Shown piece after piece: positions 1 to 64,000 of a DNA stretch of 64,000 bases. Source of the stretch: TM7 phylum sp. oral taxon 349 (lineage in GTDB: Bacteria > Patescibacteriota > Saccharimonadia > Saccharimonadales > Saccharimonadaceae); the NCBI GenBank assembly GCA_018127705.1, contig CP072328.1, positions 248,001-312,000 of the forward strand. The letters run 5' to 3'. The position numbers and the translations under genes were made by a program. The notes under the pieces are model-generated. The model was not told where the DNA came from. It made no database searches and was given only the letters and a program-made list of their open reading frames with translations. The number at the start of each line of letters is the position of its first letter. The stretch's first letter is position 1.

Positions 1-15
1 TGCTGTAATATTGTA

Positions 16-44
16 TTGCAAAAAAATAATATTTGTTGTATAAT
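16..44 (+). promoter_or_regulatory. Promoter of the RSH gene
   Basis: TTGCAA at 16-21, a 17-nt spacer and TATAAT at 39-44 form a near-consensus housekeeping promoter. Transcription should start near 51, leaving at most a few bases before the in-frame ATG at 56, so the message is nearly leaderless. Confidence 0.75.
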
Positions 45-55
45 TTATGTCCGTG

Positions 56-1762
56 ATGAATGGCGGATTAATAAATAAGAGCAAAAAAGTTGGATTCACG
101 ATAGATGAGTCGCTGCTTGACAATCCACGTAGCAGCGCAGGTGGAGAGGTGGATGGTGATGAGTTGTATATTGTAGAAGGTGCCCGTTGTGCAACTCAAG
201 AATATGTAGCGTCTGTTGAAGATGGATTTGAACGTTCCGATTTCGTTAAGCATGGCGAACGTGTAGCAGGGTTGTTGTCGGCGTTTGTTGGCAGCGAAGT
301 GCCGCAGGCGGCGATTGCGTCTGCTTTTATGCATGACCTCTCAGAACGTGCGCTTAATACGAATAATCCTCGGTATAATGAAGAGCGCGCTGAAGCAGCG
401 CGGATTACGTTGCTCAACTTCTTGACAGACCCGCGGCTCAGCGACGAGGAGACGACATATATAAGCGAGTTGCTACGCGATATGCTTCTGGTTGATGGCG
501 CCGCTGGCGAACATCGTTGCCGTATGGCTGATCATTCAACGAATCGCGGCAAACCGCTTGATCCGCAAATACAAAAAATGCTGAAAAGTCGATACAGGGG
601 AGGTATTCCGTCGGAAGCGTGGGCGACAATTGAACCTATGATAGATCCGGAACATATTAGCGGTTTTCTAAAACAGGTTAATTTAGAGTCGGTGTTGATA
701 AAAGCTTGTGAGGTACTTGATAATCTTATATACCCATCGTCAGATCGAGAGTCGGCGCGATTGCAAGACTTGATGGAAGCTGAGTCGTTCTATTCTCCGC
801 TCTGTGAAGTTTTGGGCTACGAAGCATTGGCGGCGGCACTATCAAACGAAGCAAAACGTATTCGTTTAGAAAAACAAGGAAAGATTGATTCTCTCGCTGA
901 AGCGGAGGACTTTGTGCGTGCTATTTCTACGTTGGATACGAGCAAATTGATAGGCGCAGCGCTTGGTGCAAGTGGAGCGATGGATTACGTATCAGTTGTG
1001 GGCGTAGATTCTGCAGGTAAATTTCCTGTTTGTATGGGCGAAGTCCCAGTGGGTAATGATAATGATCTTCGTGTTAAATTTCGTATTAAAAGTGTTGGAT
1101 CGCTCGCGAACAAAATTGACGGCAGTAAGAAGAGAAATGGCGACAACTACATGCCTATGGATATTCTAGGGATTACTGTTATATCAAATGATGAGGAGTC
1201 GTCGGCAATCAGCTTTGCGACGTTTTTAGCGGAAGATATTCTGAGGCGGGGAAGTGATAGTGCGTCGAGTATTATCCTAAAAGCAGCGCCAAGTAAACAA
1301 AGAGCTATCCATATTCAGGGCACAGAATCGTACGTCGAAACAGTCTGTTGTCAGCTTGACAAGCTTGGCATTGATCCTGATTTATATGCGTGTAAGATTG
1401 AGTCTGCGGATGACATTGAGCGTAGAGGCGTCAAGCGGCTCGAGGTGGCAAAAGTGACATACCTTTTACGCCAAACATTAGATGAGGACGACACGAGTGT
1501 TATATATGTGCCGACGGAAGTGCAATTTATCACGAAAGCTGAACGAGAACGCATGCGTCTTGGCGATATTGCCCACGTTATTTATAAATCCTTCAACCAG
1601 ACAAACTACACGTTTGATGAACAGAAAGAAGCTCGGAGACAATTCATAGAATTAATGACAACAATATACGGCCGAAAAAGCCGGTTAAATCCAAACAGTC
1701 TTGACACGAATGGACAGTCAGACGTGCGCGGACACGAATTTACCGAGTGGTTAACGCAATAA
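56..1762 (+). CDS. Divergent RelA/SpoT homologue (ppGpp synthetase/hydrolase-like)
   Basis: The protein resembles long RSH enzymes that make or degrade (p)ppGpp. Numbered from the upstream ATG at 47, an HD-type segment has H69 and the pair H96-D97 in FMHDLSE. The stretch at about 248-270 (FYSPLCEVLGYEAL) matches the RSH linker 'YAPIANRLGI'. A synthetase-like region runs from about 343 (KFRIKSVGSLANKI, then DILGITVIS) to about 515 (EVQFITKAERERMRLGDIAH, then YKS), like the EIQIRT...AAHW.YK motif. The usual C-terminal TGS and ACT domains are absent. An ATG at 47 is in frame but sits 2 nt after the -10 box, so ATG 56 is preferred. The sequence is distant from typical RelA, so whether it synthesises, hydrolyses or both cannot be read from it. 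Confidence 0.65.
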   Translation: MNGGLINKSKKVGFTIDESLLDNPRSSAGGEVDGDELYIVEGARCATQEYVASVEDGFERSDFVKHGERVAGLLSAFVGSEVPQAAIASAFMHDLSERALNTNNPRYNEERAEAARITLLNFLTDPRLSDEETTYISELLRDMLLVDGAAGEHRCRMADHSTNRGKPLDPQIQKMLKSRYRGGIPSEAWATIEPMIDPEHISGFLKQVNLESVLIKACEVLDNLIYPSSDRESARLQDLMEAESFYSPLCEVLGYEALAAALSNEAKRIRLEKQGKIDSLAEAEDFVRAISTLDTSKLIGAALGASGAMDYVSVVGVDSAGKFPVCMGEVPVGNDNDLRVKFRIKSVGSLANKIDGSKKRNGDNYMPMDILGITVISNDEESSAISFATFLAEDILRRGSDSASSIILKAAPSKQRAIHIQGTESYVETVCCQLDKLGIDPDLYACKIESADDIERRGVKRLEVAKVTYLLRQTLDEDDTSVIYVPTEVQFITKAERERMRLGDIAHVIYKSFNQTNYTFDEQKEARRQFIELMTTIYGRKSRLNPNSLDTNGQSDVRGHEFTEWLTQ

Positions 1763-1845
1763 AGAGACAATTGACTAGAGGCTTACGTATAGTGAAGATT
1801 GTCTTTATGGGCGTATCATTCTGGCGCACCGACTAGCCACAATGT

Positions 1846-1851
1846 TATACT
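1846..1851 (+). promoter_or_regulatory. -10 box of tsaE (leaderless)
   Basis: TATACT preceded by TG (extended -10) ends exactly 6 nt before the tsaE ATG at 1858, so transcription is predicted to start on the initiation codon. Confidence 0.65.
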
Positions 1852-1857
1852 AAGCAC

Positions 1858-2322
1858 ATGACACACGAGGTAGTCGTACAAACGGTAGATGAGCTGATAG
1901 CGCTTGGTGAGCGTATAGGCGCGCGACTTGCGGGCGGCGAGACGATTGAATTGGTCGGTGATATTGGCGCGGGCAAAACAATGCTGACGAAGGGGTTGGC
2001 GCGCGGCATGGGAATAGCCGAAGAGGTGCAGAGTCCGACATTTACACTGAGTCGCGTATACGATGCGCCGAACGGGCGTCGGCTGGCGCACTATGATTTT
2101 TATCGTTTGAACAACGCGGGAATTATGCAGGCGGAACTTGCCGAGGTAGTGCAGGACGCACGGACGGTGACGGTGATTGAGTGGGCGGCAGTGGTCGGCG
2201 ATGTATTGCCGGACGACACTCTGCGAATCACTATCTGTGTGCAGGCCGACGACACGCGCCGGCTGGAACTTGAGGCGGGCGGTAAATGCAGTAAGCATAT
2301 CGTGCAGGAGCTAATGAAATGA
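1858..2322 (+). CDS. tsaE: tRNA threonylcarbamoyladenosine biosynthesis ATPase TsaE
   Basis: TsaE is the P-loop ATPase that drives the TsaB-TsaD complex making t6A at position 37 of ANN-decoding tRNAs. The 154-aa length is normal for the family. Walker A is GDIGAGKT, followed by KGLARG, then the conserved SPTFTLSRVY and HYDFYRL segments and VIEWAA. The start at 1858 is set by a -10 box six bases upstream and has no Shine-Dalgarno. The last four bases (ATGA) overlap the start of tsaB, so the two genes are translationally coupled. Confidence 0.95.
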   Translation: MTHEVVVQTVDELIALGERIGARLAGGETIELVGDIGAGKTMLTKGLARGMGIAEEVQSPTFTLSRVYDAPNGRRLAHYDFYRLNNAGIMQAELAEVVQDARTVTVIEWAAVVGDVLPDDTLRITICVQADDTRRLELEAGGKCSKHIVQELMK

Positions 2323-2711
2323 TCATACTATGGAATAGCGCTGGCATGACGGTTGAGCTGAGCTTGGTAGACGAACAGACGGGTGAACGCCATGACTACA
2401 CGTGGGCGGCAGAGCGGAACCTCGCGCGTGATATGCTGGCGTATTTGCGTGATCGCCTGAATGAGCAGGGTGCGTCGTTTAACAGCGTATCTAGGATTGG
2501 CGTGTTTCGCGGTCCGGGCAGCTTTACTGGTCTGCGTATTGGTATGACGGTGCTGAATACACTTGCAAGCGACCGCGGAGTGCCAATTGTCGGTGCAACG
2601 GGCAAAGCGTGGGCGAGCGATTGTCTCGCGCGACTTGCCCGTGGTGAAACCGACGAGATTGTCTTGCCGGAATACGGTCGTGCGGCGCGCATCACCAAGC
2701 CGCGCAAATAG
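2319..2711 (+). CDS. tsaB: Short TsaB-like t6A biosynthesis protein
   Basis: TsaB is the ASKHA-fold scaffold that partners TsaD and TsaE in t6A synthesis. The family signature FRGPGSFTGLRIGMT is intact at about residues 67-81. At 130 aa the protein covers essentially the N-terminal ASKHA lobe, while most bacterial TsaB are about 220-240 aa. The stop is followed directly by the next promoter, and no C-terminal remnant is seen in the other frames, so this looks like a reduced form rather than a recent truncation. It overlaps tsaE by ATGA. No tsaD is in the window. Confidence 0.85.
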   Translation: MIILWNSAGMTVELSLVDEQTGERHDYTWAAERNLARDMLAYLRDRLNEQGASFNSVSRIGVFRGPGSFTGLRIGMTVLNTLASDRGVPIVGATGKAWASDCLARLARGETDEIVLPEYGRAARITKPRK

Positions 2712-2736
2712 TCTGCTGCGCCTGTCAAAAACATGC

Positions 2737-2742
2737 TACAAT
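2737..2742 (+). promoter_or_regulatory. Extended -10 box upstream of rny
   Basis: TACAAT preceded by TGC lies in the tsaB-rny gap. It would give a leader of about 118 nt. A second TACAAT occurs near 2798, so the actual start is uncertain. Confidence 0.4.
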
Positions 2743-2866
2743 AGAAGAGTCTAGTTTATTACCTGACACTGACTAGTTAATTTTTTGAATGATTCTTACA
2801 ATGTGACTTTCTTGCCGACTACATTCCTGCGTCGCACAAAGAGCGATTGTAAGAGAAAGGAACACT

Positions 2867-4357
2867 ATGATAGAGGGAATTATTGCCGCAATCGTTGGTG
2901 CTGCTATTGGCGTGGGCGGTAAAGTTGCGTACGACAAGCAAGTACAAACTAAAGGTAAAGAGACCGCCGAAAAACTCGTCGCGCGCGCTGAGCGTAAAGC
3001 GAGCGACATCGTGTTGAAAGCAAAGGACGAAGCGCTCAAGATTGAGCAGGAGCGCCGCCGCGAGCTGAAAAAGACCGAGAATCGGCTGGTTGAGCGTGAA
3101 AATTCGCTTGACCGCAAATTAGACGAGCTTGATAAACGGAGCGAAAGGCTGCGTAAGCAAGAAGATGAAGTCGAAGAGCTAAAAAGTGAGATTCGCGGCA
3201 TTCGTACGCGCCAGCAGGAAAAACTTGAAAAAATCGCTGGACTAAAAAAGAAAGATGCTGCCGAGAAACTTATGAAAATGACGGAGCGCGACGTTAAACA
3301 TGATTTGATAAATCTAGTAGCGAAACTACAGCAAGAAGCGACGGACGATGCCGAAGAGCGCGCGCAGACAATCCTCGTTGAGACTATGGAACGTATGGCG
3401 AGCGAAGTAACAGCAGAGCGCACTGTGACAGCAGTTAAGCTGCCGGATGATGACATGAAAGGTCGCATTATTGGTAAAGAGGGGCGTAACATTCAAGCAA
3501 TGCAACGTGCAACAGGTGTAGACTTCTTGGTCGATGACACGCCAGGTATGGTGGTATTGTCGAGTTTTGATCCGATTCGCCGCCAGGTGGCGCGACTTGG
3601 GCTTGAAATGCTCATGAAAGATGGGCGTATTCACCCTGGTCGGATTGAGGAAGTGTTTGCTAAGGCTGAAAAGCAGATTGACAAAGAAACAATGCGTGCC
3701 GGCGAAGATGCGGCGCGTGAGGCTGGTGTGACTGGCATTCCGCGCGATTTGCTGAAACTGCTTGGCGAGCTAAAATTCCGTACAAGTTATGGGCAAAATG
3801 TGCTGAAGCACAGTACCGAGATGGCGCAGATGGCGGGCATGATCGCGGACGAGATCGGTGCGGATGTGCGTACGGCGAAGATCGCGACGCTGTTGCATGA
3901 TGTCGGTAAGGCAGTGACGCATAAAGTCGAGGGGAAGCATCATCATATCGGTGCGGATTTAGCGCGCAAGGCAGGCTTGAGCGAGGCGATTTGCCATGCA
4001 ATTGAAGCGCACCATGACGATATTGAGGCGACGACGGTTGAAGCGATTGTCGTGCGGATCTGCGATGCAATTAGCGCGGCGCGTCCGGGCGCGCGTAACA
4101 TTTCAGCGGAAAACTTTGCCGAGCGCATGCGCGATTTGGAAAACGTTGCAACGAGCTTTTCAGGCGTCGGCAAGGCGTATGCAATTAGTGCTGGGCGCGA
4201 AGTTCGCGTGATTGTCACACCGGAAAAAGTTGACGACCTGAGCGCGATCAAGCTAGCGCGTGATATCGCAACGAAAATCGAATCGACAATGCAATATCCG
4301 GGCACGATCAAAGTAAACGTGATCCGCGAGACGCGTGCGATTGAGTTTGCAAAATAA
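2867..4357 (+). CDS. rny: Ribonuclease Y
   Basis: RNase Y is the membrane-anchored endoribonuclease that initiates mRNA decay in many bacteria lacking RNase E. The 496-aa protein has an N-terminal membrane anchor (about 1-20) and a long Lys/Glu-rich coiled coil (about 25-180). A KH domain follows with GRIIGKEGRNIQAMQ (about 203-217), then an HD domain with TLLHDVGKA and the flanking metal ligands in KHHHIGADLA and IEAHHDD. The ATG at 2867 is chosen because AAAGGA lies 5 nt upstream. It ends 9 bp before the convergent sortase gene. A Ser-rich antisense frame across its N-terminal half is a codon-use shadow. Confidence 0.96.
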   Translation: MIEGIIAAIVGAAIGVGGKVAYDKQVQTKGKETAEKLVARAERKASDIVLKAKDEALKIEQERRRELKKTENRLVERENSLDRKLDELDKRSERLRKQEDEVEELKSEIRGIRTRQQEKLEKIAGLKKKDAAEKLMKMTERDVKHDLINLVAKLQQEATDDAEERAQTILVETMERMASEVTAERTVTAVKLPDDDMKGRIIGKEGRNIQAMQRATGVDFLVDDTPGMVVLSSFDPIRRQVARLGLEMLMKDGRIHPGRIEEVFAKAEKQIDKETMRAGEDAAREAGVTGIPRDLLKLLGELKFRTSYGQNVLKHSTEMAQMAGMIADEIGADVRTAKIATLLHDVGKAVTHKVEGKHHHIGADLARKAGLSEAICHAIEAHHDDIEATTVEAIVVRICDAISAARPGARNISAENFAERMRDLENVATSFSGVGKAYAISAGREVRVIVTPEKVDDLSAIKLARDIATKIESTMQYPGTIKVNVIRETRAIEFAK

Positions 4358-4365
4358 ATAGCTTT

Positions 4366-4965
4366 TTACTGATCAATTTTTACCTTGCCAAGTAGCTTTG
4401 CTGTCACGACTATGCGTCCTGTGTCTGCGCCACCAAGTTCGCAGCTGTAGAGTGTTAGTTTTGCCTCGGTTGACGGCGCTTCAATTTCGGTTTGTGTTGC
4501 TTGTACGTCGAATATATTGTTAATCTCGTAACCATAGCGCTCGCCGTTGTAATCAACGATGATTTTATCGCCAACTGAGAGTTTATCTATATGGTAAAAT
4601 GGTGATTTTTCGATTGTACTTTGCGGCGTTGGCTGAATGCTAAACCGGTGTGCTGCAATAACGAAGTTGCCGCCCGAGGCGGGGCTGCCATTATTTGGAT
4701 ACCGCCATTCGGCGCCGCGGTCTAATGCTGCCGCGCCCGATCCGTAAGGAATATTGACGCCGATTTTTGGTATGATGATTCGGTTGTCGGTGGTGCGCGG
4801 CTTCGGCAAGGCGGCAACTTCAATCGGTTTCATTGCAATAAACGGCGCAACGCTTGGTGCAGCGACGAGCGCGAGCAGATAAACTCCTGCGGCGAACATA
4901 CTACCCGCCAAGCATATGAAAATTAACGGTCGCTTCCGGTTTGTTTTTTGTTTAATCGTTAACAA
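4366..4965 (-). CDS. Class D/E-like sortase
   Basis: Sortases are membrane cysteine transpeptidases that attach or polymerise surface proteins. The 199-aa protein has a basic N-terminus and one membrane segment (about 13-40). The catalytic residues are visible: His in VIAAHRF, Cys in TLYSCELG and Arg in GRIVVTAK. The usual TLxTC signature is TLYSC here. The start codon is TTG, chosen because AAAGGA lies 9 nt upstream and a TATACT box (4989-4994, minus strand) lies just before that. No LPXTG-type substrate was seen nearby. It is convergent with rny. Confidence 0.85.
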   Translation of the reverse strand: MLTIKQKTNRKRPLIFICLAGSMFAAGVYLLALVAAPSVAPFIAMKPIEVAALPKPRTTDNRIIIPKIGVNIPYGSGAAALDRGAEWRYPNNGSPASGGNFVIAAHRFSIQPTPQSTIEKSPFYHIDKLSVGDKIIVDYNGERYGYEINNIFDVQATQTEIEAPSTEAKLTLYSCELGGADTGRIVVTAKLLGKVKIDQ

Positions 4966-5021
4966 CTCGAAATATCCTTTCGTTTATGAGTATACCATAA
5001 ACGGTATTGCGAGCGCGAATG

Positions 5022-6305
<1,284 letters not shown>

Positions 6306-6308
6306 TTA

Positions 6309-6314
6309 ATTATA
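6309..6314 (-). promoter_or_regulatory. -10 box of eno (leaderless)
   Basis: TATAAT on the minus strand, preceded by TGG, ends exactly 6 nt before the eno ATG at 6302. Confidence 0.7.
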
Positions 6315-6383
6315 CCATGGAAACCGCTTATGTTAATGGAGATAAATAGCCTAGAGTGAAGTAATGAAACTGTGAAATTATGC

Positions 6384-6389
6384 TAGAAT
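6384..6389 (+). promoter_or_regulatory. -10 box of gpmA (leaderless)
   Basis: TAGAAT preceded by TGC ends exactly 6 nt before the gpmA ATG at 6396. Confidence 0.65.
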
Positions 6390-6395
6390 AATAGT

Positions 6396-7052
6396 ATGAT
6401 GACAACGCAAAAATCGGGAATATTAGTTATTAGCCGCCACGCTGAAAGCGAGTGGAATTTGCTTGGTAAATGGACGGGCTGGACAGACGTTAACCTTACC
6501 GAGAAGGGCTACCGTGAGGCAGTTATGTTGGGCGAACAACTGCGCGACATTACATTCAACGAAGCATATACGAGCGAGCTGAAACGTACGTGCCAGACGT
6601 GCGATGGTATTCTGGAAGGCAAAGGCGATCAAATTGATTTGCCGCGTATTATCGCAGAAGAGCTGAACGAACGCGACTACGGCGACTTAACAGGTAAAAA
6701 TAAGTGGGAAGTTAAAAATGAAATCGGCGAAGAAGCGTTTAACGGTATTCGGCGCGGCTGGGACTATCCTGTGCCAGGCGGCGAAACGCTAAAAGATGTG
6801 TATGCCCGTGCAGTTCCATATTTGCAAACCGAAATCATTCCGCGATTGCAACGCGGCGAAAATATTCTGTTGGTATCGCACGGCAACACGATTCGCGCAC
6901 TAATGAAATACCTCGACCAAATCTCAGACGCTGATATTGGTACAGTAGAAATGCCGTTTGGCGCGCTGCTTGTATATTGGTTTGATGACAAACACGATTT
7001 GCCGGTTGAAAAGACGGTTCGCCAAATCGACATTACGCCGCCAAAAGCGTAG
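6396..7052 (+). CDS. gpmA: 2,3-bisphosphoglycerate-dependent phosphoglycerate mutase
   Basis: This enzyme interconverts 3- and 2-phosphoglycerate in glycolysis. The histidine-phosphatase signature reads SRHAESEWN, with Ala replacing the usual Gly of RHGES. WTGWTDVNLTEKG and the SELKRTCQT segment follow, and the second catalytic His is in LLVSHGNTIRALMKYL. Its 218 aa is slightly shorter than the E. coli enzyme at about 250 aa. The start is the first of two consecutive ATG codons and sits 6 nt after the -10 box, so the gene is predicted leaderless. It is divergent from eno. Confidence 0.93.
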   Translation: MMTTQKSGILVISRHAESEWNLLGKWTGWTDVNLTEKGYREAVMLGEQLRDITFNEAYTSELKRTCQTCDGILEGKGDQIDLPRIIAEELNERDYGDLTGKNKWEVKNEIGEEAFNGIRRGWDYPVPGGETLKDVYARAVPYLQTEIIPRLQRGENILLVSHGNTIRALMKYLDQISDADIGTVEMPFGALLVYWFDDKHDLPVEKTVRQIDITPPKA

Positions 7053-7061
7053 CCAAATCAA

Positions 7062-7670
7062 TTACCATAGTTTATGCTGCGGTACGCGTCCGACCTGTGC
7101 CGCGATGTATTGAATCAGCCAATATATCATCGTGCAGACAAAGCAAAACATGCCAGCTGCCCAGATAACAGGGAACGTAACTTGCCCGATCGGGCGTGCA
7201 AACAACAATAGCGCGAGCGCCAGTACAGTACACGTACATTTGAGTGCAACAATAATCTTAAATGACAAACGTTTGCGTTTAGCTTTTGGCACGTCTTTAG
7301 CGTGCGCAACGACAGGAATGATCGCATCGGCGGCGGTTTGCGTAAGCTTTGCACCCGTTTTTCCGACGTTCTTTGGCAGGCGGATGACAGCGACGACCGA
7401 CACTACAACGATGACTATCGCAATGACGATTGCCAGGAAGCTGACTGCCGGCGTTGCAAATCCGAAATCGATCGGCTGGGCAGGTGTTGATTCGTGCGTT
7501 CGGCAATTAGGCGAAAGCCACCATAAATCGCCGTGGTTTGCTTTCATGATGATCGGGTACGCGAGGATCAACCCCGTCCATGCCCATTGGATAACGAGCG
7601 AAAGATATCCGAGCGTACCAAACGTGTTGGCAACGGCAAGTGCGCGCGATGTGCGTTTTGAGCGAGTCAT
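7062..7670 (-). CDS. Conserved membrane protein, function unknown
   Basis: The 202-aa protein is not recognised by sequence. About four hydrophobic segments are visible: near residues 15-37, 73-97 (a run rich in I and V), 140-160 and 165-190. A short basic stretch (KAKRKR) lies in the middle and the C-terminus is polar. It is convergent with gpmA, with 9 bp between stops. An upstream in-frame ATG at 7709 exists, but the ATG at 7670 has TACAAT exactly 6 nt before it, as at other leaderless genes here, and is preferred. Confidence 0.7.
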   Translation of the reverse strand: MTRSKRTSRALAVANTFGTLGYLSLVIQWAWTGLILAYPIIMKANHGDLWWLSPNCRTHESTPAQPIDFGFATPAVSFLAIVIAIVIVVVSVVAVIRLPKNVGKTGAKLTQTAADAIIPVVAHAKDVPKAKRKRLSFKIIVALKCTCTVLALALLLFARPIGQVTFPVIWAAGMFCFVCTMIYWLIQYIAAQVGRVPQHKLW

Positions 7671-7676
7671 ACTTAT

Positions 7677-7682
7677 ATTGTA
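7677..7682 (-). promoter_or_regulatory. -10 box of the 7062-7670 gene (leaderless)
   Basis: TACAAT on the minus strand ends exactly 6 nt before the ATG at 7670. Confidence 0.55.
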
Positions 7683-7755
7683 GCGGTTGCGCCTGGAAAT
7701 GTCACGCAATCTACGCTATAATAGCCAGGGATGCCGAGATGAATTGGCAGTATAA

Positions 7756-7831
7756 CGGGGTGTGGCGCAGTTGATAGCGCGCGCGGTTTGGGACCGTGAG
7801 GTCGCTGGTTTGAGTCCAGTCACCCCGACCA
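7756..7831 (+). tRNA. tRNA-Pro(TGG)
   Basis: A cloverleaf can be drawn with acceptor CGGGGTG/CACCCCG, anticodon TGG in the loop TTTGGGA, a T-arm with GTTTGAGTC, and encoded CCA. The T-loop reads TTTGA where TTCGA is usual. TATAAT near 7717 could serve as promoter. Confidence 0.95.
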
Positions 7832-7848
7832 GTTTTTTATCATTAATT

Positions 7849-8328
7849 ATGGCGCGAGTATTTACAAAAGCAGAGAATCAAGCGTGGTCGAAAACGCTAC
7901 CCGGTAAAATGTGCAGCGCATGCCTTGCGATTATAAATGAAGACAACGAAGTCCTGATGGTGAAAGCTGGCTATAAAGACCACTGGACATTTCCGAGTGG
8001 TATCGTTGAAGAGGGGGAATCTCCAAAATCAGCAGCAATACGCGAAATTCTTGAAGAGACTGGTCTTATTGTTTCGGATGAGCACGTCAAGCCTCTCGCA
8101 ATTATTTATACGACTGGGAAAGATGGCGACCGCGATAGGTTTAATGTTGGATTTGCGACGCAACTAAAGTATGCGAGCGGAAATATAGTTATCCCGAATG
8201 CAGAGATAGAAAAGGTTATGTGGGTAGCTTTTGATAAGGTCGCGGAATTGTCTGGCGACAAACGCAGTTATGAGGAATTTCAAAGAACGCTTTTAGAAAA
8301 TAATAGTGATTTGTATGTTGAAGTATAA
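7849..8328 (+). CDS. Nudix hydrolase
   Basis: Nudix enzymes cleave nucleoside diphosphates linked to another moiety. The Nudix box is complete: [23 protein letters not shown]. The 159-aa protein is a single-domain member, and the substrate cannot be inferred. An open frame extends upstream through the tRNA-Pro gene, but that part encodes the tRNA, so the start is the ATG at 7849, only 17 nt after the tRNA CCA. No Shine-Dalgarno is present. The gene may be read from the tRNA transcript, with its short 5' end made by tRNA 3' processing, or from a weak TATCAT box at 7838-7843. Confidence 0.88.
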
Positions 8329-8405
8329 ATAATTGCTCAGAATAGTAATTAGAGCTTCAGAGTAGGTGGCGCCTAAGGGCTTATTTACTTTCGTCCTCCC
8401 CGTGC

Positions 8406-8411
8406 TATGAT
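8406..8411 (+). promoter_or_regulatory. -10 box of the GT39-like gene (leaderless)
   Basis: TATGAT preceded by TGC ends exactly 6 nt before the ATG at 8418. Confidence 0.6.
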
Positions 8412-8417
8412 AATGAT

Positions 8418-9953
8418 ATGAAACGAAAACTTGGGCAGTGGGCGGCGACTCACGAATGGTGGGCGCTAGGTATGATATTAACGGTATTCTCGGGGGTAGT
8501 GTTCGGGAATATGACGCGGTGGTCGGTTTGGTTTGACGAGGCGTTTAGTGCGTATTTGGCACGGTTTAATGTTGCAGAGATTGCGCATTTTACCTCGCTT
8601 GATGTTCACCCGCCGCTATACTATTGGCTATTGAAAGGCTGGACAGTTATTTTTGGTCACAGTACACTCGCGATTCGTTCTTTAAGCTTGGTGTTTGCGC
8701 TCGTCGGATTGGTTGGGCTGTATGTTGTTGTACGCTACATTACGAAGCGATCGTCGTATAGTCTGGCTGCAGTAACAGCGACAGCGCTGACGCCGGTTTT
8801 TGTGCGATTTTCGCACGAGGCGCGCATGTACACGCTAGTGTTTGCGATCGTGATGTGGGCGACATATGTGTTGCTGTGTGCGATGAAAACAAATCGCCGT
8901 TGGCTGTGGGTCTTGTATGGTGCACTGTTGGCGGTCGGTATGCTTACGCATTATTTTGTAGCGTTGGCGTGGTTAGCACATTGGGCATGGCGGTATCGCG
9001 AAGTATGTGCCGGTCGCGTGAAGAAGTTTTTCGCGCGCGAGTGGGTATGGTGCCACGTGTTGGCGGTCGGCTTGTTCGCAGTATGGCTGCCAACAGCGGT
9101 ACGTCAATTTGCGACGATACAAGTTGGGTTTTGGATTCCGCCGATTACGCCACAAACACCGATTAATTATTTGACAGACATGCTATTTTACCGCGAAGTT
9201 GCGCAAATGGACGGCTGGTGGGCGATTGCGGCGTTTATCGCGTTTGCGGTCGTTGGAGTAGTGCTATATTTTGGATTGCGGCAATTTATTCGGCAATCGC
9301 GAAGAGGTGGCGCGGCACTATTTGTATCACTTGCTATTGTGCCGCCGATTTTGCTGACGCTTTTGTCGATGCCGCCACTGAGTTCGTCATTCATTGACCG
9401 CTACGTGCTATATGCGCAAATCGCGCTCGCGGTAATTATTTCAGGGTGTTTGCTTGCAGCGGCGAAAACGCATCCGGTACTCATGCGGCACTGTACAATT
9501 ATCCTTATTATTGTTGCGCTCGCTGGCATCGGCAACGTGTATTATTACGGCAATTACAATAAAAATACCAATAAATCAATTCGTATATCGGAGCTTATGG
9601 CAAATATTGCCGAGGCGGGTAAGGCGGGTCAGCCTGTTGTTGCTGCGTCGCCATGGGTATATTACGAGGCGAGTTTTTATAGCAGCAATACGCACCCAGT
9701 TTATTATCCAGCGTCAACAATCAATGAAGATTATGGGTCGCTTGCTATGCTTAAAGAGGATGATACAGGAAAAATTGCCGATTTAACAGCATTTGCCAAG
9801 CAACACCGTTACGTCTGGTACGTCAACGTAACTGAAAATGAAATCGAACCTCCCGTTGCGTCATGGAGGCTCGTGAAAAAAGTTGATGCGTACGACTCGA
9901 TTAACCGCAGTGTTGAGTATCGTGCCGGATTGTACGATACTAGCGCGGGATAA
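8418..9953 (+). CDS. ArnT/PMT-like (GT39/GT83 superfamily) membrane glycosyltransferase
   Basis: The 511-aa polytopic protein resembles enzymes that move a sugar from a polyprenyl-phosphate carrier to an acceptor on the outer face of the membrane. The first extracytoplasmic loop carries WFDEAFSAYLARF, with the expected acidic residue, and the later DVHPPLYYWLLKGW motif is typical of the superfamily. About ten to twelve membrane helices fill residues 15-370. The remaining C-terminal part is soluble and probably extracytoplasmic. The acceptor is unknown. The 3' end overlaps the convergent OpgC-like gene by 14 bp. Confidence 0.85.
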   Translation: MKRKLGQWAATHEWWALGMILTVFSGVVFGNMTRWSVWFDEAFSAYLARFNVAEIAHFTSLDVHPPLYYWLLKGWTVIFGHSTLAIRSLSLVFALVGLVGLYVVVRYITKRSSYSLAAVTATALTPVFVRFSHEARMYTLVFAIVMWATYVLLCAMKTNRRWLWVLYGALLAVGMLTHYFVALAWLAHWAWRYREVCAGRVKKFFAREWVWCHVLAVGLFAVWLPTAVRQFATIQVGFWIPPITPQTPINYLTDMLFYREVAQMDGWWAIAAFIAFAVVGVVLYFGLRQFIRQSRRGGAALFVSLAIVPPILLTLLSMPPLSSSFIDRYVLYAQIALAVIISGCLLAAAKTHPVLMRHCTIILIIVALAGIGNVYYYGNYNKNTNKSIRISELMANIAEAGKAGQPVVAASPWVYYEASFYSSNTHPVYYPASTINEDYGSLAMLKEDDTGKIADLTAFAKQHRYVWYVNVTENEIEPPVASWRLVKKVDAYDSINRSVEYRAGLYDTSAG

Positions 9954-11082
9954 CTGAAAACAGAAATTTGCGGCGCACCGCTGCCCATATAAGCATGATT
10001 GCGGCAACAGAAAGGATAAGATTAGCGAACCACGGTGCAGCAGCAATAAGCGGCTGCGGCGGCAGTATAAATAGATGGGCAAAATATACGATGAATGCCT
10101 CAATTGTGTAGACATACAGCGAATTTGTGCCAAGCGGTATGAGTAACCAGCCCAGGTATTTCGCGATGGTTTTTTCGTAGCGTCGCACGAGCGCGAATAA
10201 TCCCCAAAAACAAATCACGCCGAATGTGAGACGCGGAATCGGCAAGCGGTCTTTGTCAAAATATTCCATATTGTACTGATTGTGCCAAGCGGCAAACGGC
10301 TCAATGTGCCAATAATTCGCGTTGAGCATGAGCAAAAAGTTGATAGTAAACCCGAGTAAGAATAGCGCGGTAATCGTGCGCGCAATTACTCGTCGCTGCC
10401 ATGCATGAAGTGTGCGCCGCCACCAGCGCATGAGCGCCGGCCAATAAAATCCGATGATAAATCCAGAATAGAACACTAGCTGCCATGAAAAAGGTAGCCA
10501 TGTTTCGCCGCCAGGCGTTTGCGTATAATACCACCACAGCGCGATGTTGATTATCGTGACAATATACCATTTACCACGGCGCAGTAGCCATAATATAAAT
10601 GGCGCGCCCGCTAGAAATAGCGCGTAATAGCGCAAAAAATCTGCCCAGCCGTAGGTATATTGCAGTGTGATTGTTTGCCATACGACCTGCCAAAACGGCG
10701 TATCGGGCGTAGCGGCACCGTATTTAATCTCTGGGTTGTGATAGAACAGCCAAGCGACAATTGTGAATAAAAGCGTGAGAATGATTGATTCAATGTATAA
10801 TTGGACGCTCCGTTTAAGCAGTAACTTTGCAGCTATCGACAATGGTTTTTTTAGCAACTTTCGTCCACGCACGATACCGAGCACAAGTCCTGAAATTGCA
10901 AAAAATCCTTCAGCGGTAGAGATGTATAGTAATCCACGTCCTGTAAAAATATCAAGACCGCTTGGATAATACGCCAAATGGTCAAGCAAGATGACAATCA
11001 AAAATAAGCCGCGCATTAGGTCGAATGTGCGGATACGCTCAATATGCGGTTCTTCAATTGATTGCGGTATGGAACGTACCAT
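9940..11082 (-). CDS. OpgC-like membrane acyltransferase
   Basis: The 380-aa polytopic protein resembles OpgC and the acyltransferase-3 superfamily, which transfer acyl groups to extracytoplasmic glycans. The N-terminal signature RTFDLMRGLFLIVILLDHLA (about 18-37) contains the Arg and Asp-His positions typical of these families, and about ten hydrophobic helices follow. TATAAT on the minus strand at 11091-11096 is 8 nt before the ATG, so at most one or two leader bases are expected. The convergent overlap with the GT39-like gene suggests two envelope glycan enzymes, though a shared pathway is inference only. Confidence 0.75.
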   Translation of the reverse strand: MVRSIPQSIEEPHIERIRTFDLMRGLFLIVILLDHLAYYPSGLDIFTGRGLLYISTAEGFFAISGLVLGIVRGRKLLKKPLSIAAKLLLKRSVQLYIESIILTLLFTIVAWLFYHNPEIKYGAATPDTPFWQVVWQTITLQYTYGWADFLRYYALFLAGAPFILWLLRRGKWYIVTIINIALWWYYTQTPGGETWLPFSWQLVFYSGFIIGFYWPALMRWWRRTLHAWQRRVIARTITALFLLGFTINFLLMLNANYWHIEPFAAWHNQYNMEYFDKDRLPIPRLTFGVICFWGLFALVRRYEKTIAKYLGWLLIPLGTNSLYVYTIEAFIVYFAHLFILPPQPLIAAAPWFANLILSVAAIMLIWAAVRRKFLFSVIPR

Positions 11083-11128
11083 AGCTATTCATTATACTCT
11101 CTCTGATTTTTGAAAATATGCTGAAAAT

Positions 11129-11845
11129 TTAGCGCGGGCGGCGTTGAGCAATATCTCGGGCTAACATGGCAAAACGATCTTCAATAACTGTTGGCGTGAA
11201 GTCGCCGAATTTGCGTGTAACAGCCTGTTCTATCAACCAATCGGCAATTGCTGGATTTTTTGGCAAGAGCGAACCATGTAAATATGTGCCAATAACATTG
11301 CGGTAGCGCGCGCCTTCGGTTTCATCCTGATTATTGTTACCGGCACCGCGAATCACTTGACCGAGCGGGCGAACATTTGCTCCTAGTGTTGTGAGTCCTG
11401 AGTGGTTTTCGTAGCCGACGATCAGTCCAAATTGCTCGCTTGATGTGACGATATTACCGATGAGACGTTCATCACCGCCGATAGTTTCGATATCAAGCAG
11501 CTTGATGCCGGAGATTATTTCTCCGCCTTTAGTTCTGAAAAATTTGCCAAATAGCTGATACATGCCGCAGATTACGAGCATTGGTACGCCGTCATCGGCG
11601 AGTGCACGTAAGACCGATCCGATTTTTTGTAGATCATCGCGGATTTTTAGCTGACCGGAATCTTGTCCACCGCCACCGACGACTAAGTCGACGTCTTGCG
11701 GAAATTCGTTACCAGGATTGTACTCCAGTAGTTGGACATTGTAGCCGTGCCATTCTAGCCGGCGTTTCAGTACTAGTGTGTTGCCCCAGTCGCCGTAGAT
11801 ATTCATATCTTTGGGGTATAGTTGCAGTAGATTAATTGATCTCAT
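11129..11845 (-). CDS. gatD: Lipid II isoglutaminyl synthase, glutaminase subunit GatD
   Basis: GatD supplies ammonia from glutamine to MurT, which amidates the D-Glu of the peptidoglycan stem. The class I glutamine amidotransferase Cys lies in VICGMYQLFG, where CobB/CobQ-like GATases have CxGxQ. The His lies in IGTYLHGSLLPKNP. The 238-aa length matches the family. GAGGAG lies 6 nt before the ATG, and the start overlaps the murT stop in ATGA, so the two are coupled in one operon in the order murT-gatD. Confidence 0.93.
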   Translation of the reverse strand: MRSINLLQLYPKDMNIYGDWGNTLVLKRRLEWHGYNVQLLEYNPGNEFPQDVDLVVGGGGQDSGQLKIRDDLQKIGSVLRALADDGVPMLVICGMYQLFGKFFRTKGGEIISGIKLLDIETIGGDERLIGNIVTSSEQFGLIVGYENHSGLTTLGANVRPLGQVIRGAGNNNQDETEGARYRNVIGTYLHGSLLPKNPAIADWLIEQAVTRKFGDFTPTVIEDRFAMLARDIAQRRPR

Positions 11846-13128
11846 GCAATCTCCTCGACGGTTGTGTATCTTGCTAGTTCGTGCCGCAAGCGGAGCATAG
11901 CGGTGTAGGTACAGTAAATACGTTTTGGCTTATTAGGGTTTGTATCAATAAAGTGCTTCAGTGCGGCAGTAAGGTTGAGCTCGACGTGAGATACTTCAAC
12001 GAGCTCGTATTGTAACCGCAACGCCATGTCGTACGCTCGTATGCCAGATAGTTCGGCAACACCCTGTGTGCGCAAACTATCAAAATCAACATCCCACAGC
12101 CAGCTCATGTCGCGCCCGTCGGCGTAATTATCGTTGACAGCGATCATCGTAGCGTAGCCGTCTGGGCTGAATGACGCGAGGCTTAGACGGAATCCTGCTG
12201 GATTTTTGACTAAAACGAGTTCGCAAGGTTGCCCACTAACCATGATCTGCTCACCGCGTCCAAATGCCGGTGTGATACGACTGAGCGAATCAAGCATCTT
12301 CTGAGTGTCTAGATCGTCACCCATAATCATACGTGTTAGGGCGATTGCGCCCGTTGCGTTCAATACGTTATAAATGCCGTGCAGTGATAATGATATAGCG
12401 TGAGTATCTCCGCTGAACGAAATTGTTGCCCGTTGCCCGTTAACCGACTCAAGTATCGTGTCGTCGTTGTCAGTATAATTTGCGGTGTGTTTGCCGTGCG
12501 CGCCACGCAGATTATCGTCAGACGGAAACAATGACTGTAGATCAGGATGTACGCCATAACTTCGAATTGGCGCAGTAACATCAATTGCGAATGCGCGGCT
12601 ACCTAGGCGCGGGTCGTCGCGATTAACAACGACGCCGTTGGTAGCGTGCGCTGCAACGGTATGGAGCAATTTAGCGGTTGCGTCGATTTCACCGAAGCGG
12701 TCCAACTGGTCGCGCATGACATTAAGCAGCAGACAATAATTCGGGCTGATTGCATGCACGAAATGCACAGCGTAAGCTTCGTCAAGCTCCAATACGGCGA
12801 TATCAGCATCCAAATTGCCGTATATATCGACTTCGCTTAGCAATGCTGCTGCTACGCCGCGGGTAAAGTTGCTGCCGGTTCGGTTGGTGAATACGTTTAG
12901 CCCTTGTCCTCTAAGGAGCTCAACGACCATCTTCGTCGTCGTTGTCTTGCCGTTTGTGCCGCTGATAATTGCGATACCCCGTGGTAAATGTTTGAGCGTG
13001 CGCGCTACAAAATCGGGATCAATTTTCTCGACGAACAGCCCAGGCAGCGCCGATCCGCCGCCGCGCAGACGCGCAACCTGCCGAACCGTTTTACCAAGAA
13101 CGGTCGTAAGTGTGTGGCGTTTATTCAT
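11842..13128 (-). CDS. murT: Lipid II isoglutaminyl synthase, Mur ligase subunit MurT
   Basis: MurT is the Mur-ligase-type subunit that amidates the stem peptide of lipid II with ammonia from GatD. The ATP-binding loop SGTNGKTTTTKM and the central AVLELDEAY and NVMRDQLDRFGE segments are clear, and a C-terminal Mur ligase domain follows. The four-cysteine zinc ribbon of Staphylococcus and Streptococcus MurT is missing: the 428-aa protein has only three isolated cysteines. An upstream in-frame ATG at 13242 exists, but the ATG at 13128 has TACAAT exactly 6 nt before it and matches the family N-terminus, so it is chosen. Confidence 0.93.
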   Translation of the reverse strand: MNKRHTLTTVLGKTVRQVARLRGGGSALPGLFVEKIDPDFVARTLKHLPRGIAIISGTNGKTTTTKMVVELLRGQGLNVFTNRTGSNFTRGVAAALLSEVDIYGNLDADIAVLELDEAYAVHFVHAISPNYCLLLNVMRDQLDRFGEIDATAKLLHTVAAHATNGVVVNRDDPRLGSRAFAIDVTAPIRSYGVHPDLQSLFPSDDNLRGAHGKHTANYTDNDDTILESVNGQRATISFSGDTHAISLSLHGIYNVLNATGAIALTRMIMGDDLDTQKMLDSLSRITPAFGRGEQIMVSGQPCELVLVKNPAGFRLSLASFSPDGYATMIAVNDNYADGRDMSWLWDVDFDSLRTQGVAELSGIRAYDMALRLQYELVEVSHVELNLTAALKHFIDTNPNKPKRIYCTYTAMLRLRHELARYTTVEEIA

Positions 13129-13134
13129 ATCTTT

Positions 13135-13140
13135 ATTGTA
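13135..13140 (-). promoter_or_regulatory. -10 box of murT (leaderless)
   Basis: TACAAT on the minus strand ends 6 nt before the murT ATG. The divergent -10 at 13162-13167 is only 21 bp away, so the two promoters must overlap. Confidence 0.65.
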
Positions 13141-13161
13141 GCGTATATTTGCAAAATATCG

Positions 13162-13167
13162 TACAAT
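13162..13167 (+). promoter_or_regulatory. -10 box of the 13174-13557 gene (leaderless)
   Basis: TACAAT ends 6 nt before the ATG at 13174. It has the same sequence and spacing as the opposing murT box. Confidence 0.6.
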
Positions 13168-13173
13168 GAAGAT

Positions 13174-13557
13174 ATGTTTGTCGTGGGCATTTGTTCTTGG
13201 TGGTATAGTACGGGCTGGAAAATGATGATAGTGCGCGTACACGAGTCGCTGCTGGATGTGTATGATTACTTTTCGCTTGGGTTACTCTTAAAAACGTTGT
13301 TTGCGCCGTGGCGGCAGATCTCGGCGGGGCGCGTGCGCGGTCCGCTAAGCGTGCAGCTACGGGCATTTTTTGATCGGCTTGTTTCGCGTATAATTGGCGG
13401 ATTTATACGGACGTTCGTGTTGATCATCGGGTCAATCGTCGTGAGTGCGGCAGCGGTAATTGGTTTAGCGAAGATTCTCGTGTGGCCGCTTGTGCCGATT
13501 TTTCCGGTGATGGCGGTTTTTTGTACGATGGCGGGGTGGATTCCGTGGCATCTATAG
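13174..13557 (+). CDS. Small membrane protein preceding the ClpB-like ATPase
   Basis: The 127-aa protein is not recognised. It has a soluble N-terminal part (about 1-60, with LLDVYDYFSLGLLLKTLFAP and WRQISAGRVRGPLS) and two hydrophobic segments (about 70-95 and 100-122). The open frame extends further upstream, but the ATG at 13174, with a -10 box six bases before it, is the likely start. Its stop lies inside the start region of the next gene, so it is probably translated with that membrane-anchored AAA+ protein and may work with it. Confidence 0.7.
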   Translation: MFVVGICSWWYSTGWKMMIVRVHESLLDVYDYFSLGLLLKTLFAPWRQISAGRVRGPLSVQLRAFFDRLVSRIIGGFIRTFVLIIGSIVVSAAAVIGLAKILVWPLVPIFPVMAVFCTMAGWIPWHL

Positions 13558-16043
13558 ATTTTAACTACCATGCACTTAGGGCGCAGCAGGCGCGATTTGG
13601 GCGTATACTCTCTGGCGCTGTCGCAAAGTTGTTGCCGTGGTTATCGGGTTTGTTGTGGCTATTTGGCATCGTATTGCTTGTTGTTGAGAGGCTGTCGGCT
13701 GGATGGTTGGCATGTGCACTTGGTTGTGTTATTGCAATAGTAGTAGTGTTCTATGAATGGCATGTGAAGAGCTTACCGGTCGGTAAGGGTGGCGATATGA
13801 CGGCGCTTTTGGCGGGCGATGTTCTTGGGCGGTTGCCAGCACGCCCAACACCGGCAGACGTCGCAAAGGCGGTTGGCGAAGTGCCGAGCGGGCAATTCAT
13901 GGGTGCGCGGTTAGGGTTGACGCCGTCGCTGCTAAACTCAATGGCGAACGGCGATCCGAACATGATCCGCGACTTATGGCAAACTGCCGACGATGTACGT
14001 CAAGCGAACAGCATGACGCAGATTACGGCGAGCGTGCTAGCGGTAGCGATCGTACGGAATTTTCCGAATTTCGAGTCGGTTATTGCGCAAATTCATCTTG
14101 ATACCGATGATCTTGATCGCGGTATTCAATGGCAGCAGCATTTATGGGCATTGATTGATCGACATGAGCACCGTCGGCGTACGGGTGGTATCGCGCGTGA
14201 CTGGTCGTTTGGTTGGATCCCGTTACTTGATCGATTTGGGCAAAATATCAGTGAACAAATCGGCGCACATGGTACAGTTTCGGTAGTTGATGTGCCGTCG
14301 CACACTGAAGCGATTGACCAGCTGGTTGATACGTTTAGTAGTGGTGGACGGCAAAATGCGGTGCTCGTGGGACAGTCTGGCTCGGGTAAAACGACGGTAA
14401 TCCGCGCATTTGCTGAGCGTTTACTTGACGCCGAAGCGCGCGTACCCGAAAACCTACGGTTTCGTCAAGTGTTCATTCTTGATTCAGCGACGTTGATTGC
14501 GGCGGCGCCCGGACGCGGTGAGCTGGAAAATCTCGTCATGCAGGTGCTTAGTGAAGCATACGATGCGAAAAATATCATCATCTGCCTGGAAGATGCGCAG
14601 CTATTTTTTGAAGAAGGTACAGGTGCGGTTGATCTATCGAATGTATTGCAGCCGATCTTGGATGCCGGCAAATTGCGCATCATTTTGTCAATGGACGAAC
14701 AGCGCTTTTTGGAAATCGGGCAACGCAATCCGGCACTCATCAATGCGCTTAATCGCATCAACATTGCCGAAACGAATGAAGATGAGACATTGCAAATTTT
14801 GCAAGAGCAGCTGATTTACACTGAGGCAAGCCGGCAGGTTACGTTTATGCATCAAGCAGTGAAGGAGGCGTACCGGTTGGCGCTGCGCTACGTGCACGAT
14901 TTGGCGATGCCGGGGCGCGCTTTCAAACTGCTTGAATCGTCGGCTGGCTTTAGCGAGTCGGGATTGGTAACGATGAACTCGGTGCAGCGTGCGATCGAAA
15001 AAACGCTCGACGTTAAGGTTAGTGTTGCGAGCGACGCAGCAGATCGCGAGCGTCTGCTTAATATGGAGGATTTAATCCATGAGCGTATGGTTAATCAAGT
15101 GCGCGCCGTCAATGTCGTAAGCGATGCTTTGCGCCGGGCGCGGGCAGGCGTACGTAATGAGAATCGTCCGATCGGCACGTTTTTATTTCTTGGTCCGACC
15201 GGGGTGGGTAAAACAGAGCTCAGCAAAGCGCTTGCTGACGTGTATTTTGGCGGTGAAGGCAAGCTAATACGGTTAGATTTGAATGAATTTGTACGCCCCG
15301 ACGATGTGACGCGTCTCATTGCTGATGGCGCAGATGATCCGATGAGTCTAACAGCGCAAGTTATGAAGCAACCGTTTAGTGTTGTACTGCTTGATGAAAT
15401 TGAAAAAGCCGCGCCCGAAGTGCTCGCAACGCTGCTGCAGCTGCTGGATGAAGGTATTCTGCGCGATGCTAAAAACCGCGAGATTAGCTTCCGCGACGCT
15501 ATTGTTATTGCGACGAGTAATGCTGGCGCTGATCGGATTCGCGAATACATTGAGCGCGGCTATCAGTTGGAACAATTCGAACAGCAATTTATCAATGAGT
15601 TGATTAATGCTAATTTATTTCGCCCCGAGTTTTTGAATCGTTTCGACGAGATTGTACTGTTCCGCCCGTTCACGCCAGCAGAGTTGGTTCAGGTGCTAGA
15701 TTTAGTGTTAGCAGGCGTCAACAAAACCCTTGCGCCGCAAAAAGTTTCGGTTGACGTCGCCGACGATGCTAAGCAATTGCTTGTGCAGAAAGGCTACGAT
15801 CCGCGTTTGGGTGCTCGCCCGATGCGCCGCGTCGTGCAAAAAGCTGTTGAAAATACCGTTGCCAAACAAATGCTTGCGGGCAGCGTGAATCCGGGCGATA
15901 CGGTGCATATTACGCTTGAGCAAGTTGAGCAAGCTTTCGCAAACACTCCATCGCCGCAGCCGGTAGCGCCGTCTGTCGGCGTTGAATTACCGCCTGTAGC
16001 AGATGGCGATGCTGCCGTCCCTAAATCTGAATCAAGCGCCTGA
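13545..16043 (+). CDS. Membrane-anchored ClpB/ClpC-like double AAA+ ATPase
   Basis: The 832-aa protein has the Clp layout with a membrane anchor added. Two hydrophobic segments lie near residues 25-70, and a Clp-N-like region follows at about 90-135. The first AAA+ module has Walker A GQSGSGKTT but a reordered Walker B (ICLEDA). The second has GPTGVGKTELSK and a standard Walker B (VVLLDEIEKA), and ends in a ClpB-type small domain (GYDPRLGARPMRRVVQKAVE). No ClpP-binding loop could be confirmed, so unfolding or disaggregation near the membrane is inferred. The start is uncertain: GTG 13545 overlaps the upstream stop, with a G-rich GGCGGGG just before. GTG 13536 is an alternative. Confidence 0.8.
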   Translation: MASIDFNYHALRAQQARFGRILSGAVAKLLPWLSGLLWLFGIVLLVVERLSAGWLACALGCVIAIVVVFYEWHVKSLPVGKGGDMTALLAGDVLGRLPARPTPADVAKAVGEVPSGQFMGARLGLTPSLLNSMANGDPNMIRDLWQTADDVRQANSMTQITASVLAVAIVRNFPNFESVIAQIHLDTDDLDRGIQWQQHLWALIDRHEHRRRTGGIARDWSFGWIPLLDRFGQNISEQIGAHGTVSVVDVPSHTEAIDQLVDTFSSGGRQNAVLVGQSGSGKTTVIRAFAERLLDAEARVPENLRFRQVFILDSATLIAAAPGRGELENLVMQVLSEAYDAKNIIICLEDAQLFFEEGTGAVDLSNVLQPILDAGKLRIILSMDEQRFLEIGQRNPALINALNRINIAETNEDETLQILQEQLIYTEASRQVTFMHQAVKEAYRLALRYVHDLAMPGRAFKLLESSAGFSESGLVTMNSVQRAIEKTLDVKVSVASDAADRERLLNMEDLIHERMVNQVRAVNVVSDALRRARAGVRNENRPIGTFLFLGPTGVGKTELSKALADVYFGGEGKLIRLDLNEFVRPDDVTRLIADGADDPMSLTAQVMKQPFSVVLLDEIEKAAPEVLATLLQLLDEGILRDAKNREISFRDAIVIATSNAGADRIREYIERGYQLEQFEQQFINELINANLFRPEFLNRFDEIVLFRPFTPAELVQVLDLVLAGVNKTLAPQKVSVDVADDAKQLLVQKGYDPRLGARPMRRVVQKAVENTVAKQMLAGSVNPGDTVHITLEQVEQAFANTPSPQPVAPSVGVELPPVADGDAAVPKSESSA

Positions 16044-16118
16044 AGTATTACTTCTTTCGGCTAGAACTAGTTCGTGACTAGCAGGAGAATGCGAGCGCGA
16101 ATTAGCTACATAATTAAA

Positions 16119-16146
16119 ATATCCGCCCATGGTTTTAAGCGGATAT
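16119..16146. terminator. Hairpin between convergent genes
   Basis: ATATCCGC (16119-16126) pairs with GCGGATAT (16139-16146) across a 12-nt loop, between the ClpB-like gene and the convergent gene at 16166. The flanks are AT-rich, so it may terminate both transcripts. Confidence 0.55.
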
Positions 16147-16165
16147 ATTATCTGCAGCTTGTTAG

Positions 16166-16801
16166 CTACTCATTATTATCGTCTAGGTTTACCTTTATCT
16201 CAACGTGGGTTGGTGCCATTGCGTTAGTCGTTTCAGTGTTGACGAACTGGTACGTTTTTGTGCCATAAATAGCATCGTCGCGGTCGGCTTTTGGTATAGC
16301 GCGAATGCGCAGCCAGTTGCCTTTGTCGTTCTTAAATTCGTATACTGGGCTTGAGCTACCCTCGTATTCGATTTTTTGTTGTGTGAATCCGGCTTTTTCC
16401 GCTTTCTCTCTCAATTCTTTGATAGTATCGCCGACAGTTGCATTGTGCCCGTATGTCACGACTGATGCGTAGCTGCGATGTTTGTCCCAGCTATAGACGC
16501 GCTTATCGCCGAAGATATTTGAGCTGATGGGCCGATAATTCTCGCCGAGATTCAAATCACGATAAATTGACACGATCTGTGCGTGTCGTCGATGATGGCT
16601 ATTCTCGACAATCATACGGTCGACGAGGTACACACTCATGCTTAAAAGTGCGAAAAAAAGAAATACGAGTACTGCGTACGACAGTAAACTGCGCTTGATC
16701 AGAAAATGCGTATCAGTTTTTGAGATATGGCGTGATCGCGCTCTCTTTGCTTTTGTCTGTGTTCGCTTCGTTTTCTTGAGGGCTGTTTTTTTCGTAACCA
16801 T
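16166..16801 (-). CDS. Single-pass membrane protein, function unknown
   Basis: The 211-aa protein begins with a very basic cytoplasmic stretch (residues 1-35, rich in Lys, Arg and Thr). One membrane helix follows (about 37-63) and then an extracytoplasmic domain of about 150 residues. This topology resembles secreted or surface-anchored proteins, but no known domain is recognised. TACACT preceded by TGA lies exactly 6 nt before the ATG, so it is predicted leaderless. Confidence 0.7.
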   Translation of the reverse strand: MVTKKTALKKTKRTQTKAKRARSRHISKTDTHFLIKRSLLSYAVLVFLFFALLSMSVYLVDRMIVENSHHRRHAQIVSIYRDLNLGENYRPISSNIFGDKRVYSWDKHRSYASVVTYGHNATVGDTIKELREKAEKAGFTQQKIEYEGSSSPVYEFKNDKGNWLRIRAIPKADRDDAIYGTKTYQFVNTETTNAMAPTHVEIKVNLDDNNE

Positions 16802-16807
16802 AAGCTT

Positions 16808-16813
16808 AGTGTA
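16808..16813 (-). promoter_or_regulatory. -10 box of the 16166-16801 gene (leaderless)
   Basis: TACACT on the minus strand, preceded by TGA (extended -10), ends 6 nt before the ATG at 16801. Confidence 0.55.
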
Positions 16814-16866
16814 TCATATCTGACCTGATTTGCAATATGGTATACTATGAGGGTAAAGGAGAGTAT

Positions 16867-16959
16867 ATGGCAAAACATCGCAGTTGGCACGGTGCTGATA
16901 TCAAGCGCGCTCGCAAAAAGAAGTTAAAGATTGAGAAACGCAAGAAGCAATTAGTTTAG
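16867..16959 (+). CDS. 30-aa highly basic small protein
   Basis: A 30-codon frame encodes a protein starting MAKHRSWHGADIKRARKKK, with about half Lys/Arg/His. AAAGGAG lies 5 nt before the ATG, TATACT preceded by TGG lies at about 16841-16846, and a strong terminator follows 22 nt after the stop. It is therefore a well-defined monocistronic gene. The composition suggests a ribosome- or RNA-associated peptide, perhaps like very small ribosomal proteins, but no family is assigned. Confidence 0.75.
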   Translation: MAKHRSWHGADIKRARKKKLKIEKRKKQLV

Positions 16960-16981
16960 TTTTGCGCAGTTGCATCATTTC

Positions 16982-17024
16982 AAAACCGCTTGCAGGCGAT
17001 TGTCTATTTGCAAGCGGTTTTTTT
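16982..17024 (+). terminator. Rho-independent terminator of the small basic protein gene
   Basis: AAAACCGCTTGC (16982-16993) pairs perfectly with GCAAGCGGTTTT (17010-17021) and is followed by more T residues to 17024. Confidence 0.9.
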
Positions 17025-17072
17025 GAATGTAAGCTTTTATTGTCTTTGAGCATCATCTCATACATACAACAA

Positions 17073-17149
17073 TGGTACCCCGCACAGGAGTCGAACCTGC
17101 AGCCTTTGGTACCGGAAACCAACGCTCTATCCAGTTGAGCTAACGGGGC
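17073..17149 (-). tRNA. tRNA-Arg(CCG)
   Basis: The minus-strand cloverleaf has acceptor GCCCCGT/GCGGGGT, anticodon stem TTGGT/ACCAA, loop TTCCGGT with anticodon CCG, T-loop TTCGACT and encoded CCA. Confidence 0.95.
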
Positions 17150-17173
17150 AAGTATCAAGCTAACAGCGCTTGA

Positions 17174-17250
17174 TGGTACGCCCGGCAGGACTCGAACCTG
17201 CGACCCTTTGGTTCGAAGCCAAATACTCTAATCCACTGAGCTACGGGCGC
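17174..17250 (-). tRNA. tRNA-Arg(TCG)
   Basis: The minus-strand cloverleaf begins GCGCCCG, has anticodon stem TTTGG/CCAAA, loop CTTCGAA with anticodon TCG, T-loop TTCGAGT and encoded CCA. It lies 24 bp from tRNA-Arg(CCG) and is probably co-transcribed with it. Confidence 0.95.
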
Positions 17251-17279
17251 ACACAGCTGTAGTATAGCATGAAACGCGC

Positions 17280-17285
17280 TATAAT
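17280..17285 (+). promoter_or_regulatory. -10 box of murB (leaderless)
   Basis: A consensus TATAAT ends exactly 6 nt before the murB ATG at 17292. Confidence 0.7.
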
Positions 17286-17291
17286 ATAAAC

Positions 17292-18314
17292 ATGAATATT
17301 CAGTATAAGGCATCTCTTAGTGCGTTAACGACGATGGGTCTCGGTGGCGATGCGGCACAACTCGTTGAAGTGTACTCGCCAGACGACGTACGTCAGGCGG
17401 TTGCTTACGCGCGCCAACACAAGCTACCGTGGTATGTGCTCGGCGGTGGCAGCAATACGCTTGCGCGCGATGACGGATTTAACGGGCTCGTTATATTAAA
17501 TAAAATTCCCGGTACTGACGTTATTGATCAGACGATGCAGCATACGACATTCACGGTGGGGGCGGGCGAACTGTGGGATGCGTTTGTTGCGCAAACGGTT
17601 GATAGGAATCTATCCGGTATAGAATGTTTGTCGGCAATTCCAGGTACAGTTGGCGCCGCGCCGGTACAAAATATTGGCGCATACGGGCAAGAAGTTTCCT
17701 CAGTTATTACGTATGTTGACGCGTATGATGCAAAAAACGACACGTTTACGCGGCTACAGAACGCGGAGTGCGAATTTTCATACCGCCATAGTATTTTTCG
17801 CGGGCGCGAACAAGGACGCTACATTATCACGGCAGTAACTATGCGGCTTCGTGCTGTATTGCCGCAACCGCCATTCTATAAGGCGATTGAAACGTATCTG
17901 CGCGAGCATAGTATTGCTAATCCGTCCGTACGACAGCTCCGTGACGCTGTTATCGCGATTCGCGCGAATAAATTGCCCGACCCGCGCGCTACGCCGAATA
18001 CAGGGTCGTTCTTTAAAAATGCTATCGTTTCGCGCGAGATTTACGAGCGCATCGTTGCCGATTATCCCAATGTGCCGCATTATGATCTACCAGATGGCAA
18101 TGTGAAAATTCCAACCGGTTGGTTGATTGAACGGTCAGGACTAAAGGGCATGCTGTATCGTGGTATGCGCGTCTACGATAAGAACGCACTTGTACTTGTT
18201 AATGAATCGGCGAAAAGTTATGACGACCTCGCGGCGGCACGGCAGCATATCATCAATACGGTGCAAACGAAATTCGGCATTACTATTCAGCAAGAGCCGC
18301 TCGAAATCTCATAA
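17292..18314 (+). CDS. murB: UDP-N-acetylenolpyruvoylglucosamine reductase
   Basis: MurB is the FAD enzyme that reduces enolpyruvyl-UDP-GlcNAc to UDP-MurNAc with NADPH, the step after MurA. The flavin-binding signatures LGGGSNTLARDDGFNGLVI and IPGTVGAAPVQNIGAYGQEV are present. FSYRHSIFRG marks the type I form, and the catalytic Ser lies in NTGSFFKN, followed by KIPTGWLIERSGLKG. Its 340 aa matches E. coli MurB. The start is fixed by the six-base gap to TATAAT. MurA is 6 kb downstream on the same strand. Confidence 0.96.
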   Translation: MNIQYKASLSALTTMGLGGDAAQLVEVYSPDDVRQAVAYARQHKLPWYVLGGGSNTLARDDGFNGLVILNKIPGTDVIDQTMQHTTFTVGAGELWDAFVAQTVDRNLSGIECLSAIPGTVGAAPVQNIGAYGQEVSSVITYVDAYDAKNDTFTRLQNAECEFSYRHSIFRGREQGRYIITAVTMRLRAVLPQPPFYKAIETYLREHSIANPSVRQLRDAVIAIRANKLPDPRATPNTGSFFKNAIVSREIYERIVADYPNVPHYDLPDGNVKIPTGWLIERSGLKGMLYRGMRVYDKNALVLVNESAKSYDDLAAARQHIINTVQTKFGITIQQEPLEIS

Positions 18315-18350
18315 TTGAAAAGAGCCATTTTGATTTTGCCGTAAGCACTA

Positions 18351-18356
18351 TATAAT
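18351..18356 (+). promoter_or_regulatory. -10 box of the pilin operon (leaderless)
   Basis: TATAAT ends exactly 6 nt before the ATG at 18363. A TTGATT at 18330-18335 could be a -35 with a short 15-nt spacer. Confidence 0.65.
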
Positions 18357-18362
18357 AGTATT

Positions 18363-18833
18363 ATGCACGGGCAATCGCGGGGATTTAGTTTGATAGAGAT
18401 AATTACGATCGTGACGGTTATTGGTATTCTGGCGGCGATTGTTGTCGTGTCAGCGACGGGTATTGCTAGGATTTCGAGAGACAATCAGCGCCAGCTCAAT
18501 GTGAATGCTATTGTCGAGCGGCTTGAGCTGTATTATAAATTACACACTTCTACTGCTGGGCGTAGTTATCCCACTAAACAGGATATACAGACAAAAGCCC
18601 AAGAAATTATTAACGATAATGAAGCACTTATTGCACCAGGCAAAACAAGCAATAGTTTAGTTGCTACGGATACGATAGGCGAGCCGATGGTAAGTATAAG
18701 TGAATATGTGTACCAAGTATTTGACGCTGATGATAATATTTGCACAAGCGTTCCCTGCGTACGTTTCGTGCTGTACTACCGCACTGAATCAGATAACACC
18801 GTTCACAGAGTAGAGAGTTTACATCAACAATGA
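18363..18833 (+). CDS. Type IV pilin-like minor pseudopilin
   Basis: The 156-aa protein has a short basic leader and a class III prepilin cleavage motif, RG|FSLIEI, followed by a hydrophobic helix (about 8-32) with the conserved Glu at mature position 5. The globular domain contains one Cys pair (NICTSVPC). It is the first of five prepilin-type genes that overlap or abut each other, so it is probably a minor pilin assembled with its neighbours. No pilus ATPase, platform protein or prepilin peptidase gene is in the window. Confidence 0.85.
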   Translation: MHGQSRGFSLIEIITIVTVIGILAAIVVVSATGIARISRDNQRQLNVNAIVERLELYYKLHTSTAGRSYPTKQDIQTKAQEIINDNEALIAPGKTSNSLVATDTIGEPMVSISEYVYQVFDADDNICTSVPCVRFVLYYRTESDNTVHRVESLHQQ

Positions 18834-19258
18834 GGCGTGTGAACGAAAAAGGTTTTACGATCGTTGAGGTGGCTGTCACGTTGTTTGTGGCGTCGGTGCT
18901 TGTTGCTGGTATTATACGTCTGCAAACGAGTGTGAGCCGACTATCTATTCAACAAGTTCAGCATCGTATCGCGAGCGATATAGCATATAACAATTTACGC
19001 AAGTATGTTAATGAGAATCCGCCAACGTGGTTTGCGTGTGAGGTTGTCGGCGGTGTTGCGAAACCTAAAACACTCATTGATAAAACTGCCGCAATAGAGG
19101 GTCTGGCTGCGCCTGTATTGCAAAAAGTTGTTGCCACCGCGCCATATCTATGCGGCGGCGGCACGAGCGGTATCGGTATGCCAATCAGAGTTGAATCAAC
19201 TGTTACATATGGTCCAGACCACAGAAAGGTAACACATGCCTCGTACGCGGCATTTTAA
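18830..19258 (+). CDS. Prepilin-type minor pilin
   Basis: The 142-aa protein has the cleavage motif KG|FTIVEVAVTLF with Glu at position 5 and one N-terminal helix. The globular domain holds two Cys (WFACEVV and YLCGGG) that could form a disulphide. It overlaps the preceding gene by ATGA and the following gene by 23 bp, showing tight coupling within the operon. Position and size recall GspI/PilV-type minor pilins, but that assignment is tentative. Confidence 0.82.
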   Translation: MRRVNEKGFTIVEVAVTLFVASVLVAGIIRLQTSVSRLSIQQVQHRIASDIAYNNLRKYVNENPPTWFACEVVGGVAKPKTLIDKTAAIEGLAAPVLQKVVATAPYLCGGGTSGIGMPIRVESTVTYGPDHRKVTHASYAAF

Positions 19259-20036
19259 TTACGGTTATACAATTGTTGAACTTGTTGTTTCAATCACGGT
19301 ATTTAGCATTATTGTTGTGATATTTGGTGCTGCGCTTACGAATGCATACCACGAGGTGTTTATTAGCAAGGCTCGTTCGCAAACGACAACAGCGTTGCAG
19401 ACTGCTATGGATATTATAGAAAAAGACGTACGGTATAGTATTGAGTTTAATGGCGCGACTAGCACGCCGTACAACGACCTCTACGGACGCGGCGGTACAA
19501 TGGTTCCAAATTACACTTGGAATTACACTGGAACCGGTCCGAATGCGCGAACGTTGATTCTATCAAGCTATGCAAGTAATCGGCGCGATGTGTCATCGGT
19601 TCGTCGTCTTGTTCGTATTAATAAGCCAACCACATTTTATAATTGCAGCTTAGAACCAGAATATCTGCCAAAATTACAGTACCGTACGGTATATTTTGTC
19701 AAAGATGCTGTTTTATACCGGCGTATTCTCGTTGATATGAGTTCGCCGCGCTGTCCGGGGCAAAATGTTGCCCAGAAACAATCGTGCCCTGCAAGCGTCT
19801 TTACTGCGAGCAAGCCCGCTATTTGCCAGGCGCGCGATGAAGCGATCGCAAAAAATGTTCAAGCATTTACGGTCCAATATCTTAAAGATGATGGTACACC
19901 GGTTGAGCATCAATATGCGGCTGGCGGTGAAGATTATTTAGTTGAGGCTAGCAGCGTTAGTATTTCGCTGACGGTAGCCGCGCCGCCAAGTAATAATACG
20001 CAATCTACAACACTATTAGTAACGAGGATTAATTAG
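19236..20036 (+). CDS. Prepilin-type minor pilin, PilW/GspJ-like size
   Basis: The 266-aa protein has the cleavage motif YG|YTIVELVVSITVFSIIVV, with Tyr instead of Phe at mature position 1 and Glu at position 5. The larger globular domain contains several Cys (YNCSLEPE, PRCPGQN, QSCPAS, AICQAR). Size and order resemble GspJ or PilW minor pilins. It starts 23 bp inside the previous gene and ends 2 bp before the RCC1 pilin. Confidence 0.82.
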   Translation: MPRTRHFNYGYTIVELVVSITVFSIIVVIFGAALTNAYHEVFISKARSQTTTALQTAMDIIEKDVRYSIEFNGATSTPYNDLYGRGGTMVPNYTWNYTGTGPNARTLILSSYASNRRDVSSVRRLVRINKPTTFYNCSLEPEYLPKLQYRTVYFVKDAVLYRRILVDMSSPRCPGQNVAQKQSCPASVFTASKPAICQARDEAIAKNVQAFTVQYLKDDGTPVEHQYAAGGEDYLVEASSVSISLTVAAPPSNNTQSTTLLVTRIN

Positions 20037-20038
20037 TT

Positions 20039-21790
20039 ATGAATAATAGCGATAAAAAACAAACGTTTGGATTTTCGCTTGCTCTTACGATGCTTATGTC
20101 GGTTGTTGTATTAACTGTATTATTTGGCGTTTATCGTGTTGTTATTGCGCTCTATGTTAATACGCAAGAGAGTTATTACCTAAAGCTTGCAGAAGAGGCG
20201 GGCGAGGCGGGTGCGGCATACGCAAATGCTTGTTTGGATATCAATCGCCATTTACAGAGTTGGTCGTCCTCACATCCTCTTACGCCAGACAGCGACTGTA
20301 AAGGAACAGCAGGCGTATACCCGGCAAATAAGTTTGTGTTTAACGACGGGCATGTGCGGACTACTTTTGTTGTTGGGCATTTGGACTACGGCTACAAGCA
20401 CTCTGCTCAAATCTCTGCTATAGGTAAAACAGAACTGATCTCTGGAGGTGGTGTTTATCGTACCTACACAACAACTATTAAAAAGACGGTCACTTGGCCA
20501 ATGGACGGTGTTCCGAAAAAAATAATGAGCGGCAATTATCGAACGTGTACCATTATATCAGATGATATCTGGTGTTGGGGGGCGAATCGTTATGGCCAGC
20601 TTGGAAATGGAAAATCATTTGGCAGCGGCGATGTTGATGCTCCTTTGCCGGATATAGATTCTCCTATTCCTGTGAGAGTACGTAAAGATCCTGGAGTGCT
20701 TGCCGGCAAAAAGATTGATGATTTATTTACTGCGCAGTATCATTCGTGCGCGCTTGCCGAGGGAAAAGTGTATTGCTGGGGCTATAATCCTTTTGGAGGA
20801 CTTGGTATCGGTCCGGTGTCGTCTCCGGGGGTTCATTCAACGGCTCATTCAAATGTGCCGGTAGAAGTTAAGGGTGCGTTGCTCGGTAAGACTGTTACTG
20901 CTATTGGCGGTACCGGCAATACGTCGTGCGCTATTGCTGAGGGTAAAATATATTGCTGGGGCTTTAATCAGCGTGGTAGCGTTGGCGCAAACTCAGGCCA
21001 GATCATGTTTGATACACCAGTGCAAGTCGCAAGCGGTCTTCCCGGAGGCTTGCCAGTAGGTTATACCGCTACGGCTCTTTCATCGTCAGGAAGCCGATCT
21101 TACAACATGTGCGCGATTGCAGATGCAAAGGCTTACTGCTGGGGTCCAAACGATGCCGGGCAGACAGGTAGAGGAATAACTAGTTCATACGTTACATATC
21201 CAACGGCCGTTGGAGGTCTTGATGGCATTAGCGTATTATCAATAACGCAAGATGGCTGGTCTCAATGGGGAGGAAACCCTCCAAACTATACGCATATTTG
21301 CGCATTGACGTCAGAGGGGCCTTATTGCTGGGGGAGTAATTATTATGGCCAGATTGGCGATGGTGTGGCTGGCGGACCGCTTGTTACGGTGCCAAAAAAA
21401 GTTAAATTGCCAGCAGGTGTCAGTAAAAGCGATGTCAAGGATATTCAGGCTGGATTATATCACACATGCATGCTTACTTCCGCGGGCAAGGTCTATTGTT
21501 GGGGTCGAAGTAATAAAGGGCAGGTTGGCAATGGTGCGTTTACATCTGTCAATGATGGCATTCCTAACCCCACTCCTGTCGTTACGGGCAGTAATGGCAT
21601 ACCAGCAGGAGAGGTTGTTGAAAAACTTGGTGCCGGCGCTAACCGCGGCTGCGCGACCGTGTCAAATGACAGAACATATTGTTGGGGCAACAACTCAAAC
21701 GGTCAAATAGGCGATAATACGCATGTGAATAGGGCGACCCCTACCGAATCTCTTTTTCTTCGCCCTGCAAAGAACCGCTATATATATTGA
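20039..21790 (+). CDS. Pilin-like protein fused to a seven-repeat RCC1 beta-propeller
   Basis: The 583-aa protein starts with a prepilin-like motif, FG|FSLALTMLMS, that lacks Glu at position 5, as in GspK/PilX-type tip pilins. A helix at about 12-35 and a spacer to about 150 follow. The rest is seven RCC1 repeats, each with the core Cys...YCWG-N--GQ-G-G (first at about 177-195, last at about 541-559). Two Cys per repeat suggest one disulphide per blade, fitting an extracytoplasmic propeller. Seven blades make a closed ring. It probably sits at a pilus tip or surface and binds a protein or glycan, possibly on a host bacterium; that role is inference. Confidence 0.85.
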   Translation: MNNSDKKQTFGFSLALTMLMSVVVLTVLFGVYRVVIALYVNTQESYYLKLAEEAGEAGAAYANACLDINRHLQSWSSSHPLTPDSDCKGTAGVYPANKFVFNDGHVRTTFVVGHLDYGYKHSAQISAIGKTELISGGGVYRTYTTTIKKTVTWPMDGVPKKIMSGNYRTCTIISDDIWCWGANRYGQLGNGKSFGSGDVDAPLPDIDSPIPVRVRKDPGVLAGKKIDDLFTAQYHSCALAEGKVYCWGYNPFGGLGIGPVSSPGVHSTAHSNVPVEVKGALLGKTVTAIGGTGNTSCAIAEGKIYCWGFNQRGSVGANSGQIMFDTPVQVASGLPGGLPVGYTATALSSSGSRSYNMCAIADAKAYCWGPNDAGQTGRGITSSYVTYPTAVGGLDGISVLSITQDGWSQWGGNPPNYTHICALTSEGPYCWGSNYYGQIGDGVAGGPLVTVPKKVKLPAGVSKSDVKDIQAGLYHTCMLTSAGKVYCWGRSNKGQVGNGAFTSVNDGIPNPTPVVTGSNGIPAGEVVEKLGAGANRGCATVSNDRTYCWGNNSNGQIGDNTHVNRATPTESLFLRPAKNRYIY

Positions 21791-21882
21791 GTGAGCCGTG
21801 CATCAAAAATGCTTGCGCTTACTTTATAACTGTAGTATCATCAATATATAAATCAAACGTAATAAATAGGGGGCACTTAATC

Positions 21883-22347
21883 GTGACTACTACACAAATC
21901 AAAAACCGCGGTTTTACGCTCGTTGAGCTTCTCATCGTGATCGTGATTATCGCTATTCTCACCGTTGTATCACTCGTTGCGTATAATGGTTTGCAAAATC
22001 AGGCAAAGACTTCGGCAGCTAAATCGGCAGCTGAAACTGTTGGCAAGAAAGCTGAGCTGTATAACACAGAGGAAGGTTCATACCCGAAGAAATTAGTCTA
22101 TCTTACAGGCGGCAGCGATGGCGCTACTACTGTTACTGTGGATTCAGGCAAATCGTACTACTTAACGCCAACCAGTGTTGAAGTGGCCGCATCAGACACC
22201 GCTCTTAGTAGCGCACCAACCAAAGCTAATACAGTTTTTTATAAGCAATGCAATGGTGGAAAAGGTGCTCGAATCTTTTATCATGACTGGCAGGAATCCA
22301 GTAACCCAAAGTCTCGCGACATTGGTGACATCGGTGGTAGCTGTTAA
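21883..22347 (+). CDS. Major-type type IV pilin
   Basis: The 154-aa protein has the textbook motif RG|FTLVELLIVIVIIAILTV with Glu at position 5. A Lys/Ala-rich helix follows, then a C-terminal domain with two Cys (QCNGG and GGSC at the very end), like the disulphide loop of major pilins. The start is GTG 21883, 10 nt after an AGGGGG stretch. An ATG frame from 21787 would put 40 unlikely residues ahead of the leader. The gene ends the pilin operon and is followed by a terminator. It may have its own promoter in the AT-rich gap. Confidence 0.88.
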   Translation: MTTTQIKNRGFTLVELLIVIVIIAILTVVSLVAYNGLQNQAKTSAAKSAAETVGKKAELYNTEEGSYPKKLVYLTGGSDGATTVTVDSGKSYYLTPTSVEVAASDTALSSAPTKANTVFYKQCNGGKGARIFYHDWQESSNPKSRDIGDIGGSC

Positions 22348-22376
22348 CACTCTTTAATAACTGTACACAGTAGAAT

Positions 22377-22406
22377 AAAATACCTCGTTACTATACGGGG
22401 TATTTT
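22377..22406 (+). terminator. Terminator of the pilin operon
   Basis: AAAATACCTCG (22377-22387) pairs with CGGGGTATTTT (22396-22406) with one G-T pair and an 8-nt loop, followed by ATTT. The remaining 180 bp to glyA shows no gene. Confidence 0.85.
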
Positions 22407-22590
22407 ATTTAGAGATATTATCGTCACACTGCTTGAAATTTTGCACTGACCGTCATCAGAAAAAGACGTTTTTATCACTATAGACACACTATACATCCGC
22501 ACCGCCAAAACAATCTAACAAATATACAACAACCCCTCAAAGAGAGCGTACCTACAGATGCAAACCCTAACCGCGCTCCTACCGCAGCTA

Positions 22591-23865
22591 CTAGCTCATA
22601 TCCTTTAACCGCAAACAAAATTCCCGCACCTCGCTCCGCAGTTTCGCGAGCGCTGTATCGTCGTCGCGCGCGTCTATCGCTTGCTTCATCCATTCGGCGA
22701 TTTGCGGCATGTCGCTCGGCGTGCAGCCGCGCGTAGTTAGGGCTGGCGTACCGAGGCGGATGCCGCTGGGGCGAAACATCGGCAGCGGGTCGTCTGGCAC
22801 AGCGTTGGCGTTTAGTGTCAGCCCGATTTTGTCTATCGCCTGCTCCGCCGCCTTGCCGTCTATACCGAAACTCCGGTGCACATCTGCTAGAATTAAATGG
22901 TTGCTTGTACCTCCAGTCACCAGGATAAAGCCGCGTTTGCGTAGTTCGTCCGCTAGCTGCGCCGCATTTGTTACTACATTGCGTGCATATTCTGCGAACT
23001 CTGGTTGCAGCGCTTCGCCAAACGCCACTGCCTTAGCGGCGATTGTATTCATGTGCGGTCCGCCCTGTGCGCCTGGAAACACGGCGCGGTCTATCAATGT
23101 CGGAATGTTCTCAAGTGTTTTTTCAGGTTTTTTTAGCGGGCTGCTTACCGTGCCCATACTTAAAATCAGTCCGCCGCGTGGTCCGCGTAACGTTTTGTGC
23201 GTGGTCGTGGTCATGACATGAAAACCGTGGTCAAGCGGATTCGCTGCTACGCCGCCTGCGATTAAACCCGCAATGTGCGCTACATCAGCCATTAGCAAAC
23301 AGCCAGAAATTTCCCGCCCAATCTCGGCGAACTTTGCCCAGTCTAGCTCGCGCGGATACGCACTGAAGCCTGCCAGGATGATTTTTGGTTGATATTTACG
23401 CGCCAGGCGGCGAATTTCGTCGTAATCAATTTCGCCCGTCGCAGGATCTTTCATCTTGTATGGTACAAAATTATACAACTGTGCACTACGTGTGACGGGT
23501 GAGCCGTGCGTGAGATGCCCGCCGTGGCTCAAATCCATTGCTAAAATTGTATCGCCCGGGCGGCACCATGCGCTATATACCGCCTCGTTTGCTGGCGCGC
23601 CGCTATGCGGCTGTACGTTGGCGTGGTCGGCGTGGAATAATCGCTTGGCGCGGTCAATGGCAAGCTGTTCAACCTTGTCGGTAAACTCCTGTCCGCCGTA
23701 GTAACGGTGTCCGGGGTAGCCTTCGCTATATTTGTTTGTAAACACGCTGCCGAGTGCTTGCCGCACCGAGTGGCTGACGTAGTTTTCGCTAGGGATTAGC
23801 TCTAATCCTTCTCGTTGGCGTTTTGCTTCGCCGTCGATAAGTGCCGCAACAATATCATCATTCAT
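22591..23865 (-). CDS. glyA: Serine hydroxymethyltransferase
   Basis: GlyA converts serine and tetrahydrofolate to glycine and 5,10-methylene-THF using PLP. LELIPSENYVS lies near the N-terminus, HSGAPANEAVY and the PLP-Lys segment TTTTHKTLRGPRGG follow, and the 424-aa length is typical. Two in-frame ATG codons exist. The second (23865) is preferred because GGAGGT lies 7 nt before it; the first (23880) lies inside that Shine-Dalgarno context. FolD, which uses the one-carbon product, is at 33 kb. A second, divergent SHMT-like protein is in the integrated element at 46 kb. Confidence 0.96.
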   Translation of the reverse strand: MNDDIVAALIDGEAKRQREGLELIPSENYVSHSVRQALGSVFTNKYSEGYPGHRYYGGQEFTDKVEQLAIDRAKRLFHADHANVQPHSGAPANEAVYSAWCRPGDTILAMDLSHGGHLTHGSPVTRSAQLYNFVPYKMKDPATGEIDYDEIRRLARKYQPKIILAGFSAYPRELDWAKFAEIGREISGCLLMADVAHIAGLIAGGVAANPLDHGFHVMTTTTHKTLRGPRGGLILSMGTVSSPLKKPEKTLENIPTLIDRAVFPGAQGGPHMNTIAAKAVAFGEALQPEFAEYARNVVTNAAQLADELRKRGFILVTGGTSNHLILADVHRSFGIDGKAAEQAIDKIGLTLNANAVPDDPLPMFRPSGIRLGTPALTTRGCTPSDMPQIAEWMKQAIDARDDDTALAKLRSEVREFCLRLKDMS

Positions 23866-23928
23866 AATCTGTACCTCCATTACGTTTATTTGTCAAAAGC
23901 AGTGAAATCGTTGCTAGATCATGTGTTT

Positions 23929-23957
23929 AGTATAGCGTGTTTTGAAATACTTGACAA
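23929..23957 (-). promoter_or_regulatory. glyA promoter
   Basis: On the minus strand TTGTCA (23952-23957), a 17-nt spacer and TATACT (23929-23934) form a near-consensus promoter. Its -35 is the same DNA as the -35 of the divergent murA promoter. Confidence 0.8.
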
Positions 23958-23979
23958 TATATCACATCAGGTATATTAT
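23951..23979 (+). promoter_or_regulatory. HTH-murA promoter
   Basis: TTGACA (23951-23956), a 17-nt spacer and TATTAT (23974-23979) precede the ATG at 23987 by 7 nt, predicting a leaderless mRNA. The -35 overlaps the glyA -35 by five bases. Confidence 0.8.
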
Positions 23980-23986
23980 GTATGCC

Positions 23987-25510
23987 ATGAAGACGTCGGA
24001 ATATCTTAAAAATATTGGAACATTAATTCAAGAAAACCGCCAATCGCGTGGTATGACACAGAGTGAGCTTGCCGAAGCGCTTGGTACGAGCCAGTCGGCA
24101 ATCAACCGTATTGAGAAAGGCGGACAAAATATCAGTCTTGAGATGATTGCACGCATCGGCGATGTGCTATCGTGCGAGATTGTCCGTATCAATAATTATG
24201 GCAAAACTAATTTCCGCGTGACGGGCGGGCGTGAATTGCATGGCAGTATAGAAGTAAAGACCAGCAAAAATGCTGCGGTTGCATTGCTTTGTGCTAGCCT
24301 GCTAAACAAAGGAAAGACGACACTGCGGCGCGTTGCGCGAATTGAAGAAGTCAACCGTATCATTGAAGTGCTTGAAAGTATTGGCGTGAAATGTCGCTGG
24401 CTGGAGCACAATGACCTTGAAATCAATCCGCCAAAGCGGCTGGATTTAGTAAATATGGATGTCGACGCTGCTAAACGCACACGCAGCATTATTATGTTCC
24501 TTGGACCATTGCTGCATCAATATAGTACGTTTGAATTGCCATTTAGCGGTGGTTGCAATCTTGGTACGCGCACAGTTGAGCCGCACATGACTGGGCTTGC
24601 GCCGTTTGGGCTATCGGTGCAAGCGACAAGCGATCGCTATGTTGCAACGAGTAAGTCGCAGGCAATTGACCGTGCTATCGTTTTGACTGAGCGTGGCGAT
24701 ACTGTGACTGAAAACGTCATCATGGCAGCGGCGCTTTACGACGGTGTGACGATTATTCGCAACGCCAGCCCGAACTACATGGTGCAGGACGTTTGCTTCT
24801 TCTTGCAGGCACTCGGTGTGAATATTGATGGCATTGGCACGACGACGCTGACGATCCGCGGCGTAAAATCAATCAACAAAACAGTGGAATATTATCCAGG
24901 CGAAGATCCGATTGAAGCGATGAGTTTCGTAGCGGCAGGTATCGTGACGGGGTCGGAAATTACGGTGGCGCGCGTCCCGATTGAATTTATGGAGTTAGAG
25001 CTGGCGACACTCGCTGGCATGGGGCTGCAGTATAATATGACTCCTGAATATATGGCACGCAATGGACGGACGCGGTTGGTAGATATTACGTTGAAAAAAT
25101 CTAAGCTGCACGCGCCGAAAGATAAAATTCACGCGTTGCCGTTTCCTGGTATCAATATGGATAACCTGCCGTTTTTGGGGCTATGCGCGACGGTTGCTGA
25201 TGGTCGCACATTGATTCACGACTGGAGCTATGAAAATCGCGCGATCTATTTCACGGAGCTTAGCAAACTAGGCGGGCGTGTTGAAATGGTTGACCCGCAT
25301 CGTGTGTATATTACCGGTCCGACGCGCTGGAAACCGGCAGATATTATTGCGCCGGCAGCGCTGCGTCCGAGCGTGGTGATTTTGCTCGCTATGATGGCGG
25401 CTCCTGGCGTGTCGCTGCTGCGCGATGTGTATAGCATTAACCGTGGTTATGAAGCAATTGCTAAGCGGCTCAATTCGCTCGGTGCGCAGATTGAGACGGT
25501 ATGGGAATAA
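23987..25510 (+). CDS. murA: UDP-N-acetylglucosamine 1-carboxyvinyltransferase with N-terminal XRE HTH domain
   Basis: MurA transfers enolpyruvate from PEP to UDP-GlcNAc, the first committed step of peptidoglycan synthesis. Residues 8-65 form an XRE-type helix-turn-helix (GMTQSELAEALGTSQSAINR). The EPT domain starts at about 75: KTSKNAA carries the Lys-Asn pair, and the PEP-binding Cys is C190 in SGGCNLGTRTVEPH. The domain continues to the end of the 507-aa protein and appears complete. A DNA-binding domain on a cytosolic enzyme suggests a moonlighting regulator, possibly acting at the shared glyA/murA promoter. An upstream ATG in frame (23942) lies before the -35 and is rejected. Confidence 0.93.
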   Translation: MKTSEYLKNIGTLIQENRQSRGMTQSELAEALGTSQSAINRIEKGGQNISLEMIARIGDVLSCEIVRINNYGKTNFRVTGGRELHGSIEVKTSKNAAVALLCASLLNKGKTTLRRVARIEEVNRIIEVLESIGVKCRWLEHNDLEINPPKRLDLVNMDVDAAKRTRSIIMFLGPLLHQYSTFELPFSGGCNLGTRTVEPHMTGLAPFGLSVQATSDRYVATSKSQAIDRAIVLTERGDTVTENVIMAAALYDGVTIIRNASPNYMVQDVCFFLQALGVNIDGIGTTTLTIRGVKSINKTVEYYPGEDPIEAMSFVAAGIVTGSEITVARVPIEFMELELATLAGMGLQYNMTPEYMARNGRTRLVDITLKKSKLHAPKDKIHALPFPGINMDNLPFLGLCATVADGRTLIHDWSYENRAIYFTELSKLGGRVEMVDPHRVYITGPTRWKPADIIAPAALRPSVVILLAMMAAPGVSLLRDVYSINRGYEAIAKRLNSLGAQIETVWE

Positions 25511-25573
25511 TGCGGCACTTGCTGTTTTATTCCGTAGCGCGATAGGATATAGCGCTTCTAAAATAAGCAAAAA

Positions 25574-25596
25574 ACCGAGGAGAACCTCGGTATTTT
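25574..25596. terminator. Bidirectional terminator between murA and tRNA-His
   Basis: ACCGAGG (25574-25580) and CCTCGGT (25585-25591) flank an AGAA loop. A run of A residues precedes it and T residues follow, so it can end both murA and the opposing tRNA-His transcript. Confidence 0.85.
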
Positions 25597-25599
25597 GTT

Positions 25600-25677
25600 T
25601 GGGGCGAAAGATGGGATTCGAACCCACGGCCTCCGGAGCCACAATCCAGCGCTCTAACCAGCTGAGCTACTTCCGCC
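25600..25677 (-). tRNA. tRNA-His(GTG)
   Basis: The minus-strand cloverleaf has acceptor GCGGAAG/CTTTCGC, an extra 5' G opposite C73 as required for tRNA-His, loop TTGTGGC with anticodon GTG, T-loop TTCGAAT and encoded CCA. Confidence 0.95.
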
Positions 25678-25720
25678 ACGATCGCCGTCTCAGTATATCA
25701 GATGCTGTACTGATTGTCAC

Positions 25721-26878
25721 GTGACTGTCCTAACTCACCGCATCGCGTACAAAGTAGCCTCTTTGTAAAACAGTTATGCCAATTGTATCACAGTATTCAG
25801 CTGGGGTTAGGCAGTTAAGTGCCTGGTGAGGTCTGTAGAAATGCCAGTCGCTTAGCCATTTGTCGGCTTCTAGCTGGCGTTCTTTGACGCTGTATTGCCT
25901 ATTGTCGGATTCATTAAGGCATTCTTTCTGGTATTTGCCAATGAAGTTTTCAATGTGAGGCTTATCCTTTGGCGTATTAGGCCTAGCGAATAGTTGGCGG
26001 ACATTGCTGCGAGCCAGCAAATCAAAGGTTGCGCCAAAGTTTTCGCTGCCGTTATCGCAGACTATGGTGATGTTGGCGCCGAAGCGATCAAGTACTTTCT
26101 GCATGGCAATGCTGGCTTGCCGCGCCGTGCAAGAGGAGCTGATGTGAATAAGCGCTTCTTTGGTGTAAGTATCTATAGCGCAAAGAGCATACTGGTTAAC
26201 GCCGCCGTTCTTGATGTGTTTCATATCGAATTCAATGATGTGCCGGGGACGATCCGGTTTGAGATAATGCCGCAAGCGCTCTTTCGCTTTACGCGTCTGC
26301 CAGCCTTTGGCGGCGGCTTTAGATAAGTTTCTATGCAGCGCCATAGTTTTAGAGAAGAACAGGTTAAACCTCCGAATAATTCTGCCCACCGTAGCCGAGG
26401 AAAGCTTTATGGCATAGTCTCTCAGCAAAATAACAGATACTTTCACTGCAGAGAAGCTGGGATATTCCCGCCTAATCTTCCGGATGGTATTCACCGCATG
26501 CGTATCGTACTGAACCGTACGTACGCGTTTTGGTCTTCGGCTTCTGCTTTCTAGCGCGGCTAAATCCCATCGGTTATACCTTTTTATCCATTTATATACA
26601 TACGTTCGAGACACGCCAAAATATCTAGCGGTTACGCTTACCTTTTTATGAGCTTTGTTATAGAAATAATCCAGTACCCTAAGCCTTTGCTTTGCCTCTC
26701 TCGAAAGCTTCTTAGGATAAATCCTGTATAGCTCTTTAAAGTTTGGTATGATTGAATTACAGGTCGTGAACGTGCCGATTTTACCGCGCATCATCTCTTC
26801 CTTTCTAATAGTTACGTTGGTTTATATAACTATTCTACAAAAGGCTGGAGTGTTCACGATCTGTTTGAGGGGGGACAT
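25721..26878 (-). mobile_element. IS481-like insertion sequence, copy 1
   Basis: A 1158-bp segment is repeated at 28701-29858 with a single mismatch noticed (G at 26847 versus A at 29827). One end carries TGTCCTAACTC (from 25726) and the other, read inward, TGTCCCCCCTC, giving short imperfect inverted repeats. No clear target duplication was found at either copy. It carries one transposase gene. Confidence 0.9.
25730..26794 (-). CDS. IS481-family transposase, copy 1
   Basis: The 354-aa DDE transposase has an N-terminal helix-turn-helix region (about 35-100; VTARYFGVSRTYVYKWIKRY). The rve catalytic core has its acidic triad in IEFDMKHIK, IVCDNGSEN and HIENFIGKYQKECLN, and the C-terminus has WHFYRPHQALNCLTPAEY, typical of IS481 and IS3 relatives. 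The frame is complete and identical to the copy at 28710, so the element moved recently and may be active. Confidence 0.88.
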   Translation of the reverse strand: MMRGKIGTFTTCNSIIPNFKELYRIYPKKLSREAKQRLRVLDYFYNKAHKKVSVTARYFGVSRTYVYKWIKRYNRWDLAALESRSRRPKRVRTVQYDTHAVNTIRKIRREYPSFSAVKVSVILLRDYAIKLSSATVGRIIRRFNLFFSKTMALHRNLSKAAAKGWQTRKAKERLRHYLKPDRPRHIIEFDMKHIKNGGVNQYALCAIDTYTKEALIHISSSCTARQASIAMQKVLDRFGANITIVCDNGSENFGATFDLLARSNVRQLFARPNTPKDKPHIENFIGKYQKECLNESDNRQYSVKERQLEADKWLSDWHFYRPHQALNCLTPAEYCDTIGITVLQRGYFVRDAVS

Positions 26879-26912
26879 CTGTGATATACTAATTGACAGA
26901 GAAATAATAATC

Positions 26913-27771
26913 GTGAATAAACTTGATAAATATACAACCCCTCCACCCCCCCCCATTTCCTATCCTGAGTCGTCTCGAACATATTCGTGGCTTGTCAAGA
27001 GAGTGCGACGCTTCATGTACGAGTATAGTATCTAAACTGTTTGAAGTAGCTAAAATAGCCATCACCGTTGACGACCAACTGGAGCAACTTGACGATAGCG
27101 ACTCTGGGACGCTCTTTGTAGGTGATCATAGACAAGGCATTGAATATCTGCCTTTACTCGCAAAGTTTGGTGATTCAGAAAAGAAAAATGTTCATTTTGT
27201 AGCAAAGCCTTTTTCTATGCAAGCGCGAATTATGGGTCATTTAGCAGCCACAGCATCCGGTCTTACGTTGCCTGTAATTCCAAGAACCTTGTCAAGAGAT
27301 AGAAAAAATATTTTTAATAGAGATTTATTCTGGCGTCTCACCAAAAGAAGCTTCTTGCCAAGCGAGTCGGAAATTAGAGAGATAAATGGTAGTACGTTAG
27401 AAAAAGCTTCTTGCTATATACAAGAAAAAGAAGCAGTGGTTATTTACCCTGCAGGCGGTGTCGTAGATGCCTGTAGTGCACGGTGGAAACGAGGCGTAGG
27501 TGAAATTATTAAGAAAGTTGACCCGTCTAACAGAGATAGTGTAAAAATAATTCCCTTTCGTTTCGATGATTTTTCACGCTGGCGCCTTATGAGTGCAGTG
27601 GCAAAAGCTTGCAACGGTAAAACATCTGACAAGTCGCAAGAAATAACGTTGCGATTTGGTAAATGCGGCACAATAGATGAATTATTTCCCGACGTGGATA
27701 AATTATCCTCAATGGAGATAACTTCTCGATTACATAATCAATTTATAGAAAAATTTGGAGAGACGTTTTGA
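26913..27771 (+). CDS. PlsC-like acyltransferase, reading frame interrupted
   Basis: The main frame (from ATG 26923, 282 aa) looks like a divergent glycerolipid acyltransferase. GTLFVGDHRQGIEYLPLL stands where the NHxxxxD motif is expected, followed by FVAKPFSMQARIMGHLA, and VVIYPAGGVVD stands in place of the FPEGTRS motif. The N-terminal 40 codons read better in another frame from GTG 26913 (VNKLDKYTTPPPPP, then YSWLVKRVRRFMYEYSI), which stops at about 27035. A C9 run (26946-26954) lies in the overlap: losing one C would join GTG 26913 to the long frame. This may be phase variation, a sequencing error or a decayed gene. The hydrolase gene follows with a 4-bp overlap. Confidence 0.55.
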
Positions 27772-28370
27772 ATGCGACACCTCATATCATCCTTATCCCT
27801 GGTCTAGGTGATCGCAAATGGTTATACCAGCTGGTTTGTCCTTTGTGGCGAGCGCGCGGGTTTCGCCCGCATGTTTTCACGTTCGGCTGGGAGGACCCAA
27901 CGAGCAATTACCACGATAAGCAAAATCGCCTGAACAATTATATACGTGATCTAAATGGGGACATATATATCATCGGTGCAAGTGCAGGTGGCGTGGCGGT
28001 ATTGAATGCTCTGGCAATGGATAACAACGATAGAATTAAAGGCATTGCGACAATTGCCACGCCGTATGTTTATCGACAGCGCCTGAAAAACGATACGCTT
28101 GCCCGAGCGATTAGCGAATTAGCCAGCAATCTGCCTGGCATGCAAGCAAAATTCACGCGCATCACTTCCTTTTACAGTACACGCGACCAAGTCGTACCGC
28201 CGACTGATAGTCGACTAAATAACCGCTGCATAAAACAGTCAAACAATAGTAAATTTGCGAACATTAACTATCAGCAATTGCCAACTTTCGGTCATGGACT
28301 AACGATTGCAGCGGGATTGATAGTATTTGGTGGGCGTATATCGGCTAACCTGACTTCGCCGCCTCAATAA
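27768..28370 (+). CDS. Alpha/beta hydrolase
   Basis: The 200-aa protein has the alpha/beta-hydrolase layout: oxyanion segment HIILIPGLGDRKWLY, nucleophile elbow GASAGG, an acid in STRDQVVPP, and the catalytic His in FGHGLT. It looks like a small esterase or lipase. The start is TTG at 27768, overlapping the TGA of the acyltransferase (TTGA) with GGAGAG about 8 nt before, so it is coupled to the upstream gene. Together the pair suggests acyl or lipid metabolism carried between the IS copies; no substrate is implied. Confidence 0.8.
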   Translation: MNATPHIILIPGLGDRKWLYQLVCPLWRARGFRPHVFTFGWEDPTSNYHDKQNRLNNYIRDLNGDIYIIGASAGGVAVLNALAMDNNDRIKGIATIATPYVYRQRLKNDTLARAISELASNLPGMQAKFTRITSFYSTRDQVVPPTDSRLNNRCIKQSNNSKFANINYQQLPTFGHGLTIAAGLIVFGGRISANLTSPPQ

Positions 28371-28614
28371 TCCGCAAAGCTTTCCGATATATCACATCCA
28401 TATCTTTCTCGACCACACACCTATCATCATCGCTATCTTTAGAAAAAGCTATCATATCAAACAGTGCCGCCAAATCATCCCAATCAACCGGCGGATAATC
28501 AACTTTATCGCGATCAGTCAGCCGCGCCATCAGCGAACATGGCGGCTCAAGCTTGAGTTCTGCGCAAAAGATTGCGGCAATCGTATGCTGACAATATCGC
28601 CTGGTAGTAAGCAC
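28345..28614 (-). CDS. Small hypothetical protein
   Basis: An 89-aa frame starts with GTG at 28614. An internal ATG at 28530 would give 61 aa (MARLTDRDKVDYPPVDWDDL...). No family is recognised and no Shine-Dalgarno or clear promoter was found. It overlaps the end of the hydrolase gene by 26 bp on the opposite strand. The 28614-28700 gap before the second IS copy shows no gene. Confidence 0.4.
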   Translation of the reverse strand: MLTTRRYCQHTIAAIFCAELKLEPPCSLMARLTDRDKVDYPPVDWDDLAALFDMIAFSKDSDDDRCVVEKDMDVIYRKALRIIEAAKSG

Positions 28615-28700
28615 TGCCGATGTTGGATAACTTACAGTGAAAGTCGGCTAATTTATATGGACATTAAAAAATTCATCATAGACTGATGAATTATTCTATG

Positions 28701-29858
28701 GTGACTGTCCTAACTCACCGCATCGCGTACAAAGTAGCCTCTTTGTAAAACAGTTATGCCAATTGTATCACAGTATTCAGCTGGGGTTAGGCAGTTAAGT
28801 GCCTGGTGAGGTCTGTAGAAATGCCAGTCGCTTAGCCATTTGTCGGCTTCTAGCTGGCGTTCTTTGACGCTGTATTGCCTATTGTCGGATTCATTAAGGC
28901 ATTCTTTCTGGTATTTGCCAATGAAGTTTTCAATGTGAGGCTTATCCTTTGGCGTATTAGGCCTAGCGAATAGTTGGCGGACATTGCTGCGAGCCAGCAA
29001 ATCAAAGGTTGCGCCAAAGTTTTCGCTGCCGTTATCGCAGACTATGGTGATGTTGGCGCCGAAGCGATCAAGTACTTTCTGCATGGCAATGCTGGCTTGC
29101 CGCGCCGTGCAAGAGGAGCTGATGTGAATAAGCGCTTCTTTGGTGTAAGTATCTATAGCGCAAAGAGCATACTGGTTAACGCCGCCGTTCTTGATGTGTT
29201 TCATATCGAATTCAATGATGTGCCGGGGACGATCCGGTTTGAGATAATGCCGCAAGCGCTCTTTCGCTTTACGCGTCTGCCAGCCTTTGGCGGCGGCTTT
29301 AGATAAGTTTCTATGCAGCGCCATAGTTTTAGAGAAGAACAGGTTAAACCTCCGAATAATTCTGCCCACCGTAGCCGAGGAAAGCTTTATGGCATAGTCT
29401 CTCAGCAAAATAACAGATACTTTCACTGCAGAGAAGCTGGGATATTCCCGCCTAATCTTCCGGATGGTATTCACCGCATGCGTATCGTACTGAACCGTAC
29501 GTACGCGTTTTGGTCTTCGGCTTCTGCTTTCTAGCGCGGCTAAATCCCATCGGTTATACCTTTTTATCCATTTATATACATACGTTCGAGACACGCCAAA
29601 ATATCTAGCGGTTACGCTTACCTTTTTATGAGCTTTGTTATAGAAATAATCCAGTACCCTAAGCCTTTGCTTTGCCTCTCTCGAAAGCTTCTTAGGATAA
29701 ATCCTGTATAGCTCTTTAAAGTTTGGTATGATTGAATTACAGGTCGTGAACGTGCCGATTTTACCGCGCATCATCTCTTCCTTTCTAATAGTTACGTTGG
29801 TTTATATAACTATTCTACAAAAGGCTAGAGTGTTCACGATCTGTTTGAGGGGGGACAT
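28701..29858 (-). mobile_element. IS481-like insertion sequence, copy 2
   Basis: Same 1158-bp unit as at 25721-26878, displaced by exactly 2980 bp. Flanking bases differ at both ends, which fixes the boundaries of the repeat. Confidence 0.9.
28710..29774 (-). CDS. IS481-family transposase, copy 2
   Basis: The 354-aa product is identical to that of copy 1, with the same DDE motifs (IEFDMKHIK, IVCDNGSEN, HIENFIGKYQKE). Perfect identity at protein level indicates recent duplication of the element. Confidence 0.88.
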   Translation of the reverse strand: MMRGKIGTFTTCNSIIPNFKELYRIYPKKLSREAKQRLRVLDYFYNKAHKKVSVTARYFGVSRTYVYKWIKRYNRWDLAALESRSRRPKRVRTVQYDTHAVNTIRKIRREYPSFSAVKVSVILLRDYAIKLSSATVGRIIRRFNLFFSKTMALHRNLSKAAAKGWQTRKAKERLRHYLKPDRPRHIIEFDMKHIKNGGVNQYALCAIDTYTKEALIHISSSCTARQASIAMQKVLDRFGANITIVCDNGSENFGATFDLLARSNVRQLFARPNTPKDKPHIENFIGKYQKECLNESDNRQYSVKERQLEADKWLSDWHFYRPHQALNCLTPAEYCDTIGITVLQRGYFVRDAVS

Positions 29859-29913
29859 GGTACATGGGGCGCGGACGAGATGGCGTCCTATTTATTACAT
29901 GCCGCAAAAATGC

Positions 29914-29919
29914 TACAAT
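29914..29919 (+). promoter_or_regulatory. -10 box of tRNA-Gly
   Basis: TACAAT preceded by TGC lies 10 nt before the mature tRNA 5' end. It is the only promoter-like signal between the IS end and the tRNA. Confidence 0.55.
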
Positions 29920-29929
29920 ATAACCATTC

Positions 29930-30004
29930 GCGGGTGTAGTACAGCGGTTAGTATGTAAGTTTTCCAAACTTGAGATCGGAGTTCGATTCTCCGCACCCGC
30001 ACCA
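29930..30004 (+). tRNA. tRNA-Gly(TCC)
   Basis: Acceptor GCGGGTG/CACCCGC, loop TTCCAAA with anticodon TCC, T-loop TTCGATT and encoded CCA. The arms fold well. Confidence 0.95.
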
Positions 30005-30051
30005 AAATGGAATTTTCTGAGATTTGGTCGTCCGCGTGGCGCGGTATTTGC

Positions 30052-30057
30052 TATAAT
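30052..30057 (+). promoter_or_regulatory. -10 box of tRNA-Arg(TCT)
   Basis: TATAAT preceded by TGC lies 9 nt before the mature tRNA 5' end. Confidence 0.6.
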
Positions 30058-30066
30058 AGATGTAGC

Positions 30067-30142
30067 GCCCCGGTAGCTCAGTGGATAGAGCAAGAGACTT
30101 CTAAGCTTTTGGCCGTAGGTTCGATTCCTACCCGGGGTACCA
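30067..30142 (+). tRNA. tRNA-Arg(TCT)
   Basis: Acceptor GCCCCGG/CCGGGGT, loop CTTCTAA with anticodon TCT, T-loop TTCGATT and encoded CCA. The anticodon stem AGAGA/GCTTT closes imperfectly, with an A-G at the loop end. It decodes AGA, a codon common in the AT-rich cargo cassette at 42-49 kb. Confidence 0.9.
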
Positions 30143-30217
30143 GTGTTTGAGTCGCTGTACATGTAGTTTCATTTGTAGAAAATTAAAAGAGATAAACACC
30201 TTAGTTTATTCTTCTCT

Positions 30218-30256
30218 CACGAAAAAACCACCCGGACGAAGGATGGTTTTTTCGTG
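30218..30256. terminator. Strong hairpin terminator
   Basis: CACGAAAAAACCA (30218-30230) pairs perfectly with TGGTTTTTTCGTG (30244-30256). A-rich and T-rich arms make it work in either direction, between tRNA-Arg(TCT) and the opposing tRNA-Lys. Confidence 0.85.
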
Positions 30257-30331
30257 GAGGGTCAGGAGGGGCTCGAACCCTCGACACCCTGCTTAAGAGG
30301 CAGGTGCTCTAACCAGCTGAGCTACTGACCC
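30255..30331 (-). tRNA. tRNA-Lys(CTT)
   Basis: The minus-strand cloverleaf has acceptor GGGTCAG/CTGACCC, anticodon stem CCTGC/GCAGG, loop CTCTTAA with anticodon CTT, T-loop TTCGAGC and encoded CCA. Confidence 0.95.
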
Positions 30332-30470
30332 ATTATTGTTTAAATTATACGCGCTTGTTTGCTCGCCATAGAGACTTTAGTTGTCTGACTGTGATTTTCT
30401 TAGCAAACTAAACCTGTATCTTTTCACTGTAGCACGTTTTGGTAAATTAGTAAAGACTCAGCACAGTGCT

Positions 30471-31420
30471 GGTACAGTCAACTAACCTGGAACAAGCGTA
30501 AATCGTAGATATGTTAGCGGATCTTTAAATAACTCAGAATGGTTGGCTCCCAGCCATCCATTCTTTACATAAGTCTTGTAGTTGGTGTGTTAGTGTACGT
30601 TGTCCGTAGAGCTTTCTCATATGTCTCTTAGTTATACTCCACATTAGTTCAGCTTTGTTTAGTATTAGTATTACCATAATCTCCTTTGCTATGGTTATGG
30701 CTCTCATGGCAGTAGCCTAGAAGCGGTAGTTCATTGTAGGCATACCACTTGTCTGTAATAACTAAGCTGCCAGGCTTAACAGCATCCCAGAATGAATTCT
30801 TCAAGTACATCTCTATCTCTGCCGTTATAGAAGCTTCCTGTAATACGTAAGGGTTAGGTTAGGCTTACTTAGCTTTACGTCCAGTACTTGGTTCTATAGC
30901 GCCTGTTACTATATAGGTTGCTTGTTTACTCTTTAGCTTAGCAAAGTAGCTGTTCAATCTGCCTAGAACTAGGCCTTCTAGCAGCGGTACGGTATCTGGT
31001 AGCTTATCTCTAAACTCGAGAGAACCATCTAGAGACTGTAGGATAGCTTACTTTAGCTAATAACCTCGTAGCTTCTAGGCTCTTCTTAGTTTGCCGGGCA
31101 CCATAACAGTATGAATAGCTGTTTAGAGCTTATCTTCATGCCGTATAGCCATGAACCCTTCCAAGCGGTAGCTCTTATACTCTCTTACGGCATACCTTGC
31201 ACCATAGATATCTAAGTAAGTAATTCTCGTGTAGTTTACACCTACAGAGCGGACACAGTACATCCTCTCCAAAGACTAGTTTATTAATGAGCTGCCAGCA
31301 TTTCTTATTGCTAGCAAAGTTTGGTATGGTAGACGTACGGGACATCCTTTCTTTGATTACGCTAGTAGCATATAGTTAGAATTAATTTTACTGGGATGTT
31401 CCGTTTTAGTTTAGAGTACC
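30471..31420 (-). mobile_element. Decayed IS1595-family element A
   Basis: The left end reads GGTACAGTCAACTAACCTGG and the right end, inverted, GGTACTCTAAACTAAAACGG, matching at most positions. CACAGTGCT stands immediately outside both ends (30462-30470 and 31421-31429), a target duplication of 8-9 bp. The 950-bp interior holds only a broken transposase gene. Confidence 0.8.
30534..31345 (-). pseudogene. IS1595-like transposase pseudogene A
   Basis: From ATG 31345 the frame begins MSRTSTIPNFASNKKCWQLI and contains a zinc ribbon (EDVLCPLCRCKLHEN, then WCKVCRKR) as in IS1595 transposases, then stops. Downstream fragments in shifted frames still read as protein, for example KISSKQLFILLWCPANKKS and, at the end, LQDLCKEWMAGSQPF before a TGA at 30534. 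Several frameshifts and stops show it is dead. Confidence 0.75.
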
Positions 31421-31471
31421 CACAGTGCTTATGATTGCCATATCGGCAAAAATGCGCGATAATATAGCAGT

Positions 31472-33037
31472 ATGTCGCAGCTCAATATAATCGGTAAACA
31501 TGTGCGCGCGGGCATTTTGAACGCTCAAAAACGGAGCGATGCGCGCCGGCAAGCGTTAGCGCAGGCGGAAAAGTACAATGTTGTCGGGGCGGGCGGTGCG
31601 TTTACTGCAGCATATGAGCAACTACGTAATGCTGCTGAAAATACCGACGAGCATTTGTTGCTGCAAAATGCGATTCGCCGGTTTTTCAAACAATTATTTA
31701 TCGTACGCGACGAAACGCTTGTGCGCCAGAGCGGTACTGAGTTGGTAATTGAACTGACGTTTGCGGGTTACATCCCAAATGATAACGTCGCTCCAGAGCA
31801 AATCGAAGCAATAACGGAGTTGGCGTGCCAGCACTATGTGGCATTTGAAAAGCTGCAGAAACGCCGCAGTATTAACGCCGACCGGTCGACGAGCTGGGTG
31901 CTTGAAACGCTGTCGGTGCGAGTAGCGCAGCTCATCGCACCGAAAGAACGCGACGTGGCGTTTATGGATTTTGCATACGAGTATTTCGAGCAGGCGATCC
32001 CGCGCGACGCCGTGTCGAAAACGACGCGCGATGAGTACGGCGCAGCGCTTTATGTCGCGATTCACCGCGCGCTGATGAAATCTGATACAGCGACGGCGCG
32101 TGCCGGGCTGCTATTACGCTACGGTGTATCAGTGGAGCACTTAGATCAGTTTGTGGCATACAATCAAAAGATTGATGCGCTGCTGCAAGGTTCGGTGGAC
32201 GATGAACTGTATCGGATTGTCGACCGCCAGGGCGCGCCCCTGCGAATTGTACGCCGCATGATGGAGACCCGCGAAGACGTACCGGAGCTATTATTGAAGC
32301 GCGAAGTTTTTTTGGAGGCGTTTGAGCAGCAAGTTACCAAAGAATACACGAATATCATGGGACGCATCAATCGTGCGATTATGCGCAGCGTAATGTTTTT
32401 GATCATTACGAAATTCTTAATTGGCATCGCGATTGAAGTGCCTTACGATATGTGGGCGCATGGCGCGATTTTGTGGCAGCCGTTGATTATTAACCTGTTC
32501 TTTCCACCGGTTTATATGGTGTTGTTGCGGTTCACGCTCAATACGCCGGGCTATGCGAATACGTCGGCATTAGTGAGTCGTGTCGATACGATGTTGTATA
32601 GCGACAGCACGACGCTTGTACGCCGGCAATTAGGTGGCAAGAAATACAGTGTAGTTTTCTCGGTGTTATATGGTACATCCAGCTTGGTGGTATTTGCGGC
32701 AACGATATGGATATTGCTGCTGCTTAACTTCTCGCTTGTGCATATTGCGATATTCTTCTTTTTCTTCTCAGCGGCGAGCTTCTTGGGCTTTCGCTTGAGC
32801 CGCATGATTCGCGATCTGGAGATTGTGCGCAGCGCGAGTAACGGGCTGACGTTCGTTCGCGATACAATTTATTTGCCGTTTGTCGTAGCAGGGCGCTGGA
32901 TGAGCGATAAATATGCGCAAGTTAACATCGTATCAATTATTTTAGATATGTTGATTGAGTTGCCGCTCAAAACGATTTTGCGCCTCGTGCGGCAATGGTC
33001 GGCATTTATTGACGATAGAAAGGATCGCATTACATGA
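31472..33037 (+). CDS. Large membrane protein, function unknown
   Basis: The 521-aa protein is not recognised. Residues 1-300 are soluble and mostly helical. Four hydrophobic segments follow (about 307-327, 335-355, 400-425 and 428-448), and then a short C-terminal amphipathic part with FVRDTIYLPFVVAGRWM. TAATAT lies 6 nt before the ATG, so it is probably leaderless. Its stop overlaps folD by ATGA, suggesting an operon, although a functional link to folate metabolism is not evident. Confidence 0.75.
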   Translation: MSQLNIIGKHVRAGILNAQKRSDARRQALAQAEKYNVVGAGGAFTAAYEQLRNAAENTDEHLLLQNAIRRFFKQLFIVRDETLVRQSGTELVIELTFAGYIPNDNVAPEQIEAITELACQHYVAFEKLQKRRSINADRSTSWVLETLSVRVAQLIAPKERDVAFMDFAYEYFEQAIPRDAVSKTTRDEYGAALYVAIHRALMKSDTATARAGLLLRYGVSVEHLDQFVAYNQKIDALLQGSVDDELYRIVDRQGAPLRIVRRMMETREDVPELLLKREVFLEAFEQQVTKEYTNIMGRINRAIMRSVMFLIITKFLIGIAIEVPYDMWAHGAILWQPLIINLFFPPVYMVLLRFTLNTPGYANTSALVSRVDTMLYSDSTTLVRRQLGGKKYSVVFSVLYGTSSLVVFAATIWILLLLNFSLVHIAIFFFFFSAASFLGFRLSRMIRDLEIVRSASNGLTFVRDTIYLPFVVAGRWMSDKYAQVNIVSIILDMLIELPLKTILRLVRQWSAFIDDRKDRIT

Positions 33038-33846
33038 CGCGGGAGCTAAATGGGCGCGAACTGCAGCAATTTATCAAAGTACGCCAACTGCGGCAAGTGC
33101 GGAATTTGCGGCAAGAGCATGATATTACTCCAAAATTGTTGATCGTGATGAGTAAAACAGCGAGCGACGTTATCGCGACGTATGTGCGCATGAAGCGGCG
33201 GTATGCGCGCGATATATTGATTGACGTTGAGATTGCGGCGGTAGAGCAGCGCTATATGATTAACGTAGTGCAGCAGGCAAATGATGACGCGTCAATTCAG
33301 GGTATTATCGTGCAGTTGCCGCTTGACGATCCGGCGGGTACGAGCGAGATTTGCAATGCGATTGCACCGGAAAAAGACGTTGATGGGCTGGGCGAGCGCG
33401 CTATATTTCCGAGTGCGACAGCACAGGCGATTGATTGGCTTTTGGCGGGCTATGATGTCGACTTGGTAGGCAAAGTAATTGCGATTGTGGGGCGGGGCAA
33501 GCTAGTCGGCGCGCCGCTTGCGAAATTGTGGGGCGAGCGCGGCTTGAATATTACTGTATTTGATGATCAAACGCCGCTTTGCGATATGCAGCGGTTTGAT
33601 GTGATTGTAACGGCAACGGGTGTGCCGCGGTTAATTACATCAGACATGATAAAACCTGGCGCGGTGGTGGTAGACGCTGGTACGGCAAGCGAGCACGGCA
33701 AACTTATTGGTGATGTTGACGATAGCGTGCGTGCCATGACACATGTAACGATGACGCCAAAAAAAGGCGGCGTCGGTCCGCTCACATACACGGTACTATT
33801 TGATCATTTGATTGAGAACTGCCTCAAGCGAGCAGATAAGCTGTAA
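33034..33846 (+). CDS. folD: Methylenetetrahydrofolate dehydrogenase/cyclohydrolase
   Basis: FolD oxidises 5,10-methylene-THF to methenyl-THF and hydrolyses it to 10-formyl-THF. The catalytic Lys is in TYVRMKRRYA, followed by GIIVQLPLDDP, KDVDGLGERAIFPSATAQAI in place of the longer PCTP-containing loop, and the nucleotide-binding IVGRGKLVGAPLAKLW. At 270 aa it is slightly shorter than the usual 285-300 aa. It overlaps the upstream membrane-protein gene by ATGA. With glyA at 23 kb it shows that a one-carbon folate cycle is retained. Confidence 0.93.
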   Translation: MTRELNGRELQQFIKVRQLRQVRNLRQEHDITPKLLIVMSKTASDVIATYVRMKRRYARDILIDVEIAAVEQRYMINVVQQANDDASIQGIIVQLPLDDPAGTSEICNAIAPEKDVDGLGERAIFPSATAQAIDWLLAGYDVDLVGKVIAIVGRGKLVGAPLAKLWGERGLNITVFDDQTPLCDMQRFDVIVTATGVPRLITSDMIKPGAVVVDAGTASEHGKLIGDVDDSVRAMTHVTMTPKKGGVGPLTYTVLFDHLIENCLKRADKL

Positions 33847-34218
33847 CTAGCGAATATTAAGCGCATGTTTCACGCGCTCAACAACTTGGCGCGGCGTGAA
33901 ATCGGCTTTCACAATGTAGCTATGCACGCCGAGCTTGCGCAGTCCATCCGGCGCTTCTTCTTCGCCGAGATTCGTTAGTACGATGACGGGCGTCTGCTTG
34001 TGGCTCGGCAACGCGCGGATTAGCGAAAGCGCTTCAACACCGTTCATGTTTGGCATTTGCAAGTCAAGCAGAATCAAATCCGGATGGAACTTTTTTACGA
34101 TTGCAACGCCTGCTTCGCCGTCACTAGCCGTCGCGACATCAAACCCCGCCGCCTCAAACTTCATGCGGTACATTTGGTTGATCACTTGGTCGTCTTCAAT
34201 TATCGCAATCTTTGTCAT
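33847..34218 (-). CDS. Single-domain response regulator
   Basis: The 123-aa protein is a stand-alone receiver domain: IAIIEDDQVI carries the acidic pair, DLILLDLQMPNMNG the phospho-accepting Asp, VIVLTNLGEE the Thr switch, and YIVKADFTP the conserved Lys. There is no output domain. The start is ATG 34218, with TATATT six bases before it; the longer frame from 34260 is rejected. Its promoter overlaps that of the divergent methyltransferase gene. The histidine kinase 1.4 kb away is a plausible partner. Confidence 0.9.
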   Translation of the reverse strand: MTKIAIIEDDQVINQMYRMKFEAAGFDVATASDGEAGVAIVKKFHPDLILLDLQMPNMNGVEALSLIRALPSHKQTPVIVLTNLGEEEAPDGLRKLGVHSYIVKADFTPRQVVERVKHALNIR

Positions 34219-34224
34219 ATTATT

Positions 34225-34232
34225 AATATAAT
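34225..34232. promoter_or_regulatory. Overlapping divergent -10 boxes
   Basis: The 8-bp AATATAAT contains TATAAT for the plus strand (34227-34232, methyltransferase) and TATATT for the minus strand (34225-34230, response regulator, 6 nt before its ATG). RNA polymerase cannot occupy both at once. Confidence 0.5.
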
Positions 34233-34264
34233 AGCATAAACAGCTAAGACTGGGGAGCAAAAAT

Positions 34265-35617
34265 ATGCAGGATCGACTGAAGCGACCGGAAATATTGCCG
34301 ATGGGCGGCAGGTTGTTGGAATTAAACCCGGAGATTGTAGCTCTTTACGGAGAAGTTGAAGCAGGAAGCGAGCGATTGCCGGTGAGCATCGCTGAGCGCA
34401 CCGATCCAGCGTATGAAAACCCAGAAAAAATCAAAGAAGTACTTGATTATTTAAGTGTCGCCGACGGTAAAGTGCAGCTTGCACGCATGGGCGAGATGGG
34501 CGGCATTGCGCATCGTTTTAGCTACCTGGCGTCGGGCGAGGTTTTGCGCCGATCGTGGGATAGCCATGTCAATGCAAGCAATCCAGTCGAAGACGCGCGC
34601 CGGCAATATTTATACGGACCGGATCAGGTTGACGCGGAGGCATGGTGGCGGCAAGGCGGCAGCGCGATGGCGCTTGTGACGATTGTCAATGCGTTTGATT
34701 TGGCAGCGAGCGATGACCCTGAGCACCACGGCTATCCAACTATGAGCAGTCCGATCGACGAGCGGATATTGAGTCATCATTTTGGTGATGACGTACCAGA
34801 GTTGTCAGGATTGTCACTCCATTCGGCGGTTGCGGCGACGGTGCAAAATTTCGGCGTGGTACGCGGGTTGCCGCCGCTGAGTGCCGCGGAATGCGTTAAG
34901 CGTGCCGACGAAAAGATGCAGCGCCTAGGCGACTTTGTGCATGCCTCAAATTCGGCGGAATTCTTGGACGTGATTCGCTATTGTGCAGATGGTATCGGTA
35001 TTCGCGAGCGTATGAAGCTTGTGAATGATGCGATCACAGAATTTGCTGCGGACGAAGAAGTCGGGCACTCGCCGATTATCGTCAGTTTGGGGTGCGGCAC
35101 GGCGCTGCCAATGCTGGAATTGATAAAGCAATTGCACGAGCACGGCAAGACGCCGCGGGTCGTTTTGATTGATCAAGACCCAATCGCGCTCGCTGCCGCA
35201 CAGCAGATGGCGGAGCAGCGCGGATTGAGCGGCTCAATTGAGTTGCACTGCAGGAAGTTATTCAATAAAATCGGAAAACCGCTCGACCTGAAAGAGATTT
35301 TGAGCGGACGGGTTCCGGCTGTGATTGAAAACTCCGGTTTAGGCGAATATGTGCCGGATATACCGTATCGACGGTTGCTGTGCGAGGCGTATGGTGCACT
35401 TGGTACGGGCGGCTTACTTGTGAATTGCAGTACAAACGAAAATCGTCCGCATAAAAACTTTTTAGCGGATGCGATGGGCTGGCCGGCGAGAGTCCGGCGC
35501 CGCAGCCTGTCAGACATGGCCGATATGCTTGACGCAAGCAAAATCCCGCTTGACCGTACCGAAGCACGCGTGACTGCAAGCGGCGTCTACACGGGATATT
35601 TCACGCGCAAACTCTAG
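34265..35617 (+). CDS. SAM-dependent methyltransferase-like protein
   Basis: The 450-aa protein has a class I methyltransferase core in its C-terminal half: motif I IIVSLGCGTALPMLEL at about 269-284, then VVLIDQDPIALAAAQ for motif II. The N-terminal 250 residues are helical and unrecognised. The substrate is unknown. GGGGAG at 34252-34257 lies 7 nt before the ATG, so unlike its neighbours this gene has a leader of about 26 nt. It lies between a response regulator and a histidine kinase. Confidence 0.75.
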   Translation: MQDRLKRPEILPMGGRLLELNPEIVALYGEVEAGSERLPVSIAERTDPAYENPEKIKEVLDYLSVADGKVQLARMGEMGGIAHRFSYLASGEVLRRSWDSHVNASNPVEDARRQYLYGPDQVDAEAWWRQGGSAMALVTIVNAFDLAASDDPEHHGYPTMSSPIDERILSHHFGDDVPELSGLSLHSAVAATVQNFGVVRGLPPLSAAECVKRADEKMQRLGDFVHASNSAEFLDVIRYCADGIGIRERMKLVNDAITEFAADEEVGHSPIIVSLGCGTALPMLELIKQLHEHGKTPRVVLIDQDPIALAAAQQMAEQRGLSGSIELHCRKLFNKIGKPLDLKEILSGRVPAVIENSGLGEYVPDIPYRRLLCEAYGALGTGGLLVNCSTNENRPHKNFLADAMGWPARVRRRSLSDMADMLDASKIPLDRTEARVTASGVYTGYFTRKL

Positions 35618-35652
35618 CGCTGCTCTTTCAAACCGTGTACTATAAAAGTATC

Positions 35653-37770
35653 GTGATAGTGCTAATGCTTGTGGGATTGACGATCTGCTACCTGATTTTG
35701 GCAGGATTGTCACTCTATGGCAATACGCGCCGAACAGCGAACGTACTGTTTAGTCTGATTGCTGTTTGTTTTGCAGTATGGTCGTTTGGTATGGCGCTAT
35801 TTATGGATGGATCGAGCACCTCAATGATGAGACTCGGTGCGAAGTTATTCTACTTTGCTGCGACATGTTTTGCGCCGCTTTTGCTTTTTTTCATCGTATG
35901 CTATCCGCGCGTGCGAAAGATTGTGCGTTACGCGGCAATTGTGCCGATCGTGACAACGACGATCATTGCTGTATTGCTTGCGTTGTATCCGAATTTTATC
36001 ATCACTACGATAACGCTGGACTCAAACGGTTGGACGATAGAAGTAAACCGCATTGGCTATATCGTGTTTGCGGTACCGTTTGTCGCATACTTTTTCGCTG
36101 CAATGTGTGTAGATTTGTGGCGGAGGCTGCACTATTCATCGGGCATGTGGGTGCGCCGATTGTATTATATGAGCGGTATTGCTGCGACGAGTATTCCAGG
36201 GTTTGTGTTTGATTTGGTGCTGCCGTTTTATGGCGAATATCGGTGGATTTGGATTGGCCCGCTTGCGTCGGTAATATTTCTGGGTACGACGCTGTACAGC
36301 ATGGCGCGCTTCCGCATGCTGCATGTAAAATCATTTTTGGTGCAGGCGGTGACGTACGCGAGTTTAATTGTGACGCTTGCAGCTTGCTATGGTGCGGCGT
36401 TTTTTGGATTGTCGCAAGTATTTTTGCCGCAAATGTCAAAACCATCGTCGGGCATGTTTATTCTCAATACGATTCTCGTGCTGGCGGCGGCGTTTGCATT
36501 CCAGCCGCTTCGCCGAATGTTTGATCGGTATGCGGAGCGCATTTTTTATCATCGCAAGTATAGCGCAGAGCATGTGGTCAACGTTCTGACGCGGCTAACT
36601 GTACGGTCGACCGACCTTGATACGCTGCTTCATTCGTATCTGCGGGCGTTCTCTGATATGTTTCGTCCGCGCTATGCCGCCGTTGTTTTCAAAGATGCGC
36701 AGCATAAACCATACGCCGTCGGTAAACGACTAACGGCGCATATGGCGTACGATGCGATCACGCAACTCAAACAGAATGGCACAATTAGCATGCACGGTAT
36801 CGCGGTTCTCCTGCCGCTTTGCGTCTCTACACAGGAGATCGGCTATTTAGTAGTTGGCGAAGGAAAAGATGAACGCGAATATCGTAAACGGGATATAGCC
36901 TTGTTTGGCGTGCTGGCAGATCAATTATCAATAGCGCTCTTAAATATTTTTCGCTTGGAAGAAATTCGCCGCTTCGCTGGCACTCTGGAGCATGAAGTCA
37001 ATGATGCGACGGCACAATTGCGCCGGTCAAACGAGCAGCTGCGGTTTCTTGATACGGTAAAAGATGAATTTGTGAGCATGGCGAGCCACCAGCTGCGCAC
37101 GCCGCTCACAAGCGTTAAAGGTTATTTAAGCATGGTGCTCGACGGCGACGCGGGCGAAATCAGCGCTTCGCAGCGGCAGTTATTGCAAGAAGCCTTTACG
37201 AGCAGCGAGCGCATGGTGCATTTGATCAGCGATTTTCTGAACGTGAGCCGGCTACAAACGGGCAAGTTTGTTATTGATCGAGTGCAGACAGATCTAGTAT
37301 CTCTGGTCGCTGAAGAGGTTGCGAATGTCAGCCAGGTAGCGTCGGCGCACAAGGTGAATGTGAGGTTCCGTAAGCCTGCGCGCTTTCCGCTATTGTATTT
37401 AGATGAGAATAAATTGCGCCAGGTGATTATGAATTTGATTGATAACGCGATTTATTATTCGCCGAACGCTGATACAGTACGCGTGCGTTTGTCGATTGAG
37501 GATGGCGATGTAGTACTGCGAGTCGTCGACCATGGTATAGGCGTGCCAAAAGACGCGCAAAAGCGGCTTTTCACGAAATTTTTCCGCGCCGAAAATGCCC
37601 GCCGCCAGCGCCCAGACGGTACGGGTATAGGTCTGTATCTTGCGAAAAAAGTGATACACGGGCACGGCGGCTCGCTTATTTTTGAGTCGGAGCTTGGAAA
37701 AGGTAGTACTTTTGGATTTCGACTGCCGATTCGCCGGCTGGAAAAGCCGCCGAAAAAGACCGTTCCGTAA
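35653..37770 (+). CDS. 7TM sensor histidine kinase with GAF-like domain
   Basis: The 705-aa protein has an N-terminal block of seven hydrophobic helices (about 1-230) like the HisKA_7TM sensor region, and a further helix pair to about 285. A GAF-like domain follows (about 315-430), then a short coiled coil, HisKA (MASHQLRTPLTS with the phospho-accepting His at about 476), and HATPase_c (NLIDNAIYYSP, VDHGIGVPKDAQKRLFTKFF, GTGIGLYLAKKV). A GTG at 35635 is in frame. GTG 35653 is preferred because TATAAA ends exactly 6 nt before it. The nearby single-domain response regulator is a likely partner, and the input is unknown. Confidence 0.88.
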   Translation: MIVLMLVGLTICYLILAGLSLYGNTRRTANVLFSLIAVCFAVWSFGMALFMDGSSTSMMRLGAKLFYFAATCFAPLLLFFIVCYPRVRKIVRYAAIVPIVTTTIIAVLLALYPNFIITTITLDSNGWTIEVNRIGYIVFAVPFVAYFFAAMCVDLWRRLHYSSGMWVRRLYYMSGIAATSIPGFVFDLVLPFYGEYRWIWIGPLASVIFLGTTLYSMARFRMLHVKSFLVQAVTYASLIVTLAACYGAAFFGLSQVFLPQMSKPSSGMFILNTILVLAAAFAFQPLRRMFDRYAERIFYHRKYSAEHVVNVLTRLTVRSTDLDTLLHSYLRAFSDMFRPRYAAVVFKDAQHKPYAVGKRLTAHMAYDAITQLKQNGTISMHGIAVLLPLCVSTQEIGYLVVGEGKDEREYRKRDIALFGVLADQLSIALLNIFRLEEIRRFAGTLEHEVNDATAQLRRSNEQLRFLDTVKDEFVSMASHQLRTPLTSVKGYLSMVLDGDAGEISASQRQLLQEAFTSSERMVHLISDFLNVSRLQTGKFVIDRVQTDLVSLVAEEVANVSQVASAHKVNVRFRKPARFPLLYLDENKLRQVIMNLIDNAIYYSPNADTVRVRLSIEDGDVVLRVVDHGIGVPKDAQKRLFTKFFRAENARRQRPDGTGIGLYLAKKVIHGHGGSLIFESELGKGSTFGFRLPIRRLEKPPKKTVP

Positions 37771-37869
37771 CGTTTTGCTTAGCGGCAGAGCGCTTGCGCT
37801 ATAAAGTGCCATCTGGTAAAATAGAGTAACGCGCTTTAGTAATTGCGTAGGGCATATACCTACCTCTGC

Positions 37870-37944
37870 GGCCTTATCGTCTAACGGTTAGGACACCAGG
37901 TTTTCATCCTGGCAATCCGGGTTCGATTCCCGGTAAGGTCACCA
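37870..37944 (+). tRNA. tRNA-Glu(TTC), integration site of the mobile element
   Basis: Acceptor GGCCTTA/TAAGGTC, anticodon stem CCAGG/CCTGG, loop TTTTCAT with anticodon TTC, T-loop TTCGATT and encoded CCA. Its last six bases (37939-37944) are part of the direct repeat that recurs at 61325. Confidence 0.95.
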
Positions 37945-39617
37945 TCAAAGGATTTATCATCCATTCGGATACGAAACAGCTCGTTTACCTCTGGTAGCGG
38001 GCTGTTTTTGTGAGTTCCAAACTTTATTTCATCGTAGGTGGGGATTTTGTTAAAGATGGCGGCGAAAAAGGCGGCTTTTCGCAAGGGATTACAGAGGTCA
38101 AGTAGTAGTTCTGGCAGGTGTTCCAAAATATATTTAGCGTATTGCAAGACTTGGTTGAATTCGGCTTGCAAATTAGGCTGATTGGCGATTTCTTTGTCTA
38201 GGTTTGCTAGTTCGTTTTCGGCGTTAACGATATCCTCTTCCAAGTACGTAAGTGCTGTTTTGCTCGTAACAACGCGCATTTTGTCCACGGTCGCCCGAAT
38301 CTGGTTTTGCAGGCTCTGGCGGTGCTCTAGGCGCTGCTGATTAGCTTCTAGCTGCTTTGCTTGGCGTTCGCGCCACAGCTCGGCAATAGCAGCGATAATG
38401 TCATCAACGTACTCTGACTTTACGGTAATAGTCCGTACAAAATCCTCAATCGTCTTGTCGAACTCGGGCTTGGGCACGCGAAAATAATGCCCATTGCGAC
38501 TACAATGATACGCCGGATAATACGCGCCCATCTTGCCACGCGAAGCGCTGCCAGAAAGGGTTTTGCCGCACTTCGGACAAGCAACGACCTGTTTGTACGG
38601 ATATTCTGGATTGTAAATTTGTTTATTTTTCAAATGCTCGGGCACAGATCTACGCTTGATGGTTATCATGTCGCGGCTGTCAATTTCCACAAAAATTCGT
38701 CCGCGATTCGCTTCATTAAAAAGCTCGATGCTAACCAATCCATCAAACTGCGCCTTGACTGGCTGGTCGTGCGTCCATTTTTCTTTGATGATACCGCAAT
38801 AAACCAGTTTACTAGCGTATTGGTCAATCATTTTGGCCGTCATTTGCTTGCCGCCAATTTGCCGCTTAATTTTGGTTCGGTCATATTTATCGCGCACAAT
38901 CGTAACACGCGAGCGAAACCCCATCGAATTTAGTTCGTCCGCGATTTGCTGATTGGTATAAATATGAGCGGCGCGCATTTCAAAAAGTTTGATAATAAAT
39001 TTCGCCTCGTTCTCATCAGGCTTCAAAATCGTACGCCGACCATTTTTCGTATCCACCTTAACACTGCGAAAACCATAGTGCGGACGACGCATCCAATAAC
39101 CGAGCTGAGTGTAGCGAATTTCCGCGCCAATCATCCGACTCATGATGTCGCGCATCTCGTCTTTGGCACGCTCTGCTTCCAAGTATTCCGATTTTTGCGT
39201 TGGGTTAAACTCGCTCCAATAATACTTAAATCCGGTGTGCTCTAACGTGTTAATTTGCTGTTTACCAATTACGCCGTACATATCCTCAAGGGCGATACCC
39301 AGCCGCGTCAACTGTCTCTTCAACGGCGAATAATAATCGCCGCCACCGCGCGTAAAGCGGTCGATTGATTTAATCAGCACGACTTGAAAGCCTTTGCTTT
39401 TGTCTTTGCAGGCGTCGATTACTTTTTGCATCGGCTGCGTTTCGTGTGACGCTGATTCAAGCAAAATAATCGTCTCGGTAATTATGATATTGTGCGCTCT
39501 AGCGTAAGCTTCGCCTTGCTCGCGCTGCGCTTCGGGCGAATCACCGTCAAGACCTTGCTTGTCAGAAGAAACGCGTATCGCCAGCAAACCAATTCGCGGC
39601 TGATTATTTGGAGACAT
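37881..39617 (-). CDS. Large serine recombinase (integrase)
   Basis: The 578-aa protein integrates and excises DNA through a serine-linked intermediate. The resolvase domain has AIRVSSDKQ with the nucleophile Ser and SIDRFTRGGGDY at about 90. The recombinase domain follows, then a zinc ribbon (VVACPKCGKTLSG, then YHCSRNGHYF) and a coiled coil (about 425-490). The reading frame runs through the left attachment repeat and stops inside tRNA-Glu, so its last residues are encoded by attL and would change on excision. Start ATG 39617 is preferred over 39626 because GGAGG lies 10 nt before it. It overlaps the upstream small gene by 14 bp. Confidence 0.93.
   Translation of the reverse strand: MSPNNQPRIGLLAIRVSSDKQGLDGDSPEAQREQGEAYARAHNIIITETIILLESASHETQPMQKVIDACKDKSKGFQVVLIKSIDRFTRGGGDYYSPLKRQLTRLGIALEDMYGVIGKQQINTLEHTGFKYYWSEFNPTQKSEYLEAERAKDEMRDIMSRMIGAEIRYTQLGYWMRRPHYGFRSVKVDTKNGRRTILKPDENEAKFIIKLFEMRAAHIYTNQQIADELNSMGFRSRVTIVRDKYDRTKIKRQIGGKQMTAKMIDQYASKLVYCGIIKEKWTHDQPVKAQFDGLVSIELFNEANRGRIFVEIDSRDMITIKRRSVPEHLKNKQIYNPEYPYKQVVACPKCGKTLSGSASRGKMGAYYPAYHCSRNGHYFRVPKPEFDKTIEDFVRTITVKSEYVDDIIAAIAELWRERQAKQLEANQQRLEHRQSLQNQIRATVDKMRVVTSKTALTYLEEDIVNAENELANLDKEIANQPNLQAEFNQVLQYAKYILEHLPELLLDLCNPLRKAAFFAAIFNKIPTYDEIKFGTHKNSPLPEVNELFRIRMDDKSFDGDLTGNRTRIARMKTWCPNR
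37939..38009 (+). repeat. Left attachment repeat (attL)
   Basis: The first 24 bp (37939-37962), starting in the tRNA-Glu 3' end, are identical to 61325-61348. After a diverged 11-bp patch the similarity resumes for another 21 identical bases (37974-37994) and a hairpin. On the minus strand the same DNA encodes the C-terminus of the recombinase. Confidence 0.85.
37975..38009 (+). terminator. Terminator hairpin downstream of tRNA-Glu (left copy)
   Basis: AACAGCTCG (37975-37983) and CGGGCTGTT (37998-38006, one G-T pair) followed by TTT form a terminator for the tRNA-Glu transcript. It lies inside the recombinase coding region on the other strand. Confidence 0.7.
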
Positions 39618-39786
39618 TTTTATCATCCTCCAATATCGTAATTAGCTTTTTGGCAAACGCACCATCTTCTATAATTTTCTCGACGATTAAATTTGCCACC
39701 AGCCTAATCCGCTGCTCGGTCGTGAACGAAAATTGCTTCACCAGCGGGGCTTTTGGTTTATTTTTACTTCCTTCTGGTCGCGCCAT
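39604..39786 (-). CDS. Small basic protein upstream of the recombinase
   Basis: The 60-aa protein starts MARPEGSKNKPKAP and has a helical second half. AGGAGGG lies just before the ATG. It overlaps the recombinase start, so the two are co-translated. The size and location fit a recombination directionality factor or a regulator, but no family is recognised. Confidence 0.7.
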   Translation of the reverse strand: MARPEGSKNKPKAPLVKQFSFTTEQRIRLVANLIVEKIIEDGAFAKKLITILEDDKNVSK

Positions 39787-39815
39787 AATCCCTCCTGTCG
39801 CGACTCGTCATAACA

Positions 39816-40028
39816 TCAACTAGGCTTAGGCTGCTGCGGACGCCCGCGCCCAGAACGCTCCTGCAAATCCTTTTCAATCAGCTGCTTCAACTCTTTATCG
39901 CCAACCGTCGCTAGCGCCTTAAGCACCAGTTCCGTCAGGCTCATGCCTTGACTATAAGCAACGGCTTTGGCCCGGTTGCGCACTTCTTTTGACGTGTCGA
40001 TTTGTAGCTGAATTCTTGATTGGCTCAT
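39816..40028 (-). CDS. Ribbon-helix-helix DNA-binding protein
   Basis: The 70-aa protein reads MSQSRIQLQIDTSKEVRNRA and continues AVAYSQGMSLTELVLKALATV, matching the ribbon-helix-helix pattern of CopG/Arc repressors and element-borne accessory proteins. The frame extends upstream to 40061, but TATACT seven bases before ATG 40028 supports the shorter form. It heads the leftward recombinase operon and probably regulates it, or acts at the nearby palindrome. Confidence 0.78.
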   Translation of the reverse strand: MSQSRIQLQIDTSKEVRNRAKAVAYSQGMSLTELVLKALATVGDKELKQLIEKDLQERSGRGRPQQPKPS

Positions 40029-40194
40029 TAACCCCAGTATACTACATGGGATGATAGCCAAAAAGCGCTACTGCTTGAAGCCTAGTTTTTCGTGTTATTA
40101 ACGAGCCAGTTTTATGATTAAACCTCTACTTAAATTGTACTACTTGTACTACAAATATTCAATAGTTTTTATCTATTTTATGATGTAAAATATA

Positions 40195-40212
40195 CCGAAT
40201 ATCGATATACGG
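40195..40212. promoter_or_regulatory. Palindromic candidate operator
   Basis: CCGAATATCGATATACGG is an almost perfect inverted repeat centred on ATCGAT, in the 275-bp gap between the divergent RHH and replication-relaxation genes. Upstream at 40138-40151 TACTAC is repeated. It suits binding by a dimeric regulator such as the RHH protein. Confidence 0.4.
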
Positions 40213-40303
40213 CATAATTCATCTATAAAACTACTGTTATCTATTGCTATTTTTCTCTTCTTTGTATATAAATATATTAGAAAGGAATCGTGAAAGGCTG
40301 GTA

Positions 40304-41110
40304 ATGAAAATGGACAAACGTTCAGTTCTCAAGCAGGGGCAGATAGACATACTGGAAACGCTGTACAAATATCGGTTTGGTAGTCGTCAACTGTTGGCGG
40401 ATAGTCTGGGTATTAAGTCGGGTTCAAATTTGTTTGAAAAGTTGAACGTGTTGATGAAGCACGGTTTTGTGGCTAGACGATATGACAAAAGCTACAAATT
40501 GCGAGGTGTGCCAGCGGCGTATTATTTGACACCAAAAGGACTTAGGCAGCTGCAATCAATTCATGGCAGCGAACGCGTCACCGACGCCATCATCAAAGCG
40601 AGCTACCGCGACAAAATCGTTGGTCAATCGTTTGTTAATCATGTGGTTGAAGTCTATGCGCACGCCAATAGATTGCAGCACAAACATCCATCCTTAAAAG
40701 TATTTTTGCGGCGCGAAATGACGCTTTATAGTTACTTTCCAACCAATCCACCCGACGCCTTTTTGTCACTCAAAATGGCTGACGGGTTGCGGCGATTTTT
40801 CTTCGATGTCGTATCCAAAGACACGCCGCCTAGTGCCATTAACCGCCGCCTGGTAAGTTATATGGAATTTTTCGATGACGGCGGCTGGGGCGTGACAGGC
40901 AGCGATTTACCAAAGCTCCTGTTTTTACTGGAAAATCCAGCCGCAGAAAATCGCTTGCGGCGCGCTGCTCATGCCGTGCGGAGCCGGTTTGACTTGGATG
41001 ATGAAATCGAGATATACACGGCGACGACTGAGAGTTTGCTGGGTGAAGATTCTGCGATTTGGTCGAATATTGACGAGCCTGGCGAACCCCTTTCATTAGA
41101 TGGGTTGTGA
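40304..41110 (+). CDS. Replication-relaxation family protein
   Basis: The 268-aa protein matches the pattern of replication-relaxation proteins found on mobile elements. An N-terminal winged helix (LKQGQIDILETLYKYRFGSR to about residue 75) is followed by YYLTPKGLRQL and an alpha/beta C-terminal region with MADGLRRFFFDVV. These proteins are thought to act on plasmid or element DNA at replication or mobilisation. Start ATG 40304 is preferred because GAAAGG lies 8 nt upstream; the frame begins 20 codons earlier. A hairpin-rich noncoding block follows directly. Confidence 0.75.
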   Translation: MKMDKRSVLKQGQIDILETLYKYRFGSRQLLADSLGIKSGSNLFEKLNVLMKHGFVARRYDKSYKLRGVPAAYYLTPKGLRQLQSIHGSERVTDAIIKASYRDKIVGQSFVNHVVEVYAHANRLQHKHPSLKVFLRREMTLYSYFPTNPPDAFLSLKMADGLRRFFFDVVSKDTPPSAINRRLVSYMEFFDDGGWGVTGSDLPKLLFLLENPAAENRLRRAAHAVRSRFDLDDEIEIYTATTESLLGEDSAIWSNIDEPGEPLSLDGL

Positions 41111-41142
41111 ATTAGTTTGAGGATACGTGGGCGTCAATCGGC

Positions 41143-41304
41143 CGTGCGATGATTGCAAGTGCGCCCCGGGCGAGCTTGCAATGGTCGTACGAAAGCCGCC
41201 GCACAGCTTTCAGGATTAGGCTTATTTCGCAAATGACAGACAGATGGCGCGTTTTGTGCGCCAGCGCAGTGCGCGCTAGCTGGCTTGTCTTTTTGTGAAA
41301 TAAG
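41143..41304. repeat. Two large inverted repeats, candidate oriT
   Basis: The 400 bp between 41110 and 41511 has no credible gene. Hairpin 1 (41143-41191) pairs CGTGCGA, ATTGCAAG and CGCCC with their complements around a one-base centre. Hairpin 2 (41221-41304) has outer arms CTTATTTC/GAAATAAG and inner GGCGC/GCGCC. The location just after the replication-relaxation gene fits an origin of transfer or replication. Confidence 0.55.
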
Positions 41305-41510
41305 ATAATGATTCATCAACTAATTTCACCAGCTTTCGTCCTAAGCTCGTTCATTCTTACATCCGCTCATCTTGACTGCGCTAGTAAGGCGCATGTCGAG
41401 TGAGCGGGGTAAGTATGGACGCTGTTTGGTGATGTGTGAATTGAGTGTGAGATCAAGAGTTGAAGCTTTCTTTATTCGGGCAGTTTCTCGTCATACCCAG
41501 GACGGAGAAG

Positions 41511-41795
41511 TTAGCGATTATTTTCTATGATCTCTTGCCAGCCGACACGACCGAGAGAGGCTGTGAGCAAGTCGCCCAACAAGCCTGATTCTTCTAAGCT
41601 GCCTTCAAGTTCATCTCGAATCAACGACTCAAGTTGCTCAGCTTGTTCATATTCATCGCATGTTTTGATAATGCGGCGCACCTCATCGCAGTACGTTTCG
41701 TCGTTCGCAAGCCACAGATTCATTACCCACGTCTCGCGATTACTCCACCCACTATAAGCGGTGGCGGCTGCTACTTGCTTTGCTACGATTGGCAT
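41511..41795 (-). CDS. DUF7249-like small accessory protein
   Basis: The 94-aa protein contains YSGWSNRETWVMNLWLANDE, a hallmark of a family of small proteins common on plasmids and phages whose function is unknown. The rest is acidic and helical. AAGGAGG lies 4-5 nt before the ATG. It stands alone between the hairpin block and the AT-rich cassette. Confidence 0.8.
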   Translation of the reverse strand: MPIVAKQVAAATAYSGWSNRETWVMNLWLANDETYCDEVRRIIKTCDEYEQAEQLESLIRDELEGSLEESGLLGDLLTASLGRVGWQEIIENNR

Positions 41796-41967
41796 ATTTC
41801 CTCCTTTACTTTACGTAACGGAGTCTACGTACAAGCTCGCACGGCAAACCTGTCACAGGTAGAGATTCTCCTGAAAATACCATCCAAAAAGACAAATGAT
41901 TTTTATGGGCGAACACTACCTTGATAGGTTTGTACGAGCTGTATAATTGGGAGGTACGTGAAGTGAA

Positions 41968-43377
41968 TTATCTATCGGTAGACCCCACAGGAACGATTAC
42001 ATGGGTTAATGTTATCCCGCTACTTGTTGTCATTGCGTCACGGATTCGATTTTCTATATTTTTTAAGGCATCTACACTATAGTTAAACTTAGCATAATTA
42101 ATGGTCTCGGGGAACAGTAAGCTACTTATCGGCGAAGCATTTTTTTGGCACCCAGTACACCAAGATACTCCATTATCTATAATAAACACGTGCATGGAAA
42201 CGTTGCGCCTTACTGCTTCGTACAAAACCTGAATTCCTTCATGGTTAAACGAGCAATCACCTAGTATAGCTATGATAGGGGTATTAGAGGCTTGATATAG
42301 TCCTATTGCTATCGGGATGCTAGCCCCCATAGAGAGTGCCACATCAACTGTATCCATTGATTCGACAGTAAATTGTGCAATATCAGCGATTACCTTGGCT
42401 CCATAGTGTAATTTTGCCCTACTAACCAGGGCAAAGAGCGGCTCGTATCTAAACCACTTCTTCATTTCAATTGTACCAGCAGCATCAGATACGGGACTCA
42501 GCGGTACTAAACTTTTAGGCTGATATGCGATAGATGCCTTATTGTATAAGTATGGTCCACCAGATTCAATAATATAATTTTGAGAATGACTTTTTAGGTG
42601 TTTATTCAGGGCGTCAGTTGGATTGGGTATCGTATTTATTTTCAACCTACAGCATACTGTTGCATTGCTAACAGTATCATTACAAAAACCAAAGCTAGTG
42701 ATTGCACATTTATTAGAGGAGTGGTTTTTAGTAGTTATGGAATATATACTGTTGGCAGCATCCTGAAATAGCCTCCTCTTTCTTTCAAGCCTCAAACTTT
42801 GCTGCCTAAAATAATATGGATGAACAACATATTTCTGCGGGTTGTTGGGCGCAGGATCTTTATGGATACTATTAATTTTCCTTGTTCTAGTGTATTCTCC
42901 CACGGCTACTAAGGCTTGGTTGGTGATGCGCACTACAATCGGCACATCAAGTTTCTCGGACAAGTAAAAAGAACGTCTTGCAAAATCGTAGGCAGATTGC
43001 AAAGACTCTGGTTCATATAGAAATCCCCCATAACAATCAACTAGCTCTCTGGTGTCTTGGCTTTCCTGCGATCCCCATACTTCAATGTCGTCGGTTACCA
43101 ATACCACCATGCCTGCGTTAACACCTGATATTACAGAGTGACTGTAGGCATCACTTGCTATATTTAATCCTATATTTTTAAATCCCACCAGAGATCTCTT
43201 TCCCCCAACAGAAGCACCATAGGCTTCTCCGTATGCAACCCTTTCATTAACGGATATATTAAAATCAGAGTCTATCTTTTCAAGTACTGCTTCTGATTTG
43301 AATCCTGGAAAACCATATACTAAATCAACACCGCCATCAATAAATCCATCTGCCAAAGCATCAATTATACTACTCAT
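41968..43377 (-). CDS. TPP-dependent enzyme resembling the indolepyruvate oxidoreductase alpha chain
   Basis: The 469-aa protein resembles IorA in domain order. The N-terminal region has LVYGFPGFKSEAVLE, ISVNERVAYGEAYGASVGG, KNIGLNIASDAY and TDDIEVWGSQESQDTREL. The C-terminal TPP-binding region has AILGDCSFNHEGI and IIDNGVSWCTGCQ. The C-terminal 4Fe-4S domain of true IorA is missing, and no IorB partner is nearby, so it may act as a decarboxylase or ligase on a 2-oxo acid instead. It overlaps the kinase gene upstream by ATGA. Codon use is AT-rich, with many ATA and AGA, unlike the host genes. Confidence 0.72.
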   Translation of the reverse strand: MSSIIDALADGFIDGGVDLVYGFPGFKSEAVLEKIDSDFNISVNERVAYGEAYGASVGGKRSLVGFKNIGLNIASDAYSHSVISGVNAGMVVLVTDDIEVWGSQESQDTRELVDCYGGFLYEPESLQSAYDFARRSFYLSEKLDVPIVVRITNQALVAVGEYTRTRKINSIHKDPAPNNPQKYVVHPYYFRQQSLRLERKRRLFQDAANSIYSITTKNHSSNKCAITSFGFCNDTVSNATVCCRLKINTIPNPTDALNKHLKSHSQNYIIESGGPYLYNKASIAYQPKSLVPLSPVSDAAGTIEMKKWFRYEPLFALVSRAKLHYGAKVIADIAQFTVESMDTVDVALSMGASIPIAIGLYQASNTPIIAILGDCSFNHEGIQVLYEAVRRNVSMHVFIIDNGVSWCTGCQKNASPISSLLFPETINYAKFNYSVDALKNIENRIRDAMTTSSGITLTHVIVPVGSTDR

Positions 43378-44057
43378 ATCGACTCAAGTATGCTATCTGC
43401 TATTAAGCTTTTATCTAATGGTAAGTTGTTCTGTTTTTTAACAAAATTTATTACTAAGTTGGCATTGTCTCTCAGGTTGTCAGGATCGTTACTCGAATTT
43501 ATGTGTAACAATTTCTTGTGTGGACTATAGGTAGAGGTTAATATACCATCGTACTCGGTGTTAAAAAACTCATATGCACTCTCCGTCTTCAAAACCTCTG
43601 CGCTAATTTTTCTGTCGAGCCGGGCGGTATATGTTTCACTGTCCTTGGGTCTAACAAAAACAACACAGTCAGGAACGGAAACTAGCCCGTCATGAATAGC
43701 TTTTCTGTATGCATATTTGGCGTATTCATATGCGTCATATTCATTGGGTGCTTTTATCATTTTTGTATATTTTTGAAACAATATTAAGGATATAAAGAAT
43801 CTGTCTATGAAGACTACCGTGTCATTAGTGTACTTCTCTATCGTATTTTTACGCAGCATATCCAATTTAATGAAAAAATCAACGTCCTTAAATGCGACCT
43901 CTTGGGACATATGTGGGTAATCTGGGTACTGAGAGGTTGAGTCTACATACCTGTCATATTCACCAACACAAGCAAAGCCGCTGTTTTTATTCAGGTAATT
44001 GAGTAAAGTAGTCTTTCCTGCGTAGGCGTGACCTTCAATTGCACATAATACAGTCAT
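43374..44057 (-). CDS. P-loop kinase, thymidylate-kinase-like
   Basis: The 227-aa protein has Walker A IEGHAYAGKTTLLNYL at residues 7-22, then VVFIDRFFISLILFQ as the DR-type nucleoside-binding segment and VFVRPKDSETYTARLDRK as a lid-like region. This fits deoxynucleoside or nucleotide kinases. The substrate is unknown. It is the first gene of the leftward arm of the cassette and starts just after a divergent promoter region. It resembles, but does not duplicate, the kinase encoded on the opposite strand. Confidence 0.72.
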   Translation of the reverse strand: MTVLCAIEGHAYAGKTTLLNYLNKNSGFACVGEYDRYVDSTSQYPDYPHMSQEVAFKDVDFFIKLDMLRKNTIEKYTNDTVVFIDRFFISLILFQKYTKMIKAPNEYDAYEYAKYAYRKAIHDGLVSVPDCVVFVRPKDSETYTARLDRKISAEVLKTESAYEFFNTEYDGILTSTYSPHKKLLHINSSNDPDNLRDNANLVINFVKKQNNLPLDKSLIADSILESI

Positions 44058-44058
44058 A

Positions 44059-44094
44059 TTGACAAATATACTATTTTTATTGTAACATTGTCAA
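44059..44094. promoter_or_regulatory. Overlapping divergent promoters of the AT-rich cassette
   Basis: TTGACA occurs at 44059-44064 (plus) and again on the minus strand at 44089-44094. The minus one has GTATAT (44066-44071) at 17 nt. The plus one has TAACAT (44083-44088) at 18 nt. Both point outwards to the two arms. Confidence 0.5.
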
Positions 44095-44098
44095 TGAC

Positions 44099-44696
44099 AT
44101 GAAACCTAAATTTATTCATCTTGAAGGCACAGACCTTTCAGGCAAGACTTCTGTTGCAAAACGCTTACTGCGTAAAACACCTTTTTTTATATCAACACAA
44201 TAGTATATCGACTCATAGTCCTGAAGGGTTGGGCAGCGAACTTGACAAGATGGATGAACTGGGGCTGTATAGCCATACGACCTTGAGTCTAGGATATGCC
44301 GCTTGTGTGTTAGCTGACATTGATCGATTTGAATGGCCCCGCAAAGACACGGTTCAAGATTCAAGCTCAAGCGTTAGATGTCTGAGTAGATTGGCGATTG
44401 ACGGACAGGATGCCTTATTCGACATCGTGCGCTCAAGAGTCGAACTTGATCATCCAAGATTCACCAGATCATACTATCTGACAACTACTATTGATGAGAG
44501 GGTAAAAAGAGCAAACAATATGATTAGTCTTACAAGAAATGACCTTATGATTCTACACGACACAAAGAGGTTTGCTGCAATGGACAAAGTAGCACTATCC
44601 ATATCTAGAGAATTGTTTAACTCTACAGTCATAGATACAACAAATGCAAGTCCCGATGAAATAGCAAATATAATAGAGCAAGACCTTAATGAATAG
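44099..44696 (+). CDS. Thymidylate-kinase-like protein, frame interrupted at a T7 run
   Basis: From ATG 44099 the frame reads MKPKFIHLEGTDLSGKTSVA with a clear Walker A and then stops after 34 codons. The remainder continues in the next frame to 44696 (THSPEGLGSELDKMDELGLY onwards) as a normal kinase-like sequence of about 165 residues. The switch is at a run of seven T (44182-44188): six T would restore one frame of about 198 aa. Phase variation, transcriptional slippage, a sequencing error or recent inactivation are possible. The end overlaps the dehydrogenase gene by 8 bp. Confidence 0.6.
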
Positions 44697-46095
44697 TAAA
44701 ATTAGAATAGCCATAATTGGAGGCGCTGGTTTTTGGGCTAATGACGGACATCTACGCAACATCCATAAAGCTGTAGTCGAGGAACCGGATATAGAGGCAA
44801 AAGTAGTTGCGATCGTAGACCCAATAAACCCCAAACTTCAGTCAAGCAAAAGAAAAGAGCATCTTGAAAGGGTTCTGCTGACGGACAATCCCTTATGGAT
44901 CAATACAGACAGTCATAGTAGCGCCTCATCTGTCGTGAAAGCTTTAAAGCATCTGAAGATAAACTTGGCCATTATAGCATCTCCCCCTGTATATCATGCG
45001 GAATACGTCCTAGAGTGCATAAAAAATGATATTAATGTAGTTTGCGATAAGCCGATAGTCTCCAGAAAAAACGCATCTCACGACACTAAGGCAGCCTCTT
45101 CAATATCAGAAGATTTAGATATAATATGCAAAGAGTATGATAAGTCTTTGTTGCGAAATCCTAGACTACTCTGTGTATCTATATTGCGCAGAAGAGGGCT
45201 ATCGGGATTTTCTGAAGTTGCTAGAGAGCTGAAAAGTGTACATGAAGCTTCAGGTGCCGGCATTAACAATATGTCAATTGTCGTAAACAGCGGTAAGTAT
45301 CTGCACCCCAACGAGCTAACCATCAATGGTGCTCACGGCTATCACGACGGAATTGGGGCATTGTCCCATTCGGCGTACCACTACATAGATATACTATCTT
45401 GGTATATGTCTATAGCCCATGGAGCAGCGCAATACCTACGCCCTAGACTAAATCATGTAATGAGAGTACATGATTATTTGGAATCTGGTTTATATAAACT
45501 AACCCCACTTTTTAAGAGTAGTTCTGTGCAAATACCCCAATTGTCGGATTCTATCTTAAAATCAGAACTAAATACTAGCTACTCCATAGAAATACTTGAC
45601 AAAAATTTACGACTGCTAGGAAATATACTATTCACCTTTAATCAGCTTAGCTATTGTCCCCGAACCTTACCACAGCTAAGCAGTAATTTAGATCCAGGTA
45701 ATTACGCTGGTGGAGGAAGAATATCTAACTGCATTATAGATATTCATCAGGGCGCTATGCAAAACTGTTATATATACAAAAACGACACAGTCTTTGAACC
45801 GTATACGCTAAATACTAAAATAACAAAACACCCCAGCTTAACAAGCAATCCTGCTACCACAGAAACTAACTTAAGCATTGTGTATCCATATGAAAATGGA
45901 TACACTTTAGCTGATGCTTACAGGGATCTATTTAGCTATTTATCAGATAGTAAATCTCAAATGATACAAAGCCCCGTACTGCGACCCCTATTTGAAGAGC
46001 GTATAGCGACTGACCTATATAGCAATTTTTACGAGCTCCTTTCAGATGAGAATAATACAAGAGAGATAAGGATATTAAATGATATACAGAGATGA
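44689..46095 (+). CDS. Gfo/Idh/MocA-type oxidoreductase
   Basis: The 468-aa protein starts with a Rossmann fold (IRIAIIGGAGFWANDGHL) and has LAIIASPPVYHAEYVLEC and VVCDKPIVS, the nicotinamide-side signature of the Gfo/Idh/MocA family, whose members often act on sugars. A larger C-terminal substrate domain follows (GAHGYHDGIGALSHSAYHYI has the expected Asp/His positions). It is longer than the usual 340-400 aa. It overlaps the kinase upstream by 8 bp and the SHMT-like gene downstream by 17 bp, so the rightward arm is one operon. Confidence 0.8.
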   Translation: MNSKIRIAIIGGAGFWANDGHLRNIHKAVVEEPDIEAKVVAIVDPINPKLQSSKRKEHLERVLLTDNPLWINTDSHSSASSVVKALKHLKINLAIIASPPVYHAEYVLECIKNDINVVCDKPIVSRKNASHDTKAASSISEDLDIICKEYDKSLLRNPRLLCVSILRRRGLSGFSEVARELKSVHEASGAGINNMSIVVNSGKYLHPNELTINGAHGYHDGIGALSHSAYHYIDILSWYMSIAHGAAQYLRPRLNHVMRVHDYLESGLYKLTPLFKSSSVQIPQLSDSILKSELNTSYSIEILDKNLRLLGNILFTFNQLSYCPRTLPQLSSNLDPGNYAGGGRISNCIIDIHQGAMQNCYIYKNDTVFEPYTLNTKITKHPSLTSNPATTETNLSIVYPYENGYTLADAYRDLFSYLSDSKSQMIQSPVLRPLFEERIATDLYSNFYELLSDENNTREIRILNDIQR

Positions 46096-47353
46096 ACAAG
46101 ACTACATTAAGTTAATAGCCAACATTGCACACGATGTGCATAAAAATAAAGATTTCCTACATCTAACACCTAATGAAAATATTCTATCTCAAACAGCTAG
46201 AAATATATACAGCACACAATTATCTGATAGATATTACTTTGGTGAATCCAGCAATGGACGCAACGTTGATTTGTACGGATTTACTGCGCTCGGGTATCCC
46301 GGTATTGATCGACTAATACAAGAAGCTAAAGATGTATTTAAAAAGCGACTATCAGTATGTCAGGTTAATGTCTCACCTCTGTCTGGAATACATGCTATGA
46401 TATGTGCCATAGTGGGCGCAACTAAACCTGGCGACAACGTGCTTACATTAGGTAAACTCCTAGGAGGACACTACGCCACCGACCATGTCCTTAAAATGTT
46501 AGGCAGGAATCCCATAAACATACCCGCTAGTAAAAATAGAAACAAACCCGTAGACACGGAATCTTTAACACGACTCATAAAGCAAACACCAGTAAGAGCT
46601 ATATATATTGACCCTGCCTATATCATAGACGTGATAGACGTGAACCTATTACGTAGTATTATGGGGGATGAGACCATAATTATATATGACGCAAGCCATA
46701 CGCTGGGTCTAATATTGGGAGGAGCTTACAAAAACCCCTTAACAAACGGGGCGAATATTATATGTGCCAATACACATAAGACCTTTCCTGGTCCTCATAA
46801 GGGAATTATACTATATGGCGACAAGAAAATCTCTTTAGCTCAAGAGTCTGATGCTATTCTAAATAAAGGTTTATATTCTAGCGTACATACCCATTCTACA
46901 GTGGCGCTTGCTATCACCACTCTTGAAATGGATCTCTACGGAGCTGATTATTCTAATAAGATTATAGAAAATGCCAACAACCTGGGCGGATATCTGGCTG
47001 CCTGTGGAGTAGTTTCCAATACGGCTATAAATGGTCACTACACCAACACTCACCAGATACATATACCTATTGATAAATATAGTAAATCATACTCCGATCT
47101 CTACGATAGGTTTTATGAAAGCCGCCTTGCAGTTGCTTTTGACGTAGATCCTTACGGATGTAGATTTATAAGACTTGGCCTTCAGGAGATCACAAGAAGG
47201 GGTATAGATTCTAGCGGACTTGAGCTCTTGGCTCATACAATTAGCCAAATATTAACCGATTATCAACCTGAGGTATGTGGTAAAAATATCAGTTCAGTCA
47301 GACAATCTTTAGGTGATGAAATTAAATATTCGTTTGACAAGGGGGTAGTATGA
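46079..47353 (+). CDS. SHMT-like PLP enzyme (GlyA paralogue in cargo)
   Basis: The 424-aa protein follows the serine hydroxymethyltransferase fold. LHLTPNENILSQTAR replaces the LIPSENYVS motif, VSPLSGIHAMICAIVGATK lies at the substrate site, and ANTHKTFPGPHKGIILYG carries the PLP Lys. It differs strongly from the chromosomal glyA at 22.6 kb, which already provides SHMT activity. SHMT-like enzymes in biosynthetic clusters often act as transaldolases that make beta-hydroxy amino acids, and that is a reasonable hypothesis here. It overlaps both neighbours. Confidence 0.82.
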   Translation: MIYRDEQDYIKLIANIAHDVHKNKDFLHLTPNENILSQTARNIYSTQLSDRYYFGESSNGRNVDLYGFTALGYPGIDRLIQEAKDVFKKRLSVCQVNVSPLSGIHAMICAIVGATKPGDNVLTLGKLLGGHYATDHVLKMLGRNPINIPASKNRNKPVDTESLTRLIKQTPVRAIYIDPAYIIDVIDVNLLRSIMGDETIIIYDASHTLGLILGGAYKNPLTNGANIICANTHKTFPGPHKGIILYGDKKISLAQESDAILNKGLYSSVHTHSTVALAITTLEMDLYGADYSNKIIENANNLGGYLAACGVVSNTAINGHYTNTHQIHIPIDKYSKSYSDLYDRFYESRLAVAFDVDPYGCRFIRLGLQEITRRGIDSSGLELLAHTISQILTDYQPEVCGKNISSVRQSLGDEIKYSFDKGVV

Positions 47354-47880
47354 ACGAAGAAAGCATAAAAATAAAAATATCTAAGCCTTTTGGCAACTTA
47401 TATCGCAACAGATGTGTACTAGTAGCAGCCTTTGACGATAGTCATAATCTACTGCTAGGAGCAAAACCCGATTTTTATCCGCCTGGAATAGTCAGGTTAC
47501 TTGGAGGGGGGGTAGACGAAGGAGAGAATATCAAAGATGCTGCGTGTCGGGAGTTGTTGGAAGAAACTGGGGTTGCTGTACATAAAGATAAAATGCACAT
47601 AAAGACTAAATTTAGTATACGAGCCATCGACTGTGATGGCAATGCTTACAACAATGACACATATTTAGTATGTGCAAATATTGAATCTGCTCCCGTAAAC
47701 CCGGGTGACGACGTAAAGCAGATAATTAAATATAAAAGCCAAGACCTAGAAAGACTAATAGACAACTACAGGAAACTAAGCCCTAGTCTTTGGTATAAAG
47801 GAGCGGAGGGGGAATTTAGTTGGTATGATTACGCACAAGTTTATACAGTGATTCACAATAAGGTGCTTGATATGTTCTAG
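47350..47880 (+). CDS. Nudix hydrolase of the cargo cassette
   Basis: The 176-aa protein has a complete Nudix box, GGVDEGENIKDAACRELLEE followed by TGV, after an N-terminal strand region (RCVLVAAFDDSHNLLLGAKP). It overlaps the SHMT-like gene by ATGA. It probably processes an activated nucleotide intermediate of the cassette, but the substrate is not inferable. Confidence 0.85.
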   Translation: MNEESIKIKISKPFGNLYRNRCVLVAAFDDSHNLLLGAKPDFYPPGIVRLLGGGVDEGENIKDAACRELLEETGVAVHKDKMHIKTKFSIRAIDCDGNAYNNDTYLVCANIESAPVNPGDDVKQIIKYKSQDLERLIDNYRKLSPSLWYKGAEGEFSWYDYAQVYTVIHNKVLDMF

Positions 47881-47893
47881 AGGGTCGCACTAT

Positions 47894-48760
47894 ATGAAAC
47901 TGTCTGTAATAATGCCAGTTCACAATGGAGAGAAATATATAAAAGAAACTCTCGATTGTTTACTTCGTCAGTCATTAGGTGATCAAGTTGAGTACATCAT
48001 AGTCAATGATGGATCTACGGATCAAACAGCGAGAGTGCTATCGGGGATAAAAGATTCACGAATGACAATCGTACATAGAGGTGTTTGTCACGGGGTGTCG
48101 CAGGCTAGAAATCTAGGGTTATCGCTAGCTAGGGGCGATTATGTTATGTTTGTTGATTCAGATGATCTGTTTCATGGAAGAATGCTGGAAATACTGTATA
48201 ATCTCGCGGCAAGAAGCAATGCCGACATATCTATATGTAATTATGAAAGAGTATCTTTGTTGACGCGTAAGACTAGTATAGGCATAAACGACACATCTCA
48301 CATACCAACAGCGACATTCAAGGCCTTGGATATGCGTCAAAGTATATTTAATACGTTTGATGGTTTTGTTTGGAATAAAGTTTTTAACAGAAAGTTCTTG
48401 ATAAAAAACAATATTCTTTTCGATGATAGGTTATCAATATGTGAAGACAGCCTATTTGTATATAAAAGTATATTAAGCGCTGATAGAATCTGTTTCACTA
48501 ACCGTTTGCTAATTAAATATAAGGTGGATGATTCTGCAAGCGCAAGCGCTGGCGCAAAATTTTTCATAAGCGATATATGCTATGCAGTAGATGAGCTAGC
48601 TCGTTTTTTAATAAGAATAAACAAATATGCAATATTTGAATATAGTTTTAAGCTTTGGGCTGAGAGAAAGTGCTCCTGGGTTCGTACAATGATAGATGGT
48701 GCTTATTCCGCTCGTATTGAGGAGATTATGAGAAAATATAAACTGAACGATAAAGGATAG
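47894..48760 (+). CDS. Family 2 glycosyltransferase
   Basis: The 288-aa protein has the GT-A fold signatures of GT2 enzymes: MKLSVIMPVHNGEKYI, YIIVNDGSTDQTA, and VMFVDSDDLFHGRMLE with the metal-binding DSDD. It lacks membrane segments. Start ATG 47894 is preferred, with AGAGGG upstream, over an ATG at 47867 inside the previous gene. It is the last gene of the rightward arm and suggests that a glycosylated product or surface glycan is made. Confidence 0.88.
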   Translation: MKLSVIMPVHNGEKYIKETLDCLLRQSLGDQVEYIIVNDGSTDQTARVLSGIKDSRMTIVHRGVCHGVSQARNLGLSLARGDYVMFVDSDDLFHGRMLEILYNLAARSNADISICNYERVSLLTRKTSIGINDTSHIPTATFKALDMRQSIFNTFDGFVWNKVFNRKFLIKNNILFDDRLSICEDSLFVYKSILSADRICFTNRLLIKYKVDDSASASAGAKFFISDICYAVDELARFLIRINKYAIFEYSFKLWAERKCSWVRTMIDGAYSARIEEIMRKYKLNDKG

Positions 48761-48850
48761 CCGGCTATAGACTGGTAAAAGATCGTTACGCTAGATTTGA
48801 CATTCAACCAAAACTCTGCTATATATTTACCTAGAGGCTATTATTAACAC

Positions 48851-48880
48851 ATCTCTGGAGGGCATCTCCAGAGATATTTT
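48851..48880 (+). terminator. Terminator of the cargo cassette
   Basis: ATCTCTGGAG (48851-48860) pairs perfectly with CTCCAGAGAT (48866-48875) and is followed by ATTTT. Confidence 0.85.
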
Positions 48881-48931
48881 ATATCAGCCATTTTTACGCC
48901 AAATATACATTTACATCAACGGGAGGCAACC

Positions 48932-49318
48932 ATGACAAAAACTACTGTATCCAAAAATCAGTACACCGATTCACGCGATTTCATGACAAGCCTGCTGTTT
49001 CGTAAATGGACTATCGCAATTATTCTTTCTCTCGGGGCTGAGACTAAACGCTATTCTGCGCTGCATCGTTCTCTTCCGGGGGTGACTCAAAAAGTGCTCA
49101 CCGAGCACCTCAAGCAGTTAGAACGCGCCGGCATCGTCCGGCGCTTTTTCTATCCGACGATTCCGCCACGGGTCGAATATGAATTGACGAAAACTGGTCT
49201 TGAATTATTGAAGTTGACGGGCGATATAACCATGTGGTTTGATTCTCATTCTGAAGTTCTGCACAAGTCCCAGAAAACCTACGACAAGAAACGCGTGACC
49301 GTACTGCGGCGATTATAA
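48932..49318 (+). CDS. HxlR-family transcriptional regulator
   Basis: The 128-aa winged-helix protein matches HxlR regulators: LLFRKWTIAIILSLGAETKR, then FSALHR-like YSALHRSLPGVTQKVLTEHL and LERAGIVRRFFYPTIPPRVE. There is no Cys at the redox position used by some members. GGGAGG lies 5 nt before the ATG. Codon use is host-like, in contrast to the cassette just upstream. It could regulate the cassette or the secretion operon. Confidence 0.88.
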   Translation: MTKTTVSKNQYTDSRDFMTSLLFRKWTIAIILSLGAETKRYSALHRSLPGVTQKVLTEHLKQLERAGIVRRFFYPTIPPRVEYELTKTGLELLKLTGDITMWFDSHSEVLHKSQKTYDKKRVTVLRRL

Positions 49319-49621
49319 GTTACGCTTTTTCTCTATCGCTTCCAGCACTTCGCGGTGTCGCAATTTTGCTTGTTTTTGCTTACGACTACTCCGCCGCATC
49401 AACCGATATGGAATGAACAAAATTCCAAAAACAACATAAATCAGCACATACCAAAACGCCACAAAAATCCAAGCAAACAGAATGAGCGCAGAAGCCACCA
49501 AACTGAGCAACACTTTCATAGCCGGATTATCTACATCCGTGATTTTCCAAATAAGTTTTGCCGAACCACTAAACGATAGCGGCGAAGATATGACAACCTT
49601 TTCAGATTTTAACTTGCCCAT
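49313..49621 (-). CDS. Small membrane protein
   Basis: The 102-aa protein has two closely spaced hydrophobic segments (about 36-58 and 60-75) and a very basic C-terminal tail (RLMRRSSRKQKQAK). No family is recognised. TAAACT lies 6 nt before the ATG. It converges on the HxlR gene with a 6-bp overlap. The 258 bp to the pilin-like gene at 49879 is AT-rich and shows no gene. Confidence 0.65.
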   Translation of the reverse strand: MGKLKSEKVVISSPLSFSGSAKLIWKITDVDNPAMKVLLSLVASALILFAWIFVAFWYVLIYVVFGILFIPYRLMRRSSRKQKQAKLRHREVLEAIEKKRNL

Positions 49622-49878
49622 ATTTTTAGTTTACTTGTAATTTTTATTAGTGTAAAGTTAGCGACAAAATATATTTTTTAGTAAGTTCGTTAATTTAATT
49701 TTTAACTCAAACTAAAACATAACTCTACCTCTATAAATTTAACAAACCTCTCAGAAACTAACATACTAATATCGCCGTAATAGACTTTTAAGTGCCGTCT
49801 TGCCAGGTAAAATGATGCCTGCTAACGTAAAAATAACAGAGGTAAACACAAAGTTCACGCTCTGGCGAAAGGGAGTTT

Positions 49879-50220
49879 ATGGTGTCAAGAAAAACATATT
49901 GTTTGGCGGCAATATTTATCGCGGCTGGAGCGCCACTTGTATTGGCGAACGTAGCCTTAGCTGCACCTGCGGGTGTCAGCAATGTCGAGAATTTTATACG
50001 AAGCGTCATCCAAGTGGTGGCGGGACTAGCCGGTCTGGTAGCGACCGGCTTTTTTGTTGCCGGCGGCTTTACCTATATCACTAGTTCGGGAAATCCCGAG
50101 CAACTCGACAAGGCAAAGCGTACTATCACATGGTCGGCAATTGGTTTGGCAATTGTCATCGCGGCGTTTGTTTTGGCGAATATCGTAACGACTTTAGCGC
50201 GACAAGCCTTCGGAGGATAG
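49879..50220 (+). CDS. VirB2/TrbC-like T4SS pilin subunit
   Basis: The 113-aa protein has a signal peptide with an Ala-rich cleavage region (VLANVALAAPAG) and two hydrophobic helices (about 40-64 and 83-105) joined by SSGNPEQLDKAKRTI, the pattern of TrbC/VirB2 pilins. It starts the secretion operon. AAAGGGAG lies 3-4 nt before the ATG. It is followed after 6 bp by the VirB6-like gene. Confidence 0.82.
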   Translation: MVSRKTYCLAAIFIAAGAPLVLANVALAAPAGVSNVENFIRSVIQVVAGLAGLVATGFFVAGGFTYITSSGNPEQLDKAKRTITWSAIGLAIVIAAFVLANIVTTLARQAFGG

Positions 50221-50226
50221 TCACCC

Positions 50227-51741
50227 ATGTTCGACTTTGTCGATATTTTTACTAGCAATTTAGTATTCTTTGCCGATACGGCTGGTGCCATAAAAACTGT
50301 GCGCGATTATGTTTTGCCGACAGCCAAAATTTTATCTGGCATAGCGTCGTTGGCTTGCGCTTTCTTTTTGGCTCATGCTGGTTATATTTACATGATCAGT
50401 AGTGGCAAGCCAGACCGTATGGAATATGCTAAAAGTATTGCCAAAAAAGCCGTGATTGGGCTGGTCATCGTGCTGGCAGCTGTGACGATAGTTTCTATTT
50501 TGAATGGTTCATATCAAGCGGTGCAAAATCCAAACGACGCAAACCTACCGAACCTGCAAGCCGTTACACCCAAGTCAGAAAACAACGGTTTGATCGAAAT
50601 GATTATCAAAGCCGTGACGGGATTATTGTCGTCAATCATTAACGCCATAGCCTCACCGTTTTTGAACGCATTAGAATTTTTCACCAAATCAACGCCGCTG
50701 ATGGCGAGCAACAAAGCCGTATTTAACTTATGGCTAGCAATCGTTGGCATTGCTGATGTGCTGCTGATTTTAATCGTGGCATTAGTCGGATTTCAGGTCA
50801 TGAGCGCGTCAAGTTTTGGTTTTGACGAAGTTGGAGTCAAACACCTACTGCCGCGCATAGCGCTGATATTTTTACTAATGAACACCTCAATATTTTTGAT
50901 TGATGGCATCATTAGTTTATCTAACGTTCTCATCTCGGCAGTCAATCAAGTTTCGGGTGCATCGACCGTTTGGGGTACGCTCATCAAAGTTGTCGAAAAA
51001 ACGTCCGGTCAGGGCGTGGCGGCGCTGTTAATCATGGTGGCATTTTTGATTTGCTCGGTCATATTGCTGGTGTATTATGTTATGCGCTTGATCACTTTGT
51101 TCATCGGCACTGTCCTGTCACCACTGGTGAGTATGCTGTGGCTGGTGCCAGGGTTTCGTGACTTTGCCGAAACTTCGATGAAGACGTTCCTATCAACAAT
51201 TTTCGTTTTGTTTGTTCATGTGGTTATCTTGCAATTAGCATCGTCGTTGTTCTCTGGCATGGCTACCACTGGTAATAATGCTATACCCGACACCTTGATG
51301 GCGATGGTAGCGGGCATAGCAACTATTCTGACTTTGCTAAAAGTTCAAGGTGTGATGATGCAATTTAGCTTCGTTAGCATGGGTGCGCGCAATCTAAAGA
51401 AACTGGGCGGTCAATTTATGAACGGCGTCAGCTACATGACGGGCACTGGCTCGAAAGTGGCACACAAAACTACCCAGCGAGTAAAGAATACTACTCACGC
51501 CGCCAAAAAAGCCCGAGTTCATTCAACCCTCGAAACAGTGGCGCGCCAAACAAAATCGCCGATGAAAGTAAGTTATCTGAATAAAAAAGGCGATGCGGAA
51601 ATCACCTATTCGGTTAATCCACGCAGTAAAAATAGTCCAACCGTTGTTAATATGCCCGAGTCAAAACCGCTAAAAACTGGTACAACTTACCGTGCTGGCT
51701 CGAAAATAAAATCGACCAAACAACGAGGCAAAGAATCATGA
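50227..51741 (+). CDS. VirB6/TrbL-like membrane channel protein with N-terminal VirB2-like domain
   Basis: The 504-aa protein has two parts. Residues 1-95 repeat the plan of the upstream pilin: two helices joined by SSGKPDRMEYAKSIAKKA, with ITSSGNPEQLDKAKRT at the same place in the pilin. Residues 120-400 contain at least six hydrophobic helices, as in VirB6/TrbL inner-membrane proteins. The tail (about 415-504) is basic and probably cytoplasmic. It likely forms the membrane channel of the T4SS. Its stop overlaps the PrgI gene by ATGA. Confidence 0.75.
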   Translation: MFDFVDIFTSNLVFFADTAGAIKTVRDYVLPTAKILSGIASLACAFFLAHAGYIYMISSGKPDRMEYAKSIAKKAVIGLVIVLAAVTIVSILNGSYQAVQNPNDANLPNLQAVTPKSENNGLIEMIIKAVTGLLSSIINAIASPFLNALEFFTKSTPLMASNKAVFNLWLAIVGIADVLLILIVALVGFQVMSASSFGFDEVGVKHLLPRIALIFLLMNTSIFLIDGIISLSNVLISAVNQVSGASTVWGTLIKVVEKTSGQGVAALLIMVAFLICSVILLVYYVMRLITLFIGTVLSPLVSMLWLVPGFRDFAETSMKTFLSTIFVLFVHVVILQLASSLFSGMATTGNNAIPDTLMAMVAGIATILTLLKVQGVMMQFSFVSMGARNLKKLGGQFMNGVSYMTGTGSKVAHKTTQRVKNTTHAAKKARVHSTLETVARQTKSPMKVSYLNKKGDAEITYSVNPRSKNSPTVVNMPESKPLKTGTTYRAGSKIKSTKQRGKES

Positions 51742-52244
51742 AGACAACAGTCGTTCCCGCACAAGTTACTACCGTGGAAGACCGGATTATCGGTAAGCTT
51801 GGCTTTTCGCAAATCGTGCTTTTGATGATTCCTGTTTTCTTGAGTACGGGAATTTTCACATTGCTGCCACCGGTGATGAACGGTGCGCTTCATAAATACG
51901 TTTTGATGGCGTTAAGTTTGATTACTTGCGGAATTTTGTCGATTCGCGTTAAGGGCAAAATTATCGCGCTTTGGCTGGTGACGGTGCTACGCTACAATTT
52001 ACGACCGAAATATTATTTGTTTGATAAAAATACCACCGCATTTCGCAATGAATATAAAAATACTTCGCGCGAGGATGAAGAAGTCATAAATCAGCCAGCC
52101 AAAAAGCAGCAAAAGCCAGAAAAATTAGACGATATATCAACTATCAAAACCCGCCAAATTATAGACGACCCAACCGCTGATGTTCGTTTTGAAACTGATA
52201 AGAAAGGGGGTTTGCATGTTCGGTTTACGAAAGTCAAACACTAA
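51738..52244 (+). CDS. PrgI family (VirB3-like) T4SS protein
   Basis: The 168-aa protein begins with VPAQVTTVEDRIIGKLGFSQ, the N-terminal box of PrgI proteins. Two adjacent membrane helices follow (about 28-48 and 55-72), and the tail is polar. PrgI takes the VirB3 place next to VirB4 in Gram-positive-type systems. Overlaps with both neighbours place it in the operon. Confidence 0.85.
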   Translation: MKTTVVPAQVTTVEDRIIGKLGFSQIVLLMIPVFLSTGIFTLLPPVMNGALHKYVLMALSLITCGILSIRVKGKIIALWLVTVLRYNLRPKYYLFDKNTTAFRNEYKNTSREDEEVINQPAKKQQKPEKLDDISTIKTRQIIDDPTADVRFETDKKGGLHVRFTKVKH

Positions 52245-52857
52245 ATCTAACGCCAGGCGGCAGATTGCGCTAAAGGGTGTGCGCGACGGAATTTTATTAT
52301 TTCCGCAGAATAATTATCGGGCAATTTTGTCCGTTTCGGCGCTGAATTTTGAGCTGCGTAGCGAGGATGAGCAAGACGCAATCATTGATACCTACGAAAG
52401 TTTTCTCAATTCGATTGGTTGGCCGATTCAAATTTTAGTACGCACGCGCGAAATTGATATGGACGGATATTTAGAGGATTTGAACTACCGATTGCAGAGC
52501 GAGACGATTCCCGTTTACAAAACTCAACTGAAAAATTACGATGAATTTATTCGTTCGCTCATCACCGACAACAAGATTTTGACACGGCATTTTTATATCA
52601 TTATTCCTTTTCGACCGACCGACAACAAAGCTGATTTTGATTTAATCCGCGAACAGCTCAAACTCCGCATTGATATTATCGCCAAAGGTATGGCGCGGCT
52701 CGGCATGCGCGCTGATCAGCTAGATAGCCTCGAAGTGCTTGATTTGTTCTATAGTTTTTACAGCCCAGTGCAAGCAAAAATTCAGCCGCTAACTGAACGC
52801 GCATTGCAAACAATTCACACCGCACTTGTGCTAGATGGGAGTAAAATTAATGACTAG
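52216..52857 (+). CDS. TraC-like T4SS protein preceding VirB4
   Basis: The 213-aa protein (MFGLRKSNTKSNARRQIALK onward) has RDGILLFPQNNYRAILSVSALNF and FYIIIPF segments similar to the N-terminal region of VirB4/TraC ATPases, but lacks P-loop motifs. In related systems this domain is a separate gene before VirB4. Start ATG 52216 is preferred because AAAGGGGG lies 5 nt before it; the open frame begins 12 codons earlier. It overlaps virB4 by 8 bp. Confidence 0.7.
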   Translation: MFGLRKSNTKSNARRQIALKGVRDGILLFPQNNYRAILSVSALNFELRSEDEQDAIIDTYESFLNSIGWPIQILVRTREIDMDGYLEDLNYRLQSETIPVYKTQLKNYDEFIRSLITDNKILTRHFYIIIPFRPTDNKADFDLIREQLKLRIDIIAKGMARLGMRADQLDSLEVLDLFYSFYSPVQAKIQPLTERALQTIHTALVLDGSKIND

Positions 52858-54628
52858 AAAATCACGTACACCAATATTTATCAAAAGAATTAGTGACTCA
52901 ATTAGTGCTCCGAAACGCCGCCGCGACCGTCAGCGCGAAGAGCAGCAAAAAGAACTCAATATCACGTTTGGTGAGCAAGACGCACTAGATATCTTATCCT
53001 ACTCTGGGCTGGAGGAAAACGTTGATCATCTTTGCATCGACGGCGTGTACATGCGCACGTTATTTATTTCTGGATATCCGTTCGTGGCGAGTTCGGACTG
53101 GATGGACAGCTTGATTCATTTTAATCACGATATCGACATTAGTTATCACCTACACGAAGTAGACGCCCGAGCGGCACTGCCAAAACTAAATCGTAAAATT
53201 ACTGAGCTTGAATCCACGCGTCGTGCAATGATGCGCGAGGGACGGATTGTCGGCTCGGAGATTACCGACCCACTTGAATCGGCGATTGATTTGCGCGATA
53301 AAATTCAACGCGGTCAAGAAAAATTATTCCAAATGGCGATATACATTTGCATTCGCTCTGAAACGAAAGAAGAACTCGATAAAACCACCAAGTTGCTTGA
53401 AGTAAATCTGTCGGCGCGATTGTTTTATTCAAAAGTAGCGCGCTATCAGCAGCTGGAAGCATTGCAGTCAATTTTACCACGCGGCGAAGACCAACTGGCG
53501 CAAAAACGCAATCTCGATAGTTCCAGCGCAGCCCTGACGTTTCCGTTTATGTCATCAGAATTAGTACAAGAATCGGGCATTCTTTACGGCGTTAATAAAT
53601 CAAATAATTCGTTGGTTATTTTGGATAGGTTTAGTCTGCATAACGCTAACTCGATCACATTTGCGCAGTCGGGTGCTGGTAAAAGTTACACCACCAAAGT
53701 CGAAATTTTACGCCAACTCATGCAAGGCACGCGCGTCATCGTCATCGACCCAGAACATGAATACAAACGCCTCACCGAATCGGTAAAAGGCACGTACATA
53801 AAATTATCCGCCAAAAGCAAACAGAAAATTAACCCCTTCGACCTAGCAACGACCGTTCACGAAATTAGCGACCTGTCCGGGCATACGCAAGATTTAATGG
53901 ACGTAATCGGTTTGATGGCTGAAAGTTTAACGGCGCGCGAAAAAGCCGCCATCGACAAAGCGGTTTTGAAAATCTACAAAAAGTCAAAAACTAAGCAGCC
54001 GCTTTTAGAAGATTTATATGCGGAACTTCGAAAGTTGGGTCAGTTAAAATTGTGCGAAAAATTAGAAAAATATATTTCTGGCTCGTTGGCGGATGTATTT
54101 AATGCGCAAACAAATGTTAAATTAGACAACCGCTTGGTTATTTTCGACATCAAAGATTTGCCAGAAAATTTGCGTCAAATCATGATGTTGATCATCTCTA
54201 ATTTTGTGAAAAATCAAGTTATGGCTAAGCCGGAAAAACGGCTGCTGATTATCGACGAGGGTTGGATTTTATTGCAACACGAGGAGTCGGCGCGGTTCGT
54301 AGCAGGACTGGTGCGTCGGGCTCGCAAATATTATCTTGGCGTATCAATCATATCGCAGCAAGCCAACGATTTTCTAAAAAGCGAATACGGCCGCGCCATC
54401 GCTTCACAGAGTGCACTGCGAATTTTAATGCGCCAGGATACGACGACTATCAAAGGCGTGGTCAACGAATTTAACCTCAGTGAATATGAGCAAAGTTTTC
54501 TGCTTACTTGCGAGCGAGGCGACGCTTTGCTTATCGCCGACCAAAACCATGTCGCCGTTAAAGTTGTGGCAGCCGAAAAAGAACATCCACTCATCACCAC
54601 CAACCCTGCGGAGTTATATTCATCATGA
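52850..54628 (+). CDS. VirB4-like T4SS ATPase
   Basis: The 592-aa protein is the energising ATPase of the secretion system. Walker A is AQSGAGKSYTTKVEI, with VIVIDPEHEYKRL after it, Walker B is RLLIIDEGWILLQ, and VRRARKYYLGVSIISQQ and RILMRQDTTT follow as in VirB4/TraC proteins. The N-terminal 200 residues are the substrate-independent domain. Start ATG 52850 has GGGAG upstream. It is overlapped by the CHAP protein gene downstream (ATGA). Confidence 0.93.
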   Translation: MTRKSRTPIFIKRISDSISAPKRRRDRQREEQQKELNITFGEQDALDILSYSGLEENVDHLCIDGVYMRTLFISGYPFVASSDWMDSLIHFNHDIDISYHLHEVDARAALPKLNRKITELESTRRAMMREGRIVGSEITDPLESAIDLRDKIQRGQEKLFQMAIYICIRSETKEELDKTTKLLEVNLSARLFYSKVARYQQLEALQSILPRGEDQLAQKRNLDSSSAALTFPFMSSELVQESGILYGVNKSNNSLVILDRFSLHNANSITFAQSGAGKSYTTKVEILRQLMQGTRVIVIDPEHEYKRLTESVKGTYIKLSAKSKQKINPFDLATTVHEISDLSGHTQDLMDVIGLMAESLTAREKAAIDKAVLKIYKKSKTKQPLLEDLYAELRKLGQLKLCEKLEKYISGSLADVFNAQTNVKLDNRLVIFDIKDLPENLRQIMMLIISNFVKNQVMAKPEKRLLIIDEGWILLQHEESARFVAGLVRRARKYYLGVSIISQQANDFLKSEYGRAIASQSALRILMRQDTTTIKGVVNEFNLSEYEQSFLLTCERGDALLIADQNHVAVKVVAAEKEHPLITTNPAELYSS

Positions 54629-55227
54629 ATGGCGCAGTAATTTTGTTTACAAATTTTGGCTTCAGTATTAAGAAGATTCTGGTCATAATCATCGCTACCT
54701 TATTGCTTATTTTGATGTTTCCAATTCTAGCTATTTCATCGCTTGGCTTGCCGGCGGTGAGTTTTTTAGCAAATGCACCAAGTGCTAAAGCGGCGGAAGG
54801 GCGCGGATTTTACAGCGGCGGCGTGATGCCCGGAAATACTTATGCCTGGGGCAACTGCACTTGGTGGGCGTATGCGATGCGCCGGTGGGCAAACAGTCCG
54901 ATTCCGAACACTTGGGGCAACGCTAATACCTGGGATGATAATGCCAAGCGCGAGGGCTACATCGTCAATGATACGCCAGCGGCTGGCGCAGTTTTTCAGA
55001 CCGACGAAGGTCCTTATGGTCATGTTGCATATGTGATAGAAGTTAATCAAATCAGCGGTGATTGGAAAATTTCTGAAATGAATGCGCGCGGTTTGAATAT
55101 AGTGTCGCAGCGCACTTTTTCAAAAGAAGCCGCCAAGGCGTATAAATTTATTCACAATAAACCAGGAGCGCAGCCATGGAATCCGCAACCGATTACCTCG
55201 CCACCGCCTTACGGCTTGGGTCGATAG
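54625..55227 (+). CDS. Secreted CHAP-domain peptidoglycan hydrolase (VirB1-like role)
   Basis: The 200-aa protein has an N-terminal membrane or signal segment (about 14-45, ending ANAPSAKAAEG) and a CHAP domain: catalytic Cys in WGNCTWWAYAMRRW and His in GPYGHVAYVIEV, with NTWGNANTWDDNAK between. CHAP amidases or endopeptidases open the cell wall for conjugative channels in Gram-positive-type T4SS. The end overlaps the coupling-protein gene by 52 bp in a different frame. Confidence 0.9.
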   Translation: MNGAVILFTNFGFSIKKILVIIIATLLLILMFPILAISSLGLPAVSFLANAPSAKAAEGRGFYSGGVMPGNTYAWGNCTWWAYAMRRWANSPIPNTWGNANTWDDNAKREGYIVNDTPAAGAVFQTDEGPYGHVAYVIEVNQISGDWKISEMNARGLNIVSQRTFSKEAAKAYKFIHNKPGAQPWNPQPITSPPPYGLGR

Positions 55228-57779
55228 TTTTAGGTCTAATAGTGTTTGCGATTAGCGCAGTTATTCTGTGGTTGGTGATTCGTTTTGTTTTGAATCGTCG
55301 ATATTTACGAATTCGAGACATGATTTGGCTAGAAATTACACCGCCAGCCACGGTTGCTAAAACACCCGAAGCAACCGAACAATTATTTTCGGTGATTCAT
55401 GGACATAGAGCAGCGCGCTCGTTCAAAGAAAAGTTGCTCGACCGGTCGCCAGTCATAAGTTTTGAAATCACATCAACTAAAAAGCACGGTGTGCGGTATT
55501 TGGTGCAGGTCGAACGGCGTCACGTCGCAAACATACAAAAAGCAATTACATCGTACATTGCCGACTCAAAAGTCCGCACGGTCAAGCGGAAAAGTGGTGA
55601 TAATTATCAGGTCGTTGAATTTCGAGAAACTGGTCATTATGTTTTGCCGCTAGCTACAAATTCTACGCTAGAGCAACGTGATCCGCTGAGCTATGTAATG
55701 GGCGCGATGACTAGACTGAACGATGATGAGGAGATTATTTTACAACTCGTAGCAACACCGACTCGTTTGCGTGAAGCAGAAATTTTATCGCATAAAATTC
55801 TCGGCAATGAAAATATTTTGCAATATGTTAGCAGCAAAAACTTACCAATTCTCGGCAAACTAGTTAGTCTCTTTGGTAAAATTTCTTCTGGCGCAACCGA
55901 CCTCATTGGCGAAGTTTATACTAGTATGACGGCCAATCACCGCAACTACTACAATTCAAAAACCACACTCCCGCGACAGCAAATCAAGGTGTCGCGAGAC
56001 GACCGTCCGACGCGTGTGCTCAGTGCTTTTGAATTGGAATTGATGGAGACCATGCACCAAAAAGTGACTCGTCCGCTATTTCGCGTCAACCTCCGAGTCA
56101 TGGTAAATAGCCCAGAGCCAAAGAGGCATATTGCCGCTCTTAAATCTGCGCTAGACGGTTTTAGTACGCCGCCATATCAATCACTCAAGGCGAAATATCG
56201 TCTGCCGATTTTGAATAAACTGCTAATTCGTGCAGTCACAAACCGTCTGCCGTCATTGCAGAAAAGTAGCTCCGTAATTCTCGCTTCTAACGAACTCGCC
56301 AGCTTATTCCATTTTCCCTCAAGTTATCATAGCAAGACAGACAACCTGATAACTTCGCTAAGTCGCACACTGCCCGCGCCGATTTCACTCAAGCAATCAG
56401 AAAAGTTTGATGTGGTTATTGGCGAAAATCATCATCACAATACAGTGACGCCGATTGGTTTGACGGAGGCTGAGCGTGAGCGCCACCAATACGTTATCGG
56501 CGGTACAGGCAGCGGTAAAACTACGATGTTGCAATATCAAATCGTGCAGGATATTTGTAGCGGCAAAGGCGTGGCCGTAATTGACCCGCATGGCGATATG
56601 GCGGAGACGATTTTGCAGCACGTTCCGCCAGAGCGCCTTGGCGACGTGATTTATTTCAACCCCGATGATTTGGATTATCCGATTGGTTTGAATTTATTGG
56701 AGCTAACACCTGGGCTAGATGGCAGCGAGTTGATGCGTGAAAAAGACCTTATCACTGAGTCGGTCGTGTCGATTTTTCGAAAAATCTTTAGCGACGAGGA
56801 CTCGGGTGGGCATCGTATTGAATACATTTTGCGCAACACCATTCAGACAGCGCTTACACAGGAAAATCCCACGCTTTTCACCGTGTTTGATTTGCTAAAT
56901 GACCCGAAATATCGCCGCAGTGTTGTTAAAAATCTTGATGATACTAACTTGATAAACTTCTGGAAAAACGAGTTTGGTAAAGCTGGTGATATGCAAAAAG
57001 TAAAAATGTCGGCGGGAATTACGGCGAAAATTGGGCGGTTTTTATTTTCGGCGTCTGCTCGGCAAATTCTCGAGCAGCCAAAATCGACGATTGATTTTGA
57101 CGATATCATCAACTCGGGAAAAGTACTGATTTGTAAGTTATCTAAAGGCCTGCTTGGTGAAGATACGTCTGAACTGTTTGGAATTACCGTACTTGCGAAG
57201 CTTCAGCTCGCAAGTCTCCGTCGCGCCCGTCTCAAACAGGCGGAGCGACGGACGTTTTATTTGTATGTCGATGAATTTCAGAATTTCGCCACGACGTCAT
57301 TTGTGCAAATGTTGTCTGAAAGTCGCAAATATCGCGTCTTTATGATCATGGCTGAGCAGTCCACTTCGCAACAAAGCGACCAGCAAACAGTGAATATAAT
57401 CCTGGCAAATGTTGGCACGATCATCTGCTTCCGAACCGGCAATCCGCAAGATGAACAGCGTTTGCTGCCGATGTTTAGTCCATATATTGAGCCGGGTGAA
57501 ATTAGCAATCTGCCAGCGTACAATTATTACGCTCGACTGGCGGCGGTACACGCGCAAGAGCCACTGTCTGGGCAAACTTTATTGCTGGAAAATGAGGGCG
57601 ATGAAGCGGTGCGAGACGAAATTGTTAAACATTCACGAAAGGAGTTCGCCAGGAAACGACACGAAACTTCTGAGCGAAAAAGTTCTGGCAAGACTGTATC
57701 GAAAAAAGCTACGAGAACCAATAGGTCAACGAAGAAAAAATCACAGGTTAAGTCGGAGCCGATGATAGATGAAACCTGA
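55176..57779 (+). CDS. VirD4/TraD-like type IV coupling protein
   Basis: The 867-aa ATPase couples DNA to the secretion channel. One or two N-terminal membrane helices (about 12-40) precede a long N-terminal region. The motor domain has Walker A YVIGGTGSGKTTMLQ (about 447-461), VAVIDPHGDMAETIL, Walker B FYLYVDEFQNFAT, and the TraG/TraD-type segments SESRKYRVFMIMAEQST and ICFRTGNPQDEQRLLPMF. The C-terminus is a Lys/Ser/Thr-rich tail. AGGAG lies 7 nt before the start. It ends the T4SS operon. Confidence 0.9.
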   Translation: MESATDYLATALRLGSIVLGLIVFAISAVILWLVIRFVLNRRYLRIRDMIWLEITPPATVAKTPEATEQLFSVIHGHRAARSFKEKLLDRSPVISFEITSTKKHGVRYLVQVERRHVANIQKAITSYIADSKVRTVKRKSGDNYQVVEFRETGHYVLPLATNSTLEQRDPLSYVMGAMTRLNDDEEIILQLVATPTRLREAEILSHKILGNENILQYVSSKNLPILGKLVSLFGKISSGATDLIGEVYTSMTANHRNYYNSKTTLPRQQIKVSRDDRPTRVLSAFELELMETMHQKVTRPLFRVNLRVMVNSPEPKRHIAALKSALDGFSTPPYQSLKAKYRLPILNKLLIRAVTNRLPSLQKSSSVILASNELASLFHFPSSYHSKTDNLITSLSRTLPAPISLKQSEKFDVVIGENHHHNTVTPIGLTEAERERHQYVIGGTGSGKTTMLQYQIVQDICSGKGVAVIDPHGDMAETILQHVPPERLGDVIYFNPDDLDYPIGLNLLELTPGLDGSELMREKDLITESVVSIFRKIFSDEDSGGHRIEYILRNTIQTALTQENPTLFTVFDLLNDPKYRRSVVKNLDDTNLINFWKNEFGKAGDMQKVKMSAGITAKIGRFLFSASARQILEQPKSTIDFDDIINSGKVLICKLSKGLLGEDTSELFGITVLAKLQLASLRRARLKQAERRTFYLYVDEFQNFATTSFVQMLSESRKYRVFMIMAEQSTSQQSDQQTVNIILANVGTIICFRTGNPQDEQRLLPMFSPYIEPGEISNLPAYNYYARLAAVHAQEPLSGQTLLLENEGDEAVRDEIVKHSRKEFARKRHETSERKSSGKTVSKKATRTNRSTKKKSQVKSEPMIDET

Positions 57780-57826
57780 GGCTTTAGCTGGGCATAAGCG
57801 ACATCTGGTGATACAATAATAGACAA

Positions 57827-58561
57827 ATGGGTATTCCTCAATCAAGTATGAAAATTCTGTGGGCAAAAAGCGGCAGTCGCTGCGCAAAGTGCAACGGTCC
57901 AGTAGTTGAACATCAGACTGACGCCCTGATTCCTATAGGAGAAATGGCTCACATTAAGGGACATAAGCCGAATTCTGCACGCTACGATCACAGTCAGAGC
58001 GATATCGAACGTCATTCCTATAATAATCTTATTCTTCTTTGCCCAACATGTCACACTATTATTGATAAGTGTGTAACAAAATACTCTGTTGACTATCTTC
58101 ATGAAATCAAATCTTTGCATGAGGAGCGCATTGAGCGAGCCATAAAGAAAAGCTTACCAACAATCACGTTCAGAGAACTCGAAGAAACTCTTCGGCACGT
58201 AATAGACAATCCCCCTTTGAAATACGATAATGAAGACTTTAGACTGATACCTATAAAGGACAAAGTGCGCAAAAACAGCCTAAGTCCACAGACAGAGCAA
58301 ATGTTAAAAATGGGTATGGCTTCTGTATCGCTGATTGATGATTTTTTAAACAAAAATGCCAGCGAAGACTATCCAAAAAAATTAAGGATATTTTTCGTAC
58401 AAAAATATAAAAATTTAAGAAGAGATACTGACGATGGGGATGTTATATTTTATTCTCTAGTGCGAGCAGCCTCTAATGACAGTAGCGACCCTCGTCATAT
58501 GGCTGCAGCTTACGGAATAGTGGCCTACTATTTTCAGCTATGTGAGGTGTTTGAAAAATGA
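57827..58561 (+). CDS. HNH endonuclease, putative effector of an ABC-three-component system
   Basis: The 244-aa protein has an N-terminal HNH module: CAKCNG, then IGEMAHIKGHKPNSARYD and NNLILLCPTCHTIIDK, with the two CxxC pairs and catalytic His. A helical C-terminal region (about 150-244) is unrecognised. The start codon ATG 57827 has TACAAT preceded by TGA nine bases before. It is coupled (ATGA) to a small membrane protein and then a DUF2326 ATPase, the arrangement of ABC-three-component conflict systems, where the nuclease would be the effector. Confidence 0.8.
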   Translation: MGIPQSSMKILWAKSGSRCAKCNGPVVEHQTDALIPIGEMAHIKGHKPNSARYDHSQSDIERHSYNNLILLCPTCHTIIDKCVTKYSVDYLHEIKSLHEERIERAIKKSLPTITFRELEETLRHVIDNPPLKYDNEDFRLIPIKDKVRKNSLSPQTEQMLKMGMASVSLIDDFLNKNASEDYPKKLRIFFVQKYKNLRRDTDDGDVIFYSLVRAASNDSSDPRHMAAAYGIVAYYFQLCEVFEK

Positions 58562-58800
58562 TAATACTCCCAGATAAAACTATTCGCGTGGGGTTTTCGG
58601 TCGTTGGAGTTGGCGCAATACTTCTTCAAAGCATAGATTCAGTTGAAACAGTGAGTTCATTATGGAGCAAAGTGAAGGCGCATGAAGAAGTGGGCACATT
58701 TGAAAAGTTCATCGCGGCCTTAGTGCTATTGTTTTCCTCTGGAGCCATACTGTATAATAATGGAATAATAGAGAAAAATAAAAAACATGAAATTAGTTAG
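58558..58800 (+). CDS. Small two-helix membrane protein, putative middle component
   Basis: The 80-aa protein has two hydrophobic segments (about 9-25 and 48-67) joined by a polar loop with a predicted helix. It overlaps the HNH gene by ATGA and the ATPase gene by 14 bp, which makes it an integral part of the three-gene set. In ABC-three-component systems a small middle component sits at this place; membrane attachment is suggested here. Confidence 0.7.
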   Translation: MIILPDKTIRVGFSVVGVGAILLQSIDSVETVSSLWSKVKAHEEVGTFEKFIAALVLLFSSGAILYNNGIIEKNKKHEIS

Positions 58801-60493
58801 GCTAAGCGCAAATAAAAGCATTTTTAAAACTATACAATTTCGTAAAGGTTTTAATATAATCATAGCTGATCGCGATCAAGACTCCAGCGATAAGCATTCC
58901 ACTAATGGCTTAGGCAAAACACTATTACTTGAAATTATAAACTATTGCCTCGGAGGCAGTCCATCAGAAACTCTCAAAAAAGAGGAGATGCGAGACTGGA
59001 TATTCAGTTTAACTATCGAGATAGATGGAGAAGAAATTATCCTCAAACGGGCAGTAAAGGATCGTAAGAAATATGTAGAGGCGCTAGGAATTGAAGACAT
59101 CAACGTAGATGAAGTTTGTTTAACCCTAGGAGAGAAGTTATTTGGCCTTAGCGTACGCGAGGTAAAAGACAAAAGCAATCACCCTACGTATCGCACATTA
59201 GCATCGTACTTCATGAGGACTTATGACGGCGCATTTTCTAATCCTTTCTTATGCTTTGCTGGGCAGAACGCGCTATCTAGAAATAATAATGCTGCTTTTC
59301 TAATAGGGCTAAACTGGCGACTATCTGTCAAATTCTCGCAGCTCAAATCTGAATTTAATAAATTAAATAACGCAAACAAAGCCATTGAAACGGGTGCCTT
59401 TGAGGTGTTTGGGGGCACGGTGGGTGATTTGACCTCAGAAAAGATAGATGTTGAATCGCAGCTTGCAGAGAAGATGAAAAGACTTGAGAGTTTTCAAGTC
59501 CACGAAGACTATAGAGATATACAAGCTAAAGCAGACGCTTTAACCAAAGAAATCCATGATATTATTAATGAAATCACTATAAACTCTCAAATTGTAGAGA
59601 GATACAAAGATAGTTTAAAAAATGAAAACGGTGATGATATAAAAATAGAGCAAATATACGAGGCAGCGGGCGCCATCTTTGAAAAATCCTCTCTACGCAC
59701 GCTCGATGAGGTGATTAACTTTCACAGAGACGTGGTGCTTAACAGGAAAAATTATCTAGAAAGCGAGATCGAGCTATACGTAACAAAAAACAGAGCTTTA
59801 GATAGTAAAATGGAAAAACTCTCAAACGAGAGAGCTGGCTATTTGAATATACTAAAGACACATGGAGCTCTTGATGAGTATACAAAACTTCAAGATGAAG
59901 TCAACAAGAGCAAGGCCAAGATAGCAGACATAGAGAGCAGAATTTCTCGACTCACGGAGATTAAGTCAAGGATTGATGACATACGAATAGAGATTAGCGA
60001 TATCATATCAAAGATGCGGCAGGAATATAACGGAGACCAGCCCCTAATATCAACAGCTATACGTTTATTTAATTCAAACTCTCGATTTTTGTACGAACAG
60101 CCTGGGATACTCTCTATTGATGTAGACAAAGAAGGATATAAGTTTAAAATTGATATTCAAAAAGCTGGCAGCGACGGCGTTAGTAGTATGAAGGTGTTCT
60201 GTTACGATCTTATGCTAGCTGAATATTGGTCTACTATACGTCACAGAGAATTTCCCTTATTCCACGATTCAAGAATATTTGCAGACGTAGATCCTAGACA
60301 GGTAGCAAAAGCTCTAGAAATTTCTAGTAGCAAGGCCGAGTCGTCGGATTTTCAGTATATTTGCTCCATGAATTCTGGGTATATGCCGTACAACTATCTG
60401 CCAGAGGAATTTATTAGTAACCTTAACAAGTACACTATCGCAAGGTTTAACGACAAGGATGAACACGGCACACTACTGGGCGTAACTTTTTAA
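58787..60493 (+). CDS. DUF2326-type SMC-like ABC ATPase
   Basis: The 568-aa protein has Walker A TNGLGKTLLLEIINYCLGG at residues 39-57, as in SMC/RecN-like ATPases. A coiled-coil middle follows (about 180-410, with repeated Lys/Glu heptads), and then a C-terminal DUF2326 region: KVFCYDLMLAEYWS, then FPLFHDSRIFADVDPRQVA, which includes a Walker-B-like segment. These ATPases occur in ABC-three-component defence systems. AT-rich codon use suggests recent acquisition. It overlaps the small membrane-protein gene. Confidence 0.83.
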   Translation: MKLVRLSANKSIFKTIQFRKGFNIIIADRDQDSSDKHSTNGLGKTLLLEIINYCLGGSPSETLKKEEMRDWIFSLTIEIDGEEIILKRAVKDRKKYVEALGIEDINVDEVCLTLGEKLFGLSVREVKDKSNHPTYRTLASYFMRTYDGAFSNPFLCFAGQNALSRNNNAAFLIGLNWRLSVKFSQLKSEFNKLNNANKAIETGAFEVFGGTVGDLTSEKIDVESQLAEKMKRLESFQVHEDYRDIQAKADALTKEIHDIINEITINSQIVERYKDSLKNENGDDIKIEQIYEAAGAIFEKSSLRTLDEVINFHRDVVLNRKNYLESEIELYVTKNRALDSKMEKLSNERAGYLNILKTHGALDEYTKLQDEVNKSKAKIADIESRISRLTEIKSRIDDIRIEISDIISKMRQEYNGDQPLISTAIRLFNSNSRFLYEQPGILSIDVDKEGYKFKIDIQKAGSDGVSSMKVFCYDLMLAEYWSTIRHREFPLFHDSRIFADVDPRQVAKALEISSSKAESSDFQYICSMNSGYMPYNYLPEEFISNLNKYTIARFNDKDEHGTLLGVTF

Positions 60494-60507
60494 TATACCG
60501 TAAGCCT

Positions 60508-60738
60508 CTATTGAGAATCGTTGTCTTGCTTTTTGTATCTCTTCAAAAACCCCTCAAAATCAAACCCCTCATTCTTGCCGGCAACATGCGCAAATCGCTG
60601 CATGAATTTCAAGAATCCGATCGCGTATTCGCGATTGGCATTGTCCGGGTCATGAAGTTCCAGATAGTGGATCGTTTTCTGAATCGTTTCTTCGTCTTCG
60701 TACAGATGAAGATTCTTGATCGTGTCGTCATCGTTCAC
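60508..60738 (-). CDS. Small acidic protein, function unknown
   Basis: The 76-aa protein (MNDDDTIKNLHLYEDEETIQ onward) is acidic and helical with no recognised domain. The start is GTG 60738, with GGAGGT nine bases upstream. It lies inside the end of the PLD gene, so the two are coupled. It is the last gene of the leftward mini-operon. Confidence 0.7.
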   Translation of the reverse strand: MNDDDTIKNLHLYEDEETIQKTIHYLELHDPDNANREYAIGFLKFMQRFAHVAGKNEGFDFEGFLKRYKKQDNDSQ

Positions 60739-60740
60739 AA

Positions 60741-61202
60741 TTATTTCACCTCCATAAATTTATTTAAGCCGATAAAATCTATCAACATTTCCGCCTCCAG
60801 CGCAGATGTTGTCCTTCTCATTATCTCACAACTGTCGCGATATGAAAGAATGTTTAGGCTGCCTTCGTAAATAATTTCTCTGTCGATGATGGCTAATTTG
60901 CGATGATGTTTGACTGTAAAAAGCACTTCGACGCCTACTGATTGTAGTAAACTTAGAGATTTTTGGGCTTGTAGTTTGTATATTTCGTCGTGTTCTTCAA
61001 GTGGTTTTGTGTTAAGCAATATTTTCACACTACGCTTTTTGAGACGATGAAATATTGGAATAAATCTTTCGACTCGGGCAGTTCTGAGAAACGGACTTTC
61101 GATGATAATGCTTTTTCGGGCTTTTCGCAAGTCGTGCATGAACTGGTCGTCAAAAGTGTTTTGGTCGTAGAGTTTTGAGTTTGATTTTCGCAAATTAAAC
61201 AT
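60741..61202 (-). CDS. Phospholipase-D-domain protein
   Basis: The 153-aa protein has one PLD catalytic motif, HHRKLAIIDREIIYEGSLN (H-K-x4-D-x6-GS-N), preceded by KSIIIESPFLR. One motif means that a dimer would be needed for activity, as in Nuc-type nucleases. Start ATG 61202 is preferred because GGAGGAG lies 4 nt before it; the frame extends to 61283. It overlaps the upstream 37-aa frame by 8 bp. It may be a nuclease linked to transfer or defence. Confidence 0.82.
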   Translation of the reverse strand: MFNLRKSNSKLYDQNTFDDQFMHDLRKARKSIIIESPFLRTARVERFIPIFHRLKKRSVKILLNTKPLEEHDEIYKLQAQKSLSLLQSVGVEVLFTVKHHRKLAIIDREIIYEGSLNILSYRDSCEIMRRTTSALEAEMLIDFIGLNKFMEVK

Positions 61203-61308
61203 CACGCTCCTCCAAATCCGGCAAATACACCTCGCCATTTTTAATGACCATACCCAGCTCCTTGAAGCGATCTCGCAGCGCAAACAAATCGCGAAAAAGG
61301 AGTTCCAT
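61195..61308 (-). CDS. 37-aa protein at the element's right end
   Basis: A 37-codon frame reads MELLFRDLFALRDRFKELGM and ends with GGAGGAG, which serves as the Shine-Dalgarno of the PLD gene. TACAAA lies 7 nt before its ATG and within 20 bp of the right attachment core. It may start the PLD mini-operon. Confidence 0.55.
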   Translation of the reverse strand: MELLFRDLFALRDRFKELGMVIKNGEVYLPDLEERDV

Positions 61309-61324
61309 ATTTATATTTGTAGGC

Positions 61325-61397
61325 TCACCATCAAAGGATTTATCATCCGTCCAGGTCTAAAACAGCTCGTTTACCTCTGGCAATCGAGCTGTTTTTT
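61325..61397 (+). repeat. Right attachment repeat (attR)
   Basis: The 24-bp core 61325-61348 is identical to 37939-37962. The following DNA repeats the 21-bp stretch and hairpin of the left copy. A perfect stem AACAGCTCG/CGAGCTGTT with T residues (61361-61397) makes a terminator that probably belonged to tRNA-Glu before insertion. 61398-61561 shows no gene. Confidence 0.85.
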
Positions 61398-61561
61398 GTT
61401 AGTTTCATTAACTAAAGATATCCTATCAATATAACATCGTAAAGTAGGCTTTATGGAGGATTCACGGGACAGAAGTGTATTTTATAAAAGCACTTTCATA
61501 TAGCGTCAGATACATTTAAATACTCCTCCAATTAAATTAAGCAGATACTTCCATATAGTAT

Positions 61562-62293
61562 TTAGCTGTCCACATAATCTTCCCAGATCTTTAGTAAATC
61601 CTCACTGAACTCCGGCAAAAACCTTTCACTCTCAATGAGGTTTTTAATAAATTCGTAATATCTTCGCTCTTTTTCATGAAGATCGCCAGTGAAGAATAAT
61701 GCTAGAATCTCGTCGTTATTTTGCGAGTCTAAGGTTTTGTAGGCGTTTTGCAGCGAATCCGCCGCGCGCGCCTTTGCCAGCTGCTCAATAAAGCCGCGGT
61801 AGCATTTGTACGCTTGCCAGTTTTCACCGCGACGGCGGTGCTTGATGTAGCGCAGCGAACCCATCATCACGTCGAAATAGTCGTGTTCGGCGCGCGGCTC
61901 CGTCCATTTTTTGCTTGATTTGTGCGGCACGTGAACGTTGTCGTTGCTAAAAATCAGCTGCGAATTTGGAAAGAAATTGGTTTTGCCGGGCAGCGAAAAC
62001 CCGATGTCAATTTTGTGAAACGGACTCATACCGCTCAGGCAAAAGGTGCGGGCTATTTCATACTCGTTATTCGTAATCGTGTAAATTGCACTTAAGCTGA
62101 ATTTATCTGCCAAACTCCTACGAGTATAGGTTTCGGCAGCAGCCGGATGTGGTGTAATGGCGGTCAAATCAATGTCAGAAAGGTCATCGTCTTTCCTTGC
62201 CGCTCGCGAGCCAAAAATGTATAGTTTAGAGATATACGGATTCTCGGTAAGAATTTTTAGGACTTCATCTAATGGCATATGGCTATCGTTCAT
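61562..62293 (-). CDS. MNT-type nucleotidyltransferase-domain protein
   Basis: The 243-aa protein has an N-terminal nucleotidyltransferase fold with the signature LYIFGSRAARKDDDLSDIDL (about 23-42), containing GSR and the catalytic DID. A helical C-terminal half follows (about 130-243) that could bind substrate or be HEPN-like. Relatives include aminoglycoside nucleotidyltransferases and antitoxins of MNT/HEPN pairs, and the sequence does not decide between them. It lies outside the right attachment core, next to a decayed IS. Confidence 0.8.
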   Translation of the reverse strand: MNDSHMPLDEVLKILTENPYISKLYIFGSRAARKDDDLSDIDLTAITPHPAAAETYTRRSLADKFSLSAIYTITNNEYEIARTFCLSGMSPFHKIDIGFSLPGKTNFFPNSQLIFSNDNVHVPHKSSKKWTEPRAEHDYFDVMMGSLRYIKHRRRGENWQAYKCYRGFIEQLAKARAADSLQNAYKTLDSQNNDEILALFFTGDLHEKERRYYEFIKNLIESERFLPEFSEDLLKIWEDYVDS

Positions 62294-62315
62294 AGATTCT
62301 CTAGATAATTCACAT

Positions 62316-63098
62316 GGTTCAAGCCTACTTTAGCCTAGTCACTCGCTTCCTTTCGTAGCATCTTAAGTAGCTCATGGTACATATCTTCATGCCTCATATT
62401 ATACCTAAATTCACACTCTTTGAGATGTAAGTTGAAATAGTCTTTTCTTAAGCCTCGTAGCTTGGTTAGACGCACCTTTGCTAAGCCCCAAAAGTTCTCT
62501 ATGCCATTGATATGGTTCTTTTAGGATTGTTTTTATTAACGAATTCATTATTACCATGATTTACACGGGTAGTGACGCTTATATCCCCAGTCAACTAACC
62601 CGTCATAACTACGCCAACCATCACTGTAGATAGTACTATTCTAGCTGTACTTTCATTCGTACAATCTGCTTTAGAGTCTCTTAGGCTAACATGAGGTATA
62701 GGTACTAAGTACTATTTGGGTATATACCTTACCATGACGCTTTAATAGACCAAAGACAATAATCTTAGTCTTTGTTACTAGCTCTACGGAGACTATGTAT
62801 ATCATGTGCGCTACGTACTCTACGTGGTCCAAAATAACTTTCATCAATCTCAACTTCGCCAGAGAGTGGCGAGGTGGCCTCGCAGCGCTTGGCGATAACG
62901 GTTCGAATATGCGTCAGAATGCGATTGATTGTATTGCGGTTCACGCCGGTTAAAGAGGCTATTTGAGTAGCCGTGATATCTTCACAAAATAGCCTAACAA
63001 TCTGCCTGGTTTTAGCCTCTGAAATATGTGAACGTTTTAGATACCTATTCCTCATCTGTTATTTAGTATAGATGATGGGGTTAAAGTAGTCTTGAATC
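62316..63098 (-). mobile_element. Decayed IS1595-family element B
   Basis: The left end GGTTCAAGCCTACTTTAGCC and the inverted right end GATTCAAGACTACTTTAACC form 20-bp inverted repeats with 4 mismatches. ATTCACAT flanks both ends (62308-62315 and 63099-63106), a perfect 8-bp target duplication as expected for IS1595. The element is 783 bp and its transposase is broken. Confidence 0.88.
62335..63055 (-). pseudogene. IS1595-like transposase pseudogene B
   Basis: The first 96 codons read intact, with KTRQIVRLFCEDITATQIAS and SGEVEIDESYFGPRRVR, the first catalytic Asp region of the family. A +1 shift then leads to KIIVFGLLKRHGKVYT, followed by further stops, a piece with GWRSYDGLVDWGYKRHY, and an intact end, HINGIENFWGLAKVRLTKLR to RKEASD. 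Multiple lesions make it inactive. Confidence 0.85.
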
Positions 63099-63246
63099 AT
63101 TCACATATACTAGATTTCGAGAGTGTGCTTAAGTACAGGCGTCGCCTTTATTATCTCACGGCTATCACTCCTAAGATAGATTTTGTCACTACTGAATTTA
63201 TTCACTACCTCACAATGTATCATTGCTGTGCTAAAATATATAGGTA

Positions 63247-64000
63247 ATGAAAGATATAATTAAACGAACGAAGATTCTGGTAACTCTGGGGCCAGCGACG
63301 AATTCACCGGAGAAAATTAAAGCATTGATTGAAGCGGGTGCGAATGGGTTTCGCTTAAACTTCAGTCACGGTAGCTACGAAGAGCGTCTTGACCAAATCA
63401 AATGGATTCGCGATGCGAGTCGGCAAATTGGTCGTCCAGTAGCGATTCTGCAGGATTTGCAAGGACCAAAAATCCGCTTAGGTGTGTTGAAAGATAATCA
63501 CTTTGATGTAAAGGCGGGCAGCGAGATCGTTCTTGACCATGCGATTCAAGAGCACGACGGCAGCGCGAATCTGCCGATTCAATACAATTTGGCGGATAAA
63601 GTAAAAGTTGGCGAGCCGGTCTACTTGTTTGACGGTAAAATCCGCGGACACATGATTGAGCGCGTAAGCGATACGGCGATTAAAGTACGAATCGACAACG
63701 ACGGCTTTTTGATGAGCCGCAAAGGCTTGAACCTGCCGGATACTGACTTTGGCGGCGATATTATTACGCCGAAAGATATGGCAGATATTGAGTTTGGCGC
63801 TGATAAAGATATTGATTTTGTAGCGTTGAGCTTCATTCAGAGCGCAGATGATGTTAATAACTTGCGGCAAATCTTAGTGAGCCAAGGCTCAACGGCGCAG
63901 ATTATCGCAAAGATCGAAACAAAGGCGGCGATTGAGCCGGAGACACTGAAGGAGATCGTAAAAGCCGCTGATGGTGTGATGGTGGCGCGCGGCGATATGG
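63247..64000 (+). CDS. pyk: Pyruvate kinase, N-terminal part (runs off the window)
   Basis: Pyruvate kinase converts PEP and ADP to pyruvate and ATP, the last step of glycolysis. From ATG 63247 the frame stays open to the window end (251 codons). It has KILVTLGPATNSPEKIKALI, GFRLNFSHGS with the ADP-site Arg-Asn, and AILQDLQGPKIRLG. The B domain follows, then MADIEFGADKDIDFVALSFIQ, and IIAKIETKAAIE with the catalytic Lys and metal Glu, ending in MVARGDM. TAAAAT preceded by TGC lies at 63232-63237, and no Shine-Dalgarno is seen. IS element B ends 148 bp upstream. Confidence 0.95.
   Translation, partial: MKDIIKRTKILVTLGPATNSPEKIKALIEAGANGFRLNFSHGSYEERLDQIKWIRDASRQIGRPVAILQDLQGPKIRLGVLKDNHFDVKAGSEIVLDHAIQEHDGSANLPIQYNLADKVKVGEPVYLFDGKIRGHMIERVSDTAIKVRIDNDGFLMSRKGLNLPDTDFGGDIITPKDMADIEFGADKDIDFVALSFIQSADDVNNLRQILVSQGSTAQIIAKIETKAAIEPETLKEIVKAADGVMVARGDM

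Follow-up and report, generated by a model that had tools for sequence, protein, structure and literature searches.

A mobile gene cassette with a putative threonine transaldolase in an integrative element of a saccharibacterium

A seven-gene cassette encoding a TPP enzyme, two kinases, a Gfo/Idh/MocA dehydrogenase, an SHMT-like PLP enzyme, a Nudix hydrolase, and a GT2 glycosyltransferase (positions 41968-48760 of the window, i.e., the whole 64,000-nucleotide stretch of DNA analyzed) is cargo of an integrative (conjugative) element of ~23.4 kb located at the 3' end of a tRNA-Glu gene. What is in hand is the mobile setting, the recurrence of the set, the transaldolase-branch ancestry and active-site residues of the PLP enzyme, and the lack of both a ferredoxin domain and IorB. 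The reading that we favor, while stopping short of calling it probable, is a small specialized-metabolism operon in which a decarboxylase and a threonine transaldolase would generate a modified beta-hydroxy-amino acid in an obafluorin-like manner; we infer all of its reactions, their order, the substrates, and the product.

Three hallmarks of integrative conjugative elements were present, namely, a recombinase, a type IV secretion system (T4SS), and att repeats located at a tRNA gene. The left att repeat (37939..37962, + strand), at the 3' end of tRNA-Glu (37870-37944), and the right repeat (61325..61348, + strand) are a 24-base exact match, with further matching bases beyond. A large serine recombinase with a Resolvase N domain (37881..39626, - strand; Pfam PF00239) and a Replic_Relax protein (40244..41110, + strand; PF13814, over the Pfam cutoff) lie to the left of the cassette. 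The latter is a candidate transfer/replication gene and the single relaxase candidate seen in this putative conjugative element, and its homologs adjoin the recombinase in the G034 and G020 elements. A small backbone gene left of the cassette (41511..41795, - strand) has a homolog in the G019 element (5.7e-16). To the right are an HxlR-type regulator (48932..49318, + strand; PF01638) and a T4SS operon (49879..57779, + strand) with homologous runs in the G034 and G054 elements; its VirB4- and VirD4-like genes were named from Pfam matches and its VirB2- and VirB6-like genes by eye. The Patescibacterial T4SS described in an excerpt of PMC12102498 is a VirB4/VirD4/VirB6/VirB2-like set of the same kind, whereas the T4SS here lies within an element having att repeats, a recombinase, and metabolic cargo. 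Cargo differs among the related elements, with restriction-type genes in place of the cassette, and a congener (G009) carries a recombinase 98% identical to that of the element and lacks the cassette. The G+C content of the cassette is 0.388, compared with 0.484 in the chromosome left of the element, and the right end of the element is equally AT rich (0.392). The att repeats, recombinase, T4SS, and swapped cargo bear out the sequence-only reading, which had proposed an AT-rich unit carried as mobile cargo.

The enzyme genes named in that reading were all recovered in place by the ORF list, Pfam, and NCBIfam, in the divergent arrangement described, with the TPP and kinase 1 genes on the - strand opposite to the remaining genes on the + strand. 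Promoter-like sites occur on both strands of the intervening region (44058..44098) by consensus match only, and as a class such sites were not clearly in excess (31, versus 25.3 +- 5.2 in shuffled sequences). Adjacent genes overlap by 4 to 17 bases, as had been noted, but the overlap of the GT2 gene hinges on a TTG start; with an alternative ATG start at 47894, it does not overlap the Nudix gene. A hairpin (48851..48875, + strand; 11 pairs, a loop of 3, and a T-rich tail) stands where a strong terminator had been proposed, although terminator-like sites as a class did not clearly exceed those in shuffled sequences (6 versus 3.8 +- 2.1).

The SHMT-like enzyme (46079..47353, + strand) is supported as a putative threonine transaldolase, and not a GlyA, by its branch ancestry. 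Scanning genome contigs with the single window protein returned no relative; a profile from two Patescibacterial sequences (a two-row alignment, with which relatives elsewhere can be missed) returned 12 loci. The first tree placed the Patescibacterial clade as sister to the fluorothreonine transaldolase of Streptomyces cattleya (support, 95/88) and, with two long rows kept, ObiH itself on the GlyA side (92/67). In the second tree, from which two long-branch rows (L112 and L113) had been removed beforehand, CPR proteins grouped with FTase (98/92), and CPR and transaldolase-like proteins (21 rows) were separated from GlyA and archaeal SHMT (100/98). The top match in a PDB sequence search was 7k34 (138 bits, with archaeal SHMT at 111), which is ObiH according to excerpts of PMC10495429 and PMC8072733. 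The best NCBIfam model, TIGR04506 (fluorothreonine transaldolase), outscored the SHMT model in 5/5 Patescibacterial members scanned; the window protein nevertheless failed the equivalog test (cutoff score and two-domain protein), with 219 bits versus a cutoff of 650 and 424 amino acids versus a 609-position model. Its scores were 153 bits for the SHMT subfamily model (cutoff, 335) and 59.6 for Pfam SHMT (over the cutoff of 27). Transaldolase function, proposed earlier for this protein, is thus supported at the level of ancestry. Comparison of active sites was less decisive: ObiH residues H131, D204, K234, Y55, and R366 are kept in 13/13 SHMT-like proteins, but H131, D204, K234, and R366 are also kept in 13/13 GlyA proteins and have no power to discriminate. 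The GlyA folate-binding loop motif, by motifs drawn up after the sequences had been inspected, was found in 0/13 CPR SHMT-like proteins versus 11/13 GlyA proteins.

We set aside a GlyA identity because a host glyA exists as a separate gene (22687-23862, - strand), distinct from the SHMT-like gene as the sequence-only reading held, and because of the separate clade and the absent loop motif. It is very doubtful that the cassette carries an additional enzyme of the GlyA type (serine/glycine or threonine aldolase) for one-carbon or glycine supply amid unrelated cargo. The SHMT fold and the shared catalytic residues would fit such an enzyme, as would the exchange of GlyA among Patescibacteria stated in an excerpt of PMC12455944, and phmmer recognized no cassette gene around 10 of the 12 loci (several contigs are short); against this stand the host glyA, the 100/98 clade with the motif missing in 13/13, and the shared gene company in three genomes. 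A high-scoring glyA is also present in 11/13 genomes having the SHMT-like gene.

The TPP enzyme (41968..43377, - strand), a proposed IorA-related non-oxidative 2-oxo-acid decarboxylase, matched Pfam TPP_enzyme_C, with the TPP-binding domain PF02775 over the cutoff. The cofactor motif stretch GD...(D/C)(N/D) was found in 6/6 cassette-type TPP enzymes, and Glu45, which we take to be catalytic, was invariant in 4/4 sequences. The enzyme had been described as IorA-like without a ferredoxin domain. The CxxCxxC motif is indeed absent, but this is nothing special, as 7/10 IorA-type comparators lack it too. A simple IorA identity was set aside on the basis of the score for IorA, its top NCBIfam model (189.8 bits; cutoff, 650.9), the missing CxxCxxC, the lack of a PF01558 match, and a separate clade. 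The six cassette-type proteins (443 to 469 amino acids) are set apart from 10 IorA-type proteins (497 to 616) with support of 100/100; no IorB family member was found in the genome of the window (no PF01558 match in G000), and the family is absent in 5/6 genomes with a cassette-type TPP enzyme. The TPP profile search at 1e-3 matched 53 genomes, of which eight IorA-type loci entered the tree and the numerous short C-terminal matches (chiefly in frames of ~220 to 310 amino acids) did not. A PDB sequence search with the TPP enzyme gave no match.

The recurrence of the SHMT-like, TPP, Gfo, and kinase 1 genes together in a second species, UBA6223, indicates that the set is not a chance assembly. 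This congener (L020/L021) has one locus, adjoining ribosomal genes, with SHMT-like, Nudix-box, kinase 1, TPP, Gfo, and divergent P-loop kinase proteins. The four shared proteins are 27 to 37% identical to those of the window (E values: SHMT-like, 1e-76; TPP, 6e-39; Gfo, 1e-18; kinase 1, 2.5e-7). Kinase 2 and Nudix are tied to their window counterparts weakly or by motif; the Nudix-box protein next to the SHMT-like gene had no phmmer match to the window Nudix at 1e-3. Contiguous Gfo-TPP-SHMT-like genes were found in the Parcubacterium RAAC4_OD1_1, and Gfo-TPP-kinase 2 in G417 and G773. The sequence-only reading had suggested an unfamiliar set, to be refuted if every gene had its own conserved neighborhood elsewhere. 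This does not apply to the core, as Gfo shares a locus with TPP in 5/6 TPP genomes, joined by the SHMT-like gene in 3/6. It applies in part to the SHMT-like gene, with cassette-type TPP missing in 10/13 SHMT-like genomes (several assemblies are fragmented), and to the long Gfo, which has other neighbors in actinobacterial plasmids and in G319. TPP and SHMT-like genes, which co-occur in 3/6 TPP genomes and 3/13 SHMT-like genomes, are therefore not obligate partners; the TPP genomes G417, G773, and G064 have a PF00464 match of the glyA type alone. No close match of the set to a known capsule or nucleotide-sugar pathway was seen, and the set was not found among the matches listed in a literature search. 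G244, a genome additional to the 13, has an SHMT-like gene from this branch whose operon also encodes an ALS-type TPP enzyme, a threonine-synthase-like protein, a [LysW]-aminoadipate kinase, and an aminotransferase; no cassette-type TPP match was found within this 17-kb stretch.

The Gfo/Idh/MocA dehydrogenase (44689..46095, + strand; PF01408) is a divergent copy of a long type (~470 to 500 amino acids) with homologs in UBA6223, RAAC4_OD1_1, G417, and G773. It is 22 to 27% identical to the others on a long branch and may act on a different substrate; in the Gfo tree, the window and G290 proteins are long branches that meet, which says little about either. A PDB sequence search with the G417 Gfo gave weak rows (best E value, 0.0065). 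Plasmid clusters of Streptomyces, Embleya, and Kitasatospora also contain a long Gfo, to which that of G417 is 32 to 34% identical over 96 to 98% in 7/10 matched records; a C-terminal motif is common to the two tested, and an APH-type kinase is nearby. These clusters differ in having CitE-like lyase, MaoC, GNAT, Ldh-type and flavin oxidoreductase, and PIG-L neighbors, and no TPP or SHMT-like gene was among the annotated features of the six opened. They bear on an alternative that we consider unlikely, in which the TPP enzyme is a carboligase that links a sugar or 2-oxo acid with an acyl/aldehyde unit, the Gfo reduces or epimerizes the product, the SHMT-like protein serves elsewhere in the pathway as an aldolase or hydroxymethyl transferase, and a branched sugar or cyclitol is attached by the GT. 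TPP loci without an SHMT-like gene would agree with this, as would the APH-type kinases, the PIG-L deacetylase, a phosphodiester-glycosidase-like gene in one tested plasmid cluster, and the absence of TPP and SHMT-like genes from the features annotated there; three divergent genomes in which SHMT-like accompanies Gfo and TPP, and the G244 operon with the ALS-type enzyme, argue otherwise.

Two thymidylate-kinase-like proteins had been described, and a weak resemblance stands, but kinase 1 (43374..44057, - strand) resembles deoxynucleoside kinases more closely (Pfam dNK and AAA_28, barely above the cutoff) and kinase 2 (44099..44696, + strand) has a broken frame. The two pieces of kinase 2 (44099-44203 and 44121-44696) are in different frames and both match intact homologs in G773, G417, G064, and, more weakly, G002; dTMP-kinase similarity is weak in the G417 homolog (22.7 bits; cutoff, 83.25). 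This break may mean that the pathway has partly lost function here, or it may stem from misassembly. Searching PDB sequences returned no match to the G417 kinase 2 and chance-level rows for kinase 1. The Nudix hydrolase (47350..47880, + strand; PF00293) precedes the GT2 glycosyltransferase (47867..48760, + strand; PF00535, 6.4e-32). The position of GT2 at the end of the operon, together with a Gfo relative directly 5' of a GT2-looking gene (by eye) in G290, could point to an amino-acid or amino-sugar decoration of a surface polysaccharide that aids attachment to, or exclusion from, host cells; with one GT, no flippase, polymerase, or sugar-nucleotide synthesis genes recognized in the cassette, and no Pfam match for the UBA6223 protein in the GT position, we regard this as rather improbable.

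In the favored decarboxylase-transaldolase reading, one P-loop kinase would make a phosphorylated polyol- or sugar-type precursor, which the long Gfo would oxidize. The ferredoxin-less IorA-type enzyme would convert the 2-oxo acid so formed to an aldehyde by non-oxidative decarboxylation, the SHMT-like threonine transaldolase would yield a modified beta-hydroxy-amino acid, and this product might then be phosphorylated, trimmed, and glycosylated by a kinase, the Nudix hydrolase, and GT2. According to an excerpt of PMC5490192, the obafluorin enzymes ObaH (a ThDP decarboxylase) and ObaG (ObiH) of Pseudomonas fluorescens act in sequence and likewise pair a TPP-dependent enzyme with an SHMT-like L-threonine transaldolase, the latter being the best solved-structure sequence match here. 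ObaH is a phenylpyruvate decarboxylase, whereas the cassette enzyme is IorA related; the cassette also adds kinases, Gfo, Nudix, and GT, and no NRPS was recognized. Two points weaken the reading: the ferredoxin motif is also missing from 7/10 IorA-type comparators, and the ties to UBA6223 are weak for two of the genes.

Patescibacteria are regarded as making little. More broadly, and with a confidence that falls well below even, we suggest that they may have their own threonine-transaldolase branch, sister to fluorothreonine transaldolase, teaming with at least two TPP kinds (IorA type and ALS type) for beta-hydroxy-amino-acid products, the whole pathway being on a conjugative element in Saccharibacteria whose relatives carry restriction-type genes; the product might serve competition, defense, or dealings with host cells. 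If so, a recurring, mobile pathway centered on a transaldolase in a genome of ~1 Mb would be a case of specialized metabolism spread by conjugation within the group and would add to the few transaldolases sought as biocatalysts. The cassette also supplies a short list of testable enzymes. Among the papers listed in a literature search, none linked threonine transaldolase to Patescibacteria, CPR, or Saccharibacteria, and an excerpt of PMC12455944 describes biosynthetic gene clusters as uncommon in streamlined genomes.

Searches of plasmids found no DNA-level match to the cassette and no match to the G417 kinase 2, and a scan of viral contigs found no SHMT-like relative. TPP matches numbered seven in plasmids (of three opened, two have an IorB neighbor and one has no annotation) and occurred in 3 phage records.

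Open reading frames together with Pfam and NCBIfam scans bore out the gene list that the sequence-only reading had given for the cassette (positions 41968 to 48760). Two genes run leftward on the minus strand and encode a TPP enzyme (a compact IorA relative; 41968 to 43377) and a deoxynucleoside-kinase-like protein (kinase 1). Five genes run rightward on the plus strand, encoding a weakly dTMP-kinase-like P-loop protein (kinase 2), a Gfo/Idh/MocA dehydrogenase (Gfo), an SHMT-like enzyme, a Nudix protein, and a GT2 glycosyltransferase. The 41 bases between the divergent groups carry promoter-like sites on each strand, and an 11-pair hairpin (48851 to 48875) lies at the right end of the rightward genes; neither promoter-like nor terminator-like sites were clearly above shuffles. 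Listed neighbors overlap by 4 to 17 bases, as had been claimed, but the GT2 overlap holds only with a TTG start. Kinase 2 lacks a single open frame in the assembled window sequence, with its P-loop piece (in frame with the ATG at 44099, plus strand) and the remainder (44121 to 44696, plus strand) in different frames. In a four-sequence set, intact homologs from three genomes (G773, G417, and G064) matched both the P-loop piece (4e-7 to 2e-5) and the remainder (2e-27 to 4e-23), and the values for the congener UBA6223 were 4e-6 and 0.001, respectively; phmmer gave no match at 1e-3 between the longer piece and UBA6223. The frame break may be a true lesion or an assembly error.

The cassette is almost certainly the cargo of a mobile element, as the sequence-only reading had proposed. 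A 24-base direct repeat (37939 to 37962) begins in the last bases of tRNA-Glu and recurs at 61325 to 61348, with matching bases continuing beyond. Between the repeats lie a serine recombinase gene, the 3' end of which overlaps the tRNA, a gene for a Replic_Relax protein, a small gene (41511 to 41795) with a homolog in the G019 element, the cassette, an HxlR regulator gene, a VirB2/VirB6/VirB4/VirD4-like operon (VirB2 and VirB6 named by eye), an HNH-type gene (by eye), and others. At a threshold of 1e-30, 14 of 60 genomes, the source genome among them, had a match to the recombinase, and the copy in another congener (G009) was 98% identical. Window positions 36000 to 41435 aligned to G009 at 94%, and beyond a short match in the att region the alignment restarted only at 63212; the 32 kb compared thus contain no match to the cassette or the type IV secretion system (T4SS) genes. 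At 1e-3, no TPP gene was found anywhere in G009. In G034 and G054 (L124/L125 and L128), type I restriction-modification-like genes (by eye) stand alongside homologs of the recombinase and T4SS genes, and the G020 and G019 elements carry other genes. These differing contents indicate an element family with changing cargo, of which the cassette is one.

The cassette is AT-rich relative to the left chromosome (G+C of 0.388 versus 0.484; 0.446 in the T4SS part), but the right end of the element is equally low (0.392), so this composition is not peculiar to the cassette. Third-position G+C was 0.32 to 0.40 in cassette genes, 0.38 in the gene at 58787, and 0.46 to 0.52 in the recombinase, Replic_Relax, and three T4SS genes. 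The Replic_Relax protein (PF13814; 40244 to 41110) is encoded next to the recombinase in this element and in those of G034 and G020; PMC12102498 reports relaxases to be missing from most patescibacterial T4SS clusters, which makes this protein a relaxase candidate. A secreted CHAP-like protein (by eye; 54625 to 55227) is encoded between the VirB4- and VirD4-like genes.

The cassette is very probably a real functional set. In UBA6223, the order is SHMT-like, Nudix-box protein, an unassigned protein where the window has its GT, kinase 1, TPP enzyme, Gfo, a divergent P-loop kinase, and SDR, close to EF-G and ribosomal protein genes (the latter named by eye). Pairwise identities to the window proteins were 37% for the SHMT-like enzyme, 29% for the TPP enzyme, 28% for kinase 1, and 27% for Gfo (phmmer E values of 1.2e-76, 5.6e-39, 2.5e-7, and 1.2e-18, respectively), 32% for Nudix, and 28% for kinase 2, with its broken window frame. 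The Nudix pair gave no phmmer match at 1e-3, and a different Nudix protein on the same UBA6223 contig matched that of the window at 2.8e-5. In the Parcubacterium RAAC4_OD1_1, Gfo, TPP, and SHMT-like genes are contiguous and followed by an alanine racemase gene (over cut-off); Gfo, TPP, and kinase 2 genes are contiguous in G417 and G773. In G064, the TPP frame is shortened to 263 aa and adjoins kinase 2; the 20 kb examined there contain no Gfo, and serine-recombinase-like and conjugation-ATPase-like frames (by eye) lie close by. The neighborhood search suggested earlier supported the association in part: in the stretches examined from six TPP genomes, Gfo and kinase 2 each occurred in five (kinase 2 weakly in UBA6223), the SHMT-like gene in three, and kinase 1 in two, with Nudix also in two (UBA6223 by motif).

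The TPP clade was found in 2 of 60 relatives, in 1 of 392 genomes in a class draw that included the source genome itself, and in 3 of 281 in the class of G417. Long Gfo was detected at 1e-20 in 4 of 379 genomes (the source genome, G417, G319, and the more distant G290), and the SHMT-like protein at 1e-70 in 2 of 332 (the source genome and G244). Other genes were seen near these loci: a 472-aa protein directly after kinase 2 in G773 (L095, 11314 to 12732) had no Pfam or NCBIfam match, and similar-looking proteins of 185 aa (G417; L056, 7410 to 7967) and 189 aa (G773; L095, 7230 to 7799) are divergent from Gfo, the former without a meaningful match in the family scan. A histone-deacetylase-family gene lies near kinase 2/TPP in G064 (L096, 7329 to 8240; Pfam) and G773 (L095, 6333 to 7256; by eye).

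The SHMT-like protein is distinct from the host SHMT (GlyA), as had been stated, and is probably a non-folate transaldolase-type PLP enzyme. A second genome scan yielded 12 SHMT-like loci (including UBA6223), all in records titled as Patescibacteria, which with the source genome made a set of 13; a high-scoring glyA was also present in 11 (exceptions, G429 and G435). The top PDB match was 7k34 (138 bits), ahead of an archaeal SHMT (111 bits); 7K34 is the L-threonine transaldolase ObiH, according to PMC10495429 and PMC8072733. For the window protein and the four other patescibacterial members scanned, the fluorothreonine transaldolase model TIGR04506 gave a higher score than the SHMT model, though always one below its own cut-off. 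In a first tree, the 13 patescibacterial rows formed a clade (100/100) sister to a Streptomyces cattleya row (95/88) that scored 1207 bits in TIGR04506, and the 13 GlyA rows formed a separate clade (100/100), with ObiH on the GlyA side at 92/67. In a second tree, with two long rows dropped and G244 added, 21 transaldolase-like and patescibacterial rows were split from GlyA and archaeal SHMT (100/98).

In an active-site comparison, ObiH residues Y55, H131, D204, K234, and R366 were conserved in all 13 SHMT-like proteins, and the E107 site was Met in 13/13 of these and Asn in 13/13 GlyA. The motif THK[ST].[PF]G[PT].KG occurred in 13/13 SHMT-like, 9/9 transaldolase-like (of which ObiH and the S. 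cattleya protein alone are characterized), and 0/13 GlyA proteins, and a GlyA loop motif in 0/13, 0/9, and 11/13, respectively; both motifs were drawn up after inspecting the sequences. As described in PMC10495429, H131, D204, and K234 are conserved over transaldolase clusters, and the loop region differs among them. On a 20.7-kb plasmid of the insect symbiont Arsenophonus (L013), an SHMT-like gene lies together with panBCE and genes for a dioxygenase, a methyltransferase, and a threonine-aldolase-family protein; the SHMT-like protein grouped with ObiH in both trees and, in a scan of the plasmid proteins, scored higher with the SHMT model.

Six cassette-type TPP proteins formed a clade separate from ten IorA-type proteins (100/100) and were shorter (443 to 469 aa, plus the 263-aa fragment, versus 497 to 616 aa). 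The reported lack of a ferredoxin domain held (CxxCxxC in 0/6), but it is not special, since 7 of the 10 IorA-type proteins also lack it. The IorB family was not found in five of the six TPP genomes; in the sixth, G773, it occurs in a 545-aa frame at another place in the genome. With IorB and ferredoxin missing, TPP enzymology suggests non-oxidative decarboxylation as the simplest activity.

In obafluorin biosynthesis, a ThDP decarboxylase works in sequence with a transaldolase of the SHMT-like type, according to PMC5490192. The cassette encodes the same two enzyme types, with its TPP enzyme drawn from another family, and adds kinases, a dehydrogenase, Nudix, and GT. By this analogy, we tentatively propose that the cassette could encode a full decarboxylase-transaldolase scheme, at somewhat less than even likelihood. 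The main points against it are that TPP and SHMT-like genes often occur separately, that Gfo of the window has diverged strongly, and that many IorA relatives have likewise lost the ferredoxin domain. A second TPP/SHMT-like pairing, with another kind of TPP enzyme and in an amino-acid pathway, is present in G244, where the SHMT-like gene (same branch) is flanked on one side by genes for an ALS-type TPP enzyme and a threonine-synthase-like PALP enzyme and on the other by those for a [LysW]-aminoadipate kinase (over cut-off) and an ArgD/LysJ-like aminotransferase; LysX- and ArgC/LysY-like frames (by eye) come before these genes of a LysW-type operon (L131, 3415 to 12198). The ALS could instead serve ordinary branched-chain synthesis.

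Long Gfo also has other partners. In G319, it is accompanied by an APH-type kinase, a 2-phosphosulfolactate-phosphatase family protein, and a radical SAM protein. Seven plasmids of Streptomyces, Embleya, and Kitasatospora encode Gfo at 32 to 34% identity to that of G417 over 96 to 98%, and the six neighborhoods opened had in common an APH kinase, a flavin oxidoreductase, and PIG-L, with an annotated Ldh-type oxidoreductase in most. The recurring plasmid cluster (L085 to L090) comprises a CitE-like lyase, MaoC, GNAT, APH, Ldh-type and flavin oxidoreductases, long Gfo, a phosphotransferase, and PIG-L.
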